Shown piece by piece: positions 1-64,000 of a DNA stretch of 64,000 bases (its first letter is position 1; each line of letters starts with the position of its first letter). Below the pieces are notes generated by a model. It saw only the letters and a program-made list of their open reading frames with translations. It searched no databases and was not told where the DNA came from. Position numbers and translations under genes: made by a program. This DNA comes from Stappia indica (GTDB taxonomy: Bacteria; Pseudomonadota; Alphaproteobacteria; Rhizobiales; Stappiaceae): NCBI RefSeq assembly GCF_009789575.1, contig NZ_CP046908.1, forward strand, positions 868,001-932,000, written 5' to 3'.

Positions 1-98
1 ATGAGGGCCTGAAGCGGCGTTCGCTCGTTCATGTTGCGGCGCTGATGCGGGCGTTTGGTGTTGTATGTGACGAGCCAGGTGTCGAGCGCCTTCTGCAT
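1..98 (-). pseudogene. transposase C-terminal remnant
   Basis: The minus strand reads an open C-terminal stretch containing LVTYNTKRPHQRRNMNERTP, which matches the end of the DDE integrase core of IS3/IS481-type transposases (Y-N-x-x-R-P-H-Q followed by R-T-P). The frame meets a TAG stop exactly where the CTAG edge of the neighbouring element begins (99-102), so no upstream part of the enzyme is present on this side. The fragment continues past the left window edge. It is non-functional; only the family assignment is uncertain. Confidence 0.6.
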
Positions 99-368
99 CT
101 AGGTCGTGAACTCATAATTCTGGCGAGAAACGGTATGCCTGAACCTGATCGGGCACAAGGAGCAAGCCTGCAGGAAACCGTCCGGTTTTCAAGGTCTTGC
201 GACGCTGTTGCCGGCAGGTTCGCCCAGACCCGAAGGGCGTCGGCCTGACTTCGATCTGCGGCGTCGGATCGCTCGGCCGGGGGACCTGCCCCGGCCATCA
301 CGCTCCTCCTAGCATATCATTGCCGGGCCAGACGCCGTTTCCCGCACAATTATGAGTCCACGACCTAG
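99..368. mobile_element. MITE-like element with CTAG target duplication
   Basis: Positions 99-102 and 365-368 are both CTAG. Directly inside them, 103-119 and 348-364 are inverted repeats agreeing at 16 of 17 bases (GTCGTGrACTCATAATT), and weaker similarity continues to a shared GAAACGG about 30 bp in. The 262-bp interior has no credible gene. A 4-bp YTAR duplication is typical of IS5-group transposition, so this looks like a non-autonomous derivative of an IS5-type element. The right CTAG supplies the TAG stop of the secreted-protein gene on its right. The first 364 bases hold only this and the transposase remnant. Confidence 0.6.
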
Positions 369-1894
369 TCGATGGTCCCCGCACCCTCCGGAGCGATGCC
401 GCTCCCGTTCGTTTGCGTGCCCTCGGTTTCCGGCGCCGCCCCGGCGGAGCCGGCCGCATCCGGCGATGCGGTTCGCTCGAATGCCGCAACGAACATGTTC
501 TGCGGCACGCTGCCAAGCATGAAGATATCGAGGAGGCCGCGGAACCCGAAGGAACTCAGGAGCAGCGCCCGATCGCCGGAAATCAGGAACAGAAGCTCGC
601 CATCCTCACCTCCAGACCTGTGGCGAGAATAAAGCCAATCGTCGGGCGAGCCGATCCACTCGTCCAACGACCCGCCGCCCGTTGCCGGAATGGTGTTCGC
701 GAGAAACGCCTGCAGGTTCGCCTTGTTCGCCTGCTGTTCGGAGTCGAACGTCCAGCCAGGCTGGGCTGCGGTGAACCTGTTCCCGTTGCTTTCGATCTCG
801 ATGGTCGATGGGATAAGGGCCCATCCGTTCGCCGGGTCCTCGGGTCTCCAGACGCGCAGATGCGGAACGCCGTAATGCGGCTGGCCGACCATCCTCCACT
901 CCCCCGCGGGGCCTCGGTTCGCCGTAGCCGCCGATGCAGGACCGGTTTCGCCCTCGCCGGCGGCCTGGCTGCCGGAGGCCGGGGGCACGGGCGTGAGAGG
1001 GCCATCGAGCGGCGTCAGAGCGAACACGGGAGAGAACGTGGCGCCATCCAGGTTTTCAATCCGCGCGACGATGGCGATGCCGTCGAACGGAAGCATCCTG
1101 ATGCGCGCCGTCTGGCCGATCTCGGTATAGTCGGCGGAGGTGGCGGCGGTCCCTTCATAGAGGCTGCCGGTCCCGGAAAGCTGCGCATTCATTCGCATCG
1201 CGAACGGATAAAAGGTCTCCGCCACCTTGTGAAAATTGGACAGCATCGGGAAATTGAAAAGCGTGTGGCTGCTGCTTTGCACCGGGATCGCCTGCAGCGT
1301 TCCGTTGATGCTTCCCGGCCCATCGGCGGAAATCGCCGCCTCCAGCCTCAAGCTGCCGAAATCGGCCTGCCAGTTGCCTTCGGCCCACTCAGCGGCGGGG
1401 CTCGGCTTTTCGTCGGTGCGGGTGACCTCGACGCTCGTCGGAAGCTCGCGGCCGCGCCGCGTGCCGAGATGCTGCAATCGCCCCAGTTCGTTGGCGAAGA
1501 AGGCAAGGCGGACCGGGAAATCCTGGCCGAGCCAGTCGGAGCGGAAGGCGCCTTCGTAGAGGGCGACGAACTGACCCGGCTCGGAGGCCAGGCTCAGTTC
1601 GCCCTCGATGGCGAAGGGCCCATCCTTGTCCACCTTCTCGCAGATCCGTTCGACCAGCACCGGCATGTTCTGCGGACAGATGACCTGTCCTCCGACCGGA
1701 CCATGCACAAGGCCGATCACCGGATAGGAGGAGCCGGACGATGGTTCGACATAGAAATCGATGACGAACCCGTAGCCATCGGCAACCCATCGGCCGACGG
1801 GAGACTTCTCCGACTGTGCCTGTGCGGTTGCGCCCGGCAGCAAGACGGAAAACACGCATGCCAGGAGGAAAAGGGCACGACCTACCTTGTTCAT
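365..1894 (-). CDS. secreted protein of unknown function
   Basis: I do not recognise the family of this 509-residue protein. It starts with a Sec signal peptide (MNKVGRALFLLACVFSVLLP, cleavage near ATAQA) preceded by a GAGGAG ribosome site, so I chose this ATG over upstream ones. The mature part has two beta-rich modules opening with short W-containing motifs (VGRWVADG and EGNWQADF) and a C-terminal tail of about 40 Gly/Ala/Glu/Thr-rich residues. It is the last gene of a four-gene leftward run of exported proteins, 11 bp behind the SH3-domain gene. Its TAG stop lies in the CTAG edge of the adjacent MITE-like element, so the C-terminus may have been set or trimmed by an insertion. Confidence 0.7.
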   Translation of the reverse strand: MNKVGRALFLLACVFSVLLPGATAQAQSEKSPVGRWVADGYGFVIDFYVEPSSGSSYPVIGLVHGPVGGQVICPQNMPVLVERICEKVDKDGPFAIEGELSLASEPGQFVALYEGAFRSDWLGQDFPVRLAFFANELGRLQHLGTRRGRELPTSVEVTRTDEKPSPAAEWAEGNWQADFGSLRLEAAISADGPGSINGTLQAIPVQSSSHTLFNFPMLSNFHKVAETFYPFAMRMNAQLSGTGSLYEGTAATSADYTEIGQTARIRMLPFDGIAIVARIENLDGATFSPVFALTPLDGPLTPVPPASGSQAAGEGETGPASAATANRGPAGEWRMVGQPHYGVPHLRVWRPEDPANGWALIPSTIEIESNGNRFTAAQPGWTFDSEQQANKANLQAFLANTIPATGGGSLDEWIGSPDDWLYSRHRSGGEDGELLFLISGDRALLLSSFGFRGLLDIFMLGSVPQNMFVAAFERTASPDAAGSAGAAPETEGTQTNGSGIAPEGAGTID

Positions 1895-1905
1895 CGTCTC
1901 ACTCC

Positions 1906-2604
1906 TCATCTTGCACGCAGGTACTGACTTGAAACCCAGCCCATTGCCCCGGAAGGGCCTGCGCTCCTGTCGGCAACGAAACACCAGCCGTCCTGGCAGC
2001 GGCCGTAGCCGGCCAGCCCGCATCGATCGGCATCGAGCGTGCCGACCACTCCGAACTGCGTTCCCGGACCGGCACGCATGTTGAGCGTGCTCGAAATGCC
2101 GCTCACGCAGAACGGACCGAGGCCTGCGACCGGCCTTGCCGGGGCGGCCGGTTGGTTGGCTGCCGGCCCGGATGGCCTGGCGCCACCCCGCGCAGGGCCG
2201 AGATAGGAAAAGACCAGGTTGGCGTTCGGGCCTTCATGGACGTTGTTGACGATCCGGCAGCCGGAAGGTGCCAGAACGGGCGCGGCGCCCGAGAGCGCCA
2301 GATCGCCGGCCGGGCGGTAGTCGCCATAGACGAAATAGTCGATGTCGCAGCCGGGTCGGAAGATCCGGCTCATGCCCTCGAGATAGGAATCGGCGTTCAA
2401 CTGGCCTTCGAAGAGCACAGTGCCCGGACGAACGCCCTGGGACACCAATCCCGGTCGCGGCGTTTCGTAGACGATGCGGACGGTGTTGCGGTCCTGGCTG
2501 ATGAGCATGATCGAGCCATTGTGCTCGTAGCGACCCTCCGCATGAGCGGGCACGATGCCCAGCATCAACGCCCCTGCTGCAAGTCCCGGCAGACAGCGGA
2601 TCAT
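1906..2604 (-). CDS. secreted protein with C-terminal bacterial SH3 domain
   Basis: 232 residues. A signal peptide (MIRCLPGLAAGALMLGIVPAHA) follows an AAGGAGA ribosome site. The N-terminal half is an unrecognised domain with two cysteines; a Pro/Ala-rich linker follows (about 145-165). The last 65 residues form a bacterial SH3-like domain: LNMRAGPGTQFGVVGTL, then a Cys pair around GRCQDGWCFV and a closing GWVSSQYL. Such domains usually bind peptidoglycan or periplasmic partners, which fits export to the envelope. The start overlaps the stop of the upstream gene by 4 bp, indicating translational coupling. The SH3 call is firm; the role is unknown. Confidence 0.75.
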   Translation of the reverse strand: MIRCLPGLAAGALMLGIVPAHAEGRYEHNGSIMLISQDRNTVRIVYETPRPGLVSQGVRPGTVLFEGQLNADSYLEGMSRIFRPGCDIDYFVYGDYRPAGDLALSGAAPVLAPSGCRIVNNVHEGPNANLVFSYLGPARGGARPSGPAANQPAAPARPVAGLGPFCVSGISSTLNMRAGPGTQFGVVGTLDADRCGLAGYGRCQDGWCFVADRSAGPSGAMGWVSSQYLRAR

Positions 2605-3914
2605 GACCGGTCTCCTTCCAGGATGGGATCGAGATAGGTGCCCGGCACATGCCCGCGCATGCCGCTCCACTCGACCTCGCACCAGGCCGTGGCCAGCAGG
2701 TCGCGCTTGCCGGCGCGGTCGGCCTTTTCGAACGTCATCGTGTCGATCTCCGGCGTGCAGCCGAGAACGAGGATCTCGCTGGCATCGCCCCCCATGGCAC
2801 CGACCGCCTGTCCGTCCCGCGATGGCCGGTCGCGCAGACTTAGCCGGCGTCCCTCGGGTACGTTGCGCAACCGATAGGCCGGCCCCCAGACCCCGATTCC
2901 CGGCATGTCGCCTTCCGCCTCGGCGTCGGCGCCGGCGTCGGCGTCAAAGCCGTCGTCGCGGCGCAGCCGCACCAGGCTGACATGCCTGTCCTCCACGAGA
3001 GTGCCTTCGACGATGCCGTCCTGCCGCGGAAACCCGAGCAACAGGATGCCTTCGCGTCGTTCGCCCGACCCGTCCGCGTGGAAGGTAATGTCGAGGCTGA
3101 AGCCGCCGCCAAGTGCGGCGCGGGGCGCTACGGCGACGTTGGTCAGCGGCCCGAAGCCGGCGGAATCGACCTGCCCGCCGCCGGACAACTGCCAGGACTG
3201 TCCACCGAGATAGAGCTCGCCCATGGAGCGGCCGTCGTCGAGGCTCTCCACGCGCCAGCGCGTGGAACCGCCCGGAGCGGCCGGCGGGGGCGCGGCTTGC
3301 TGGCGGGATGCCGGAAGCAAGCCGGAGGGAGCCCTGGCAAGTGCCGGATAGCGGGCCAAAAAGGCCGGATCGACCAGGGGACCGGAAAACCGGGCCGGCT
3401 GGCGCCGGAGCGCGTCGAGGCGTCCCTCGTCGCACATCGAGGATTGGCAGGAATGCGCCCGGCGGGTCATCGCGATGTCCATGTCCACCCCGCGGTCGGG
3501 ATGCAGCATGAAGAGCCGGTAGCGGCCCGCTTCCGCGGTGATCTCTGCGATCCGGACGGCATCGTCCCCGGGGATCGTGAAGGCGACCGTCGCCGTGGTC
3601 GGCGTGAAGCGCACTCCCCTGACCTCCCCCGATATCAGAGGCTGGTCGGTTCGCGCCCACAGATCCATGCAGAACTCCCGGCGCATGGCGGTGGTGCGGC
3701 AGGGTGCGGCCTCCGACAGGAACATCACGACGCTCGCCATGCCGGCGGTGCCGCCGGCAAGCTGGTCCAGTTCGATGGTGATGCTCTGCTCGCCGACCGG
3801 AAGGTCGGCTTCGAACCCGCCATACCAGGGCCCCATCTCCTGAGCGCCGGCCAAGGGCAATGATGCGAGAAGAAGCGCGGCGGCGAGTGCCGGAAGGGCA
3901 AGCCTGGATGTCAT
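2601..3914 (-). CDS. secreted protein with C-terminal SH3-like segment
   Basis: 437 residues with a clear signal peptide (MTSRLALPALAAALLLASLP, cleavage after AGA). The body is beta-rich and holds a Cys pair (CRTTAMRREFC) and a second pair near QSSMCDEG. A central Pro/Ala-rich linker leads to a module starting TRWRVESLDDG. The last 80 residues resemble an SH3 domain (LSLRDRPSRDGQAVGAM ... GHVPGTYLDP). It is the second gene of the leftward exported-protein run, 43 bp behind the 722-residue gene and overlapping the next by 4 bp. No enzyme motif is visible; an envelope binding or scaffold role is inferred. Confidence 0.65.
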   Translation of the reverse strand: MTSRLALPALAAALLLASLPLAGAQEMGPWYGGFEADLPVGEQSITIELDQLAGGTAGMASVVMFLSEAAPCRTTAMRREFCMDLWARTDQPLISGEVRGVRFTPTTATVAFTIPGDDAVRIAEITAEAGRYRLFMLHPDRGVDMDIAMTRRAHSCQSSMCDEGRLDALRRQPARFSGPLVDPAFLARYPALARAPSGLLPASRQQAAPPPAAPGGSTRWRVESLDDGRSMGELYLGGQSWQLSGGGQVDSAGFGPLTNVAVAPRAALGGGFSLDITFHADGSGERREGILLLGFPRQDGIVEGTLVEDRHVSLVRLRRDDGFDADAGADAEAEGDMPGIGVWGPAYRLRNVPEGRRLSLRDRPSRDGQAVGAMGGDASEILVLGCTPEIDTMTFEKADRAGKRDLLATAWCEVEWSGMRGHVPGTYLDPILEGDRS

Positions 3915-3957
3915 CGTCTGGGCCTCGCTGGATTGGTTGCCGGAACGTGGGGCACGG

Positions 3958-6126
3958 TCATCGAACCAGGTCGATCACGGTTCGAAACGCCGTTTGCTGA
4001 CGGCTGCTGGCGAAGCCGAGGAGCAGACTGCGCTGGAGGCACGAGATGTCATCCGGGTCCGTGCCAGCGGCCGAATTCTCGAACTTGCTCGCCAGGGCAC
4101 CCTTGAGAGGGAGTTCGATGCGATTTTCGCCCATTTTTTCGTCGCGGCGGGGATCGCGGTGGCGCCAGACCTCCCCTTCCAGATTGACGATGATCTCCCG
4201 ATCCGGATCGGAGAACAGACCCTCGGGCACATCAATCGTGATTGCCCTGCGTCGAGCCTCCAGGGGCGAGCCGGCAGTCAAGGGGCACGCGGCGCGTTCT
4301 TCGCGCGCGGCATATTCCGGCGGCGTCACCACAAACACGCTGTCGCGGTCGCCGGTCACGGCGACGCGGTAGTCCTGCGGGGCGTCCCAGATATCGACCC
4401 ATCGCGGCGTTTCGGCAGCGCGGCTGTAGGTGTCGGCACCGGTGCGAAACTGAACCAGCGCCCTGAGCGAGCCGTACAAGCGCGCCGTCCGCTCGCCGCC
4501 GACGAACCCGGTACCGGCATCGTAGAGCAGCGTGTCGGGCGTGATGACGATCTGCTTCGGCTCCGGCGCAAGACAGCCGGCCGCGCAGATGTCGGCGCCC
4601 TCCGTCCACCAGGCCGCCAGCGCTGCCTCGATCCCGGCATCGGGTCGCACGCCGCGAAAGAGAGCGGGAATGTTGGCGGATGACCGGATCAGACGGCGCA
4701 AATTGGCCCGTGCCGAGGTCACGCTGCCCGTCAGCGGCTCCAGGACGGTGTTGCCGTCGACCCGACCCTCGATCCGCCCCCCCGGCATCCCGGCCTGTCT
4801 GCGCAAGGACGGTGCGCGATAGGCGAGCGCCCAGGAGCCGGTGAACTGGCGGCTTGACGGATGGCCTGCCAGGCGCAGCGTGCCCCACGAACCGCTCGGA
4901 TTGAGCCCGGTGTCGTCCAGCGTCATCCAGATGCCGCGAAACTCGCCGGCCGAGAACATGCGGCCCAGAACGACGGCCGAGCCGGGCGCATAGGCATTGA
5001 TGTTTCCGTAGACCATACCGTCTGCGTCGGGCGCCGACATGCGCATGATCGCGCCATGGCCCATCGGCCCGATCCGGCTGCCCGACATCGTCAGGCGCCA
5101 TTCGCCGATGCCGTAACCCTGGTCTGCCGTGCCGGGCGCGGGCAGATCGTCGAAGGCAAGCCAGGCCGAGACCTCCGCGGGAGGCCGGCCGCTCCAATCG
5201 GAAGGCATGAAGACGGTGGCTGCATCGGGAGCCGGCGGCGGAACGTCCGAGCCTTGCTTGTAGCCGTACCAGATGGCGTCGTTCTGTTTGGTCGCTTCGA
5301 TCGTCCGGCCTTGCTTTCCGGAAAACGACAGATTGTCGCCGCCCATCGACACCTCGAAATAGGTGATCGAGGAGGGTATCAGCGGATCGGGCGAGACCAC
5401 GCTGGTCGCCTCGTATCCGCGCAGGACGCGCCCGCTCGGCGACAGCCGGGCTTCGATCCGCCCGGTAGAGCCGATGAGGCTGCGTGTCCCGAAAACACGG
5501 GAGCCTTCCTTGTAGAGGATCAGGGCGCCGTCGGCGTCCCAACGACCTTCCCACATGGACACAGGCCGCGCATCGGCAGGCTGGACCTCGTCCTGCGAGG
5601 ACGGATCGAGCACCCCGGCATCCGGCGTCTCGCTGCCGAAATCCAGCCAGGCGATGATCGCAGGATTGGGCGCCGGGCCGAGGCTGGAGGGATAGTTCGT
5701 GCCCCGAGCGCGGGCGCTGCGGAGGATCGGTTCGGCTGAAGAGCGGCGCTCGCCGTAATGGAGCGGACCTGCCCACACATTGGCTGCAGGTTCCGGAAAG
5801 GCGCTCAGGCTGAGCGGCCCGACAAACACGTCGGTCCCGTGCAGGCGCATCTCGGTGAAGCCCCGGCGGCCGTCGCCAAACTGGAAGGCGGCGCGCATGG
5901 ACCGGCCGTCGCCGCTCACGCGGCCTTCGAAAAACCCGCCGGCGCCGATCTCGCCGAAAACGCGCCCGTCGTTCTCGACGATGCGCCACTCCTCGCCGGA
6001 GGTGCTCCATGTGCCCTGCCAGTTCGCAAGTGCCGGGGCCGCCTGGCCGAGTGTGGCCGCAAGCACCACCAGTATCGCCAGCAAGGACCGGCCGGTTCTG
6101 GCATGCAGTCTCCGAATGGACCCCAT
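3958..6126 (-). CDS. large secreted beta-repeat protein of unknown function
   Basis: 722 residues. The signal peptide ends near APALA, residue 34. The mature protein contains at least three modules that begin with a short Trp-Gly-Trp-like motif (WQGTWSTSG; MWEGRWDADG; GIGEWRLTMSG), each continuing with alternating strands rich in G and F such as GRVFGEI and VFGTRSL. This suggests tandem lipocalin-like or jelly-roll units, although I cannot name a family. A Cys pair (ICAAGC) and a later Cys lie in the C-terminal third. It is the first gene of the leftward run; one copy of the repeated 16-bp palindrome lies 60 bp upstream of its start, next to the divergent regulator gene. Confidence 0.65.
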   Translation of the reverse strand: MGSIRRLHARTGRSLLAILVVLAATLGQAAPALANWQGTWSTSGEEWRIVENDGRVFGEIGAGGFFEGRVSGDGRSMRAAFQFGDGRRGFTEMRLHGTDVFVGPLSLSAFPEPAANVWAGPLHYGERRSSAEPILRSARARGTNYPSSLGPAPNPAIIAWLDFGSETPDAGVLDPSSQDEVQPADARPVSMWEGRWDADGALILYKEGSRVFGTRSLIGSTGRIEARLSPSGRVLRGYEATSVVSPDPLIPSSITYFEVSMGGDNLSFSGKQGRTIEATKQNDAIWYGYKQGSDVPPPAPDAATVFMPSDWSGRPPAEVSAWLAFDDLPAPGTADQGYGIGEWRLTMSGSRIGPMGHGAIMRMSAPDADGMVYGNINAYAPGSAVVLGRMFSAGEFRGIWMTLDDTGLNPSGSWGTLRLAGHPSSRQFTGSWALAYRAPSLRRQAGMPGGRIEGRVDGNTVLEPLTGSVTSARANLRRLIRSSANIPALFRGVRPDAGIEAALAAWWTEGADICAAGCLAPEPKQIVITPDTLLYDAGTGFVGGERTARLYGSLRALVQFRTGADTYSRAAETPRWVDIWDAPQDYRVAVTGDRDSVFVVTPPEYAAREERAACPLTAGSPLEARRRAITIDVPEGLFSDPDREIIVNLEGEVWRHRDPRRDEKMGENRIELPLKGALASKFENSAAGTDPDDISCLQRSLLLGFASSRQQTAFRTVIDLVR

Positions 6127-6186
6127 CGCAAAGCGCTCCTGTAACCGTCTCTCAGCACACCTGAACCCGCATCGGGATCGGTGGCG

Positions 6187-6202
6187 TCACCCAAATGAGT
6201 GA
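6187..6202. promoter_or_regulatory. palindromic operator copy 1
   Basis: TCACCCA-AA-TGAGTGA: 7-bp arms with one mismatch around a 2-bp centre. It lies in the divergent gap between the 722-residue secreted protein (60 bp away) and the hydrolase-LuxR regulator (171 bp away). The same sequence recurs at 9530-9545 and 11442-11457. It is probably the binding site of a dimeric regulator, most simply the LuxR-type protein encoded alongside. A TATAAT at 6339-6344 may be the -10 box for the regulator gene. Confidence 0.65.
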
Positions 6203-6373
6203 GACGGCTGCAGTCGGGGCGCTCCGTTCGGGCCCGCAGCGGAAGAGGAGCCTTGCAGAGGATCGGGCGATGTCCCGGCCCGCTGGCGGTCCGGACAAAG
6301 GTTAACGAATTCATCGCCTGTTCATTTTCGCATCGGCCTATAATGACCCAGACGGCTGCGAGGGGTTGGGTTC

Positions 6374-8197
6374 ATGCTCGATGTGGAGGCTCGGACACGA
6401 TACGTGCTCGGCGATGGAGGAGCCCTGCTGCTGCATCGCCACTGGCGCGGCGAGCGTCGTGCTCCGAGCGTTTTCGTCGGACACAGCCAGCCCACCCATT
6501 CAGGCAATGTGACGGATATCGCCGCGGCGCTGGCACGCAGCGGATTCGACGTGCATGCCGGCGACCTGAGAGGCCATGGCGGCTCGGTCTCCGCGCGTCA
6601 GCCGCTGGGACATCTCGACCGGCACTCGGGATGGCAGCAATTGATCAGCGACATGCAGACGCTGACCGAGATCGCCTTCGAAGACGTGCCCTGGGAAGAC
6701 CGGATGATGGTCGTTCCGAACATTTCGGCGTTGCTGACGCTGGAGCTCTTGAAGATCCAGCCGGATCTTTGCCGCAACATCGTCTTGATCTCCCCGCCGC
6801 CCAACCAGAAGACTTTGTGGATGCTCGCCAACGCGTTCGTCAAGGCGCGCATGCTGATCTGCGATCCGGCAAAGCCCGATGAGCACACGCTCTACCACCT
6901 CTACAGCTTTCTCGGCGCGCACCTGAACGAGAAGAACCACCTTGCCGATGTGATGACACCGGACCGCACCATCATCGATGCACTGGTTGCAGATGACGCG
7001 GCATGGCCGACGCCGACGCTCGCCTACTGGACGTCGATCTTCGGCGGCTTTCAGAATGCCTGGCAATGGCCGAGAGGCGCAAAGGTCAAGCCGGGAACGC
7101 GGATACTCCTGATGTATGGCGGCGAGGATCCGATGATGGGGCTCGGCAGCTTCATCGATCCGATGAAGGCATGGTTCGGCGCACGCGGGCTCGACGACGT
7201 CAGCGCCTATCGGGTGGAAGGCGCGCGCAGCGCTCTCTTTCTCGACGAGAAGCGTCTTTCGGTCTCGCAGGCGATCCTGTCCTGGCACAGGGATGGGAAG
7301 CTTGCCGAACAGGAGGCGGAACCGACCGCCACTTCGATCGAGAACCTTTCCTCGCGCATCGTGCGCATGTTTGCCGACGACACCGCCATCGGCAACGAGC
7401 TCAATCCGGAAGACCTGGTCGAGCTCTGCTATACGGCCATCGACGACGAAGGACGGCTCACCGAAATCATGTACCGGCTCGCGCTTGCGATCTCGCGCGA
7501 CGATCGGCTGGATGCGGCGCAGGTCGAGCAACTGGTGAGCACCTTGATGCCGCACTGGGACCGCTCGTACAAGATCAACCGCCAGATCCTCGACAACGCG
7601 GCCATCGGCGTCGTTCTTCAGAGCGTCATAGAGCGGTTCGAAATCGGCGTGGCGATGCTGAGCGATACGGGCCGCCCTGTCTTCTTCAACGGCTCTTATC
7701 GCAAGGCGCTGCAGCGCTGCGCTTCCGACGTCGCGCTTCCCTGCGATGAAAGCGTCGCCAAGGCGACGGAGAACCTCCTCCGGCGCGCCGGCATCGGCGC
7801 GAGCGCGCAGGCGACGATCAACGAGGCCGTAATCGTTGTCGAAAACGATCCGGTCGGATTCTACTTCCGTCCGCCGGTCCTGCGCCAGACAGGGTTGCTG
7901 CGCGAGGGGCCGTCGACCATCCTGGTGCTGCGCAACCCGAGCGACCGTACCGGCTCGACGGCCGACAATCGCCTCGCCCTGATGCAGCTTGCCTACGGTC
8001 TGACGCAGCAGGAAGCGAATGTGGCGCTCAAGATTGCGGCCGGACTGTCGCCCGAACAGACCGCCGCGGAACTCGGCGTTTCGATCCACACCGTCCGCAC
8101 GCATCTGAAACGCAATTACGAGAAGATGGGGGTGCAAGGCCAGACGGCTCTGGTCTCGCGCATCATGTCCGGGCCCATCGGGTGGTTGGGCGCGTGA
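6374..8197 (+). CDS. degenerate alpha/beta hydrolase fused to LuxR-type HTH regulator
   Basis: 607 residues. Residues 1-310 follow the monoacylglycerol-lipase type of alpha/beta hydrolase: LRGHG at 65-69, strand-loop LLMYGGED at 245-252 with the acid Asp, and a GAR motif at 283-285. The nucleophile elbow reads PNISAL (115-120) and lacks both glycines of GxSxG; the position of the catalytic His after GAR is Ser286. The domain is therefore probably a non-catalytic ligand sensor. Residues about 320-535 form a linker region, perhaps PAS-like. Residues about 540-598 are a GerE/LuxR helix-turn-helix (LTQQEANVALKIAAGLS, then TVRTHLK). A GAGGGG ribosome site precedes the ATG. It probably controls the surrounding genes through the repeated palindrome. 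Confidence 0.8.
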   Translation: MLDVEARTRYVLGDGGALLLHRHWRGERRAPSVFVGHSQPTHSGNVTDIAAALARSGFDVHAGDLRGHGGSVSARQPLGHLDRHSGWQQLISDMQTLTEIAFEDVPWEDRMMVVPNISALLTLELLKIQPDLCRNIVLISPPPNQKTLWMLANAFVKARMLICDPAKPDEHTLYHLYSFLGAHLNEKNHLADVMTPDRTIIDALVADDAAWPTPTLAYWTSIFGGFQNAWQWPRGAKVKPGTRILLMYGGEDPMMGLGSFIDPMKAWFGARGLDDVSAYRVEGARSALFLDEKRLSVSQAILSWHRDGKLAEQEAEPTATSIENLSSRIVRMFADDTAIGNELNPEDLVELCYTAIDDEGRLTEIMYRLALAISRDDRLDAAQVEQLVSTLMPHWDRSYKINRQILDNAAIGVVLQSVIERFEIGVAMLSDTGRPVFFNGSYRKALQRCASDVALPCDESVAKATENLLRRAGIGASAQATINEAVIVVENDPVGFYFRPPVLRQTGLLREGPSTILVLRNPSDRTGSTADNRLALMQLAYGLTQQEANVALKIAAGLSPEQTAAELGVSIHTVRTHLKRNYEKMGVQGQTALVSRIMSGPIGWLGA

Positions 8198-8257
8198 TCG
8201 TCGCGATCAGGCCTTCGGAGCCGGGCACGCCGCTTGACGTGACGCGGGAGCTGCACC

Positions 8258-9541
8258 TTGTTTGAATCCGCGACGCTGCTCCTCGTCCTCTTGACGCCGC
8301 TGGCCATCGCGATCCTGCGTTCGCGGCGAACCACCGTCGCGGACTTTGTTCTCAACTCCAACAGAAGTTCGCTGCTCCAGACCATCGCCAGCATCGTCGG
8401 CGGCAATGTCGGCATCGGCACCTTCATCGCCATCTTCCTGTTTTCCAACGCCAGTCCGCTGATCGGCATTTCCCTGGCGGTGACTTACACGGCCGGGCTC
8501 CTGCTGTGCGCCCTGGTCGCGCCCCGGGTGCACCGGGCCTCGCGCGACAACGACGCATTCGGCCTTGTGGATTTCATCGCCTCGGCGCACGGCATCGGCA
8601 ATCCGGCATTGATCTGGCTTCCTGTCGCAGTGGTCTTCATGCTGCGCACCGTGGTTCAGGTCATGGCCCTGGCGGCAATCGTCGGCGCGGTCTTCCAGCT
8701 GCCCTTCGTGCAGGCGCTCGGTCTGTCGGCTCTGCTGGCATCGACCTATGTCGTCGTGGGGGGATACAAGGCGGCGACGGAGACCGACATCTTCCAGGTC
8801 GCCATCATCGTCACTGTGATGGTGCTCGCGCTCTTCGGACTGACGTTCGAATTCGACCGGGAGCGCGACTATCTCGACCTCGGCCCCTACAAGCCGATCC
8901 TGCTCCTCGGCATCTTTCTCTTCATTCCCTTGAGCCCGATCCTTGCCGTCGACAACTGGCAGCGCATCGCCACCGCGCCGTCGCCTCTCGTCGCCAGGCG
9001 CGCCTACATGATCGCGGCACTCATCTGTGGGGCGATCTACACGATCATCGTGATGGTGGCGCTGCAGACAGGCCCGGCAACGGATGTCCTGGAGCGGTTT
9101 CGAAACCTGATGCCCGGCGGCCAGAGATGGTTGGCGGATGCCATGTTCGCCGCCTGCATCATGTCGTCGATCGATACCTTCGTGATGCCGCTCGTCACGA
9201 CATTCGCCCGGAAAGGCCTTTCCCTGCGCTCCCTCAGGGCCCTGGTTGCGGGGCTCTTCCTGGTCGTCGCCACCGTCGCGCTGGCGATCGGCGACATCCT
9301 CTCCGGCATCATCGCCGCCTTCAACAGCCTCACCGTGTTCCTGCCTGCCGTGCTCGGAGCCCTTCTGCTCCGCAAGCCATCGCCTCGCGCGGCCGTCTCC
9401 TCGCTCTGTCTGGGCGTCGTGAGCACGCTGCTTCTTTCCACCGTCGACATCAATTCCGCGGCGCTGGCCGGGTTTCTGCTGAGCGCTGCGACCTACGGCC
9501 TGGTCCATTGGGTCGACCGGCGCCGCGCCTCACTCATTTGA
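8258..9541 (+). CDS. sodium:solute symporter-like membrane protein
   Basis: 427 residues with about eleven to twelve hydrophobic segments. The segment IVGGNVGIGTFIA (about 46-58) and the charged loop VVGGYKAATETDIFQ (about 166-180) resemble conserved parts of the SSS (SLC5) fold, so a Na+-coupled transporter or a transporter-like sensor is likely; the substrate is unknown. Translation appears to begin at TTG 8258 behind a GGGAG ribosome site. It follows the regulator gene by 60 bp on the same strand, suggesting co-transcription. Its TGA stop (9539-9541) lies inside the second copy of the 16-bp palindrome. Confidence 0.65.
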   Translation: MFESATLLLVLLTPLAIAILRSRRTTVADFVLNSNRSSLLQTIASIVGGNVGIGTFIAIFLFSNASPLIGISLAVTYTAGLLLCALVAPRVHRASRDNDAFGLVDFIASAHGIGNPALIWLPVAVVFMLRTVVQVMALAAIVGAVFQLPFVQALGLSALLASTYVVVGGYKAATETDIFQVAIIVTVMVLALFGLTFEFDRERDYLDLGPYKPILLLGIFLFIPLSPILAVDNWQRIATAPSPLVARRAYMIAALICGAIYTIIVMVALQTGPATDVLERFRNLMPGGQRWLADAMFAACIMSSIDTFVMPLVTTFARKGLSLRSLRALVAGLFLVVATVALAIGDILSGIIAAFNSLTVFLPAVLGALLLRKPSPRAAVSSLCLGVVSTLLLSTVDINSAALAGFLLSAATYGLVHWVDRRRASLI

Positions 9542-9545
9542 GTGA
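9530..9545. promoter_or_regulatory. palindromic operator copy 2
   Basis: TCACTCA-TT-TGAGTGA is a perfect palindrome in both 7-bp arms. It straddles the stop codon of the symporter-like gene and lies 215 bp upstream of the DUF3137 gene. That 215-bp gap holds no gene I can support and presumably contains the promoter and leader of the DUF3137-lemA pair. Confidence 0.65.
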
Positions 9546-9760
9546 CGTCTGGCGGAAAGAACCCTGATTGACTGGCTCCATGGTCGGAAACCTCGATCAG
9601 GGATCTACGCATGGGCTCTCCAGCACTCCCGGCAAATGGCAGGGGCATCCATTCCGGAGCCCGGGGTTCCGGCGCGGCTGCGCCCTGCCCCGCCCTGCGC
9701 CGTCGTGCGAGGCAGCCGCGGCGACGCGGCCGAGCGAGTTGAAGACAAGGACACATCGAC

Positions 9761-10738
9761 ATGCCCGGGGAAATTCCGCAGGTCTGGGACCCCTTCGTCG
9801 GCACGCGCGACGCCGAAGTTCAGCGCATCACACCGCCGACAGGCGGCCTGAACATCCCGGCCTGGGTCGGGCAGGCATTTCTGCTGCTTGCTCTCGCCGC
9901 GGTTGTCGGCATCGTGATCTCGATCTTCTGGCGGGATGCGGCATGGGTGGCCGTTCCGGCCCTGGTCGTATCCATCGCCGGGGTGATTTCGGTCGACTAT
10001 CTGGGCAAGGCGAAGGGCAAGCGCGATTGGCGCTTCTTCCGCATCGCCGAGGAAAACGACTGGTCGTTTCGGCTGATCGCCCCCGAAAGCCGGCGCAAGG
10101 TCAACGGCCGCACCGTCATCACGGTCGACCCGCTGGCCAGGCAGGCCTATGAGCGCATCGGCGCCCTGTGCCGGCCGCGCACCGGCCAACTCATCCCCTT
10201 GAAGTTCCAGGCGATGTACTGGGGCCGCACGCCCGACGAGATCCCGTTCTGGCTTGGCCTGCAGGAATACGAGGTCGATGCGTCGATGGCCGTCGAAGCG
10301 CTCAAGAAGGACGGTTTCAACAATCGCTCTGCACGGGGCAAGCTGTACAACATGGTCGTGAGCTATCGGCTCGACCGCGACACGGGCATCACCGCAAGCC
10401 TGCTGGCAGAAGCCTTCGACCGCGACGGCTGGCGCGACGTGAAGACCGAGTCCGCCGAGTTCAACGCCCGCTTCAAGATCGCGGTCGAGCCGGCGCCCGG
10501 ATCTCGGACCGACGCGCAGATGGCGCTGCTGCGGGCCCTGACCCCCGCCACCCAGGCCACGTTGATCGCCCTGGACGACCGCTACCGGCTTCAAATGATG
10601 ATCGACGGCGACACCATCCACCTCAGTGGAACCGACCGCATCATGAGCGAAGACGAAGCAGTCATCGCGGCGCACGTCAATGAACTCGTCAACGGTTTTG
10701 CTGCGGCTGCCGTTTCGTTCAAGCGCTTTGTCGAATAG
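9761..10738 (+). CDS. DUF3137-family membrane protein
   Basis: 325 residues. Two hydrophobic segments lie near residues 34-52 and 58-75, followed by a cytoplasmic domain with the DUF3137 pattern: FRIAEENDW, then EFNARFKIAVEP and RALTPATQATLIALDDRY near the C-terminus. The DUF3137-LemA gene pair is common in bacteria and its biochemical role is unknown. LemA follows 12 bp downstream, so the two are probably co-transcribed. The second copy of the palindrome lies upstream. I am confident in the family, not in a function. Confidence 0.8.
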   Translation: MPGEIPQVWDPFVGTRDAEVQRITPPTGGLNIPAWVGQAFLLLALAAVVGIVISIFWRDAAWVAVPALVVSIAGVISVDYLGKAKGKRDWRFFRIAEENDWSFRLIAPESRRKVNGRTVITVDPLARQAYERIGALCRPRTGQLIPLKFQAMYWGRTPDEIPFWLGLQEYEVDASMAVEALKKDGFNNRSARGKLYNMVVSYRLDRDTGITASLLAEAFDRDGWRDVKTESAEFNARFKIAVEPAPGSRTDAQMALLRALTPATQATLIALDDRYRLQMMIDGDTIHLSGTDRIMSEDEAVIAAHVNELVNGFAAAAVSFKRFVE

Positions 10739-10750
10739 CCGAGGCCTACG

Positions 10751-11326
10751 ATGTTTGAACTCCTGCTCATTCTTGCCGTTGCGGCAATCCTGATCGGCTA
10801 TATCGCTGTTTTCAACGGACTTGGGCGTGCGGTCACGCAGGTCGTCCAGGGCTGGGCGGGCGTCGAGGTGCAACTCAAGCGCCGCCACGACCTGGTTCCC
10901 GGACTGGTGTCTGCGGTGCGGGCGGCGCAAAAGCACGAGGTCGACGTTTTCGACCGGCTGCTTTCGGCGAGGGCGCAAGCCATGGCGGCCATCGCGAGTG
11001 CCGACAGGCAACAGATCGCGACCGCGGAAGCGGCCCTGGGCAGATCGCTCGGCAATCTCGTTGCCTACGCGGAGGACAATCCCGAGGTGACGGCGACGGC
11101 GAACCTGCAGACGCTTCAGCGGCAACTGGAGGAAACCGAGGACCAGATCGCCGCCGCGCGGCGCCTCTACAATGGCAACGTCCAGAACCTGAACGCTCGC
11201 ATCGTAACGTTTCCGGGCAATCTCGTTGCCTCCATTCATGGCTTCCGGCCGGCGCAACCCTTCGAGATGACCGGGCAGGAGAAGGCGGTGACCTATGAAG
11301 CGCCCATTCTCAAGCTCGACACGTAG
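10751..11326 (+). CDS. lemA: LemA family protein
   Basis: 191 residues, close to the usual LemA length. An N-terminal membrane segment (about 2-22) is followed by the characteristic VEVQLKRRHDLVPGLVSAV (about 39-57) and the coiled-helical bundle ending in RLYNGNVQNLNARIVTFPGN with ASIHGF. LemA proteins are N-terminally anchored helical-bundle proteins often associated with envelope stress or with DUF3137 and TPM proteins. Here it pairs with the DUF3137 gene just upstream. The gap to the next gene (11327-11514) carries the third palindrome copy. Confidence 0.9.
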   Translation: MFELLLILAVAAILIGYIAVFNGLGRAVTQVVQGWAGVEVQLKRRHDLVPGLVSAVRAAQKHEVDVFDRLLSARAQAMAAIASADRQQIATAEAALGRSLGNLVAYAEDNPEVTATANLQTLQRQLEETEDQIAAARRLYNGNVQNLNARIVTFPGNLVASIHGFRPAQPFEMTGQEKAVTYEAPILKLDT

Positions 11327-11441
11327 CCGGCCCGGACTGCTCCGTTCGTGCCGCCCGGCGGGATCGTCTCGACAGACGCAGCTCCTTCGAGGCGCGAGCC
11401 GTGTGCCCGAGTGAATTGGAAGGCCGCTCGATGACCGCCCG

Positions 11442-11457
11442 TCACTCATTTGGGTGA
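11442..11457. promoter_or_regulatory. palindromic operator copy 3
   Basis: TCACTCA-TT-TGGGTGA has one mismatch in the 7-bp arms and lies 57 bp upstream of the small secreted-protein gene, nearly the same spacing as copy 1 has to the 722-residue gene. TAGCCT at 11480-11485 could be the -10 box, which would centre the site near -42, a usual activator position. That promoter reading is inference. Confidence 0.6.
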
Positions 11458-11514
11458 CTGAGCCTCGGCGCCCGCGCGCTAGCCTTCGGTGACTGAAGCA
11501 TCCGGAGGCCTGAC

Positions 11515-12078
11515 ATGCACCGACTTCTGCCCATCCTGGTTGCGGCTCTCGCGTCGGCTTCGGCGACGGTGGCCCTGTCTTCCGAAGACGAAGCGAACCT
11601 CACAGACGCCCTGGCTCGGGATCCCGGGCTGAGCTTTGCCGCCTTGTTGCCCACCGCTATCGACGAGGCATCGGAAGATGCGTTCCGCAAGCGCCCGACC
11701 ATGGTGGTGAACGCGGACGGGGAACCGTTCCAGGTGTCTTTCGACATGTCCATGCCGGACTATCCGAATGTCACCATGACCCTCGCCATCAGCGAGGATG
11801 CGAGCTTTCTGAGGCTGATAGAGCGGATCTTTTCCATGGCGTCTGCCGGCGTCGTGCCCGGCGGCAACGCCGACACCGATTTCCCGGACGGTTTCGACTG
11901 TGTCGGCGATGTTCGCAGCCTCCTGATCTCGTGCCGCATGGGCACGGCCGGCATCCAGTTCTCGGCCAGCGATTACGCCGGCGGCAACTCGATCGACTAT
12001 GAGGCGACCAAGTCTCTTTTCGCGACATTGCCCATGGAAACCTACCGCCGCCTGTTCGGCCCCGCACAGGAAGAGTGA
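11515..12078 (+). CDS. small secreted protein of unknown function
   Basis: 187 residues with a short signal peptide (MHRLLPILVAALASASA) preceded by GGAGG. The mature part is acidic with no lipobox and has two cysteines (FDCVGDVRSLLISCRM) that could form a disulfide. No family is recognised. It is the first gene after the third palindrome copy and lies 80 bp before the signal peptide of the VWA protein; a GTG in frame with that gene at 12075 overlaps this stop, so the two are probably one operon. Confidence 0.65.
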   Translation: MHRLLPILVAALASASATVALSSEDEANLTDALARDPGLSFAALLPTAIDEASEDAFRKRPTMVVNADGEPFQVSFDMSMPDYPNVTMTLAISEDASFLRLIERIFSMASAGVVPGGNADTDFPDGFDCVGDVRSLLISCRMGTAGIQFSASDYAGGNSIDYEATKSLFATLPMETYRRLFGPAQEE

Positions 12079-12158
12079 CCCCAAGGCGGGCAGGACAGGC
12101 ACGCCGCCCTGCCCCGTCGCACCCGTTCCCGGCCCCCCGTTCGAAAGCGCCAGAACCG

Positions 12159-14987
12159 ATGACCGCCTCCCTGAAACGCATCTTCTCTCTGCTGACCGGC
12201 CTTTCGGCGGCCGCCCTTGCCATGCCGCCCGCCGCTGCGCAATCGCCGACCGCCGACACCATCATCGTGTTGGACGGCTCGGGCTCGATGTGGGGGCAGA
12301 TCGACGGCAGGACGAAGATCGAGATTGCCCGCGAGACCCTGTCGGGCGTGCTGCTCGACGTTCCGGCCTCGATGAACATCGGAATGATGGTGTATGGGCA
12401 CCGCGTGCGCGGCCGGTGCTCGGATATCGAGGAGGTCGTGCCGGTCGGCCCCGCCGGGCAGACGGTGCCGCGGATGATCGATGCGGCTGCCGCCGTCAAT
12501 CCGCGAGGCATGACGCCGCTTTCGGCGGCCGTCCGCCAGGCCGCGCAGACCATGCGGCATACCGAGCGGGCGGCGACGGTCGTGCTTGTGACCGACGGTA
12601 TCGAAACCTGCGACGCGGACCCTTGTGCGCTCGGCCGCGAGCTGGAGGCGGCCGGGATCGATTTCACGGCTCATGTCGTCGGGTTCGGGCTTTCCGGTGA
12701 CGAGGGCCGACAGGTCGCCTGCCTTGCCGAGAACACCGGAGGCCTCTACCTCGCCGCCGACGATGCCGAGGGCTTGAACGCTGCCCTGCGCCAGACGGTT
12801 GCGGTGGACGAGCGCGACTTCGTCGACGATGTCGCCCAGATCGAGCCGGCAGACAGCGATTTCGTCGACGAGGACCCCGCCGCCTCGCCGCGCCGCGTCG
12901 AGTTCATTCTTCGCGACACCGACGGGGGACCGCAGCTGACGATCCGGAACGTCCAGATGACCGTCGAGGCCGCTGGCGAAGGATCGTTCGAGGATTTCGA
13001 GCTCTACTACGAGGACCGCCCGTTCACCGCGGCCGGAACCTTCGTTCCGGGACGCTACATCGCCTATGTGACGCGAGAGGAATCGCGCAAAAACCAGATC
13101 CGCACACGCCTCGAATTCGAGGTCGAGCCGGGAGACGGCACCCAGACGATCGAGCGCACCATTGCCGCCCGGCTGCGCGTGAACACCTTCATCAACGCCG
13201 CCGAGCCCCTGGCGCCGGGGGAAACGGTTCGAAGCGGCGTCGCGGGATCGGGCGGCGCCTATTACTGGGCCTATCCGGTCGTCGATGGCGCGGTCGACGA
13301 GGCCAATGTCATCACCGACACGTCCGCCTCCTTCGACCGCACCCTCCCGCCGGGCACCTATCTGCTGCGCGGAACCTTTGCCCGCACGATCACCCGCGAG
13401 AAACTCGTCACCGTGAACGCGGGCGGGACCACGGAGCTCGATTTCGATTTCGGCCTCACCCGGGTCTATTTCGACGTCCGCGACGCCCAAGGCTTTCCCG
13501 CGGCCCGTCAGACGACATTCCTGACGGACCAGCCGACCGGGACGAGCCGCTCCATCTACTTCGCCAGCGGCTCCAGCTTCAGTTCCTCGGGCGATCCGGG
13601 GCCGTTCTTCCTTCCCAGGGGACTGTGGCGGGTCAATACGGGCGCGGAGGGCGGCGGCGCACGGCGGGCCGAGGTCATGGTGCGGGTGGACGGCAATGGC
13701 GGCGAACAGCGCCTGCGTCTCAGCGAAGGCCAGCGCCTGAGCGAACAGGACATCGCGGCAATGTCCGGCCCGGAACGCGGCCCAGGCTGCATCGCAAGAC
13801 GCGGCACCAGCAATGCCGCCAATGCCTGCCTCGTCGAAGAGGCGGACCTTTCGGGCGGCAGCGCTTCGCAGTCCGAAACGGTCGACGAGGCGGCCACCGA
13901 CGGGCCGGCAGATCCGAATGAGGGCAACGATCCGCAGCCCGGCCAGTCTGACGAGGCCGCGCCGTCGGACGGGGCGGCACTGCCTCCCGGCATCTACGGT
14001 GTCCTGCCGGGAGCCGACCACGCCTCGCTCGACAGCCAGCAGATCGCCAGGGCCGTCAACGCCTGCATGTTGCGCCCCTACATCGCCTATCCCGACGGAC
14101 TCCTCGTCGCGAAGACATTCGAGGCAGAGCTGGCGAACGCCGGCCGGTCACCGTATCGCATCGCCAATCACGCCTTCTGCACCCGCGGCGCGAACACGCT
14201 GCGCTGCGATGTGCGCGCCGGCGATATCGGCACAGGCGGGACCGGGAACCAGATCGTCGCGGCAATCTCGATATCGGACGAAGGCCATATCAACCTGGCG
14301 CCCGTGGATGGCAGCACCGGCTCGCTGTTCTATGCCTGCGTGCGTCCGGGCGGCGAAATCGATGTCGCCGAGACGCTTCCCGACGGTCGCCGGGCGATCG
14401 ACCACATCATGGCGCGAAGCGACGGCGGCCCGGAACTTTCCTATGCGGACGATGGCACCTATCGGGGACCCGCAGAGCCCGGAGCGCCGGCAGGCGCACC
14501 CGAGCCCGGCGGCGATTTCTCCGCCGTTGCCGGTCTCTACGGGTTCCTGAAACCGGATCAGGGCTACCCGCTGGCCGGCGACGCGTTGCTGGACAGATGC
14601 TATCTCGACGGCCTGGCCCTGTTTCCCGACGGACTGGCGCAGAACTTCAGGCCGAATTTCGGCACCCAGCCGCCCGCCGGAACCATCGATGCCGTCGAGC
14701 CGATCATGCACATGTACTGCCGGGGCACGGCAGACAGCGCAAAGTGCGATGCCCATCAGGGCGGCTATCCAGGCGCCGGAGGGAAACCGCAGCTCATCGA
14801 GATGACGACGGCGGCAGCCGATGCGCTCCGGCTGTGCCAGCCGGGCGAGCCGCCCGACCGCTGCAGGATTGCGCAGAAATGCGAAAACCCTCGTCAGGCT
14901 TTCGCCGGGGACCTTCCCGCGCCGGATGGCTCACCCTGGTTCGAACGCGTCCTGAACCGCAACGACGACGGCCCGGGGCTGCAGTAA
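12159..14987 (+). CDS. secreted VWA-domain protein with duplicated C-terminal modules
   Basis: 942 residues. The signal peptide (ending PPAAAQS) argues for this ATG; a GTG at 12075 would bury it behind 28 basic residues. A von Willebrand A domain spans about 34-215 with an intact metal site: DGSGS (39-43), Thr119 in GMTPLS and Asp146 in VTDGIETCD. A long beta-rich region follows, then a Gly/Pro/Asp-rich linker. Two related modules close the protein (about 610-690 GIYGVLPGAD..., and about 790-870 GLYGFLKPDQ...), each with AYPDGL or LFPDGL and a pair of cysteines around a short C-T-R or Y-C-R motif. VWA domains bind protein partners through Mg2+, so this is probably a periplasmic adhesion or assembly factor working with the neighbouring exported proteins; that is inference. 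Confidence 0.75.
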   Translation: MTASLKRIFSLLTGLSAAALAMPPAAAQSPTADTIIVLDGSGSMWGQIDGRTKIEIARETLSGVLLDVPASMNIGMMVYGHRVRGRCSDIEEVVPVGPAGQTVPRMIDAAAAVNPRGMTPLSAAVRQAAQTMRHTERAATVVLVTDGIETCDADPCALGRELEAAGIDFTAHVVGFGLSGDEGRQVACLAENTGGLYLAADDAEGLNAALRQTVAVDERDFVDDVAQIEPADSDFVDEDPAASPRRVEFILRDTDGGPQLTIRNVQMTVEAAGEGSFEDFELYYEDRPFTAAGTFVPGRYIAYVTREESRKNQIRTRLEFEVEPGDGTQTIERTIAARLRVNTFINAAEPLAPGETVRSGVAGSGGAYYWAYPVVDGAVDEANVITDTSASFDRTLPPGTYLLRGTFARTITREKLVTVNAGGTTELDFDFGLTRVYFDVRDAQGFPAARQTTFLTDQPTGTSRSIYFASGSSFSSSGDPGPFFLPRGLWRVNTGAEGGGARRAEVMVRVDGNGGEQRLRLSEGQRLSEQDIAAMSGPERGPGCIARRGTSNAANACLVEEADLSGGSASQSETVDEAATDGPADPNEGNDPQPGQSDEAAPSDGAALPPGIYGVLPGADHASLDSQQIARAVNACMLRPYIAYPDGLLVAKTFEAELANAGRSPYRIANHAFCTRGANTLRCDVRAGDIGTGGTGNQIVAAISISDEGHINLAPVDGSTGSLFYACVRPGGEIDVAETLPDGRRAIDHIMARSDGGPELSYADDGTYRGPAEPGAPAGAPEPGGDFSAVAGLYGFLKPDQGYPLAGDALLDRCYLDGLALFPDGLAQNFRPNFGTQPPAGTIDAVEPIMHMYCRGTADSAKCDAHQGGYPGAGGKPQLIEMTTAAADALRLCQPGEPPDRCRIAQKCENPRQAFAGDLPAPDGSPWFERVLNRNDDGPGLQ

Positions 14988-15025
14988 AACTGCCATGCAC
15001 TATGCCGAACGGAGATGGGTCTGAA

Positions 15026-16591
15026 TCATTCCCACTCGATGGTGCCGGGGGGCTTGGAGGTGATGTCGTAGGTGACCCGGTTGATGCCTTCGACCTCGTT
15101 GATGATCCGCGTCGCGGTCTCGCCGAGGAACTCGTGGGTGAAGGGGTAATAGTCCGCCGTCATGCCGTCGACCGAGGTCACCGCGCGCAGCGCGCAGGCA
15201 TAGTCGTAGGTCCGCCCGTCGCCCATCACGCCGACGGTGCGCACCGGCAGGATCGCCACGAAGGCCTGCCAGATCTCGTCGTAGAGGCCATGGCGGCGGA
15301 TCTGGTCGATATAGACCGCATCGGCCTTGCGCAGGATGTCGAGCTTCGCCCGCGTGATCTCGCCCGGGCAGCGGATCGCAAGGCCGGGCCCGGGGAACGG
15401 ATGGCGGCCGATGAAGCTGCCCGGAAGACCGAGCTCGCGCCCGAGCGCCCTCACCTCGTCCTTGAACAGCTCGCGCAAGGGCTCGACCAGCTTCAGCCCC
15501 ATCTTCTCCGGCAGGCCGCCGACATTGTGGTGGCTCTTGATCGTCACCGAGGGGCCGCCCGAGAAGGACACGCTCTCGATCACGTCCGGATAGAGCGTTC
15601 CCTGCGCCAGGAATTCGGCGCCGTCGATGCTGTTCGCATGCTTCTGGAAGACGTCGATGAAGAGCTTGCCGATGGTCTTGCGCTTCACTTCCGGGTCGCT
15701 GACGCCCTCCAGCGCCGACAGGAACAGCTCCTGCTCGTCGGCATGGATCAGGCGGATGTTGTAGTGGTCGCGGAACATGGTTACGACCTCCTCCGCCTCA
15801 CCGAGGCGCAGCAGGCCATGATCGACAAAGACGCAGGTGAGCTGGTCGCCGATCGCCTCGTGGATCAAAACCGCCGCGACCGAACTGTCGACGCCGCCGG
15901 ACAGGCCGCAGATGACTTTCTTGTCGCCCACCTGCTCGCGGATCTTGCGGATCGCCTCCTCGCGATAGGCGCCCATCGTCCAGTCGCCGGTAAAGCCCGC
16001 CAGCTTGACGAAGTTCTCGTAAAGCCGCTTGCCGTTCGGCGTGTGGTGCACTTCCGGGTGGAACTGCACGGCGAAGAACCGGCGCTGCGGGTCGGCGGTG
16101 ATGGCGAAGGGCGCATTGGGCGAGGTGCCGAACACCTCGAAGCCCGGGGCCAGTCGGCTGACATGATCGCCATGGCTCATCCAGACCTGCTCGCGTCCGC
16201 CGTCGAACCAGCCGTCGAGGAAGGGCAGTCGCTGCTCGGTCGGCGTGACATAGGCCCGGCCGAATTCCGCCGTGCCGCCGCCGCCGGAGATCTTGCCGCC
16301 TTCGACCTGGCCGCCGAGATCCTGCATCATCACCTGCTGGCCGTAGCAGATGCCGAGGATCGGCACGCCGAGCTCGTAGACGGAGGCCGGCGGGCGGGGC
16401 GATCCCTGGCGGGTCACCGAGTCCGGGCCGCCGGAGAAGATCACCGCCTTCGGCCGGAACTCGGCCAGAAAGTCGTCGGTGACGTTCTGGAAGGGATGGA
16501 TCTCGCAATAGACGTTCAGCTCGCGCAGACGCCGCGCGATGAGCTGGGTTACCTGCGAGCCGAAATCGATGATGAGGAGCTGGTCGGTCAT
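15026..16591 (-). CDS. guaA: GMP synthase (glutamine-hydrolysing)
   Basis: 521 residues, full length. The enzyme converts XMP to GMP using ATP and glutamine. The N-terminal class I amidotransferase has its nucleophile Cys82 in GICYGQQ and the His/Glu pair in QFHPEVHH. The ATP-pyrophosphatase part has the P-loop GLSGGVDSS, and the C-terminal dimerisation domain ends in [10 protein letters not shown]. It is a single gene converging on the VWA gene with 38 bp between stops; I see no strong terminator there. guaB lies about 5 kb away on the same strand but in a different transcription unit. Confidence 0.97.
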
Positions 16592-16836
16592 GGGCAGCTA
16601 ATAGCCAAAGCGCCGCAGGTTTTGAACAGGAATCTTGCGCCGTCAGCCCTGCGTTTGCCGCAATGCCGCAATCTTGCCGGACGGCTGCGGATAACTGCGG
16701 GAACGGACGCAGGAACTTTGACCATCAGGACGAAGCACCCTACGCTCCCGCAATGACCTGCTATGCAGACCGCGCGGCCGAATCGCCGCTGTCGGACCGC
16801 AACGGCACTAGCGCGGCTCAGGAGCCCACCCGATCC

Positions 16837-18045
16837 ATGGCCTCATTCCTTTCGCCGCCCGAAGCCTCAGATGCTCTCATCGCGGCGGCCGCACGCGAAT
16901 CCGCCGGCGACTTCAACGGCGCCCTCGACATCTACCGTGCGCTGATGACCCGCGATCCGGAGGACTTCGAGGCCCGCTACCGCGCCGGCACCGCGATGAT
17001 GCGCAAGGGCGATCTCGACGAAGCGGTGACCTTGCTGCGCCAGGTGGTGTTCACCCGTCCCGAGCACGGCCCTGCCCGTGCCAATCTCGGCAATGCCCTG
17101 CTGCTGCTGGGGCGCTACGACCAGGCTCGCGAGGCGTTCCTCGCCGTGCTCGACTTCGACCGCGACAACCGCAACGCGCTCTATGGCCTGTCGACCATCC
17201 TGATCCGTTCGGGTCGCCACGCAGAAGCGGCCCCCCATGCGCGCCGCCTGCTCAAGGCGATGCCGGAAAGCGCCGCCGCCCTGACGCTGGATGCCGATGC
17301 CCAGGCGCCGCTCGGCAATGTCGCGGCCTCCATCGCCCAGTATCGCCATGCCCTGCGCCTCGACGAAGCCTATGTTCCGGCCCTGAAAGGGCTGGCTCGC
17401 ATCCTGTTCCGACAGGCGCGCCATGAGGAGGCCCTGGACGCGGCCACCCATGCGGTGGCGCGCGGGGCCGCCGATGCCGAAATCATGGCCCTGCTCGGAT
17501 CGATTCACCTGGCCGGCGAACGCTGGAGCGAGGCGATCGAGGCCTTTGCCGACGCACAGGAGCTGGAGCCCGACAACCCGGAGCATCCGATCCAACTCAG
17601 CCATGCCTGCCGCAAGGCGGGCGATCTTGCCGGCGCCCTGTCCAATGCCCGCGCCGCATGGGAGCTGGATGCCGACAACCGGGCTGCCGGAAATGCCCTC
17701 GGCACCGCCCTCGCCGCCGCCGGCGCCGGCCTGCAGGCCCGAAGCGTGCTGATGGCCGCCGGCCAGCGCGACCGTGTGCCCCAGGGGGTCTGGCGCGATC
17801 TCGACGTGCTGGTGCCGCAGCTTGAAAGACAGGCGGTGGAGCGGGCACAGGAAGCGGCAGACCGGGCCGAACGGCTGCTCGCCGAGCGCCAGCAACCGGC
17901 CGACCAGGTCCCTGCTGCGGAAGAGCTGTTCACCGAGCCCGCATCGGACGAGACGGGGGAGGCAAGACACGCCGAAGGCGAGACCGGCGACGAGGGCGAG
18001 AGACGGCGCGATCCGGAGAACCTGCCACTGTTCCCCGGCTTCTGA
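16837..18045 (+). CDS. tetratricopeptide repeat protein
   Basis: 402 residues from this ATG (an upstream ATG at 16753 would add 28 low-complexity residues; AGGAG lies 12 bp before the chosen start). From residue 10 to about 310 the chain is a run of TPR units, for example GDFNGALDIYRALMTRDPEDFEARY and GDLDEAVTLLRQVVFTRPEHGPARANLG. The last 90 residues are charged and probably disordered, with ERLLAERQQPADQ. No signal peptide is seen, so it is likely a cytoplasmic scaffold. It has no operon partner. Confidence 0.75.
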   Translation: MASFLSPPEASDALIAAAARESAGDFNGALDIYRALMTRDPEDFEARYRAGTAMMRKGDLDEAVTLLRQVVFTRPEHGPARANLGNALLLLGRYDQAREAFLAVLDFDRDNRNALYGLSTILIRSGRHAEAAPHARRLLKAMPESAAALTLDADAQAPLGNVAASIAQYRHALRLDEAYVPALKGLARILFRQARHEEALDAATHAVARGAADAEIMALLGSIHLAGERWSEAIEAFADAQELEPDNPEHPIQLSHACRKAGDLAGALSNARAAWELDADNRAAGNALGTALAAAGAGLQARSVLMAAGQRDRVPQGVWRDLDVLVPQLERQAVERAQEAADRAERLLAERQQPADQVPAAEELFTEPASDETGEARHAEGETGDEGERRRDPENLPLFPGF

Positions 18046-18061
18046 CACGCGAGCTCATCCC

Positions 18062-18096
18062 GCCTGAAACAAAAGAGGCTGCCCGCAGGCAGCCTC
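18062..18096 (-). terminator. intrinsic terminator of rsmB
   Basis: GAGGCTGCC at 18075-18083 pairs with GGCAGCCTC at 18088-18096 around a 4-base loop. Read leftward, the stem is followed by TTTTGTTT, a normal rho-independent terminator for the minus-strand rsmB gene. Confidence 0.8.
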
Positions 18097-18128
18097 TCTC
18101 ATCGGCTATCGTTGACGCCTCCGACGGC

Positions 18129-19427
18129 TCAGGTCCCTTCGCGGCGCCGCAGCAGGGCGATGAAGAACCCGTCCGTCGCGGTGCGCGCAGGGCTCAGCGT
18201 CGCAAAGCCCGGTTCCTCGAAGCGCGGGCGCGGCGCGGCCTCGCCGAACAGCTCCGTCCAGCGCGGCTCCAGCGACACGACCTCGAAATCGGACGCCTCT
18301 GCCAGGAATGCGCGCACCTGCTCGCCGTTCTCGCAAGGCAGCAGCGAGCATGTGGCGTAGAGAAGGTGGCCACCGGAGCGCACATGCCGGCTCGCGGCGG
18401 ACAGCACCTCGCGCTGCTCGCGCACACGCGCGGCCAGGGCATTGGGCGTGATGCGCCACTTGGAATCGGGGCGCCTGCGCCATACGCCCGTGCCGGAGCA
18501 CGGAACATCGACGAAGACCAGATCCATCCGCCCTTCGAGATCGGCGAGCGACGTCGCTTCCGGGTCGCGAACCTGGATATTGCGGGCGCCTGCGCGCTGC
18601 AGCCGCTCGAAAATCGGTGCCAGGCGCAACTTGCTGGCATCATGGGCATAAATCTGCCCGCGATTGCCCATGGCGCCGGCCAGCGCCAGCGTCTTGCCGC
18701 CACCGCCGGCACAATAGTCCAGAACCTGCGTCGGCTCGACGGACGCAGCAACGAGCGCCGCCACCTGGCTTGCCTCGTCCTGCAGCTCGAACCAGCCCTT
18801 GCGGAAGCCCTCTTCCGCCTGAACATGCGGCGCACGCTCCTTGCCGAGCGGCGGCTCGATCCTCAGTCCCACCGGCGAGATCACCGTCTCGTGCAAGGAC
18901 AGGTGCGAGAGCTTGCGCAGCATGCGCTCGCGGTCGCCCTTCAGCAGGTTGACGCGCAGGTCGATGGGTGCGCGGGCGGCAAGCGCCCTGCCCTCCTCGA
19001 CCGCGGCATCGCCGAACGCCTCATGGAACTGCGGCCACAGCCACTCTGGAATATCGGCCGCCACATGCGGAGCCATGTCCGAAGGCAGCTCGGCGACAAG
19101 GCGCGCCGCCTCGGCCTCGGTCACCGGTTCCGGCGCGAACCTGTCGCCGTCGAGAACCGCAACAAGGCCCTCGACGCCGAAACCCCAGATCCGCGCATAG
19201 GTGGCAAGAACCAGCGCACGCGGGCTCTCGTCCTGCATGATCGCGGCCAGCGACAGCCTCCGCCGCAGCGCGTCGAAGACGAGATTGGCGATGACCAGCC
19301 GGTCGCCCGACCCGGCAAAACGGTGCTGCCGCCCCCAGTCGCGCAGCGCATCCTGCACCGGCCGGCGCGCTTGCTCGACGTCGCCGAGAATCTCGATTGC
19401 CGCCGCCAGGCGGCCTCCGTCCTTCAT
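18129..19427 (-). CDS. rsmB: 16S rRNA (cytosine-C5) methyltransferase, RsmB/NOP family
   Basis: 432 residues. The N-terminal part (about 20-140) is the NusB-like helical domain of RsmB. The catalytic domain carries the SAM motif VLDYCAGGGGKT, the DVPCSGTG motif and the TCSLLPCENG motif, so both active-site cysteines are present. The enzyme methylates C5 of a cytosine in 16S rRNA (C967 in E. coli). It runs alone, ending at the hairpin at 18062-18096. Confidence 0.88.
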   Translation of the reverse strand: MKDGGRLAAAIEILGDVEQARRPVQDALRDWGRQHRFAGSGDRLVIANLVFDALRRRLSLAAIMQDESPRALVLATYARIWGFGVEGLVAVLDGDRFAPEPVTEAEAARLVAELPSDMAPHVAADIPEWLWPQFHEAFGDAAVEEGRALAARAPIDLRVNLLKGDRERMLRKLSHLSLHETVISPVGLRIEPPLGKERAPHVQAEEGFRKGWFELQDEASQVAALVAASVEPTQVLDYCAGGGGKTLALAGAMGNRGQIYAHDASKLRLAPIFERLQRAGARNIQVRDPEATSLADLEGRMDLVFVDVPCSGTGVWRRRPDSKWRITPNALAARVREQREVLSAASRHVRSGGHLLYATCSLLPCENGEQVRAFLAEASDFEVVSLEPRWTELFGEAAPRPRFEEPGFATLSPARTATDGFFIALLRRREGT

Positions 19428-19815
19428 ATTCCGTGCCCTCGAAATTCGTCCATGCGCACCGGCCTGTCGCGGAACTGGCCGCGCCGCGCAGCCGCTGCCC
19501 GAGGCGCGACGCGCGAAATCCTGCCGGCAAGCCCGTCACCGCCCTGTCGGCCGGCACTGCGCCTTTCGGCTGCTTTAACCGATCCGTCACCGATTGCCAA
19601 TCTCTGGCCGCCCTTCCGGGTCCGGTTGCCGTCTGTCGATTTTGCGGCCACCTTCATCCAGGGATTGTATTACCAGTCAACCTGAAGTAGGAATGACTAG
19701 TTATTATTTACATAGTACAACTTTATCTCAACCAATACGTGTCGGCGAATAGAATAGAAATAACGCTTCCATAACGTCCCCAGGCGCCAAATCTTTCTGA
19801 CCGGAGGAGGATGCC
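19428..19815. other. intergenic gap with AT-rich stretch
   Basis: This 388-bp gap separates rsmB from the small gene at 19816. The first 240 bp look like ordinary GC-rich sequence without a supported gene. Positions about 19665-19770 are markedly AT-rich for this genome (TAGTTATTATTTACATAG around 19698-19715) and probably hold the promoter of the small gene. No clear -35/-10 pair could be assigned. Confidence 0.4.
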
Positions 19816-20052
19816 ATGCGCCAAGACATCAATCAGCCATCAGCAAGTCCGACAACGGATCCCGAAAAGGAAATCCGCGCCTGGAAGGCGTATTTCGCGT
19901 ATGCGGCTCAGGACATGGTCGGGGAATCCCCCGAGCTTCTCGTCGCCTGCGCGCATCGCCTTCTGGAGATGTCGCGCGAGCCGCGTGCGCCCCGCCGCGG
20001 AGGCCGGCGGCGCGCCTCGCCTGCGACCGCGCCGGACGCGATCGCCAGCTGA
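19816..20052 (+). CDS. small protein of unknown function
   Basis: 78 residues. A very strong ribosome site, GGAGGAGG at 19803-19810, lies 5 bp before this ATG; the ATG at 19811 overlaps that site and is in another frame, so it is rejected. The product has an acidic-amphipathic middle (EKEIRAWKAYFAYAAQDMVG and ESPELLVACAHRLLEM) and a basic tail (RAPRRGGRRRA). No membrane segment or signal peptide is visible. The gene is followed by a strong bidirectional terminator, which supports it being real. Confidence 0.6.
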   Translation: MRQDINQPSASPTTDPEKEIRAWKAYFAYAAQDMVGESPELLVACAHRLLEMSREPRAPRRGGRRRASPATAPDAIAS

Positions 20053-20090
20053 TCTTCCGGAATTCGAGCCAAGTGCTGCCGGAAACGAAA

Positions 20091-20120
20091 GCGGGCGGGA
20101 GATGTCTCCCGCCCGCTGCT
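20091..20120. terminator. bidirectional terminator between small gene and guaB
   Basis: GCGGGCGGGAGA (20091-20102) pairs with TCTCCCGCCCGC (20105-20116), with TGCTTTTG to the right and a reverse-strand TTTCGTTTC to the left. It can serve both converging genes. Confidence 0.8.
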
Positions 20121-20148
20121 TTTGTCGTTGGCGTTGCCCGCGCCGCCC

Positions 20149-21666
<1,518 letters not shown>

Positions 21667-21839
21667 TCAGGAAAAACGAAACTCGTCCGGTCGGGAGGCG
21701 TCCGGAAGAGAAATCGCAGATGGGAGAAGTTGGCGCGGGTCATTAACACGCGTGCGACGGGAAGGGAAGCGCGATCGCGGAGGGACCAGCCCCTCCACGA
21801 TCTTTTCTTCAAGGCACCGATACGGCGACTGCCGCCCGC

Positions 21840-22538
21840 TCAGTCCTGCCGGCCGCGAAAACCCTTCGCAAGCACATAGAGTTCCGGGCTTTCCTTGCGG
21901 CTCGCCGGCGGCTTGATGTGATGCACCGTCTGGTAGTCGCGCTTGAGCTCGGCCAGCTGGTCGTTCTCCGCCCCGCCGCGAAACACCTTCGACAGGAAGG
22001 CCCCGCCCGGCGCCAGATTCTCGCGGGCAAAGAGAGCGGCGACCTCGAACAGGTGAGTCGTGCGCAAGTGGTCGGTCTGGCGGTGGCCGGTGGTCGGCGA
22101 CGCCATGTCGGACATCACGAGGTCCGGTGCGCGGCCACCGAGCGCCTGCAGCAGCGCCTCCGGCGCATCGTCGTCGAGAAAGTCCTTGAGCAGCAGCACC
22201 ACGCCGGGCAGCGGCTCGACCTCCAGATAGTCGATGCCGACGATCAGCGGGTCCGCGTCGGTCGAGCCGATCTTGGCCGCCGCCACCTGACACCAGCCGC
22301 CGGGCGCCGCGCCCAGGTCGACGATCCTCTGGCCCGGCTTCAGCAACTTGTGCTTCTCGTCGATCTCCAGCAGCTTGTAGGCCGCACGCGACCGGTAGCC
22401 GTCGATCTTCGCCCGGCGGACATAAGGATCGTTGAGCTGCCGCTGCAGCCAGCGGGTGGAGGAGTTGGAGCGCTTGCGTGCGGTCTTCACCCGCTCGAAC
22501 ATGCCGCGGTCGCCGCGTCCGCGGCCCGAAGTGGTCAT
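21840..22538 (-). CDS. rlmE: 23S rRNA (uridine-2'-O)-methyltransferase RlmE
   Basis: 232 residues, FtsJ family. The SAM motif [10 protein letters not shown] is at 73-82, and the catalytic tetrad K-D-K-E is visible as Lys55 (AYKL), Asp144 (SDMAS), Lys184 (LSKVF) and Glu219 (PELYV). The enzyme methylates U2552 in the ribosomal A loop. It starts 9 bp after the stop of the GppA-like gene on the same strand, a pairing common in alphaproteobacteria. Confidence 0.95.
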
Positions 22539-22547
22539 TGCCTTGTC

Positions 22548-24212
22548 CTATCTCGTGCGCCCGCGCGGGCGCTGTCGGTGCGGCGGCTTGCGGCGCCAGA
22601 CATTGTCGGCTGCCATCAGCTCCATCAGGATGCCCTCGCGCAAGCCGCGGTCGGCGACACGCAGACGCTGGCAGGGCCAACGCCGCCGGATCGCCTCCAG
22701 GATTGCGCAGCCGGCCAGCACCAGATCGGCCCGGTCGGCGCCGATGCAGGGGTTGTCGACGCGCTCCTCATAGGGCATCGCGCGCAGCCGCTCAATCATC
22801 GCGGTGACGTCTTCGTTGTCCATCCACGCCCCGTCGACCCGGCGACGGTCGTAGCGCTTCAGGCCGAAATGTACGCCGGCCAGCGTCGTGACCGTGCCGG
22901 ACGTGCCGAGCATGTGTACCTTGCCGTCGCAGATGGCGGCACTCAGCTCGCGTCCGAGCGTGAAGGCCTCCAGATGCGCGCGCGCGTCGTTGACCATCGC
23001 CTCGAACGTGTCGGCCGTGACATGGCGCCCGCCGTGGCGCTCTGCAAGGTTGACCACGCCGACAGGCAGCGAGATCCAGGCCCGGATGAAGCGGGTGAGT
23101 GCCACACCGCGCGCGCCGCAGCGGTTGCGCAGGTCCAGCCAGACGATTTCCGACGAGCCGCCGCCGATGTCGAACAGCACCACGCCATTGGCGTCCGGGC
23201 ACACCAGCGACGCGCAGCCCGCAACCGCCAGCCGCGCCTCCGTCTCGCGCGAGGCGATTTCCAGCGCCAGGCCGGTTTCCTGCCGCACCCGCTCGATGAA
23301 CTGCGGGCCGTTTTCGGCCGCGCGGCAAGCCTCGGTGGCGATCAGGCGGAAGCGTTCGACGCCCCGGTCCTGCAGCTTGTCGCGGCAACAGGCCAGCGCT
23401 TCGAGCGCCCGATCCATCGCCGGCTCGCTCAGGCGGTTGGTATGGCCGAGCCCCTCGCCCAGCCGGACGATCCGCGAATAGGCGTCGACGACGCGAAAGC
23501 CGCGCTGCTCGGGCCGCGCCACCAACAGGCGGCAATTGTTGGTTCCAAGATCGAGCGCCGCATAGAGGCGCCCCTGCGCCTCCTCCGAAACCGTCGGCGC
23601 CTCGCGGGAGGCAGGACGCGAGCCGGAGGCGCAATGGGGGCCGTGAGTCGCGGCAATCGCGCCCCGATGGTCGGGCCCGGCACGGTCGGGCTCCCGCGAA
23701 CAGGGGCCGGCAGCGGCTGGCGCTGCGCCAGCCTCCCGTTCAGCAACCGGCGGCACCGACGATGCCTTCGCGCCGGCCGGATGCGGCCTTGCCCGGAGCG
23801 CTTCGTCGGCCCCTCGGCCTTCTGCGTGGTGCGGTCCGTTCGCAGCCGATCCTGTTTCGGCGGCCGAATGGCTGTCGGTACGGGCCGCGCCTGCACGGCG
23901 TTCGGCCCGGTTCGGGCGGTGCCGCTTGCGGCTGCGCTTGCGGCTGCCGGCGGACGCAGTCTTGCCGTCGGCGCCGCCCCTTGAGGGCGCGCCGGTTGAA
24001 TTCGCTTTCGCATCCCGGTCTCCGACGGCGCGTCCCGCGCCCTGGCCGGAGACCCCGGCCTGAATGCTCCCGGCATTCTGCGGCCTGCGTCTCTTCCGGG
24101 ATCTCTTGCGCTTGGCGGGCCCTGAGCCGGCGCCTGTCGCGTCGTCCTGTCCCGGTGTCGAGCCGGGATGCAGCCGGTCGTCGCCCGGCCTCATCTGTCC
24201 CGATTCGCTCAC
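22548..24212 (-). CDS. Ppx/GppA-family phosphatase with long basic N-terminal extension
   Basis: 554 residues. The catalytic actin-like fold begins near residue 216 (LYAALDLGTNNCRLLV) and contains the phosphate motif VVLFDIGGGSSE. These enzymes hydrolyse exopolyphosphate or pppGpp; the sequence alone does not separate the two. The first 213 residues are an unusually long, low-complexity Arg/Ala/Gly-rich extension with two near-identical basic blocks, KRKRSRKRRRP (34-44) and RKRSRKRHRP (91-100). The extension may contact RNA, which would fit co-transcription with rlmE; that is inference. Confidence 0.85.
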   Translation of the reverse strand: MSESGQMRPGDDRLHPGSTPGQDDATGAGSGPAKRKRSRKRRRPQNAGSIQAGVSGQGAGRAVGDRDAKANSTGAPSRGGADGKTASAGSRKRSRKRHRPNRAERRAGAARTDSHSAAETGSAANGPHHAEGRGADEALRARPHPAGAKASSVPPVAEREAGAAPAAAGPCSREPDRAGPDHRGAIAATHGPHCASGSRPASREAPTVSEEAQGRLYAALDLGTNNCRLLVARPEQRGFRVVDAYSRIVRLGEGLGHTNRLSEPAMDRALEALACCRDKLQDRGVERFRLIATEACRAAENGPQFIERVRQETGLALEIASRETEARLAVAGCASLVCPDANGVVLFDIGGGSSEIVWLDLRNRCGARGVALTRFIRAWISLPVGVVNLAERHGGRHVTADTFEAMVNDARAHLEAFTLGRELSAAICDGKVHMLGTSGTVTTLAGVHFGLKRYDRRRVDGAWMDNEDVTAMIERLRAMPYEERVDNPCIGADRADLVLAGCAILEAIRRRWPCQRLRVADRGLREGILMELMAADNVWRRKPPHRQRPRGRTR

Positions 24213-24463
24213 AGTCTGTCCTTGCCGGCGCCCTATGGCGCCTCTGCTTTCCCTACGGCAGCCTGCTCGTGGCCGCCGCCCGGAAACGCATTCTCGTTAG
24301 GTAGAGTTTACCACCATATGCGCAGCCCGCAACGTGCCAGCCCTCGCGAAGTGTCGAGAGAGGCGGCCGAACGCAGTCCGCGCAGTTCCTCATGATATGG
24401 GAGGCGGCGCGCGGATATGCACAGGCAGGAGGGATCAATTTTTCCGTGAGCCGGCATCCATGC

Positions 24464-24492
24464 TTGACAGCGCAGGCCCGCATTCATAAAAA
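24464..24492 (+). promoter_or_regulatory. sigma70-like promoter upstream of tRNA-Gln
   Basis: A consensus TTGACA at 24464-24469 is followed 15-17 bp later by an AT run (CATAAAAA, 24485-24492) that can serve as -10. It would drive the tRNA about 150 bp downstream. The rest of the 436-bp gap between the GppA-like gene and the tRNA (24213-24648) shows no gene I can support. Confidence 0.4.
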
Positions 24493-24648
24493 GCCGCCCA
24501 TGGATGCGTCGCCGCTTCGCGGTGGGCGTCGGTCGAGTTTTTTCGAAAAGCTCTTCCGGCGGGATCGCAAGGCACCAACGGCCCCAGGGTCGCATATGCC
24601 CGAAGATCCAACAGTTCCGGCTCGGCCGGACAAGGCGTCCATAGGCAT

Positions 24649-24722
24649 TGGGGAATAGGTTAACGGTAGACCCGCGGACTCTGACTCCGTTAGTCCTGGT
24701 TCGAATCCAGGTTCCCCAGCCA
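24649..24722 (+). tRNA. tRNA-Gln (anticodon CUG)
   Basis: The acceptor arm TGGGGAA pairs with TTCCCCA. The D-arm contains GGTTAACGGTAGACC, the anticodon stem-loop is GCGGA-CTCTGAC-TCCGT with anticodon CTG, and the T-arm is CCTGGTTCGAATCCAGG. The discriminator G and a genome-encoded CCA end the molecule. It reads CAG codons. Confidence 0.95.
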
Positions 24723-24893
24723 ACTTCTCTCCCATATCTCCCGAAAGTGTTCGTTCCGGACGACATCTGCCTGCACCCGCAGCGATGTGCGCATGCGTCC
24801 GCGCGTTGACGCTTGAGGAGACGCCCCTGCCCGGCTAGGCTGCAGGCGGGTCTGTTGCTCTACGTGACATTGTCCGCTCCGGAGGATGTGCCG

Positions 24894-26180
24894 GTGAAAC
24901 GCGAAGTCCTGGGCATGCTCGCCGGCGCCACGCTGGCGTTGTCCATCGTACCGGCCAGCGCCGACTATCTGCAGCCGCGCAGCAGTTCCGACTGCAACCT
25001 CACCAATCCCGCCTATCCCTTTCGAGCAAGGCTGGACGCGATCGATGCCCGCGCCCGCCAGTGCGAGCAGTCGCACAGCCAGCCGGGCTGGACCGCCACT
25101 TGCGGCCACTATGGTCCGCACGCATGCCTGCCGATCTATCGGCAGACCTGCACGCTCAAGGACCAGATGGGACGCATCGAGGCGCAGTGCCGCCAGACCT
25201 TCGAGAACTGGAAGGTCAGGGAGGCTGCGGAAAAGCGCCGGCGTGAGGCCGAGAACCAGGCGCGCAAGGAGAGCCGCCGGTTCCTGGAACAGGCACGGCA
25301 AGGTGCTGGACACACCCAGGAACCTTTTGCCGTGCTGCGCGACGGGCAAGCCTTGCCGTTGGAGATATCCGACCGGCTGCGCAGTGCTCGCGGATTGCCC
25401 GGCCCGGGCGGCGCGGAGCAGTTGTCGCGCGCCTTCGTGGAGCACGGCACAGTGCAGATGCAGGACATCCAGGCCGCCGCCCTCGCCTATCTGGAAGGCG
25501 CCACCTCCAGCTTCCAGCTCTACAGCCCGTCGGCCAGGAACGGCTACAGCGCCAGCAATCCCCGCCGCTCCGCCTCGCAACTGGATCGTGCGATCCAAAG
25601 CCGCAATGCCCAACTGCAGCGGATCGAGGTCATGCGGGACCTGCAAGCGACCGGCGGCTCACCTTCCATGGACAGCGCCTACTCAATCCTGATGACGCAG
25701 ATCGTCGAAGCGCAGGCCAACGGCAGAGTCTCCGCCGACAACGCCGATGCCGTCACCCGCTGGATCGCCAGCGAAGTGGAGCGGGCGGAAGCGGATTGGG
25801 GAATTGCGGAGCGCGCAAGGGTCGCGAACGCCCTGTCGGAGCTGATGCCGCGCCAGCGCTCTCTCGCAAACGCCGCCTTCCAGGTGCTGAACGAGCGTCG
25901 GCAGGACGAGGCACGCCGGAGAGCCGCCGACAGACCGGTCGTGGGAAATCGCGGCAGCGGAACGGGCGGAACACGTTCCGGCACCGCTTCGGGCGCCGGC
26001 AGCGGCGGGCACCCCGGCGGTCCCCGCTACGAATACTGTCAGGCCAATCCGCATCTGAGCTGGACCAACTGCCTGCTCGGGCGCGATACCGTGCCGAAAG
26101 TCAGACAAAGGCCGGGCAGCAACTCCGACACCAACGGCAGCACGAACAATTGCGGCCGCCGGTCATGCGGCGTCTTTTGA
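24894..26180 (+). CDS. secreted protein of unknown function
   Basis: 428 residues from a GTG that sits 7 bp after GGAGGA; the signal peptide (MKREVLGMLAGATLALSIVPASA) begins exactly there, so I prefer it to the upstream start at 24813. The mature N-terminus is Cys-rich (six cysteines between about 33 and 85), followed by a charged coiled-coil (KVREAAEKRRREAENQARKE, about 95-115), a helical middle and a Gly/Thr/Ser-rich linker. Four further cysteines lie in the last 50 residues. No family is recognised. The gene lies 21 bp before the ankyrin protein and 171 bp after tRNA-Gln. Confidence 0.65.
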   Translation: MKREVLGMLAGATLALSIVPASADYLQPRSSSDCNLTNPAYPFRARLDAIDARARQCEQSHSQPGWTATCGHYGPHACLPIYRQTCTLKDQMGRIEAQCRQTFENWKVREAAEKRRREAENQARKESRRFLEQARQGAGHTQEPFAVLRDGQALPLEISDRLRSARGLPGPGGAEQLSRAFVEHGTVQMQDIQAAALAYLEGATSSFQLYSPSARNGYSASNPRRSASQLDRAIQSRNAQLQRIEVMRDLQATGGSPSMDSAYSILMTQIVEAQANGRVSADNADAVTRWIASEVERAEADWGIAERARVANALSELMPRQRSLANAAFQVLNERRQDEARRRAADRPVVGNRGSGTGGTRSGTASGAGSGGHPGGPRYEYCQANPHLSWTNCLLGRDTVPKVRQRPGSNSDTNGSTNNCGRRSCGVF

Positions 26181-26201
26181 GGTCAAAGACGAGGGATCGC
26201 C

Positions 26202-27926
26202 ATGCGAAAGATGACCAGCGCCCTGCGGGCAGTTTCCCTGTCCGTGTTGTTGATGACCTGCCCGCATGTCGGAACCGGGGCCCTCGCGGCCCAGGACGGC
26301 ATCTCCAGAACCGATGCGGCGGTAATGGCCGCAGCCCGTGCCGACGACCTCGACACCTTGAAACAGCTGGCCGAGACCGGACTGGATCTCGCCTCGGTGG
26401 AGCATGCCGGCATCAACTTGGCAACCATCGCCGCCATGCGCGGCTCGCCGGACACGCTTGCTTTCCTCGCGGCACAGGGCGTCGACCTCGACCTTAAGGA
26501 CGCAAGGGGCTACACGCCGGTCATGCGCGCGCTGGAGCAGGCACGTATCGACAATGCGCTCAAGCTCCAGGAACTGGGCGCCTCCCTCGACGGCATTACC
26601 GAGGACGGCTATTCGGTCAGGGTCCTCGCCGAAGTGGCCGGGCTGGAGGATTTCGGCCCCGAGCCTCCCCCGCCCTCCCTGCAGCTCTCCCCGGATGCCG
26701 CCGACACGATCCTGCTGAAGGCAACGGAATTCGGCGACTTCGACAGTGTCCGCTTTGCCCTCGACCATGGCGCGAGTGTTTCCGCAAGGGCCGCCAACGG
26801 ATGGACGCCGCTGATGATCGCCGCCCTCGGCGGCCATGCGGACATCGTCCGCCATCTGGTGACTGCCGGAGCGGCAGGCGACGGGGACGGCCCCTTGCCG
26901 ACCGTGAACGGCAAGATCGACGCAGTGGTCGCAGCGCTGGTCGGCGGCGCCAGACGGGACGAGAACAGCGTCGACGAGCTGTTATGCGCCATCTCGGACA
27001 CTAAGAACCTTGCCCGCGACATGCCGCGATATCGCATGGTGGCAAGCAGGCTCGGCTACAGCGAGACGTTCCTGGAGAAACATTTCCCATCCGACGACCT
27101 GCCCCCACTGGAAATCGACTTGCCCTATCCGCAGACGGGAGATCCTGCGGCCTGGCGCATACTTCAAAAACACTTGCAGGAAAAGGGAGTTTACAAGGGA
27201 ACCGCCGACGGCATTCTCGGCGACCAGACCCTGATTGCGCTCCAGACCTATTTCCAGCCGCTGCTGGAAAGGCTCGTCCAGCGCTCGGCGACGGCGGCAG
27301 CACGCGCGCAAGCTGCCAGGGCGAGTGACGGCACCTCTCCTTATGGCGAGGTCGGCCCCGGCACGATGGGCGGAAAACTCTATGGCCATAAGTTCGGATC
27401 GACGCCGACGTCGAGATATTTCGCCGAGGGGATAGACAGCGCCGGTCGCGCCGCAGGCGACAAGGTCATCGTCACTTACGAGGGCGAAATCGATGGGCGT
27501 CAACGGCGGCTGCAGCTGAGCCAGCAGCCGGACGGGTCCGGGTTTTACCAGTATTTCCATACCTATATCGCCGGTGGCTTTTTCTCGGCCCATGTGCGCG
27601 GCAACTCGCTCACGCTGAGTTTTTACGGCGAGCGGCCTAGGATCCAGCACGAGGTCAGGCTGAACCTGTCCGCCGGGTCGCGGATCGAGGTGCAGCCCCT
27701 TGCCGGCGCCAGTCTCAGCCCGTCTCGACCTCCCCCCTGCCTGCCGCTCGATTCCCCGCCGGTCATTCTCGACTCCTCGTCCAACTCCGCCCATCTCGAC
27801 GCGTCGGACGATACCCCGGCCGAGCCGCGCTCCCGGCTTCTTCGCATCGACGAGGACGCACCTGCGACGCCCGAGCCGGCCGCGAGCTCGCCCATCCAGG
27901 ATGCCAGCGAGGCCTGGGAGCGCTGA
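26202..27926 (+). CDS. secreted ankyrin-repeat protein with peptidoglycan-binding segment
   Basis: 574 residues with a signal peptide (cleavage near GALAA, residue 31). Ankyrin-type repeats lie at about 36-128 (for example DARGYTPVMRALEQARIDNA) and about 166-224 (NGWTPLMIAALGGHADIVRHLV). A PG_binding_1-like segment follows at about 311-350 (LQKHLQEKGVYKGTADGILG). A beta-rich domain with several aromatic residues comes next (about 400-500), and the tail is Pro/Ser-rich. Periplasmic location and cell-wall contact are inferred. It is the second gene of a two-gene unit with the Cys-rich secreted protein. Confidence 0.75.
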   Translation: MRKMTSALRAVSLSVLLMTCPHVGTGALAAQDGISRTDAAVMAAARADDLDTLKQLAETGLDLASVEHAGINLATIAAMRGSPDTLAFLAAQGVDLDLKDARGYTPVMRALEQARIDNALKLQELGASLDGITEDGYSVRVLAEVAGLEDFGPEPPPPSLQLSPDAADTILLKATEFGDFDSVRFALDHGASVSARAANGWTPLMIAALGGHADIVRHLVTAGAAGDGDGPLPTVNGKIDAVVAALVGGARRDENSVDELLCAISDTKNLARDMPRYRMVASRLGYSETFLEKHFPSDDLPPLEIDLPYPQTGDPAAWRILQKHLQEKGVYKGTADGILGDQTLIALQTYFQPLLERLVQRSATAAARAQAARASDGTSPYGEVGPGTMGGKLYGHKFGSTPTSRYFAEGIDSAGRAAGDKVIVTYEGEIDGRQRRLQLSQQPDGSGFYQYFHTYIAGGFFSAHVRGNSLTLSFYGERPRIQHEVRLNLSAGSRIEVQPLAGASLSPSRPPPCLPLDSPPVILDSSSNSAHLDASDDTPAEPRSRLLRIDEDAPATPEPAASSPIQDASEAWER

Positions 27927-28047
27927 TCGCAGCCCGCGCGCGGGCGCTCGACCGACGCCGCGTCTTCCTCGGCTTCCCTCTCTTGCTCCCCTGTCTTCTA
28001 GCTTGCAACCAGGTCGGACCATGGACGCGCGAAGCGCCTCGATTCCG

Positions 28048-28060
28048 TTTGTCCGACAAA
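28048..28060. promoter_or_regulatory. GntR-type operator copy 1
   Basis: TTTGTCCGACAAA, a palindrome around one central base (15 bp including the flanking G/C pair). It fits the FadR-subfamily half-site pattern T-n-GT-n3-AC-n-A. The 320-bp gap 27927-28246 contains this and a second identical copy and no gene. Confidence 0.7.
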
Positions 28061-28167
28061 CCGGCAAAGCACAAAATCAACATCAAGCAATCTCTCATCG
28101 GCGGAAATCCGGAGGCTTAGAAGGCGGAAAATATCCGCTTGACGGTCAAATCCTGCTTGTGCCAACC

Positions 28168-28180
28168 TTTGTCCGACAAA
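28168..28180. promoter_or_regulatory. GntR-type operator copy 2
   Basis: The same TTTGTCCGACAAA, extended to 17 bp (CC...GG, 28166-28182). It lies exactly 120 bp after copy 1 and 66 bp before the gntR start. Two identical operators 120 bp apart suggest autoregulation, possibly with looping, and control of the transport operon that follows. Confidence 0.7.
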
Positions 28181-28246
28181 GGGACGAACTGACAAGGCGC
28201 GCCGCCAAGATGCGTGCCGCAGCCGTCCGGGAGGAGACGTTCAGCA

Positions 28247-29026
28247 ATGTCGGTGGCGGAGCCGGGTCGCTTCGAAAAGATCAAGGTGCCGTCCGCCTAC
28301 CAGATGGTCGCGGAGGCGATCGAGCGCGAGATCATGGCCGGGCGGCTGCGTCCGGGCGACGAGATCGGCACCGAGGCGGAGCTGGTGCGCCAGTTCGGCG
28401 TCAACCGCTCGACGGTGCGCGAGGGCATCCGCCTGCTGGAGCAGGCAGGGCTGGTCCAGCGCGAGGCCGGCCGCAAGCTCTATGTCTGCCTTCCCCACTA
28501 CCGCAAGCTGTCCGACCGCATGAGCCGCGCGCTGGTGCTGCACCAAGTGACCTTCCGCGAGCTGTTCGAGGCGGCCGTGATCCTCGAGCTCGGGGTGATC
28601 GAGAGCGCCGTCGACGAGGCGACGGAAGAGGACCTTGCCGCGCTGGAGGCCAACCAGACGATGGCCGAGGCGGCGCTCGACGATCCGGTACGCCTTGCCG
28701 GTCTCGACACGGAGTTTCATGCGCTGCTGGCCAAGGCCTCGCGCAACCGGGTGCTGGAACTGGCGCGCGAGCCGGCCGCACTTCTTTTCTTCCCCACATC
28801 GGAGCTGATCTGCCGCCGGGTGCCGCAGGGCGCGGGCCGCATGGTCGCTGCCCACCGACGGCTGATCGATGCCGTTGCCGCGCGCGACAGGGAGGAAGCG
28901 CGCCTGTGGATGCGGCGGCATGTGGTCGACTGGAAGCGCGGTTTCGAGCGCGCCGGCCGCGATATCGACGAACCGGTGGAGAGCATTTTCGAGCGCCTGT
29001 CGGGGGTGAGACAATACGCGTCGTGA
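28247..29026 (+). CDS. GntR/FadR-family transcriptional regulator
   Basis: 259 residues; ATG behind GGGAGGAGAC. The winged HTH spans about 15-80 (YQMVAEAIEREIMAGRLRPG, then NRSTVREGIRLLEQAGLVQR). The C-terminal FCD domain (about 95-240) shows the metal-binding set D-x3-H (DTEFH), AHRR and RRHV, so it probably binds a small carboxylate at a metal centre. It stands directly before a same-strand transport and acyl-CoA operon, of which it is the probable regulator; two fitting operators lie upstream. Confidence 0.9.
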   Translation: MSVAEPGRFEKIKVPSAYQMVAEAIEREIMAGRLRPGDEIGTEAELVRQFGVNRSTVREGIRLLEQAGLVQREAGRKLYVCLPHYRKLSDRMSRALVLHQVTFRELFEAAVILELGVIESAVDEATEEDLAALEANQTMAEAALDDPVRLAGLDTEFHALLAKASRNRVLELAREPAALLFFPTSELICRRVPQGAGRMVAAHRRLIDAVAARDREEARLWMRRHVVDWKRGFERAGRDIDEPVESIFERLSGVRQYAS

Positions 29027-29093
29027 TCTGAGGTTTTCCGGCCCTGGAGGGGGCCGCCGGCCGAGACCGGAAAGACAAAGGACTGGGAGGAAC

Positions 29094-29192
29094 ATGTCGG
29101 ACGCCCTGCACGACCGGCCGAGAACGGCCGGATCCATCGCGCGCATGCGCAGCCGGAGTGCTGCCGCATCTGCCGGGACGACGCGCCGATGA
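29094..29192 (+). CDS. 32-residue upstream ORF coupled to the ABC ATPase
   Basis: ATG 29094 has an excellent ribosome site (GGGAGG, 5 bp spacing) and the frame runs 32 codons to a TGA that overlaps the start of the ATPase gene as ATGA. The product (beginning MSDALHDRPRTAGSI) is basic and Ser/Ala/Arg-rich with no recognised family. The ATPase gene has no ribosome site of similar quality, so this frame probably serves to load ribosomes by coupling. Whether the peptide itself matters is unknown. Confidence 0.5.
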   Translation: MSDALHDRPRTAGSIARMRSRSAAASAGTTRR

Positions 29193-30073
29193 CCGCGCCC
29201 CGCGAGACAGGCGCCGCGCGCCTGGAGGTCGAGGGCCTGTCGCTGTCCTTCGGCGGCCTGAAAGCCCTGCGCGGCGTGTCCTTCTCGGCCGAGCCGGGCT
29301 CGATCACGGCGCTGATCGGCCCGAACGGCGCCGGCAAGACCTCCATGTTCAACTGCATCTCGGGCTTCTACAAGCCGCAGCAGGGCAGTGTCCGCTTCGA
29401 CGGTCGCGACGTGACGCGCATGCATCCGCCCGAGCGCGCCGGCCTCGGCTTTGCCCGCACCTTCCAGAACATCGCGCTGTTCCGCGGCATGACCGTGCTC
29501 GACAATATCAAGCTCGGCCGCCATGCCCACATGAAGACCGGCCTACTGCAGGCGCTTGCCTATTGGGGACCGGCCCAGCGCGAGGAGATGGAGCTGCGCG
29601 CCGAGATCGAGCGCCGCATCATCGACTTCCTGGAGATCGACCATATCCGCAACATGCCGGTCGCCTCGCTGTCCTACGGACTGCAGAAGCGGGTCGAGCT
29701 CGCCCGTGCGCTGGCCATGCGCCCGCGCATCCTGCTTCTCGACGAGCCGGTCGCCGGCATGAACCGCGAGGAGACCGAGGACATGGCGCGCTTCATCCTC
29801 GACGTGAAGGAGGAGTGGGGCACCACGATCCTGATGGTCGAGCACGACATGGGCATGGTGATGGACATTTCCGACCATGTGGTCGTGCTGAATTTCGGCG
29901 AGGTCATCGCCAGCGGCCTGCCGCACGAGGTGCAGGCGGACCCGCATGTGACGGAAGCCTATCTCGGCAGCGGCGATCCGGCCGCTCTGATGGCCCGGCT
30001 CAAGGGCGAGGCCGCCCCGGCTGACGGCGGCAACGCCGCAGAGAACAGCAAGACGCGCGAGGACGTGGCATGA
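29189..30073 (+). CDS. ABC transporter ATP-binding protein, branched-chain amino acid type (LivG-like)
   Basis: 294 residues. Walker A is GPNGAGKT (44-51), the signature region LSYGLQKRVELARALA, Walker B ILLLDEPVAGM, and the switch His is in MVEHDMGMV. The Q-loop is RTFQNI. The C-terminus has about 30 extra hydrophilic residues. It is the first of five genes for a hydrophobic-amino-acid-uptake (HAAT) type importer; the stop overlaps the permease start (ATGA). The neighbouring CoA ligase suggests that the cargo is an organic acid rather than an amino acid. Confidence 0.92.
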   Translation: MTAPRETGAARLEVEGLSLSFGGLKALRGVSFSAEPGSITALIGPNGAGKTSMFNCISGFYKPQQGSVRFDGRDVTRMHPPERAGLGFARTFQNIALFRGMTVLDNIKLGRHAHMKTGLLQALAYWGPAQREEMELRAEIERRIIDFLEIDHIRNMPVASLSYGLQKRVELARALAMRPRILLLDEPVAGMNREETEDMARFILDVKEEWGTTILMVEHDMGMVMDISDHVVVLNFGEVIASGLPHEVQADPHVTEAYLGSGDPAALMARLKGEAAPADGGNAAENSKTREDVA

Positions 30074-30951
30074 GCGACCTTCTCTTCTTCTTCGAGGTGA
30101 CGCTGGCGGGCCTCGGCTCCGGCGCGCTGCTGTCGCTGACCGCGCTTGCCTTCGTGCTGATCTACAAGGCGACCCGCGTGATCAACCTTGCGGTCGGCGA
30201 GTTCCTGATGCTCGGCGGCTACCTCTTCTTCGCCTTCGCCGCCGGCCTCGGCCTGCCGGCCTGGGCGGCGATCCCGCTCGCCATTGCCGGCGGCGGCCTC
30301 GTCGGCGCGGTGGTCGAGCGCGGGCTGATCCGCCCGATGCTCGGCGAGAGCCCGATTGCCGTCTTCATGGTGACGATCGGCCTCGGCTCGATCCTGGTCG
30401 GCCTCGTCGAACTCGTCTGGGGCACCGACCCGCGCGCCCTGCCCGCCTTCATGGGCAACGCGCCGATCTTCATCGGCGAGGCCTATGTCTCGCGCAAGAT
30501 CGCCATCGCCTTCGCGGTTGCCGCCGTGGTGATCGCGGTGTTCCTGGTCCTCTTCCGCTACTGGCGCGGCGGTGTCGCGCTGCGGGCGACGGCAACCGAC
30601 CAGGCCGCGGCCTATTCCTGCGGCATCAATGTGCCCGGCGTCTTCTCGCTCGCCTGGGTGATCGGCTGCGGCACCGCTGCCGGTGCCGGCGTCCTGCTCG
30701 GCTCCATCGGCGGCATTTCTCCGTCCATGGGCGTCTTCGGCCTCTCCGCGCTGGTCGTGGTCATCGTCGGCGGGCTCGATTCCGTCGCCGGAGCCCTTGT
30801 CGGCGGCCTGGCCATCGGCCTCATCGAGGCCTGGGCGGGCACCTATCTCGGCGGCGAATTCAAGCTCGTCACCACCTTCGGCCTCCTCCTCGTCGCCTTG
30901 ATGATCCGTCCCTACGGCTTGTTCGGCACGACAGAAATCGAGCGTCTCTGA
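30070..30951 (+). CDS. HAAT-type ABC permease (LivH-like)
   Basis: 293 residues with eight or nine hydrophobic segments. LIYKATRVINLAVGEFLMLGGY (about 34-54) is the conserved LivH-family segment, and the C-terminal part carries VIVGGLDSVAGALVGGLAIGL. It forms the inner-membrane channel with the LivM-like subunit, which starts one base after its stop. Confidence 0.92.
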   Translation: MSDLLFFFEVTLAGLGSGALLSLTALAFVLIYKATRVINLAVGEFLMLGGYLFFAFAAGLGLPAWAAIPLAIAGGGLVGAVVERGLIRPMLGESPIAVFMVTIGLGSILVGLVELVWGTDPRALPAFMGNAPIFIGEAYVSRKIAIAFAVAAVVIAVFLVLFRYWRGGVALRATATDQAAAYSCGINVPGVFSLAWVIGCGTAAGAGVLLGSIGGISPSMGVFGLSALVVVIVGGLDSVAGALVGGLAIGLIEAWAGTYLGGEFKLVTTFGLLLVALMIRPYGLFGTTEIERL

Positions 30952-30952
30952 C

Positions 30953-31996
30953 ATGCAGATCGGAACCGCCAAGCACAGCTACCAGGCCGACGAGGCGCTG
31001 CTGACCACCCGGCCGCAGCGCGTGTGGATGGCCCTGTTCGCCCTGAGCCTTTGCATCGCGCCCTTCGTGCTCGACAATTACTGGCTCTATCTGGCCTGCC
31101 TCGTTGCCATCAACGTGGCGAGCGCCACCGGCCTCAACATCCTGACCGGCTATACCGGCCTCGTCAGCCTCGGCCAGGCCGCCTTCATGGCAGTCGGCGC
31201 CTACACGGTCGGCTGGATGCAGCTGAACCTCGGCACGCCCTTCCTGCTGAATCTCGTGGCGGGCGGCATCATTGCCGCGGCGGTCGGCATCCTGGTCGGC
31301 ATCCCCAGCCTTCGGGTCAAGGGCCTCTACCTGGCCATCGCCACCATCGCCGCCTCGTTCATCCTGCACTTCATCTTCGTCAACTGGCAGAGCGTGACCA
31401 ACGGCAACAGCGGCCTGACGCTGACGCCGGCGAGCTTCTTCGGTACGCCGCTGACGGAGTACCAGCAGCTCTATTTCGTCTTCGTGCCGATCACCGCGCT
31501 GATGGTGCTTGGGGCGGCGAACCTCTTCCGCACCCGCGTCGGGCGCGCCTTCATCGCCATCCGCGACCGCGACATCTCGGCCGAGGTGCTGGGCATCTCG
31601 CTGCTGCGCTACAAGCTGATGAGCTTTGCGATCTCGTCCTTCTATGCGGGCGTGGCCGGCGGCATGTGGGCCTATTTCTTCCGCGTGGTGACGCCGGAGA
31701 GCTTCCCCTTCGTCTATTCGATCTTCTTCCTCGCCGCGATCATCGTCGGCGGCATGGGGACGATCCTCGGCGGCATTCTCGGCGCCGTGTTCATGACCCT
31801 CGTGCCGGAGCTGCTGCGCTTCGGCATCGACTGGCTCACCCCCGTCCTTCCCAATGCGGCGGCGATGCTTTCGCCGGTTCGCACCGTCGTTTTCGGCCTC
31901 CTCATCGTCGGCTTTCTCATTTTCGAGCCGAAGGGACTTGCCGAAATCGTCCAGAGATCCCGGCGTTACTTCCATCTCTGGCCCTTCAAGAAGTGA
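30953..31996 (+). CDS. HAAT-type ABC permease (LivM-like)
   Basis: 347 residues with about ten hydrophobic segments. Family motifs are NILTGYTGLVSLGQAAFMAVGA (about 63-84), the LRVKGLYLAIATIA segment and FIAIRDRDISAEVLGI, the cytoplasmic coupling loop. It ends 36 bp before the binding-protein gene. Confidence 0.92.
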   Translation: MQIGTAKHSYQADEALLTTRPQRVWMALFALSLCIAPFVLDNYWLYLACLVAINVASATGLNILTGYTGLVSLGQAAFMAVGAYTVGWMQLNLGTPFLLNLVAGGIIAAAVGILVGIPSLRVKGLYLAIATIAASFILHFIFVNWQSVTNGNSGLTLTPASFFGTPLTEYQQLYFVFVPITALMVLGAANLFRTRVGRAFIAIRDRDISAEVLGISLLRYKLMSFAISSFYAGVAGGMWAYFFRVVTPESFPFVYSIFFLAAIIVGGMGTILGGILGAVFMTLVPELLRFGIDWLTPVLPNAAAMLSPVRTVVFGLLIVGFLIFEPKGLAEIVQRSRRYFHLWPFKK

Positions 31997-32032
31997 ATGA
32001 CCAAAAGTCACGCGATAAAACCGGAGGAAACA

Positions 32033-33202
32033 ATGCTTAGCTTTACCAGGAGAACGCTGCTTGCCCTGTCGGCATCGGCAGCCATCGCCACCGCGCTTCC
32101 GGCCGTTGCGGCCGAGGACATCGTCATCGGCGGCTCGATCCCGCTCACCGGCGTCTTCGCCTTCGCCGGCGTCGGCATCGAGGCCGGCATGCAGGACTAC
32201 ATCAAGATCGTCAACGAGGCCGGCGGCATCCAGGGCCGCAAGCTGCGCCTTGCCTACGAGGACACCGGCTACAAGGTCGACGCCTCCGTCGCCGTGTTCA
32301 ACAAGCTGACCAGCCAGGACGAGATCCACCTCTACTACGGCGACTCCACCGGCTTTGCGAAGACCATCAACGGCGAGATCGACCGCCGGGGTTCGATGAT
32401 CATGGCCGGCGCCTCCTTTGCGACCGAGCTGAACGATCCGAAGGTGTTCCCGCACCAGTTCATGGCCGGCCCCGACTATTCGGAAATGACCGGCATCCTG
32501 TTGGAATACATCGCCAAGGAGAAGCCGGGCGCCCGCATCGTGCTGGTCAACTCCGACACCGAGTTCGGCCGCGACCCGATCGCCGCCACCAAGGCGCGCG
32601 CCGGCGAGCTGGGCCTTGAGGTCGTCGAGGAGATCATCACCCCGCCGACCGCCGTCGACGTCTCCACCGAGGTGCTGAAGCTGCGCCGCGCCCGTCCGGA
32701 CTACACCATCTTCCACGGCTACGTGCTGGCGCCGCTGCCCGAGTTCATGAGCCAGGCCAAGCAGCTCGGCCTGGAAACCAAGTTCATGGGCACGTTCTGG
32801 TCGATGGACTCCAGCATCTGGGCCAAGGTCGGCGAGGCTGCCGACGGCTTCATGGGCGTCATGCCCTATCGCTACTACTACGACGAGGCCGACAACGCGC
32901 CGATGATGGACCGCATCCGCGAGATGCGCCCCGAGTACCAGTCGACCCCGTACATGCAGGGCTTCCTGACCGCCATGCTGTTCACCGAGGCGGCCAAGCG
33001 CACCCTTGAGGCCGGCAAGGAGCTCAACGGCGCCAACCTGAAGGCCGCGCTCAACTCCATCGAGAACTTCGACACCGGCGGCATCATCGGCGTGCCGATC
33101 TCGATCCCGGGCAACTCGATCCCGGTCGGCCGCATCTACCGTTACGACGCCAGCGCACAGCAGATGAAGCCCGCGTCCGACTGGATCAGCGTTCAGGAGT
33201 AA
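32033..33202 (+). CDS. periplasmic substrate-binding protein of a HAAT-type ABC transporter
   Basis: 389 residues. This ATG follows CCGGAGGAAA and opens a signal peptide (MLSFTRRTLLALSASAAIAT, cleavage near AVAA), so the ATG at 31997 is rejected. The mature protein has the Leu/Ile/Val-binding fold (IVIGGSIPLTGVFAFAGVG, GGIQGRKLRLAYEDTGY). The ligand is unknown; the CoA ligase and beta-oxidation-type genes that follow suggest a fatty or aromatic acid. Confidence 0.9.
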   Translation: MLSFTRRTLLALSASAAIATALPAVAAEDIVIGGSIPLTGVFAFAGVGIEAGMQDYIKIVNEAGGIQGRKLRLAYEDTGYKVDASVAVFNKLTSQDEIHLYYGDSTGFAKTINGEIDRRGSMIMAGASFATELNDPKVFPHQFMAGPDYSEMTGILLEYIAKEKPGARIVLVNSDTEFGRDPIAATKARAGELGLEVVEEIITPPTAVDVSTEVLKLRRARPDYTIFHGYVLAPLPEFMSQAKQLGLETKFMGTFWSMDSSIWAKVGEAADGFMGVMPYRYYYDEADNAPMMDRIREMRPEYQSTPYMQGFLTAMLFTEAAKRTLEAGKELNGANLKAALNSIENFDTGGIIGVPISIPGNSIPVGRIYRYDASAQQMKPASDWISVQE

Positions 33203-33207
33203 GTGAG

Positions 33208-34017
<810 letters not shown>

Positions 34018-34028
34018 GGCGAGACGAC

Positions 34029-35834
34029 ATGGCCGATTTTCCCGAACTCACCCTGCCGCAGATGCTGCGCGCCCATGCGGAGGCGACACCCGACCGGGTG
34101 GCGGTCCTGCAGAAGGACTTCGGCATCTGGAACCCCCTCACCTGGCGCCAGTATCACGAGCGCGCCTGCGATGTCGGCGAAGGCCTGCTGGCGCTCGGGC
34201 TCGGCGAAGGCGGCCATGTCGCCATCCTGTCCGAGAACCGGGTGGAATGGGTGCTGGCGCAGCTCGGAGCCAACATCGTCGGCGGCGTCGCCATCGGCGT
34301 CTACCCGACCAGCCCGGCCAACGAGGTCGGCTATGTGTTGGAGCATTCCGACAGCGAGATCATCGTCTGCGAGGACCAGGAGCAGCTCGACAAGGTGATC
34401 GAGGTGCGCGACCAGCTGCCGAAGCTGCGCCGCGTTGTGGTGATCGAGACCAAGGGACTGCGCGGCTACTCGCAGGACTTCGTCATCTCCTTCGCCGCCA
34501 TGGAGGCGATGGGGCATGCCCGCCGCTCGGGCGCTCAAGCCTCGCAGCGCAAGGCGTCCGCCGACCGCACCCTCGATGACATCGCCCTGATGATCTACAC
34601 GTCCGGCTCAACCGGAAAGCCCAAGGGCGCGATGCTGTCCTATCGCAACCTGCGGGCCCAGGCGATCGCGATTGCCGACCGCATCGACCTCGACGCGCAG
34701 ACCGTCCACCTCTCCTACCTGCCGCTGTGCCACGTCGCCGAGCAGATGGTGACGGTGATGGCGCCGATCTATCTCGGCTCGCGGATCTGCTTCGGCGAGT
34801 CCCTGCGCACCGTCCAGGAGGACCTGCGCGAGGTCGCCCCCTCCTCCTTCCTCGGCGTGCCGCGGATCTGGGAGAAGCTGCATTCCTCGATCCATATCCG
34901 CATGCTGGAGGCCGGCGGCTACCGCCGCGCACTCTACGAATGGGCCTATCGCGCCTGCGAGCCCTTCGCCGAAAAGTCCCGCGCGGATCGCAGCCTGCGC
35001 GAGCGGGTCACCTTCGCGCTCTGCTACCTCTTCGTCTTCCGCGCCCTCCAGAACTATATCGGCCTGCGCCGGACGCATATCGCCATGACGGGCGCCGCGC
35101 CCATCTCCCCGCGCATCGTCCGCTTCTTCCGCACCATCGGTGTGCCGCTGGTCGAAGTCTACGGCATGACGGAATCGAGCGGCGTCGCCCTCGGCCAGAC
35201 GCTGGACCGTCTCGTGTCCGGTTCCGTCGGTCCCGCGGCCAAGGGCGTCGAGGCGCGCGTCGGCGAGCACGGCGAACTGCTGCTCAAGGGCGATACGGTT
35301 TTCGTCGGCTACTACAAGAACCCGGCCGCCACCGAGAGCTCGCTGCGCGATGGATGGCTCCACACCGGCGACGTGGTCGAGGTGGAGAACGGCGAGTTCC
35401 GCATCGTCGACCGCCTCAAGGACATCATGATCACCGCCGGCGGCAAGAACCTCAGCCCCTCGGAGATCGAGAACACGGTCAAGGGCAGCCCCTACATCAA
35501 GGAATGCATCGTCATCGGCGAGGCCCGCAAATACGTGGCGGCGCTCATCCAGATCGACTTCGAGACCGTCGCCAAATGGGCGGAGGAGAAGGGCCTCTCC
35601 TACACCACCTTCCGCAGCCTTGCCGAGAACGCGGCGGTGCGCGAGCTGGTCGACACGGAGATCCGTGCCGCCAACGACCAGCTGGCCCAGGTCTCCCATA
35701 TCCGCCGCTTCCACCTGCTCACCAAGGAGCTGGATCACGACGACGACGAGGTCACCGCGACCATGAAGGTGCGCCGCTCCAGCATCCAGACCAAATATGC
35801 CGGAGAGATCGCCAGCCTCTATCCGACCGGCTGA
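34029..35834 (+). CDS. AMP-dependent acyl-CoA synthetase/ligase
   Basis: 601 residues, typical of long-chain-type acyl-CoA synthetases. The phosphate loop YTSGSTGKPKG is at 190-200, the adenine motif VYGMTESSG near 380 and the hinge motif GWLHTGDVVE ... VDRLKD near 445-470. It would activate the imported carboxylic acid to its CoA ester with ATP, trapping it in the cell. Adjacent thiolase and crotonase genes support a beta-oxidation-like route. Substrate chain length cannot be told from sequence. Confidence 0.9.
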   Translation: MADFPELTLPQMLRAHAEATPDRVAVLQKDFGIWNPLTWRQYHERACDVGEGLLALGLGEGGHVAILSENRVEWVLAQLGANIVGGVAIGVYPTSPANEVGYVLEHSDSEIIVCEDQEQLDKVIEVRDQLPKLRRVVVIETKGLRGYSQDFVISFAAMEAMGHARRSGAQASQRKASADRTLDDIALMIYTSGSTGKPKGAMLSYRNLRAQAIAIADRIDLDAQTVHLSYLPLCHVAEQMVTVMAPIYLGSRICFGESLRTVQEDLREVAPSSFLGVPRIWEKLHSSIHIRMLEAGGYRRALYEWAYRACEPFAEKSRADRSLRERVTFALCYLFVFRALQNYIGLRRTHIAMTGAAPISPRIVRFFRTIGVPLVEVYGMTESSGVALGQTLDRLVSGSVGPAAKGVEARVGEHGELLLKGDTVFVGYYKNPAATESSLRDGWLHTGDVVEVENGEFRIVDRLKDIMITAGGKNLSPSEIENTVKGSPYIKECIVIGEARKYVAALIQIDFETVAKWAEEKGLSYTTFRSLAENAAVRELVDTEIRAANDQLAQVSHIRRFHLLTKELDHDDDEVTATMKVRRSSIQTKYAGEIASLYPTG

Positions 35835-35874
35835 CGCATCCCCCACCGGATCCAACGGAGCCCGACATCCCGCC

Positions 35875-37083
<1,209 letters not shown>

Positions 37084-37093
37084 GGACGCACCC

Positions 37094-38485
37094 GTGCTGA
37101 CAAGCGAGATCGACAGCGGCGGCATCGCCCTCCTGACCATCGACATGCCCGGCCGCTCGATGAACGTCATCGACTGGGCGTTCACAGAGGCCCTGCGCGA
37201 AGAGATCGCCCGGCTTGCCGCCGATCCGGCGGTCACCGGCATCATCGTCGCGTCCGGCAAGGACAGCTTCATCGCCGGTGCCGACCTTGCGATCATGAAC
37301 GGTATGACCGGTCCCGGCACCTCGCCGGCCACCGCGTCGGAGCGCATCCGCGCCATGACCGACGCCTTCCGCGCGCTGGAGACCTGCGGCAAGCCGGTGG
37401 TTGCTGCAGCCAGCGGCACCGCGCTCGGCGGCGGGCTGGAACTGATGCTCGCCTGCCACCACCGGATCGCCGCGCGCAATCCCAAGGCCGTCTTCGGCCT
37501 GCCCGAGGTCACGCTCGGCATCCTGCCGGGCGCCGGCGGCACCCAGCGCCTGCCCCGCGTCATCGGCATCGAGGCGGCCCTGCCCCTGCTGCTGGAGGGG
37601 CGCCGTCTGTCCGCGGACGAGGCGCTGTCGCTCGGCATTCTCGACGAGTTGGCCGAGCCGGACGATCTGATTGCCGCAGCAAGGCGCGCGCTGACGGAAG
37701 GCCGTGTCCCGGCCGCCGCCCCGTGGGACGCGAAGGGCTTTGCCCCGCCCGGTCCGGCCGTCACCTCCGAGGCAGCGTCGAATATCTTCCTCTTCGCCAA
37801 TGCCAAGGTTCGCGCGCGCGGCCACCGCAACTATCCGGCGCTGGAGGCGATCCTCTCCTGCGTCTACGAGGGGCTGAGGCTGCCCATCGACAAGGCGCTC
37901 AAGGTGGAGCGTCAGTATTTCGGCCATCTGGTCCATGGCGATGTCGCGCAGGCGATGATCCGCACCCAGTTCTTCGCCCGGCAGGTGCTTGCCCGCGAGG
38001 GCCGGGCGCGGGCGGACCGGGACGGACCTCTTGCCACCGCCTGCCGAAACGCGCTCGACGCCGAAGCGCTTCGCATGCAGGCTGAGGGCATGAGTCCCGC
38101 CTTCATCCGCAATGCCGCCGAGGCGATCGGTCTTTCCGCCCTGCCCGCCTTGCCGACCGACGTGCCCCTTGCGGCCGCCGACGACGAGCGCGCGCGCGCG
38201 GCTCTGCGCCCCGCCGGCCTGCGGCTTTTGCGCGCCATGGCGCTTGCCGCCGCCGCAACGCTTGACCGCGGCGACGTCGCCTCGGCAAGCGAGGCCGATG
38301 TCCACGCCATCGACGCGGCGGGCTTCCCCGTGTGGACCGGCGGACCGCTCAGCCTGATCGACACGCAAGGCGCGGCGGAGTTCGTCGCCGCCTGCCGTGC
38401 CGACAAGCTGGAGATCCCGGTCGGCCTTGCCGCCATGGCCCGCGACGGCGGACGGTTCCATTCAGTGAAGGAGGCCGCCGCATGA
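37094..38485 (+). CDS. FadJ-like enoyl-CoA hydratase lacking the dehydrogenase domain
   Basis: 463 residues from GTG. Residues 1-200 are a crotonase domain with both catalytic glutamates (Glu116 in GGGLEL, Glu138 in LPEV). Residues about 210-305 match the linker that in FadB/FadJ-type multifunctional enzymes precedes the NAD-binding domain (AMIRTQFFARQVLAREG). The expected NAD-binding domain (GxGxxG) and the following 3-hydroxyacyl-CoA dehydrogenase domain are missing. The chain resumes with the family's C-terminal helices (GFPVWTGGPLSLIDTQGAAE, about 412-431). The usual full-length protein is near 700 residues. The frame is clean, so this looks like a stable domain loss; a dehydrogenase must come from elsewhere. 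Confidence 0.85.
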   Translation: MLTSEIDSGGIALLTIDMPGRSMNVIDWAFTEALREEIARLAADPAVTGIIVASGKDSFIAGADLAIMNGMTGPGTSPATASERIRAMTDAFRALETCGKPVVAAASGTALGGGLELMLACHHRIAARNPKAVFGLPEVTLGILPGAGGTQRLPRVIGIEAALPLLLEGRRLSADEALSLGILDELAEPDDLIAAARRALTEGRVPAAAPWDAKGFAPPGPAVTSEAASNIFLFANAKVRARGHRNYPALEAILSCVYEGLRLPIDKALKVERQYFGHLVHGDVAQAMIRTQFFARQVLAREGRARADRDGPLATACRNALDAEALRMQAEGMSPAFIRNAAEAIGLSALPALPTDVPLAAADDERARAALRPAGLRLLRAMALAAAATLDRGDVASASEADVHAIDAAGFPVWTGGPLSLIDTQGAAEFVAACRADKLEIPVGLAAMARDGGRFHSVKEAAA

Positions 38486-39276
38486 GCGACGACCTGGTGC
38501 TTGCCGAGATCGATGCCGCAACCGGCATCGCCACCATCACCATCAACCGGCCGAAGGTGCTGAACGCGCTCGACGTGCCGACCGCTCGCGCCTTCCTGCA
38601 GGCGGTGCGCAAGGTCACCACGACCAAGGGCGTGCGCTGCATCGTCCTTTCCGGCAGCGGCCGCGCCTTCATGGCCGGCGGCGATGTCGCCGCCTTCGGC
38701 ACCGACCCGGACCGCGCGGCCGAGGTCGTCCACGACCTGCTCGACGCGCTGCACCCTGCGCTCACCGCCTTGCGAGAGTCCCCTGCTCCGGTGATCGCCG
38801 CCGTGCGCGGCGTGGCGGCCGGCGCCGGCTTCAGCCTGGTGCTCGGCGCCGATCTCGTGATAGCGGAGGCCGGCGCGCGCTTCGTCGTCGCCTATGACCG
38901 CATCGGCACCTCGCCCGACTGCGGCGGCACCTGGGCACTGCCGCGCAAGGTCGGCCGCGCCAAGGCGATGGAACTGCTGCTGCTCGGCGACGCCTTGGGC
39001 GCGGAGGAAGCCCGCGAGGCGGGCATCGTCAACAAGGTGGTGCCGGCCGAGGAGCTCGACGCCGAAACCCTCGCCCTTGCAAGGCGCGTTGCCAGCGGCC
39101 CGACACAGGCGCAGGGCGCGGTTCGCGCGCTCATTGATGCGGCGCTCGACCGCCCCTTCGCCGCCCACCTGGAGGCGGAACGCGCCTCCTTCATCCGCAT
39201 GACCGGGACCCGCGATTTCCGCGAGGGCGTCTCGGCCTTCCTCGAAAAGCGCCAGCCGCAGTTCCGCGGCGAGTGA
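38482..39276 (+). CDS. PaaG-like enoyl-CoA hydratase/isomerase
   Basis: 264 residues; the start overlaps the previous stop (ATGA) behind GGAGG. It has the crotonase fold with the oxyanion segment FMAGGDVAAF. The two hydratase glutamates are replaced (Ser118 in AGAGFSL, Tyr at the second site), while Asp146 in SPDCGGTW is present. That pattern is known from PaaG-type isomerases, so double-bond or epoxide isomerisation is more likely than hydration. It complements the hydratase encoded just upstream. Confidence 0.82.
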   Translation: MSDDLVLAEIDAATGIATITINRPKVLNALDVPTARAFLQAVRKVTTTKGVRCIVLSGSGRAFMAGGDVAAFGTDPDRAAEVVHDLLDALHPALTALRESPAPVIAAVRGVAAGAGFSLVLGADLVIAEAGARFVVAYDRIGTSPDCGGTWALPRKVGRAKAMELLLLGDALGAEEAREAGIVNKVVPAEELDAETLALARRVASGPTQAQGAVRALIDAALDRPFAAHLEAERASFIRMTGTRDFREGVSAFLEKRQPQFRGE

Positions 39277-39310
39277 CCGGCACGCCCGGCAGATACCGGA
39301 GGGATCCCGC

Positions 39311-40249
39311 ATGACCATGCCGAATGCATTCGAAGGCCGCCTCAAGGTCCCGGCGATCGCCTCGCCGATGTTCCTCGCCTCCGGCCCGGACCTTGTCGTT
39401 GCCACCTGCCGCGCCGGGGTGATCGGCACCTTCCCGGCGCTCAACCAGCGCACGACCGAAGGATACGGCGAGTGGCTGAGCGAGATCGAGGACCGCCTGT
39501 CCGGCCATGCCGATGCCGCGCCCTACGGCGTCAACCTGATCGTCCACCGCAGCAACAAGCGGCTGGAGGCCGATCTCGCGATGACCGTCGAGCGCAAGGT
39601 GCCGCTGGTCATCACCTCGCTCGGCGCCAACCCGGATGTCGTCTCCGCCGTCCAGTCCTATGGCGGCCTCGTCTTCCATGACGTCATCAACCCGCGCCAC
39701 GCCCGCAAGGCGGCCGAGGCCGGCGTCGACGGCATCATCGCGGTCTGCGCCGGCGCCGGCGGTCATGCCGGCACCATGAGCCCCTTCGCGCTGGTCTCGG
39801 AAATCCGCGCCTTCTACGACGGCGCCATCATTCTGGCCGGCGCCATCAACACCGGCGCGCAGATCGCCGCCGCCCGCGCCATGGGCGCGGACCTCGCCTA
39901 TCTGGGCACCCGTTTCCTCGCCACCGCCGAAGCGATGATCGTCGACGACTACAAGCAGATGATCCTGGACGCGACCGCCGCCGACATCCTCTACACCCCG
40001 GCGATCAGCGGCGTGAACGCCAACTTCCTGCGCCCGAGCATCGAGCGCGCGGGCCTCGACCCGGACAACCTGCAGCACGCGGGCGGGCTCGACATGGGCA
40101 GCGAGGCGAAGGTCTGGAAGAACATCTGGTCCGCCGGCCAGGGCACCGGCACCATCACCGACCTGCCGCCTGCGGCCGAGCTGTGCGTGCGCCTTCGCGC
40201 CGAATACCGCGCCGCCTGCGCCGCCCTTGCCTCGGACCCTTACGCCTGA
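39311..40249 (+). CDS. nitronate monooxygenase-family flavoprotein
   Basis: 312 residues, FMN-binding TIM barrel. Visible motifs are PAIASPMFLAS near the N-terminus, PLVITSLGANPDV, AVCAGAGGHAG (with the catalytic-type His near residue 152) and MGADLAYLGTRFLAT. The family includes nitronate monooxygenases and some enoyl reductase-like proteins, so the substrate is open. It closes the transport and catabolism cluster; its stop is followed 21 bp later by the convergent parE gene. Confidence 0.85.
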   Translation: MTMPNAFEGRLKVPAIASPMFLASGPDLVVATCRAGVIGTFPALNQRTTEGYGEWLSEIEDRLSGHADAAPYGVNLIVHRSNKRLEADLAMTVERKVPLVITSLGANPDVVSAVQSYGGLVFHDVINPRHARKAAEAGVDGIIAVCAGAGGHAGTMSPFALVSEIRAFYDGAIILAGAINTGAQIAAARAMGADLAYLGTRFLATAEAMIVDDYKQMILDATAADILYTPAISGVNANFLRPSIERAGLDPDNLQHAGGLDMGSEAKVWKNIWSAGQGTGTITDLPPAAELCVRLRAEYRAACAALASDPYA

Positions 40250-40269
40250 GTTGAAGTTGGGCGCGAAGG

Positions 40270-40575
40270 CTATTCGCCTCCCGCCCAATCTTCACGCGCC
40301 CAATCTTCGTGGCCATGGCGGATACGCACGACCAGTATCCCGCCATCTTCGTCCATGACGTAGACGACGAGATGCGCCTTGAAGGGGTGAATGCGCACAG
40401 GAGGCGATATCTCGCCGCGTTCGCGCGCCAGTTTCGGATTTTCGGAAAGAAGCTCCAGCACCGCAGCCAGGTCGCGGTGATAAGCCTCGGCATGCGCCTC
40501 GCCGAAAAGACGCACACCTTCCAGATAAACCTGGATGAGGTCCTCGGCAGCCCTGGCGGACAGCCGATAGGTCAC
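40270..40575 (-). CDS. parE: ParE/RelE-family toxin
   Basis: 101 residues, ParE fold (YRLSARAAEDLIQVYLEG, then VRIHPFKAHLVVYVMDEDGGILVVRIRHG). ParE toxins generally poison DNA gyrase. The C-terminus carries a duplicated pentapeptide, HEDWA-REDWA, produced by a 15-bp tandem duplication at 40282-40311. The start overlaps the antitoxin stop by 4 bp, the usual antitoxin-first order. Confidence 0.85.
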   Translation of the reverse strand: MTYRLSARAAEDLIQVYLEGVRLFGEAHAEAYHRDLAAVLELLSENPKLARERGEISPPVRIHPFKAHLVVYVMDEDGGILVVRIRHGHEDWAREDWAGGE

Positions 40576-40826
40576 GACGTTCCGGTGTCCTTCACCGCCC
40601 GCGCACGCGCGGCTTCCAGGACGCCGTTCATGTTCAGGTCGCTCACGCCGCTCGCCAGTCCCTCGTCGACGAGACGCTGCATGGTCGCAATCCGGTCGTT
40701 CCGCTCCTGATCCCTGCGGATGAGGTCGCGCACGTAATCGCTCGCGTTCGCGTATCGCCCGCTCCGGGCCCGGTCTTCGACCCAGGCCTTCATCTGCTCG
40801 GGAAGGGAAACGTTCATCGTCGCCAT
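40572..40826 (-). CDS. parD: ParD-family antitoxin
   Basis: 84 residues from the ATG behind GGAGG. The N-terminal ribbon-helix-helix (MNVSLPEQMKAWVEDRA ... GRYANASDYVRDLIRR) binds DNA; the C-terminal part wraps the ParE toxin. A perfect inverted repeat overlaps its start codon and ribosome site, a likely autoregulatory operator. Confidence 0.88.
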   Translation of the reverse strand: MATMNVSLPEQMKAWVEDRARSGRYANASDYVRDLIRRDQERNDRIATMQRLVDEGLASGVSDLNMNGVLEAARARAVKDTGTS

Positions 40827-40847
40827 GTCGACCTCCAGTGTCGACAT
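40825..40847. promoter_or_regulatory. parDE operator
   Basis: ATGTCGAC (40825-40832) and GTCGACAT (40840-40847) form a perfect 8-bp inverted repeat with a 7-bp spacer. It covers the parD start codon and Shine-Dalgarno sequence, so bound ParD would block the gene directly. Confidence 0.65.
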
Positions 40848-40902
40848 CATACGATATTTGGCAAGCTTTGCCAAAAAGCGGATCGCAGCGTCTCCTTGCT
40901 CC

Positions 40903-41358
40903 TTACGAAACAGGAACGGCCTTTGGCTTCGTCACCGGCGGTTCGGGCTTGCTGATGTTGGTGCTCTCGCCCTCGGCATCGACCGGGACCAGGGTGATGT
41001 TCACCGGGTTGGGTGTATGGTCGAGGGTCGCACCGGAAATGGCGTCGACACCGACGCCGACCACGCCGCCCAGCAGGATGTTGCCAGCGAGTCCGGCCGC
41101 TCCGCCGCCGCTCACCTTGGTGTCGACGAAGACCTGCCCCGGCTTGTAGCCTTCCTTCTCCGCACGCACCATGAAGGTTTTCTTGCGGCTCACTTCGACC
41201 GTGCAAGGCGACTGCTTGCAGGAATGTCCAAGCGTCGTGGTGACCAGGGCATCTCCCGGTTCCACGTTGATGATGACGTCCTCGCTGGTGCCGCGAACGA
41301 CCGAAGCGCAGCCCGAGGCCAGCACGGCGCAGGCAATCACACAAACAATGGCTTTCAC
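40903..41358 (-). CDS. lipoprotein of unknown function
   Basis: 151 residues starting at GTG 41358, placed 6 bp after a GGGGGTGG ribosome-like site; a GTG two codons earlier is possible. The signal peptide MKAIVCVIACAVLASGC ends in a lipobox (LASGC), so the protein is probably anchored by lipid. The mature part resembles PEGA-type beta domains (VEPGDALVTTTLGHSCKQSP, RAEKEGYKPG) followed by a Gly-rich hydrophobic stretch (GLAGNILLGGVVGVGVDAI) and a Pro/Lys tail. No operon partner. Confidence 0.75.
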   Translation of the reverse strand: MKAIVCVIACAVLASGCASVVRGTSEDVIINVEPGDALVTTTLGHSCKQSPCTVEVSRKKTFMVRAEKEGYKPGQVFVDTKVSGGGAAGLAGNILLGGVVGVGVDAISGATLDHTPNPVNITLVPVDAEGESTNISKPEPPVTKPKAVPVS

Positions 41359-41463
41359 TTCCACCCCCTAAAAAATACGAGGGCCACGGAAGCATGATCG
41401 GGCAACGAGAGTCGATACAATTGCCAGTGTTTTTCCACGGAAAATGCCGCAGCGTGAAGCCGC

Positions 41464-41958
41464 CTAGGCGTCGCCCGCCAAGTCTAGCCGGTATTTGCGA
41501 AAGCGCGTGCCCTCGTACTCGACTTCGCCGAGGAACCGCGCGCCGAGCCGGGCCAGCGCCGACAGGCTGCGCCGCGAGGGCGCCAGCAGGAAGGTGACAT
41601 GGGAAATGCGCGGGTCCGCCTTTGCGACGTCGAGCGCCTTCGCCGCGATCCTCGAGCCGAGCCCGAACGCATCAGGCCGCAGCACGAGGCCGAAATCCCA
41701 GTCCTCGCCCTCCTTCTGGAAACCGCCCCAGCCGACATAGCACCCGTCGCACAGGATAGCCCAATGGCCGAGCCCGTCGCGCTCCCAGCGCGCTTCCTTG
41801 GCGGCGATGAAGCCCTCCACCGTCTGCGCGTCCCAGGGCTCCGTCATCAGCGGCATGTGCTCGCCGACGCGCGGGTCCTGCATATGCGCCAGGATCTCCT
41901 CGCGGGAAACCTCGGTCAGTCGAACAAAGGCGATTTCGGGCAGGCCGGGGCGGCTCAT
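41464..41958 (-). CDS. GNAT-family acetyltransferase
   Basis: 164 residues. The arrangement is that of a GNAT domain: an N-terminal helix with MQDPRVGEHMPL, the beta-hairpin HWAILCDGCYVGWGGFQ, then DFGLVLRPDAFGLGSRIAAKAL, which corresponds to the acetyl-CoA pyrophosphate loop. The substrate cannot be predicted. It stands alone on the minus strand. Confidence 0.75.
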   Translation of the reverse strand: MSRPGLPEIAFVRLTEVSREEILAHMQDPRVGEHMPLMTEPWDAQTVEGFIAAKEARWERDGLGHWAILCDGCYVGWGGFQKEGEDWDFGLVLRPDAFGLGSRIAAKALDVAKADPRISHVTFLLAPSRRSLSALARLGARFLGEVEYEGTRFRKYRLDLAGDA

Positions 41959-42074
41959 GGCAGGTGCGATTCCTGGGCGGGTCGGTCCGGCGGAAGGTGG
42001 CCGCCATCACGCTGTCTTGCAAGAGGCCGCGCCCACTGCCCGCATCAACTGGGCGTGCACGACCCGGGCGCCGG

Positions 42075-42974
42075 CTAGAGCGGCCGCGTCTTCGTCACAT
42101 AGGCCTCGAAGAAGTCGGAGAATTTCGCGACCCGCATCGGCAGGCGTTCGTAAGGCGGATAGTAGAGCGTCAACCAGATGTCCGGCGCCTGCCAGTCGGG
42201 CAGCACCTGGGCAAGCCGGCCTTTCGCCAGCCCGTCCTCGACGATGAACAACGGCAACAGGGCAATGCCCTCGCCGTTTTCCGCAAGGCGCGCCAGCAGG
42301 TCGCCATTGTTGCCGGCGATCGTGGCGCCAGCCCGCACCCGGCGCGTGCGCCCGTCGTGGCGCAACTCCCAGGTCTCCGCCTGCGAGCGCTCGTCATAGG
42401 CAAGGCAGGAATGATCCGAAAGGTCGTCCGGCGTCTCCGGCACGCCGCGCAAGGCCAGATAGGCGGGAGACGCGACCATCACCCGCCGCACGAGGCACAT
42501 CTTGCGCCAGATCGTCGACTTGTCGCGCGGCGCCTCGGAAATGCGGATGGCGAGGTCGAAATCGTCGGACACGATGTCGATGAAGCGGTCGGTGAGGCTG
42601 ATCGACAGCGAGGCCCGCGGATACTGGCTGCGGAACCCGGCCGCCACATCGGGAAGCACCTGCTGGCCGAGCGACATCGGCGCATTGATCCGGATGGTGC
42701 CGGCCACATCGCCATGCTGTTCCTGCAGGTCCTCGGTGGTACGGCGGAATTCCTCCAGCAGCGGCGCGATGCGCGCGGCATAGACAGCACCGGACGAGGT
42801 CAGCGACACCTGCCGCGTGGTGCGCAGAAGCAGCTGCACGCCGAGCTGCTCCTCGAGCGCGCTGACCGCGCGCGTGACCGTCGGCGCCGTCATCGACAGC
42901 TGGCGCGCAGCGGCGACGAAGCTCCTGTGCTCGGCGACCGCCAGGAAGATGCGGATGTGGTCGAGATCGATCAT
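42075..42974 (-). CDS. LysR-family transcriptional regulator
   Basis: 299 residues. The N-terminal winged HTH (FLAVAEHRSFVAAARQLSMT ... VTRAVSALEEQLGVQLL) is followed by the type 2 periplasmic-binding-like effector domain (IRINAPMSLGQQVLPDVAAG). It is transcribed away from the ring-cleaving dioxygenase gene, with a perfect T-N11-A palindrome in the shared 127-bp gap. It is probably the regulator of the quinone-detoxification genes. Confidence 0.9.
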   Translation of the reverse strand: MIDLDHIRIFLAVAEHRSFVAAARQLSMTAPTVTRAVSALEEQLGVQLLLRTTRQVSLTSSGAVYAARIAPLLEEFRRTTEDLQEQHGDVAGTIRINAPMSLGQQVLPDVAAGFRSQYPRASLSISLTDRFIDIVSDDFDLAIRISEAPRDKSTIWRKMCLVRRVMVASPAYLALRGVPETPDDLSDHSCLAYDERSQAETWELRHDGRTRRVRAGATIAGNNGDLLARLAENGEGIALLPLFIVEDGLAKGRLAQVLPDWQAPDIWLTLYYPPYERLPMRVAKFSDFFEAYVTKTRPL

Positions 42975-42980
42975 GCGCGA

Positions 42981-43005
42981 GATTATTACACATATTGCAA
43001 TAATC
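42981..43005. promoter_or_regulatory. LysR-type operator (T-N11-A)
   Basis: GATTATT (42981-42987) and AATAATC (42999-43005) are perfect inverted arms with an 11-bp spacer, the standard LysR-family recognition geometry. The site lies 6 bp upstream of the lysR start and in the divergent promoter gap. Confidence 0.7.
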
Positions 43006-43101
43006 TAAGCGAAATTAATTCCATTCTCAAAAGGCCTCGCCTGCCCCATCTTCACGTCAACGGCACAAGCCGGCGACGTTTCGAGAAAGGGAACCAGCGC
43101 C

Positions 43102-44034
43102 ATGCTCACGCAGATCAAGGGCCTGCATCACGTCACCTCGATGGCGGGCGATGCCCAGGAAAACAACGATTTCTTCACCCGCAGTCTCGGCCTGCGGCGC
43201 GTCAAGAAGACGGTCAACTTCGACGACCCGGAGGTCTACCACCTCTATTACGGCGACGAGACCGGCACGCCCGGCTCGGTCATGACCTACTTCCCCTTCC
43301 CGCATATCGTGCAGGGCCGTCCCGGCGCCGGCGAGGTAGGCGACACCTATTTCGCGGTGCCCGAGGGCTCCCTGCCTTACTGGACGGAGCGCCTTTCCGG
43401 CCAGGGTGTCGGCGGTCTCGAAGAGTACGACGCCTTCGGCGAGAAGCGCCTGCGCTTCAAGGGGCCGGACGGCGACGGCTTTTCGCTGGTGGAAACGAAG
43501 GACGACGAGCGTCTCGGCTGGACGGCCGGCGGCGTCGGTTCGGCCGAGGCGATCCAGGGGTTCCGCGGCGCGGCCTTCCGTCTGCAGGATGCCGGCGGCA
43601 CCGCCGAACTGCTCCGCTTCATGAACTACCGCGAGGTGGAGCGGAGCGGCAACTGGACCCGCTTCGCCATCGAGGGCGGCAACGGTGCCGATGTCATCGA
43701 GATCGAGGAAGTGCCGTCCGCCGGCCACGCCCGCCAGGGTGCCGGCTCGGTGCATCACATCGCCTTCGCGGTGGAGAACCGGGCGGCCCAGCTGGAGGTG
43801 CGCAAGGCGCTGCTCGACACGGGATACCAGGTCACGCCGGTGATCGACCGGGACTATTTCTGGGCGATCTACTTCCGCACCCCCGGCGGCATCCTCTTCG
43901 AGGTGGCGACCAACGAGCCCGGCTTCGACCGGGACGAGGACACCGCCCATCTCGGCGAGGCGCTGAAGCTGCCGACCCGCTACGAGCAGTTCCGCGCGCA
44001 GATCGAGGACATCCTCACCCCGATCCGGGACTGA
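43102..44034 (+). CDS. ring-cleaving dioxygenase, MhqO-like (VOC superfamily)
   Basis: 310 residues, two glyoxalase/bleomycin-resistance-type halves. Metal ligands are visible as His in GLHHVTS (9-10), His in GSVHHIAF (about 217) and Glu in GGILFEVATNEPGF (about 266). MhqO-type enzymes open hydroquinone rings and protect against quinones. It is the first gene of a set with an MhqD-like esterase and a pirin, facing a LysR regulator. Confidence 0.87.
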   Translation: MLTQIKGLHHVTSMAGDAQENNDFFTRSLGLRRVKKTVNFDDPEVYHLYYGDETGTPGSVMTYFPFPHIVQGRPGAGEVGDTYFAVPEGSLPYWTERLSGQGVGGLEEYDAFGEKRLRFKGPDGDGFSLVETKDDERLGWTAGGVGSAEAIQGFRGAAFRLQDAGGTAELLRFMNYREVERSGNWTRFAIEGGNGADVIEIEEVPSAGHARQGAGSVHHIAFAVENRAAQLEVRKALLDTGYQVTPVIDRDYFWAIYFRTPGGILFEVATNEPGFDRDEDTAHLGEALKLPTRYEQFRAQIEDILTPIRD

Positions 44035-44041
44035 CATTCAC

Positions 44042-44085
44042 GCCTCCGCAAGGCTCCTGAGGGCCGGGCGGAGGCCTTCTTTCTC
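44042..44085 (+). terminator. possible hairpin after the dioxygenase gene
   Basis: GCCTCCGC (44042-44049) pairs with GCGGAGGC (44068-44075), with a further GGCTC/GGGCC pairing in the 18-base loop, and CTTCTTTCTC follows. It may weaken rather than end transcription into the esterase gene. Confidence 0.4.
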
Positions 44086-44107
44086 GGCTCATCTGGGACT
44101 TAACGCC

Positions 44108-44710
44108 ATGACAACGCAAACCTATCACGCCCTGACCACGGAGCCGGCACCCGGCGCACCGCTGGTTTTCGCCTTCCACGGCACCGGCGGCGACGAGCAC
44201 CAGTTCGCCCGCTTCGTCGAGGAAGCGCTGCCCGGCGCCGGTCTTGTCGCCCCGCGCGGCGACGTCTCGGAGCACGGGGCGCTGCGCTTCTTCCGCCGCA
44301 CCGGCGAAGGCGTCTACGACATGGACGACCTTGCCCGGCGCACCCAGGCGATGGCCGGCTTCGTCGAGGCCCACCGCAAGGCCCATCCGGGTCGCCCGGT
44401 CTACGGCTTCGGCTACTCCAACGGCGCCAACATCCTGGCCTCGGTCGCCTTCCTGCGGCCGGACCTGTTCGACCGGATCGCCCTTCTGCATCCGCTGATC
44501 CCGTTCGAGCCGGCACCCCAGCCGGGTCTTGCCGGGCGAAAGGTGCTGGTTTCCGCCGGCCAGCGGGACCCGATCTGCCCTCCGGCCGCGACCAGCGCGC
44601 TGATCGACTGGTTCAAGGCCCAGGGCGCGGACGTCACGCTCGCCGCCCATGAGGGCGGGCACGAGTTGCGACAGAACGAAATCGACGCGCTGGTGGGCTT
44701 CCTCAAGTAG
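44108..44710 (+). CDS. MhqD-like carboxylesterase
   Basis: 200 residues, phospholipase/carboxylesterase family. The oxyanion segment FAFHGTGGDE is near residue 20, the nucleophile Ser about 103 in GYSNG, the acid about 154 in GQRDPICP and the His about 185 in GGHEL. In Bacillus, MhqD is co-regulated with ring-cleaving dioxygenases under quinone stress, and the gene order here matches that pairing. Confidence 0.85.
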   Translation: MTTQTYHALTTEPAPGAPLVFAFHGTGGDEHQFARFVEEALPGAGLVAPRGDVSEHGALRFFRRTGEGVYDMDDLARRTQAMAGFVEAHRKAHPGRPVYGFGYSNGANILASVAFLRPDLFDRIALLHPLIPFEPAPQPGLAGRKVLVSAGQRDPICPPAATSALIDWFKAQGADVTLAAHEGGHELRQNEIDALVGFLK

Positions 44711-44740
44711 CCGCCACGCGCATGACAAGGAGACGGTACG

Positions 44741-45457
44741 ATGGTCCTGATCCATGAGAACATGAGCCGTGGCCGCACGCAGAGCGGATGGCTCGACGCC
44801 TGGCACACCTTCTCCTTCGGCGGCTTCCGCGATCCCACGCGGATGGGCTACGCCGCCCTGCGGGTGCTCAACGAGGACCGTGTCGTTCCCGGCGCCGGCT
44901 TTTCCGAACACGCCCATTCCGACATGGACATTCTCACCATGGTCCTGTCGGGCCGGCTGCGCCACACCGACACGCTGGGCAACGAGGCGGAGATTGCCGC
45001 CGGCGAGCTCCAGCTCATGTCCGCGGGAAGCGGCATCCGCCATGCGGAGATGAACGCCTCCGACAGCGAGCCGGCCCATGTGTTGCAGATCTGGCTGATC
45101 CCGGACGCGACCGGCGGCGCGCCGACCTATCAGCAGGTCGACCTGCCGGCGCCGGAGACGACGCGGGACTGGACCCTTCTGGCCAGCGGCAAGGAGGGCG
45201 AGGCGCCCTTGCGGCTCCTGTCCGATACAAGCGTGTCGCTTGCCGCCCCTTTGGCGGGAGATACGACCGCCCTTCCCGTCGCCCCCGGGCGGCGGCTCTT
45301 CGTCCACCTGGTCGAGGGTATCGCCACCGTCGAGGGCGAGCGTCTGGTTGCCGGCGACGGGTTGCAGATCGGCGAGGAGGAGATCGGCGATCTCCTTTGG
45401 CAGACAGACGGCCGCGCCCTGCTCTTTGACATGAGCGCCCGCGCCGGCACCGCCTGA
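44741..45457 (+). CDS. pirin-family protein
   Basis: 238 residues of the YhhW/pirin bicupin family. The N-terminal cupin has the metal site HAHSDMDILTMVLSG and SAGSGIRHAEMN; the C-terminal cupin is degenerate. Some family members are quercetin dioxygenases acting on polyphenols. It is the third gene of the quinone-response set, 30 bp after the esterase. Confidence 0.87.
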   Translation: MVLIHENMSRGRTQSGWLDAWHTFSFGGFRDPTRMGYAALRVLNEDRVVPGAGFSEHAHSDMDILTMVLSGRLRHTDTLGNEAEIAAGELQLMSAGSGIRHAEMNASDSEPAHVLQIWLIPDATGGAPTYQQVDLPAPETTRDWTLLASGKEGEAPLRLLSDTSVSLAAPLAGDTTALPVAPGRRLFVHLVEGIATVEGERLVAGDGLQIGEEEIGDLLWQTDGRALLFDMSARAGTA

Positions 45458-45630
45458 GCGTGCCGGCCTCACGCACCGACCCGGCCCGATTCGCCGGACC
45501 GGGTCGGCTGCGAAACCATCTTGTATGCAGTGCAAAATCCCGTTGCCTGTCACACGGGCGCGGAAAATACTCTCCAAAAGCGGCGGCAAGACCGAAAACC
45601 TTCGTCGGAAACGAAGTACGAGGTGTCGTG

Positions 45631-46545
45631 ATGAACGCTGTCGCACCGTCCCGCGATCGTCTTGGCTGCCGTGCAACGGACCTGGCACGGGACGAGGAGC
45701 TGGCCCTGAACGACGTCACCTTCCTGCGCAAGACCTCGTGCAGTGCAACGCCGGTCAAGGTCGAGACGCCACCGACCGGACAGGGCCTCGTCCTCGGCAT
45801 GTCGCTGGGCGACGAGCATTGGCGCGACATTCGCGCCGGCAAGGCGGCGCATCGCCACCACTTCCAGCGCAACAGCCTTTATTTGCGCGACTTCGAGATC
45901 GCCTACCGGGCGGAGCTCGGCGGCCAGTTCGACTTCCTGCTGGTGGAGATCCCCTGGGAGCGCTTTCTCCCGCAGGACGAGACGAGGCCGCGCGTGATGC
46001 CGCGCCGGATCGATTTCGAGACCGGCACCACCGATCCCACGGTCACCCATCTGCTTTCCGCCATCCAGCCGATGCTGTCCGGCCAGCAGCCGCGCGACCA
46101 GCTCTTCATCGATCAGGTGGCAGAGGCGCTCGTCACCTACCTGCGTCATCGCTACGCCCGCACCAGCCTCCCGGAGCGCCCCCGTGAGCATCGCCCCTCC
46201 CCGCTGATCCGCCAGGCGCTGGAGATCCTGCGCACCAGCCTGGACGGCAACGTCTCGCTCGACGACATCGCCCGGCGCTGCAATGTCTCGCGCTCGCATT
46301 TCTACCAGGTCTTCCGCCAGGAACTCGGCTGCACACCGCACGAGTGGCTGGTCAGGACACGGTTGGAGCAGGCCCGCGCCCTGCTGCGCCGGCCCGGCCT
46401 GTCGCTGGCCGACATCGCCGCCCAATGCGGCTTCGCCGACCAGAGCCACTTCACCCGCGCCTTCGGCCGCCGCTTCGGCCTGTCGCCAGGGCGCTGGCGG
46501 GCGGAGCACGGCGCCGCAAGCTCGAGAGAGCCGGCCTCGGGGTAG
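45631..46545 (+). CDS. AraC-family transcriptional regulator
   Basis: 304 residues from an ATG with GAGG 8 bp upstream. The last 100 residues hold the double HTH (NVSLDDIARRCNVSRSHFYQ, then LSLADIAAQCGFADQSHFTRAF and SPGRWR). The N-terminal part contains an AraC/cupin-like segment with FQRNSLYLRDFEIAYRAEL. It precedes the isochorismatase-XapX-amidohydrolase cluster by 115 bp on the same strand and may control it. Confidence 0.87.
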   Translation: MNAVAPSRDRLGCRATDLARDEELALNDVTFLRKTSCSATPVKVETPPTGQGLVLGMSLGDEHWRDIRAGKAAHRHHFQRNSLYLRDFEIAYRAELGGQFDFLLVEIPWERFLPQDETRPRVMPRRIDFETGTTDPTVTHLLSAIQPMLSGQQPRDQLFIDQVAEALVTYLRHRYARTSLPERPREHRPSPLIRQALEILRTSLDGNVSLDDIARRCNVSRSHFYQVFRQELGCTPHEWLVRTRLEQARALLRRPGLSLADIAAQCGFADQSHFTRAFGRRFGLSPGRWRAEHGAASSREPASG

Positions 46546-46660
46546 GTAGAGTCCCGGACAATCCTTCAACCGCTAGACGACGGGCATTCAAGACAGTCAA
46601 TGCCAGGGGCCGATACGGTCGAGCCATCCGATTGCCACTCCTCCACAAGGACTGACGACC

Positions 46661-47317
46661 ATGGCTCCCACTGCCACGCCGACCCCCGGCGAGTTGCTGC
46701 TTTCCCCGACCGACCACATGCTGGTGATGATCGACTTCCAGTCGCAAATGTCCTTCGCGACCAAGTCGATCGATGCCACCGTGCTGCGCAACAACGCCGC
46801 CCTCGTCGCCAATGCCGCCGCCGGCTTCAAGGTACCGACGATCCTCACCACCGTCGCCGAGAAGTCGTTCTCCGGGCCGATGTTCGACGAGATCACCGAC
46901 GCCTTCCCGGGCCAGGCGCTGCTCGACCGCACCTCCATGAACACCTGGGAGGACGCCGCCGTCATCGACGAGGTCAATCGCATCGCCAAGCCGCGCATCG
47001 TGCTGTGCGGGTTGTGGACCAGCGTCTGCATCGTCGGCCCGGCGCTCTCCGCCCTGTCGCAGGGCTTCGAGGTCTATGTCATCGCCGATGCCTGCGGCGA
47101 CATCACCGACGAGGCGCATGAGCGCGCGATGGAGCGGATGGTGCAGGCCGGCGCCCGGCCCATGACGTCCCTGCAATACATTCTCGAGTTGCAGCGCGAC
47201 TGGGCCCGCACCGAAACCTACGACATGACCACCGGCATCGCGAAGAGGTTCGGCGGCGCCTACGGCCTCGGCATCATCTACGCCAAGTCGATGTTCGGCG
47301 CCTCCGAAGGGCACTGA
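46661..47317 (+). CDS. isochorismatase-family hydrolase
   Basis: 218 residues, YcaC-like. The catalytic triad positions are visible: Asp25 in MIDFQ, Lys near 68 in AEKSF and Cys near 122 in SVCIV, preceded by a conserved CGLWTS loop. The natural substrate of this branch is not known. A 16-bp perfect hairpin follows its stop before the xapX gene. Confidence 0.87.
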   Translation: MAPTATPTPGELLLSPTDHMLVMIDFQSQMSFATKSIDATVLRNNAALVANAAAGFKVPTILTTVAEKSFSGPMFDEITDAFPGQALLDRTSMNTWEDAAVIDEVNRIAKPRIVLCGLWTSVCIVGPALSALSQGFEVYVIADACGDITDEAHERAMERMVQAGARPMTSLQYILELQRDWARTETYDMTTGIAKRFGGAYGLGIIYAKSMFGASEGH

Positions 47318-47325
47318 CGACGAGG

Positions 47326-47366
47326 CCGGGGCGGGGCCGCGTCCGCGCGGCCCCGCCCCGGTCTTT
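47326..47366 (+). terminator. strong GC hairpin between isochorismatase and xapX genes
   Basis: CCGGGGCGGGGCCGCG (47326-47341) pairs perfectly with CGCGGCCCCGCCCCGG (47346-47361) across a 4-base loop, followed by only a short TCTTT. It could be an intrinsic terminator or an mRNA-stabilising stem inside an operon. Confidence 0.55.
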
Positions 47367-47395
47367 GCATTCTCTCGCGGCCGGAGCGCCCGATC

Positions 47396-47689
47396 ATGAA
47401 GATGTACCTGCTCTCGCTCGGCGCTGGTATCCTCGTCGGCATCGTCTACAGCCTGCTCAACGTGCGCTCGCCCGCCCCGCCCATCGTTGCGCTGGTCGGC
47501 CTCCTCGGCATCCTGCTCGGCGAGCAGGTGGTGCCGATGGTCCGCCATGCCCTGCGCGGCGCCCCGGTGACCCTCGGCTGGATCGCCGAGCACCGCCTGC
47601 CGCATGTCTGCGGCGAGCTGCCGAGCGGCACCGACCATCGCCAGGCCGCCGCACCGCCATCAAGGCGCGACGACAGCACCGCCGGCTGA
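47396..47689 (+). CDS. XapX-domain (DUF1427) small membrane protein
   Basis: 97 residues. Two hydrophobic segments (about 3-20 and 28-46) contain the XapX pattern SLGAGILVGIVYSLLNVRSP followed by ALVGLLGILLGEQ. The tail is hydrophilic. These proteins are often encoded next to isochorismatase- and amidohydrolase-type genes, as here; no biochemical role is known. Confidence 0.85.
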   Translation: MKMYLLSLGAGILVGIVYSLLNVRSPAPPIVALVGLLGILLGEQVVPMVRHALRGAPVTLGWIAEHRLPHVCGELPSGTDHRQAAAPPSRRDDSTAG

Positions 47690-47726
47690 TGCCGTCCCGA
47701 TCCACGACCCGACGCGAGGCCACGCC

Positions 47727-49595
47727 ATGACACCCGATCTCGTCCTCTACAACGGCCGCGTCACCACGCTCGACCGCACCCGGCCGGAGGTCTCGGCCCT
47801 GGCGATCCGCGGCGGCGCCTTCACCGCCGTCGGCGAGGACGCCGCGATCCTCGCGCTCGCCGGACCGCAGACCCGCCGCATCGACCTGCAGCGCCGAAGG
47901 GTGCTGCCGGGCCTCATCGACAACCACACCCACGTCGTGCGCGGCGGCCTCAACTTCAACATGGAGCTGCGCTGGGACGGGGTGACCTCGCTCGCCGACG
48001 CCATGGCCATGCTGCGCGCCCAGGTCGCCATCACGCCGCCACCGCAATGGGTTCGCGTCATCGGCGGCTTCACCGAGCACCAGTTTGCCGAAAAGCGCCT
48101 GCCGACGCTGGACGAGATCAACGCCGCCGCGCCCGACACGCCGGTCTTCCTGCTGCATCTCTACGACCGCGCCTTGCTGAACGCAGCAGCCCTGCGCGCC
48201 GTCGGCTACGACCGCGACACGCCCAATCCGCCGGGCGGCGAGATCCAGCGCGACGCGCAAGGCAACCCGACCGGCCTGCTGCTGGCCAAGCCCAATGCCG
48301 GCATCCTCTATTCGACCCTGGCGAAGGGGCCGAAGCTGCCGCCCGAATACCAGCTCAACTCCACCCGCCATTTCATGCGCGAGCTCAACCGGCTCGGCAT
48401 CACCGGCGTGATCGACGCCGGCGGCGGCTTTCAGAACTATCCCGAGGATTACGAGATCATCCGCACCCTGGCCGAGGCCGGGCAGATGACCGTGCGCCTC
48501 GCCTACAACCTCTTCACCCAGAAGCCGGGCGAGGAGAAGGAGGACTTCCTCGCCTGGACCCGCTCGGTCAAATACCGCCAGGGCGACGACTATTTCCGCC
48601 ACAACGGCGCCGGCGAGATGCTGGTCTTCTCCGCCGCCGACTTCGAGGACTTCCGCCAGCCCCGGCCGGACATGGCCGAGAGCATGGAGGACGAGCTCGA
48701 GGAGGTCGTGCGCATCCTCGCCGAGAACCGCTGGCCCTGGCGGCTGCACGCCACCTATGACGAGACGATCTCGCGCGCCCTCGACGTCTTCGAGAAGGTC
48801 GACCGCGACATCCCGCTGGCCGGCCTCAACTGGATGTTCGACCACGCGGAGACGATCTCGGAGCGCTCCATCGACCGGGTCGCCGCGCTCGGCGGCGGCA
48901 TCGCCACCCAGCACCGCATGGCCTATCAGGGCGAATATTTCGTCGAGCGCTACGGCGCGGCGGCAGCAGCCGCCACCCCGCCGATCGCCCGCATGCTGGA
49001 AAAGGGCGTCAACGTCTCGGCCGGGTCGGACGCCACCCGCGTCGCCTCCTACAACCCCTGGGTCTCCATCGCCTGGATGGTCACGGGCCGCACGGTCGGC
49101 GGCCTGCGGGTGACGCCGGCGGCGAACTGCCTCGACCGCGAGACCGCCCTTCGCATGTGGAGCGAGAAGGTCGCCTGGTTCAGCAATGACGAAGGCCGGC
49201 GCGGCCGCATCGCGCCGGGCTATCTCGCCGACCTCATGGTGCCCGACCGCGACTATTTCTCGGTTCCCGAGGCCGAGCTGTCGCATCTCGTCTCGGACCT
49301 GACGATGGTCGGCGGCCGCGTCGTCTGGGGCTCCGGCGACTTCGCCGCCCTCGACGACAACCCGCTGCCGCCTGCGATGCCCGACTGGTCGCCCGTGCGG
49401 CGCTACGGCGGCTTCGCGGCCTGGGCGGCGGACAAGCCCGACGCGGGCCTTGCGCGCACAGCGGCGGCCGGCTGCGGCTGCGCCAGCGCCTGCCAGGTGC
49501 ACGGCCACGACCATGCCCGCGCCTGGGGTGCGGCGCTGCCGGTCGGCGACCTCAAGGGTTTCTTCGGCGCGCTCGGCTGCGCCTGCTGGATGTGA
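47727..49595 (+). CDS. amidohydrolase family 3 (YtcJ-like) with Cys-rich tail
   Basis: 622 residues from the ATG at 47727, which gives the usual N-terminus (DLVLYNGRVTTLD). The metal-binding HxH is in LIDNHTHVVRGG (about 66-68); later motifs include GVIDAGG, LHATYDETISRAL, FDHAE and AGSDATR. The last 45 residues are unusual for the family and hold five cysteines and two His (GCGCASAC ... HGHDHA ... GCACWM), perhaps an added metal site. Substrate unknown. Confidence 0.87.
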   Translation: MTPDLVLYNGRVTTLDRTRPEVSALAIRGGAFTAVGEDAAILALAGPQTRRIDLQRRRVLPGLIDNHTHVVRGGLNFNMELRWDGVTSLADAMAMLRAQVAITPPPQWVRVIGGFTEHQFAEKRLPTLDEINAAAPDTPVFLLHLYDRALLNAAALRAVGYDRDTPNPPGGEIQRDAQGNPTGLLLAKPNAGILYSTLAKGPKLPPEYQLNSTRHFMRELNRLGITGVIDAGGGFQNYPEDYEIIRTLAEAGQMTVRLAYNLFTQKPGEEKEDFLAWTRSVKYRQGDDYFRHNGAGEMLVFSAADFEDFRQPRPDMAESMEDELEEVVRILAENRWPWRLHATYDETISRALDVFEKVDRDIPLAGLNWMFDHAETISERSIDRVAALGGGIATQHRMAYQGEYFVERYGAAAAAATPPIARMLEKGVNVSAGSDATRVASYNPWVSIAWMVTGRTVGGLRVTPAANCLDRETALRMWSEKVAWFSNDEGRRGRIAPGYLADLMVPDRDYFSVPEAELSHLVSDLTMVGGRVVWGSGDFAALDDNPLPPAMPDWSPVRRYGGFAAWAADKPDAGLARTAAAGCGCASACQVHGHDHARAWGAALPVGDLKGFFGALGCACWM

Positions 49596-51247
49596 TGCGG
49601 ATGAGCAAGCCCTCCGCTCCCTCTCCCGCTTCCGCCGCGTCCGCCCCCGGCGCCTTCGCCCCGCTTGCAGGGCGCGTCTTCCTGGTGTTGTGGGTTGCCA
49701 CCGTCGTCGGCAATGTCGGCAGCTTCATCCGCGACACGGCCAGCGCCTGGATCGCCACCGACCTCAGCGCCTCGCCCGCCGCCATCGCCACCGTACAGGC
49801 CGCCGCCACCTTGCCGGTGTTCCTGCTCGCCATCCCCGCCGGGGTCCTGTCCGACATTCTCGACCGCCGCCGGTTCCTGATCGTCGTGCAGGTGTTTCTC
49901 GGCCTCGTCAGCCTCTCCTTGATGCTGCTGTCGGCCTTTGGCGCCATGTCGCTGACCGCGCTCGTCGCCCTCACCTTTCTCGGCGGCACGGGCGCGGCCC
50001 TGATGGCGCCGACCTGGCAGGCCATCGTGCCCGAGCTCGTCGAACGTCCGCAGATGAAGGCCGCCGTCGCGCTCAACTCGCTCGGCATCAACATCGCCCG
50101 CGCCGTCGGCCCTGCCGCCGGCGGCCTGTTGCTCACCGCCGCCGGCACCACGATCACCTACGGTGTCGACGTGCTCAGCTACGTGCTCGTCGTCGCCGCA
50201 CTGGCCTGGTGGCCGCGCAAGGCGAAGGGCAGCGATCCGCTGGCCGAGCATTTCGGCGGCGCCTTCCGCGCCGGCCTGCGCTACGCGCGCCAGAGCCGGG
50301 AACTGCATGTGGTGCTGCTGCGTGCCGCCGTGTTCTTCCTGTGCGCCAGCGCCGTCTGGGCCCTGCTGCCGCTCGTCACCCGCGAGCTGCTGGGCGGCGG
50401 TTCGGGCCTCTACGGTCTGCTGCTCGGCGCCGTCGGTCTCGGCGCCATCGGCGGCGCGATCCTGCTGCCGCGCCTGCGCGCCCGTCTCGACGCCGACGCC
50501 CTGCTGCTGGCCGCCTCGCTCATCGCCGGTGCGGTCATGCTGGCACTCGCCCTAGGCCCGCCGCAGCAGGCAGCGCTTGCCCTGCTCGCCCTGCTGGGCG
50601 CGGCGTGGATAACCGCCCTGACGACGCTGAACGGCACGGCCCAGTCGGTCCTGCCCGACTGGGTGCGCGGCCGCGCGCTTGCCGTCTATCTCACTGTTTT
50701 CAATGGCGCAATGACGCTCGGCAGTCTCGCCTGGGGCGGCGTCGCGCAGCTCTTCGGCATTGCCGCCGCACTGATCGCCGCAGCCATAGCCCTCGCCCTT
50801 GCCGGGGTGATCTTCCACCGGATCCGCCTGCCGCGCGGCGAAGCGGACCTCACCCCCTCGAACCACTGGCCCGAGCCTCTGGTCGCCGGCGACCTTGCCG
50901 AAAATCTCGAGGCCGACCGCGGTCCGGTGCTGATCACCATCGCCTATCAGGTCCCAGCCGAGAACCGCCCCGCCTTCCTGAACGCGGTCCATCGGCTCGC
51001 CGGCTCGCGGCGCCGCGACGGCGCCTTCGCCTGGGGCATCACCGAGGATATCGCCGAGCCCGGCGTGCTGCTGGAGTGGTTCCTCGTCTCGTCCTGGGCC
51101 GAGCATCTGCGCCAGCACCGCCGTGTCGCCGGCCACGATGCCGACCTGCAACAGGAGGTCCAGCGCTTCCACACGGGCGACAGCCCGCCGCAGGTCCGCC
51201 ACTACCTGACCCTCGACCCACCCACACCTGAAGAGGCAAGCAAATGA
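49592..51247 (+). CDS. MFS exporter with C-terminal monooxygenase-like domain
   Basis: 551 residues. The start is uncertain (GTG 49592, ATG 49595 or 49601); all overlap or abut the amidohydrolase stop. Residues about 25-415 form a 12-segment MFS_3-type permease of the EntS group ([14 protein letters not shown] loop, [19 protein letters not shown]). Residues about 430-545 form a soluble ferredoxin-like domain ([40 protein letters not shown]) known as a tail of this MFS subgroup. It probably exports a small molecule. Confidence 0.85.
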
Positions 51248-52062
51248 GCACCTTGACCACCAGCGACGGCACCGAGATCTTCTACAAGGACTGGGGCTCC
51301 GGCCAGCCGATCCTCTTCTCCCATGGCTGGCCGCTGTCGGGCGATGCCTGGGACGCGCAGATGCTGTTCTTCGGCATGAACGGCTACCGGGTCATCGCCC
51401 ATGACCGGCGCGGCCACGGCCGCTCCTCCCAGCCGTGGGACGGGAATAACATGGACCGCTATGCCGACGATCTGGCCGAGCTGACCGAGCATCTCGACCT
51501 CAAGGATGCGATCCTGATCGGTCATTCCACCGGCGGCGGCGAGGTCGCCCGCTATGTCGGCCGCCACGGCACGGCCCGGGTCGCCCGCGTCGTGCTGGTC
51601 GGCGCCGTGCCGCCGGTGATGCTGAAGTCGGACAGCAACCCGGAAGGCACGCCGATGGACGTATTCGACAGCATTCGCGAAGGAACCGCCAAGAACCGCG
51701 CGCAGTTCTTCCTCGACCTGACGACACCGTTCTACGGTCTCAACCGCGACGGCGCGCCGAAAGTGCCCGGCATGCAGGAGAAATTCTGGCTGCAGGGCAT
51801 GGCCGGCAGCATCAAGGGCCACTACGACTGCATCCGCGAGTTCTCGGAAGTGGATTACACTGAAGATCTGAAGAAGATCGACGTGCCGACGCTGGTCATC
51901 CATGGTTCCGACGACCAGATAGTGCCGATTGCCGCCTCGGCGGAGAAGGCCGTGAAGCTGCTGCCGCAGGGCGAGCTGCTGGTGATCGAGGGCGGCAGCC
52001 ACGGGCTGGCCGAGATCGATCCCGACACGTTCAATCAGGCCGTGGACAAGTTCATCCGCTGA
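51244..52062 (+). CDS. alpha/beta hydrolase, non-haem chloroperoxidase-like
   Basis: 272 residues; the start overlaps the MFS stop by 4 bp. Nucleophile Ser95 in GHSTGG, acid Asp about 223 in HGSDDQIVP and His about 253 in GGSHGL complete the triad; the oxyanion segment is [13 protein letters not shown]. The family includes cofactor-free haloperoxidases and esterases. Its stop overlaps the convergent oxyR by 11 bp. Confidence 0.88.
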
Positions 52063-53002
52063 CGGGCATATCGGCGGAAGACCCCAGCGGGTCCGGCAGC
52101 GGCCGGGCCCGCATGTCCTGCGCGGTCTGGCGCACCGCATCGGCGATCTGCTGCAGCTGGCGGGCAAGCGGGCTCGCCTTGCGCCAGATCATGCCGATGG
52201 TGCGCGAGGGCTGCGGCTCGTCGAAGCGCGAGACCGAAACGGAGGCCGAGCGGGTCTCCACCGGCAGCGCCATTTCGGGGATCAAGGTCACGCCGATGCC
52301 GGCACTGACCATCTGGACGAGCGTCGACAGCGAGCTGCCGTCCATCAGCTCGCGCGGTTGCGCCGAGCCGAGATTGCAGAAGGAGAGCGCCTGCTCGCGG
52401 AAACAGTGCCCCTCCTCCAGCAACAGCAGCCGCATCTCGCGCAAGGCTTCGCGGTTGGGCACCGGCTTGCCTTCGTCCTCCGTCGGGCGCACCAGGACGA
52501 AAGTCTCGGAAAACAGCGCCACTTCGGTAAGGGCCGGCTCGGAGACCGGCAGCGCCACGATGGCCGTGTCGAGGCGCCCCTCGGCAAGTTCCTGCACCAG
52601 CCGCGAGGTCACCGTCTCGCGCACATGGATGTCCAGCCCCTCGTTGGCGCGGGTCAGCCGGGCGATCACCGCCGGCAGCAGATAGGGCGCGATGGTCGGG
52701 ATGATGCCGATGCGCAGGCGCCCGGCCAGCCGGTCGCGCGAGGCGCGGGCGAGATCGCCGAGTTCGTCCACCGCCTGCAAGATGTCGCTGACACGGCTGG
52801 CGAATTCCTCGCCGAACGCCGTCAGCCGGACCTGCCGCGCCGTGCGCTCGAACAGCTCCGTGCCGAGCGAGTCCTCCAGATCGCGGATCTGTACGGAGAG
52901 CGCCGGCTGGGAAATCGCGCAGGCTTCCGCCGCCCGGCCGAAATGGCCGTGCTCGGCCAGCGCCCGGAAATAGCGCAGCTGCTTGAGTGTGAGATTTCTC
53001 AT
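52052..53002 (-). CDS. oxyR: hydrogen-peroxide sensor OxyR
   Basis: 316 residues, LysR family. The HTH is [20 protein letters not shown]. The redox cysteines are Cys200 and Cys209 in [14 protein letters not shown], with the same 9-residue spacing as Cys199/Cys208 of E. coli OxyR. Together with divergent katG this makes the OxyR assignment strong. Peroxide oxidation forms a disulfide that activates transcription. Confidence 0.93.
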
Positions 53003-53015
53003 AATAAAAAACTAT
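53001..53015. promoter_or_regulatory. possible OxyR site in the oxyR-katG gap
   Basis: Read leftward the segment is ATAGTTTTTTATTAT, close to the ATAG-n7-CTAT half of the OxyR motif. It overlaps the oxyR start codon. The remaining 319-bp gap is AT-rich to 53050 and then GC-rich, with an 8-bp inverted repeat (GTCGTCCC 53162-53169, GGGACGAC 53189-53196) in what is probably the katG leader. No gene is supported there. Confidence 0.4.
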
Positions 53016-53309
53016 CGTCACAATCAAAAAATACAACTTAAATTAATGAAGCAGCTGAGGCATAGTGCCCATGCGAGGATGAGAAGCGACGACCTTGGCG
53101 CCCCGCTGGCGCAACGGATCCGGGCCGCGCGCAATGGCGTGCCACCGGGCCTGGAAGGATCGTCGTCCCTCCCGGCATGCAGTGCTTCGGGACGACCTCG
53201 AGAGGGAGAGTGCATGGCAGCGCGACAGGGTCGCCATGCGGGTCGCAGGGCGGATCACCGCGCTGCACGCCATGATTTTCTCCTTCTCAGGCAGTCATTT
53301 ACAACCTGA

Positions 53310-55526
<2,217 letters not shown>

Positions 55527-55589
55527 CAGCAAGGTTGTCCTCGCCGGCGACCGGGGTTCTCCCCGCTCGCCGGCGCAAGAAACCCGAAA

Positions 55590-55621
55590 GGCGCGGCGGT
55601 TCTTCCGCCGCGCCTTTTTTG
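55590..55621 (+). terminator. katG terminator
   Basis: GGCGCGGCGG (55590-55599) pairs with CCGCCGCGCC (55605-55614) around TTCTT, followed by TTTTTT. Confidence 0.92.
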
Positions 55622-55780
55622 TTTCAGGGCAGAGGCTTGCCCGCAATTGACTCCTGCCGCCCGCGGCCTACCATCCCCTTCCCCGAGGCCGGCCGGGCAC
55701 GGAACTCCCCGCCGGCCTGCCGACCTGTCCACGGCCCGCAGCCTCTTGTGGGGCCTTGGCGGGGCTTTGCAAATTTTGCG

Positions 55781-55800
55781 CGGAATTTTGCGAAATTCCG
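55781..55800. promoter_or_regulatory. 20-bp perfect palindrome upstream of the DapA-like gene
   Basis: CGGAATTTTGCGAAATTCCG has 8-bp arms around TGCG. AATTTTGCG also occurs just before it (55772-55780), and CTCGAA...TTCGAG arms follow at about 55802-55823. The cluster of AT-rich dyads 60-80 bp ahead of the gene looks like an operator and promoter region. The rest of the 333-bp gap after katG holds only the terminator. Confidence 0.55.
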
Positions 55801-55859
55801 TCTCGAAATCGCTGAAATTCGAGAATCCCGTCTCAATTCACCTCATGCGGAAGGACATC

Positions 55860-56783
55860 ATGGCCCGACTGGACGAAAGTGCCCGCGGCGTCTACCTGAT
55901 CGCCGTCACCCCCTTCACCGAGACCGGCGCGCTCGACCTCGACGGCTGCGACCGGATGGTCGACTTCTACCTGGAGGCGGGAGCCACCGGCCTGACCCTC
56001 CTGGGCGTGATGGGCGAGGCGCCGAAGCTGACGACCGACGAGTCCGCGACCATCGTCAACCGGGTGTTGAAGCGTGTCGACGGGCGCGTGCCGATCGTCG
56101 TCGGCGTGTCGTCGCCGGGCTTCGCCCAGATGCAGGCGCTGACGGGCCGGGTGATGGACGACGGCGCCGCCGGCGTGATGATCGCCCCGCCGGGCAGCCT
56201 TCGTACCGACGACCAGATCGCCGGCTATTACGAGCAGGCGGCCGAGATGATCGGAGATGTCCCCTTCGTGCTGCAGGACTTCCCGCTGACCACCGGCGTG
56301 CAGATGTCCGTGCCGGTGATCGCCCGCATCATCAAAGATATCCCCACCTGCGTGTGCCTGAAGCACGAGGACTGGCCCGGCCTGGCCAAGATCACGGCGC
56401 TGCGCAAGGAGGGGGCGACCGCCCGCCGGGTGTCGATCCTGTGCGGCAATGGCGGCGTCTTCCTGCCCGAGGAGATGGAGCGCGGCGCCGACGGGGCGAT
56501 GACCGGCTTCGCCTATCCGGAGATGATGACGGGCGTCGTCGAGAACCACGCGAAGGGCGACATGGAGCGGGCGCGCGACCTGTTCGACGCCTATCTGCCG
56601 CTCGCCCGCTTCGAGCAGCAGCCGGGCCTCGGCCTTGCCATCCGCAAATACGTCCTCTACCGGCGCGGCGTGCTCGCCAACCCGACCCTGCGCAAGCCGG
56701 GCGCCGCCCTCGATCCGCTGTCGCGGGCCGAGGTCGACCGGCTGATGGCCCGTCTCGAAAAACGCCTGAAGGAGCTCAACTGA
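55860..56783 (+). CDS. dihydrodipicolinate synthase-family aldolase/lyase
   Basis: 307 residues from the ATG behind GGAAGGA. It is a TIM barrel of the DapA/NAL superfamily with the Schiff-base Lys168 in CLKHEDW. The usual catalytic Tyr of LYNxP is Gln139 here (VLQDFP), and the GTTGE motif reads GVMGE, so it is not a true DapA. It probably acts on a keto-acid or sugar acid. Its TGA overlaps the start of the SDR gene (TGATG), so the two act together. Confidence 0.82.
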   Translation: MARLDESARGVYLIAVTPFTETGALDLDGCDRMVDFYLEAGATGLTLLGVMGEAPKLTTDESATIVNRVLKRVDGRVPIVVGVSSPGFAQMQALTGRVMDDGAAGVMIAPPGSLRTDDQIAGYYEQAAEMIGDVPFVLQDFPLTTGVQMSVPVIARIIKDIPTCVCLKHEDWPGLAKITALRKEGATARRVSILCGNGGVFLPEEMERGADGAMTGFAYPEMMTGVVENHAKGDMERARDLFDAYLPLARFEQQPGLGLAIRKYVLYRRGVLANPTLRKPGAALDPLSRAEVDRLMARLEKRLKELN

Positions 56784-57559
56784 TGGATCTCGGCCTGAAG
56801 GGCAAACGCGCCCTCGTCCTTGGAGCCAGCCGCGGCCTCGGCCGGGCCATCGCCGAAACGCTGGCCCGCGAGGGCGTCCGCGTGATCGCCGCCGCCCGCA
56901 ACGAACCGGCGATTGCCGAATGGGCCGCCGCGATGCCGGACTGCGACATCACCCCGCTGCGCATCGACCTTGCCGACATCGCCTCGATCGACGGCACGCT
57001 GGAGGCGATCCTGGCCGATGGCGGGGTCGACATCCTGATCAACAATGCCGGCGGCCCGCCGCCCGGAACGGCGCTGGCCGCAGACCATGCCGCCTGGACC
57101 GCCAATTTCTCGGCGATGGCAGCGAGCCTCTTCCACATCACCTCGAAGCTGGTGCCGCCGATGCGCGAGCGCGGCTTCGGCCGGGTGATCACCATCGGCT
57201 CGTCCGGCGTCGAACAGCCGATCCCCAACCTTGCCATGTCGAACGGCATCCGCGCCGCGGTGCTGGCCTGGTCGAAGACGCTGGCAAGCGAGGTCGCGGG
57301 CGACGGCGTCACCGTCAACATGGTGGTGCCGGGCCGCATCCACACCGCCCGCGTCGACGAGCTGGACGCGGCCGCCGCCAAGCGCACGGGCAAGAGCGTG
57401 GAAGAGATCGCCAAGGCGTCCGCCGCCTCGATCCCGGCAGGGCGCTACGGCCGGCCGCAGGAATTCGCCGACATGGTGGTGTTCCTGGCGTCCGAGCGCG
57501 CGTCCTATGTCACCGGCAGCCGCGTGCGCGTCGACGGCGGGGCGATCCGAAGCCTCTGA
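56783..57559 (+). CDS. SDR-family protein with altered catalytic site
   Basis: 258 residues. The NAD(P) motif GASRGLG (14-20) and NNAGG are intact. In the active-site segment (SSGVEQPIPNLAMSNGIRAAV) the positions of the catalytic Tyr and Lys are Ser and Arg, so the classic YxxxK pair is missing. A minority of SDRs share this SNxxR variant. Co-translation with the DapA-like gene suggests a shared substrate. Activity is uncertain. Confidence 0.8.
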   Translation: MDLGLKGKRALVLGASRGLGRAIAETLAREGVRVIAAARNEPAIAEWAAAMPDCDITPLRIDLADIASIDGTLEAILADGGVDILINNAGGPPPGTALAADHAAWTANFSAMAASLFHITSKLVPPMRERGFGRVITIGSSGVEQPIPNLAMSNGIRAAVLAWSKTLASEVAGDGVTVNMVVPGRIHTARVDELDAAAAKRTGKSVEEIAKASAASIPAGRYGRPQEFADMVVFLASERASYVTGSRVRVDGGAIRSL

Positions 57560-57596
57560 CCGCAAACGCTTTTCAAGACAGGCCGCCGGGTCGCGC

Positions 57597-58358
57597 TCAA
57601 AAGGCGGAGATCCGGCGGGTGGTCTCCGGATCGAGGAAGCCGGCGACCGTCGCCTCGGTTTCCAGATCGAGCGCCCGGTGAAGATCGCCGGCGGCAACCG
57701 CGTTGAGCACCCGCTTCATCGCCCGCACGGCGAGCGGCGGCAGCTCGGCAAGCCGCCGGGCCAGCGCCTCAGCTTCCGCCAGCAGCGCGTCGTCCGCCAC
57801 CACCTTGTGGGCAAGGCCCAGCCTGCCGAGCTCAGCCGCCGTGTAGCGCTCACCCAGAAACAGCATCTCGCGCGCCTTCATCAATCCGACCAGCGCCGGC
57901 AGCAGCGCCGTCACCGCACCGGTGACGAAGACGTTCAGCGAGACTTCCGGGAAGAAGGCCTTCGCCCCCTTAGCCCATACGGGGAAGTCGCAATTGATCG
58001 CCCATTCGAAGCCGCCGCCGACAGCCCAGCCGTGGATCGCGCCGACCACCGGCTTCGGACCGAAGGAGATGGCATGGGTCGACCGCTGGATGGCGAGGAC
58101 GAGATCGCGCGCGGCCTCCTCCGTTTCCGGGTGGACATGCTCGCGCCGGTCGTCGCCGGCACAGAACGCCTTGCCGGCGCCGGTGAAGAGGATCGCGCGG
58201 GTTTGCGGGTCGCGGTTGGCATCGTCGAAGGCGCGCGCGACATCGTCGATCAGCTGCCGGTTCATGGCGTTGAGGCTTTGCGGCCGGTTGAGGGCGATGG
58301 TGCGCACCCCGCCCTCGCCGAGCGTACTCAGCACGGTCTTGTAGGTGAAATCGGTCAT
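57597..58358 (-). CDS. enoyl-CoA hydratase/isomerase
   Basis: 253 residues, crotonase fold. Both catalytic glutamates are visible (GGGFEWAI and FFPEVSLN), as is the oxyanion segment FCAGDDRRE. It is the third gene of a tetR-ligase-hydratase operon; its start overlaps the ligase stop as ATGA. It likely hydrates or isomerises the CoA ester made by the ligase. Confidence 0.85.
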   Translation of the reverse strand: MTDFTYKTVLSTLGEGGVRTIALNRPQSLNAMNRQLIDDVARAFDDANRDPQTRAILFTGAGKAFCAGDDRREHVHPETEEAARDLVLAIQRSTHAISFGPKPVVGAIHGWAVGGGFEWAINCDFPVWAKGAKAFFPEVSLNVFVTGAVTALLPALVGLMKAREMLFLGERYTAAELGRLGLAHKVVADDALLAEAEALARRLAELPPLAVRAMKRVLNAVAAGDLHRALDLETEATVAGFLDPETTRRISAF

Positions 58359-59659
58359 TGGTCCCCCCTTATGACGCGGCGCGTCTTGCCTTCGGTGCGC
58401 GGCAGGCTGCCGGCAGGCAGCAGCGTGACGCTGGCACTGGCGCCGAGCCGTGCCTTGATCTCACCCGCCACCCGGGCGGCAAGTTCCACTGTGTCCGCCG
58501 CGCCCTGCGCCAGCTCCGCCTCCACCGGCAGCGTGTCGTAGGGCGGCGGCGACGCGAGGCGGATGCGGTATTCGCCCGACAGCTCGGCAAAGGAGTTGAG
58601 CACCGCCGCGACCATGGTCGGGAACATGTTGAGCCCGCGCACCACCACCATGTCATCGGAGCGGCCGACGACGGAAAAGCGGAAGCCTGTGCGCCCGCAG
58701 GAACACGGCGCGGTCGCAGCGACGCGGATGATGTCGCCGGTGCGGAAGCGCACCAGCGGCTGGCAGTCGCGCACCAGATGGGTGAGCACCAGCTCGCCGC
58801 TCTCGCCCGCCTCCAGGGCCTTCGGCGCGCCGCTGTCCGGGTCGATCAGCTCGGCATGCAGCACGTCGGCCGCCATGAAATGTAGATGCGTGTCGTGCTC
58901 GCATTCGGAGGCGAAATTGCAGAAGACGTCGGAGACGCCATAGTTGGAATTGCGCGGCTGCAGGCCCCAGGTCGCGGTCATGCGGGCGCGGAAGGCGGGG
59001 TCGTCGACGCCCGGCTCGCCGCCGAAAAGGCCGAGCTTCAGGCCGAGATCGCGCGGGGCAAGGCCGGGGAACTTCTCCGCGATCACCCGTTCCAGCACCG
59101 CCGGATAGGACGGCGTGCAGGAGATCGCGGTTACCCTGACCTCCAGGATCGTGCGCACCAGCAGCTCGGTCGAGCCGACGCCGAAGGGCACGACGGTCGC
59201 CCCGGTCTCCTCCAGCGTCAGGTGGTCGGTCAGCCCGCCCATCCACATCTGGTAATTGAGGCAGTGCACCACCGTGTGGCCGGGGCCGAGGCCCGCCGCG
59301 CTCTGGCAGCGGCCGCCGATCTCCTGGGTGATGCGGGTGTCGCGGGCCGACAGGGCAAGGTTCATCGCCTGTCCCGTGGTGCCGGAGGTGCGGTGCATCC
59401 GGCGCACGGTGTCGCGCGGGGCGGCGAGATAATCGCCGAAGGGCGGATGGGCGGCCTGCGACAGGCGCAGTTGCGACTTGTCGGACAGCGGCAGGCGGGA
59501 GAGGTCCGCAAGGGCGCGCGGAGGCGCCTCGCCCTGCCACAGGGCGCGGTAGAAGGGCGAGTTCGCCATCACATGCGCCCGCTGCCGCTCCCAGGCGGCC
59601 TCAAGATGCGGCCGCAGATCCTCGGCGGACGCGAAGTCCGCCCGCGCCAGCGTGCTCAT
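58355..59659 (-). CDS. phenylacetate-CoA ligase-family protein
   Basis: 434 residues, the usual PaaK length. The phosphate loop is RTSGTTGQAMN (about 88-98); later motifs include NYGVSDVFCNF, VRFRTGDIIRV and the hinge CGRTGFRFSVVGRSDDMVVVRG. It activates an aryl or related acid to its CoA ester. It lies between tetR and the hydratase with 4-bp overlaps on both sides. Confidence 0.88.
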   Translation of the reverse strand: MSTLARADFASAEDLRPHLEAAWERQRAHVMANSPFYRALWQGEAPPRALADLSRLPLSDKSQLRLSQAAHPPFGDYLAAPRDTVRRMHRTSGTTGQAMNLALSARDTRITQEIGGRCQSAAGLGPGHTVVHCLNYQMWMGGLTDHLTLEETGATVVPFGVGSTELLVRTILEVRVTAISCTPSYPAVLERVIAEKFPGLAPRDLGLKLGLFGGEPGVDDPAFRARMTATWGLQPRNSNYGVSDVFCNFASECEHDTHLHFMAADVLHAELIDPDSGAPKALEAGESGELVLTHLVRDCQPLVRFRTGDIIRVAATAPCSCGRTGFRFSVVGRSDDMVVVRGLNMFPTMVAAVLNSFAELSGEYRIRLASPPPYDTLPVEAELAQGAADTVELAARVAGEIKARLGASASVTLLPAGSLPRTEGKTRRVIRGDQ

Positions 59660-60333
59660 AGGCTCATTCCCCGCTTCCAGATGAGGGTCAATGTGTCGAT
59701 GACAGCCTCGTCGCTGGCCGAGATCGCGACCAGCGCCGGGTCCTGCGACAGGATGAGGGCGGACAGATACTGGTCGACCATGCCGCCGAGCGCATAGGCG
59801 CGGCGCAGCAGCTCGTCGCGGTCCACCGCCTCGCCGCGCCCGAGGCGCATCAGCCGGCGCTCGACCGCCGCGACCACGGTTTCCAGCCAGTCGCGGTTCA
59901 GCCGGTGAAACGCCTCGCGCGCCTGCGGCAGCGTGTCGAGATGATGGACGAGGCAGCGCATCAGGCCGGGATTGCGGCGGAACAGCTCGACATAGGCGCT
60001 GGTCGCCGCGCGCACCGGGTCTTCCGGATGGGCGGAGCCGGCCACCCGCATCGCCGCCTGCAGGAAGCCGACGAAGCCGACCAGCAGCTCGTCCAGCAGC
60101 ACGGTTCGGTCGGCGAAGTAGATGTAGAAGGTGCCGTTGGAGATCCCCGCCGCCTCGCACACGGCGGAGACGGTGAAGTCCTGCGGCCCCTGCCGGTCGA
60201 GCACGGCACAGGCGGCCGCCTGGATCTGGGCGCGCGTGCGCTCGCCCTTGGGCCGCCCGGCGGCGCGCGCGGCAAGAGCCTGCGGATAGAACAGCACCTG
60301 ATCCTCCCCCTTCAGGGGCACGGCACGCAGCAT
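59656..60333 (-). CDS. TetR-family transcriptional regulator
   Basis: 225 residues. The HTH lies at about 35-80 (GRPKGERTRAQIQAAACAVL, FTVSAVCEAAGISNGTFYIYF). The C-terminal ligand domain is helical. It is the first gene of the aryl-CoA operon, so autoregulation with an acyl- or aryl-CoA ligand is likely. A TGACGTCA palindrome lies 24 bp upstream. Confidence 0.88.
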   Translation of the reverse strand: MLRAVPLKGEDQVLFYPQALAARAAGRPKGERTRAQIQAAACAVLDRQGPQDFTVSAVCEAAGISNGTFYIYFADRTVLLDELLVGFVGFLQAAMRVAGSAHPEDPVRAATSAYVELFRRNPGLMRCLVHHLDTLPQAREAFHRLNRDWLETVVAAVERRLMRLGRGEAVDRDELLRRAYALGGMVDQYLSALILSQDPALVAISASDEAVIDTLTLIWKRGMSL

Positions 60334-60356
60334 GGCGGCGACCTCATAAATAAAAC

Positions 60357-60364
60357 TGACGTCA
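60357..60364. promoter_or_regulatory. possible TetR operator
   Basis: TGACGTCA, a perfect 8-bp palindrome flanked by AAAAC on the left and TTTTC on the right, 24 bp upstream of the tetR start within an AT-rich stretch that should hold the operon promoter. Confidence 0.45.
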
Positions 60365-60503
60365 TTTTCATATTTTGAAGACGAGCGAGAGTCAAAGGGG
60401 ATTTTGGGTGGGATGGGGGTGGAGGGCGTGTTGCCGAGCGGACGGGGGGCTATTGGCTGCCAGAGCGGCAGCGAAACACGCCGGCCATGCCCCACGCACT
60501 CTT

Positions 60504-60880
60504 CTCCCCCCTTGAGGGGGAGATGTCGGCGCAGCCGACAGAGGGGGGTGAGCAGCGCCCGCGACGGGGTGCCCTCCCCGCGTCCTCCCGGACGGCGCAC
60601 CAGCGCCGAGCCGGGATCGGAGAGCGGCCCATCGGCGCATACGACCGACCGTCCCCACACCCGCTGCGGCTCGCCGGTCCCGGATCGTCGGCCTCCGGCC
60701 TCGTCCGGAATGACGAGGAGAGAGGTTGGAGCGAAAACCCACACGCCCGGCGGATACTGGATACCTGCCTTCGCAGGTATGACAGCCGTGGGGGTGGCCG
60801 CGCCCGTCCACCTCGCACCCGCTGAGGGTACCAATGGATCCCGGCTCTCCGGCTTCGCCTGCGGCCGGGATTGTTTGTTT
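60504..60880. repeat. cluster of Rhizobiales-type intergenic palindromes
   Basis: At least four repeat types lie side by side: CTCCCCC...GGGGGAG with TGTCGGC-gca-GCCGACA (60504-60540), CCGGATCGTCGG...CGTCCGG-AATGACG (60680-60715), ATACCTGC-cttc-GCAGGTAT (60761-60780), and GGATCCCGGC...GCCGGGATTG (about 60836-60876), which looks cut short. These families are spread through many alphaproteobacterial genomes. The 747-bp gap 60334-61080 has no protein gene; frames through the repeats are chance openings. Confidence 0.6.
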
Positions 60881-60902
60881 GCTTTGGTGGTAGAGTTTGG
60901 GT

Positions 60903-61080
60903 GGTCTCCCGGACACGCCCGTCCGGGAGACCAGCGGCCGGCGACCGTGCCGGGATCGGGTTTGTACCCGTAGTCATCAAGGTTCCCGGCCGCTTCCTTT
61001 TCCCGCTTGGAGAGTTGATTGGGCCTCTGGCCAACACCACGCCCGCAAACAATCCGAAGCACGATCAGGATACCAGTCCC
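60903..61080 (+). ncRNA. putative IS110 left-end bridge RNA region
   Basis: IS110-group elements encode a structured bridge RNA in the non-coding end before the recombinase gene. Here 178 bp separate the repeat cluster from the recombinase start, beginning with a perfect 12-bp stem (GGTCTCCCGGAC 60903-60914, GTCCGGGAGACC 60921-60932, 6-base loop). The target- and donor-binding loops could not be assigned by eye. The position fits the family; the call is inference. Confidence 0.35.
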
Positions 61081-62040
61081 ATGACCAGACTCAAGGACGC
61101 TCCCGACCGGGTGCTTGGCATCGATGTCGGCAAGGCGACGCTCACCGTGTTCGACAGCCGGGCCGGCACGCTTTCTGTCATCGACAACACAGCCCCCGCC
61201 ATCAAGGCGCTGTGCGAAGACCTTCGCCCCGGCACGCTCGTCGTCTGCGAGCCGACGGGGGGATACGAGGCCGCGGTGCTGGCAGAGCTCGCTGCCGCAG
61301 GCATCGCCTGCCACCGGGCCGACACCCTCAAGGTCAAGGCTTTCCTGCGCTCCTTCGGCACTCTGGCCAAGACCGATGCCATCGATGCCCGCGCCCTGGC
61401 CCGCTATGCCCAGGAGCGGTGGCAGCTCCTCGCCCTGGTCGCCCTGTCGCAGGCCAGGCAGGCCGAACTGGCCGCCCTCGTCGCCCGCCGCAAGGATCTC
61501 GTCGATCTCAAGGTGGCGGAGACCAACCGCCTCAAGGCGCCGGGCCTGAGGGTGGGCATGAAGGCGGTGCGGGCGTCCTGCAAGGTCGTCCTGCGCTGCC
61601 TGCAAGGCCAGATCGTCCGGATCGATGCCGCCATCGAAGCGCTGCTGGCCAAGAGCCCGTCCTTAGCCCGGCGCATCGCCGTGTCCCGCTCCCTGCCGGG
61701 CGTCGGACCGCGCACCGCCATAACCCTCGCCGCCATGATGCCCGAACTCGGCAGCCTCACACGCCGGCAGGCTGCCTCGCTTGCGGGCGTCGCCCCGCAT
61801 CCCAGGGACAGCGGCACCCTCAAAGGCTACCGGCGAATGCGCGGCGGACGGGCAACCATCCGTCCCGTCCTGTTCATGGCAGCCCTCGCCGCAAGCCGCG
61901 CCAAGGGCGATCTGCGCCTGTTCTATCAACGCCTTGTCCAGAATGGAAAGAAGCCCATCGTCGCCATCGCCGCGCTCATGAGAAAGATCGTCGTCATCCT
62001 CAACGCAAGGCTCCGAGACCAAAGCCAACAACAGAGTTGA
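61081..62040 (+). CDS. IS110-family DEDD transposase
   Basis: 319 residues, normal for the family and apparently intact. The N-terminal RuvC-like part shows the acidic residues in GIDVGK, VCEPTGGYE and KTDAIDARALARYA. The C-terminal Tnp20 domain has SLPGVGPRTAITLAAM and the catalytic-type Ser in RDSGTLKGYR. The element inserted next to a palindromic repeat cluster, a frequent target for such elements. Its exact ends are unresolved because IS110 elements lack terminal inverted repeats and target duplications. Confidence 0.92.
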   Translation: MTRLKDAPDRVLGIDVGKATLTVFDSRAGTLSVIDNTAPAIKALCEDLRPGTLVVCEPTGGYEAAVLAELAAAGIACHRADTLKVKAFLRSFGTLAKTDAIDARALARYAQERWQLLALVALSQARQAELAALVARRKDLVDLKVAETNRLKAPGLRVGMKAVRASCKVVLRCLQGQIVRIDAAIEALLAKSPSLARRIAVSRSLPGVGPRTAITLAAMMPELGSLTRRQAASLAGVAPHPRDSGTLKGYRRMRGGRATIRPVLFMAALAASRAKGDLRLFYQRLVQNGKKPIVAIAALMRKIVVILNARLRDQSQQQS

Positions 62041-62136
62041 TGACGAAAGCGGAGGCCGCTCGAAGATGCGCCCGAGACTTGCAATCGGCGTCCGACCTCG
62101 AAACGATGGGCGGATCGGAATCCGGGGAGACGGCCC

Positions 62137-62367
62137 TTGCTGCGCGCAATGCTATCGCTGGTGTTTCTCGCCGTCTCCGGCGTTTCCGCGCAGCTCTACT
62201 ATTCGAACCACTTCAAATGGCGCGACTGCTTCAACGAACTGGGCCGATGCCACGACCCGGAAACCGGCGTCGTCTATCTGGAGCAGGGCGGACCCGTCTG
62301 GCTTGCTCTCGCGATTTCCGCATTCGCGATGGCGGCCTACCAGGCCTGGCGCTGGACAAGGCGGTAG
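62137..62367 (+). CDS. small two-segment membrane protein of unknown function
   Basis: 76 residues from TTG 62137 (GGGGAGA 7 bp upstream); ATG 62149 is an alternative. Two hydrophobic segments (about 5-20 and 52-68) flank a short loop with two cysteines (RDCFNELGRCHD). No family is recognised. It is isolated between the IS110 element and the serine hydrolase gene; the following 226 bp show nothing further. Confidence 0.5.
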   Translation: MLRAMLSLVFLAVSGVSAQLYYSNHFKWRDCFNELGRCHDPETGVVYLEQGGPVWLALAISAFAMAAYQAWRWTRR

Positions 62368-62593
62368 CGCTCTCCCCGCCCGCAACGCGGCAATAAGGGG
62401 TGGCAATGCCGACCGCATGGCTTCAAAAATAGATTTTGCCAACAGACCGGAAGGGTTCAGCCGGAAACCGGAGGAGGAATTGGGCCGGCGCTGCACCCCG
62501 ACCAAAGGACCTGCGACCCGGTTCGCAGCAGCGCCCCGGCAACGCACCTTTGCACGACGATGTCGTTTCATTCGCCGCACGATAAAGGACAGA

Positions 62594-64000
62594 ATGTTGA
62601 ACTTTCCCCCCATGTCTTGCTTCATCCCGCTTTGCCGCATCCCGCTCTCCCGCACCGCTGTTGCCCGTGCCGCACTTGTCGTGTGTCTCGGCGCCGGCTC
62701 GGTCGTCCATGCCGAAACGGCCCTTCCCGCCCTCGGCCTGCCGAACCCGATGCCGGCCCCGGATCGGATGGTGTGGCTCCCGGTGACGCAGGAGAGGATC
62801 GAAACGGCGGTGGCCGCTCTCGACGCGCTCGGTGCCTCGATGCTGGAGCGCTCCGACATTCCCGGCCTTGCCATCGCCGTGGTGCACAAGGGCGAGACGA
62901 TCTATGCGCGCGGCTTCGGCAAGCGCGCGGCAAACGGCGATGCTGACGTGGATGCGGACACGGTCTTCCTGCTGGCCTCCCTGTCGAAACCCGTCGGGGC
63001 GACCGTGGTCGCCGGGCAGGTCGGGACCGGGCGCATCGCCTGGGACACCCCGCTGCGCGCGCATCTGCCGCGCTTCGACATGGGCGATCCCTGGGTGAGC
63101 GCGCAGGTCACCATCGGCGATCTCTATGCCCACCGCTCGGGCCTGCCGGACCATGCGGGCGACGATCTGGAGGATCTCGGCTACGACCGCAAGACGGTGC
63201 TGGAGCGGCTGGCCCTGCTGCCGAAGCACCCGTTCCGCGCGCACTACGCCTATACCAATTTCGGGCTGACCGCCGCGGCCGAGGCGGTGGCCGCCGCTTC
63301 CGGCACCGACTGGGCGAGCCTGTCGGAGGAAACGCTCTACGCGCCACTCGGCATGACCTCGACCAGCTCCCGCCACGCCGACTACCTGGCGCGCGACAAC
63401 CGCGCCTCCAGCCACATGATCGACGGCGACGGCTACGCCCTCACCGACCTGCGGCAGCCGGACGCACAGAGCCCGGCCGGCGGCGTCAGCTCGAGCGTCA
63501 ACGACATGGCGCGCTGGATGGCGATGGTGCTGGCCGGCGGCGAGGCGAACGGCAGGCAGGTGGTGAACGCCAAGGCGCTGCTGGCGGCGACCTCGCCGCA
63601 GGTGATCAGCGGCGCCCCCGGAACGGTGGACGCGCGGGCCGGCACCTACGGGTTCGGCTTCGGCGTGGGAGTTCGCCCCTCGGGCCGGGTGACGATCAGC
63701 CATTCGGGCGCCTTCGCGCTGGGGGCCTCGACCAATTTCGTCCTGGTCCCGGATCTCGAGCTCGGCATCGTCGTGCTGACCAACGCCGCGCCGAGCGGCG
63801 TCCCGGAAGCGGTCACCGCCTCATTCCTCGACCGTGTGGAACTGGGGATCGAGACGCGCGACTGGCTCGCCGGCTACGGCCCGCGGCTGAAGGCGCTGAG
63901 CCGCCCGTTCGGCAGTCTCGTCGGCGTGCAGAAGCCTGCCGATCCGGCCCCCGCGCAGCAGGCCGAGGCCTATGTCGGGCGCTACGACAACGCCTATTTC
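62594..64000 (+). CDS. serine hydrolase, class C beta-lactamase family (partial)
   Basis: 469 residues are visible and the frame is still open at the window end. The signal peptide has a hydrophobic core near residues 22-34 and ends near residue 40 (VVHA). The penicillin-binding fold has Ser129-x-x-Lys132 (SLSK), YTN near 220 and HSG near 369. The visible C-terminal part continues past the domain with AEAYVGRYDNAYF, the start of a typical extra beta domain. It is probably a periplasmic esterase or peptidase rather than a resistance enzyme. Confidence 0.85.
   Translation, partial: MLNFPPMSCFIPLCRIPLSRTAVARAALVVCLGAGSVVHAETALPALGLPNPMPAPDRMVWLPVTQERIETAVAALDALGASMLERSDIPGLAIAVVHKGETIYARGFGKRAANGDADVDADTVFLLASLSKPVGATVVAGQVGTGRIAWDTPLRAHLPRFDMGDPWVSAQVTIGDLYAHRSGLPDHAGDDLEDLGYDRKTVLERLALLPKHPFRAHYAYTNFGLTAAAEAVAAASGTDWASLSEETLYAPLGMTSTSSRHADYLARDNRASSHMIDGDGYALTDLRQPDAQSPAGGVSSSVNDMARWMAMVLAGGEANGRQVVNAKALLAATSPQVISGAPGTVDARAGTYGFGFGVGVRPSGRVTISHSGAFALGASTNFVLVPDLELGIVVLTNAAPSGVPEAVTASFLDRVELGIETRDWLAGYGPRLKALSRPFGSLVGVQKPADPAPAQQAEAYVGRYDNAYF

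Follow-up and report, generated by a model that had tools for sequence, protein, structure and literature searches.

GID1 is a plant receptor derived from alpha/beta-hydrolases, in which a hydrolase fold without a full catalytic triad serves as ligand receptor. LemA proteins form a widespread family of unclear function, and barrels of the avidin/calycin type often bind ligands. LuxR-type regulators recognize a lux box whose usual position is −42.5, as given in the accessible portions of two sources (PMC4471428, PMC7585371). One such regulator, LuxR402 of Novosphingobium, affects the envelope, and a LemA protein is lower in its mutant (accessible text of PMC10413115); we rejected it as the regulator described below because that text gives it 291 residues, a classical type and another architecture. 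In the literature searched, which left most subscription journals outside, titles and abstract openings held no description of the present gene set, and LemA and DUF3137 appeared together only as separate table rows in the text available. Here, we analyse a ten-gene block in a 64,000-nt stretch of Stappia indica DNA (GCF_009789575.1, NZ_CP046908.1, 868,001–932,000 of the forward strand; hereafter the window). All ten neighbouring genes that an earlier note had placed at 365..14987 are present in the sequence, and we find that the block is a transferable unit under its own regulator.

Gene content of the block and its relatives

The block comprises the following features, in window coordinates.

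365..2023, minus strand: gene 1, exported protein with WxGxW-type stretches; tblastn matches in loci L012 and L013
1906..2682, minus strand: gene 2, exported SH3-type protein
2601..3914, minus strand: gene 3, exported protein with a middle domain, a second barrel and an SH3b-like end, as modelled for its homologue in locus L024
3958..6126, minus strand: gene 4, exported; two modules predicted to be avidin-like barrels (i-E 2.7e-10 and 1.3e-3)
6186..6203, unstranded: operator palindrome 1, between the divergent gene 4 and regulator gene
6339..6344, plus strand: TATAAT read directly, candidate own promoter of the regulator, apart from the palindrome
6374..8197, plus strand: regulator, Hydrolase_4 and GerE/LuxR helix-turn-helix (HTH) by Pfam/NCBIfam
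8258..9541, plus strand: symporter (SSF relative), sodium:solute-symporter family by alignment
9529..9546, unstranded: operator palindrome 2, at the symporter gene end, upstream of the DUF3137-like gene and LemA
9761..10738, plus strand: gene 7, DUF3137-like membrane protein, match under the Pfam cut-off
10751..11326, plus strand: LemA family protein (PF04011, 7.7e-43)
11441..11458, unstranded: operator palindrome 3, upstream of gene 9 and the VWA gene, with −10-like TAGCCT at offset 23
11515..12078, plus strand: gene 9, small exported protein, 44% in L012
12075..14987, plus strand: VWA protein, exported, with DGSGS MIDAS motif; probable start 12159

Genes 4-3-2-1 form a tight run on the minus strand. 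Signal peptides in genes 1–4, gene 9 and the VWA gene were judged by eye; by this reading the genes stand as first noted and some of their starts shift, the VWA gene beginning more probably at 12159 than at 12075, gene 1 at about 1894 and gene 2 at 2604, where it overlaps the stop of gene 3. Rfam at gathering scores over positions 1–17000 found no RNA element.

The LemA protein matches its Pfam family above the cut-off (146 bits), and this half of the DUF3137–LemA pair noted earlier holds. The DUF3137 label is weak, every match lying under the cut-off: the window protein reaches 0.19 against PF11335, and of eight homologues searched singly, five match at 0.22 to 0.0011, under 26.1 bits, and three do not match. 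PF11335 at 1e-25 occurs only in a second family beside the type B loci described below, from which the strong alignment scores stem, and gene 7 is therefore labelled DUF3137-like. The VWA protein matches PF13519 (2e-8), with the MIDAS elements DGSGS, MTPL and VTDG read in translation. The SH3_3 match of gene 2 (3.7e-5) lies under the Pfam cut-off; gene 1 has no match in Pfam and a weak one to the barrel module (i-E 0.18). Searched alone, the window symporter has no Pfam match; nine of the 12 members of its alignment match SSF (PF00474) at E ≤ 1, the best at 3.7e-10. In the PDB, the alignment profile matched five sequences at E ≤ 10, each an iodide or choline transporter (E 3e-5 to 2e-4). We re-read the ‘beta-module’ of the earlier note, which occurs in gene 4 and in a gene 3 homologue, as a predicted avidin-like, eight-stranded barrel. 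The model of the gene 3 homologue from L024 (pLDDT 68.8, pTM 0.39; Foldseek E 0.08 to zebavidin) contains the barrel module that recurs in gene 4, and the second barrel of gene 3 is predicted to stand in a TbpB/fHbp-like arrangement; where fold-search rows are missing for other parts, they are uninformative about those parts.

Searching 84,980 species genomes with an alignment of five regulators and two peptide patterns, which can miss relatives, returned 21 regulator loci, all in Alphaproteobacteria. They belong to Stappiaceae, Phyllobacteriaceae, Rhizobiaceae, Devosiaceae, Ahrensiaceae, Roseobacteraceae and Paracoccaceae, with further loci in one unplaced Hyphomicrobiales MAG and one Novosphingobium fragment. 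One locus, L029, is a 3-kb contig with little beyond the regulator. In the comparison of gene neighbourhoods proposed in the earlier note, all 20 loci longer than 16 kb carry other genes of the set alongside the regulator. With the window genes as tblastn queries, the VWA gene was found in 19 of the 20, LemA in 14, the symporter in 12, the DUF3137-like gene in 14 (15 counting L031, by clustering) and SH3 genes in 10, one of them weakly; the other gene calls come from a simple codon-usage script, and those of L022 from tblastn alone. In the L013 stretch fetched, the VWA protein is represented by its C-terminal part alone. LemA is absent from the draft genomes of L024 and L026, and this symporter is absent from seven of ten genomes checked.

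Gene order and strand differ between loci, as do, strongly, the exported proteins. Two layouts can be distinguished: type A, which resembles the window and includes genes for barrel and SH3 proteins, and type B, often with symporter, then LemA, DUF3137-like gene and regulator, and with the VWA-cluster genes on the opposite strand. Three loci that played no part in setting the search pattern also carry the regulator, symporter, LemA, DUF3137-like gene and palindromic sites; two of them (L008, L044) have the VWA gene, which was not found in the 20 kb fetched for the third (L045). A fourth such locus, L043, turned out to be identical with L028. The regulator, VWA gene and operator are nearly constant, with the symporter, LemA and DUF3137-like gene common but optional. 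Some gene families further out are shared by three to six loci. Of those scanned, F08, F10, F15 and F16 encode components of ABC transporters and an FAD oxidoreductase, and we rejected them as system parts because they are general gene types (F08 judged by two members); F12, F14, F19 and F30 have no Pfam match at E ≤ 0.001, and F05 has sub-threshold matches only.

The regulator and its candidate operator

The regulator consists of an alpha/beta-hydrolase fold (residues 1–309), a helical linker, a PAS-like part (about 425–519, assigned by topology only) and a GerE/LuxR HTH (529–606). Pfam assigns Hydrolase_4 (9e-17) and, above the cut-off, GerE (PF00196, 6.3e-10), and the HTH matches those of VraR, GerE and NarL in the PDB; the same Pfam table contains no autoinducer-binding domain at E ≤ 1. 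The hydrolase domain is monoglyceride-lipase-like, and its nucleophile position is Asn in all 23 regulators aligned (Asn116, in V-P-N-I where active S33 enzymes have G-x-S-x-G). The column that we take to be that of the catalytic His, placed by the known monoglyceride lipase motif, contains Ser, Thr or Ala, and L029 alone has a His one residue on; the acid position, Asp252, is invariant in the 23. Because the domain lacks its nucleophile, it is probably a ligand sensor, and the lipase fold points indirectly to sensing of a small molecule.

Three copies of one palindrome had been claimed, and all three, of the GTCACYC-N4-GAGTGAC type, are present, at 6186–6203, 9529–9546 and 11441–11458. Allowing up to three mismatches, the window holds five strand-wise matches, against 0.04 expected. 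At this tolerance GTCACTCAAATGAGTGAC occurs at the three window places and nowhere else in the 5,116,759-base genome, and its reversed control nowhere. Across the 21 loci and the first 24 kb of the window, CMCYCANNTGRGKG has 26 exact and 29 one-mismatch matches, compared with no exact and one one-mismatch match for its reversed form. An exact copy is present in 11 of the 21 loci and in the window, nine loci have one-mismatch copies only, and the 3 kb of L029 have none. Exact copies of the 16-mer TCMCYCANNTGRGKGA occupy 18 places in eight of ten whole genomes, 17 of these places being inside system loci and the eighteenth next to the L031 system, where it starts 27 bases outside the left edge of the stretch; the 16-mer in reverse matches at one place in one genome. 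The L017 and L023 genomes have no exact TCMCYCANNTGRGKGA, but near matches are present. Within the genomes scanned, these searches make the operator private to the system locus. We relied on this specific pattern rather than on general palindrome-pair enrichment, which is noisy in GC-rich DNA: in four (L013, L016, L029, L030) of the 11 stretches with readable counts, such pairs were at most as frequent as, or barely more frequent than, the mean of ten shuffles.

The sites share a promoter-like geometry. When both flanks of all 65 palindrome matches were taken without picking, 25 of the 130 flanks had a TA at a distance of exactly 23 bases past the 16-base core, against a mean of 2.16 per offset and a next best of five; among flanks of exact matches only, the count was 18 of 62. 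This unpicked recount upholds an earlier count on 43 hand-picked sites (41 of the 55 CMCYCANNTGRGKG matches plus two of L033), in which 12 of 16 locus groups had TA at offset 23 and no other offset exceeded four; the 14 matches dropped from that set were mostly weak and intragenic, with the exact copies at L026:9850 and L027:4639 among them. In the three loci outside the pattern setting, offset 23 carries TA in two of 14 flanks (mean 0.23). Taking the T of TA as −12 places the core at −50 to −35 and its centre at −42.5, and a palindrome there beside a −10 element would fit class II activation of the LuxR type. In the window itself, site 3 has a strict TA (TAGCCT), and the remaining two show just T....T, site 1 on its minus side; that only one of the three window sites carries the strict TA speaks against the regulon model.

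Operator and regulator vary together. Type B regulators form one clade with support of 100/100, and the third base of the half-site is A in 44 of 46 half-sites outside type B compared with five of 40 within it (43 hand-picked sites, uncorrected for relatedness, so that the Fisher value of 2e-16 is overstated; the search pattern admits only A or C at this base, anything else counting as a mismatch, and under-samples TCT half-sites). Recognition helices reading R-T-H pair with TCA and those reading R-G-H mostly with TCC or TCT. L018, L020 and L021 give a mixed picture; one of four half-sites in L026 (R-T-H) is TCC, and L045 breaks the rule, with an R-T-H helix and TCC in three of four. Nitratireductor B36 carries both a type A system with TCAC...GTGA operators and a type B system with TCCC...GGGA operators.

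Distribution and transfer

The regulator occurs in five of 87 Stappiaceae-family genomes, and the symporter subfamily in the same five. Several of these five are rows of the symporter alignment, so the weight lies on the 82 genomes that have neither; if the window genome is excluded, the coincidence in four of 86 would arise by chance about once in 2 million (hand calculation, relatedness ignored). The earlier note had named scattered homologues as the finding that would speak against a single system; among the 87 genomes the regulator and symporter subfamily are not scattered in this way, but LemA genes do lie outside the system in four of six genomes checked. An order sample has the system in four of 397 genomes, the window's own included, and class (385) and phylum (398) samples only in the window's own genome; these searches scored up to 15 regulator candidates per genome in the family and up to three in the wider samples, and can miss relatives.

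In Roseibium, one copy is plasmid-borne. Families are intermingled in the regulator tree: the window regulator has its closest counterpart in Aquibium (59%), and the genus-mate Stappia MMSF_3263 (L019) carries a type B system whose regulator is not the nearest. At the chromosomal site, four near relatives keep guaA with the genes that follow it, and three of them keep the left flank as well; the gap is filled by other genes (open frames of three read by eye). Only chance-like matches of 9–13 bases were found as candidate attachment-site duplications at guaA; we rejected them, and integrase-mediated insertion is thus unsupported. We also rejected a phage origin: the regulator matched nothing in 50,697 phage records, and PHROGs, searched with six of the ten proteins, gave one weak amidase match, to gene 2. 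By its distribution in these genomes, the system is an accessory, horizontally spread regulon of Alphaproteobacteria.

Function and relation to known systems

That the genes form one regulon around the hydrolase–LuxR protein, as the earlier note proposed, is well supported at the level of sequence by the conserved neighbourhood, locus-private operator, operator–regulator covariation and −42.5 geometry. Beyond this, we favour, with moderate confidence, a self-contained, horizontally acquired envelope regulon with a dead-lipase sensor and a capture or adhesion apparatus. The monoglyceride-lipase-like domain would bind a small, probably hydrophobic or ester-like molecule; the liganded regulator would then bind the 16–18-bp palindromes centred at −42.5 and activate promoters with weak −10 elements, the three window sites leading gene 4-3-2-1, the DUF3137-like gene with LemA, and gene 9-VWA, respectively. 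The regulator itself may be transcribed from its candidate TATAAT. Judged by eye, most products seem to be secreted or anchored in the membrane, and the role in remodelling or surveying the envelope that the earlier note proposed is plausible but inferred. The products may form an apparatus around the secreted VWA protein, whose metal-site motif is intact. The predicted barrel proteins, avidin-like/calycin in type, and the SH3b domains would face the periplasm or wall, and the inner membrane would house LemA and the DUF3137-like protein; the SSF transporter, often present, may bring in signal or cargo. As to the task of the apparatus, our best guess is ligand-triggered capture of, or adhesion to, something. 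Against this explanation, ten of the 21 named loci lack an exact site, and the LemA-free L024 and L026 drafts and the eight of 20 loci without symporter indicate that the inner-membrane part is not obligatory. A bolder form is possible, though doubtful: a new mobile envelope machine, a VWA-centred complex of avidin-like barrels and SH3b proteins that LemA, the DUF3137-like protein and the SSF protein energise or anchor, deployed on demand by an enzyme-dead lipase–LuxR fusion that would be a novel kind of one-component receptor, with different operator codes coexisting in one genome.

Should the regulon serve nutrient uptake, the SSF protein would import a small molecule, the barrels bind it in the periplasm and the dead lipase sense it in the cell. 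An SSF relative is indeed present in 12 of 20 loci and, in the 87 family genomes, only alongside the regulator, and such barrels are frequent ligand binders; but eight of the 20 loci lack a symporter of this kind. It is missing altogether from seven of the genomes concerned (drafts or MAGs), and Nitratireductor B36, the eighth, carries it only in its other system; we consider this role unlikely. The optional symporter and LemA weaken a pure uptake model and suggest a VWA-centred exported complex as main output. Sparse occurrence, the plasmid copy, a variable chromosomal site and strong divergence of the exported proteins would suit a surface island for defence or competition against phage, predators or neighbours, with diversifying exported proteins induced by foreign molecules. 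Its probability seems low to us: PADLOC models match only the regulator HTH, weakly, and none of the other nine proteins (2023 library, a test of little weight), and no toxin or nuclease family appears in the Pfam/NCBIfam tables of the ten window proteins.

The same sensor domain could instead be an active enzyme that degrades the signal and thereby tunes the regulator, for which it retains the fold and the invariant Asp252. With Asn at the nucleophile in 23 of 23, the His replaced and a His one residue on in L029 alone, we rejected this reading on the triad and hold it to be very improbable. Mere chance neighbourhood of unrelated genes could draw on parts missing from single loci (symporter from eight of 20, LemA from six of 20) and on LemA elsewhere in the genomes; conserved linkage and the recurrent private operator led us to reject it, and regulator–symporter co-occurrence, covariation and the offset-23 TA leave it a negligible probability.

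The favoured envelope regulon would put LemA and several unnamed exported proteins into one portable unit whose switch is of a known type and has a candidate operator; with the set under one regulator, their functions become testable by switching it on or off. It would also provide, in bacteria, an example of a hydrolase recast as a receptor, and natural regulator–operator pairs of differing specificity. Its LemA domain is shared with MamQ (NCBIfam MamQ 9e-19, 67.8 bits against a cut-off of 250), but, unlike the magnetosome setting of MamQ, the NCBIfam tables of the ten window proteins contain no other magnetosome family. Compared with monoglyceride lipase and other Hydrolase_4 (S33) proteins, the regulator has the invariant Asn116 in place of Ser, a replaced His and a fused DNA-binding domain. 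In contrast to GID1, it joins the hydrolase fold directly to a bacterial HTH, and the likeness is one of fold use. With LuxR-type activators and LuxR solos it shares the GerE HTH and a palindromic site at −42.5 (accessible portions of PMC4471428 and PMC7585371); it differs from them in sensing through an impaired, lipase-like alpha/beta-hydrolase with a helical and PAS-like part, and in a site confined to its own locus in the genomes scanned.

Flanks of the gene block

Features on either side of the ten-gene block are listed here.
99–122 and 345–368, inverted repeats read from the sequence, both ending in CTAG
15026–16591, guaA, adjoining the block
The stop codon of gene 1, the leftmost gene of the block, falls within the CTAG of an inverted repeat. 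Judging from the sequence, positions 1–368, to the left of the block, are probably the remnant of an insertion element. The block is placed in a variable region adjoining guaA; this observation concerns guaA as well as the region left of the window. At the corresponding position, close relatives carry dehydrogenase, efflux or two-component-like genes instead, as judged by eye.

LemA and DUF3137 in type B loci

Two features concern the type B layout, one of the two arrangements found at loci carrying a regulator homologue.
L019:7930–8640, a gene with a LuxR-like end in Stappia MMSF_3263, occupying the LemA place of other type B loci
L014:4750–5727, a member of a second family, genuinely DUF3137 by Pfam, that adjoins type B systems here and at five more loci
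The sole LemA found in the Stappia MMSF_3263 genome is distant from the system. The Pfam match of the second family to DUF3137 is 1e-25 (two members tested).

Additional copies and a divergent regulator

Roseibium aggregatum S1616 carries a copy of the system on plasmid unnamed2 (L033), with two palindromes, and the single genome of Nitratireductor sp. B36 holds two diverged copies (L015 and L022) with differing operators. The regulator of L029, a Novosphingobium fragment, is divergent (38%, long branch) and has a His close to the catalytic position; it could belong to another type of regulator.
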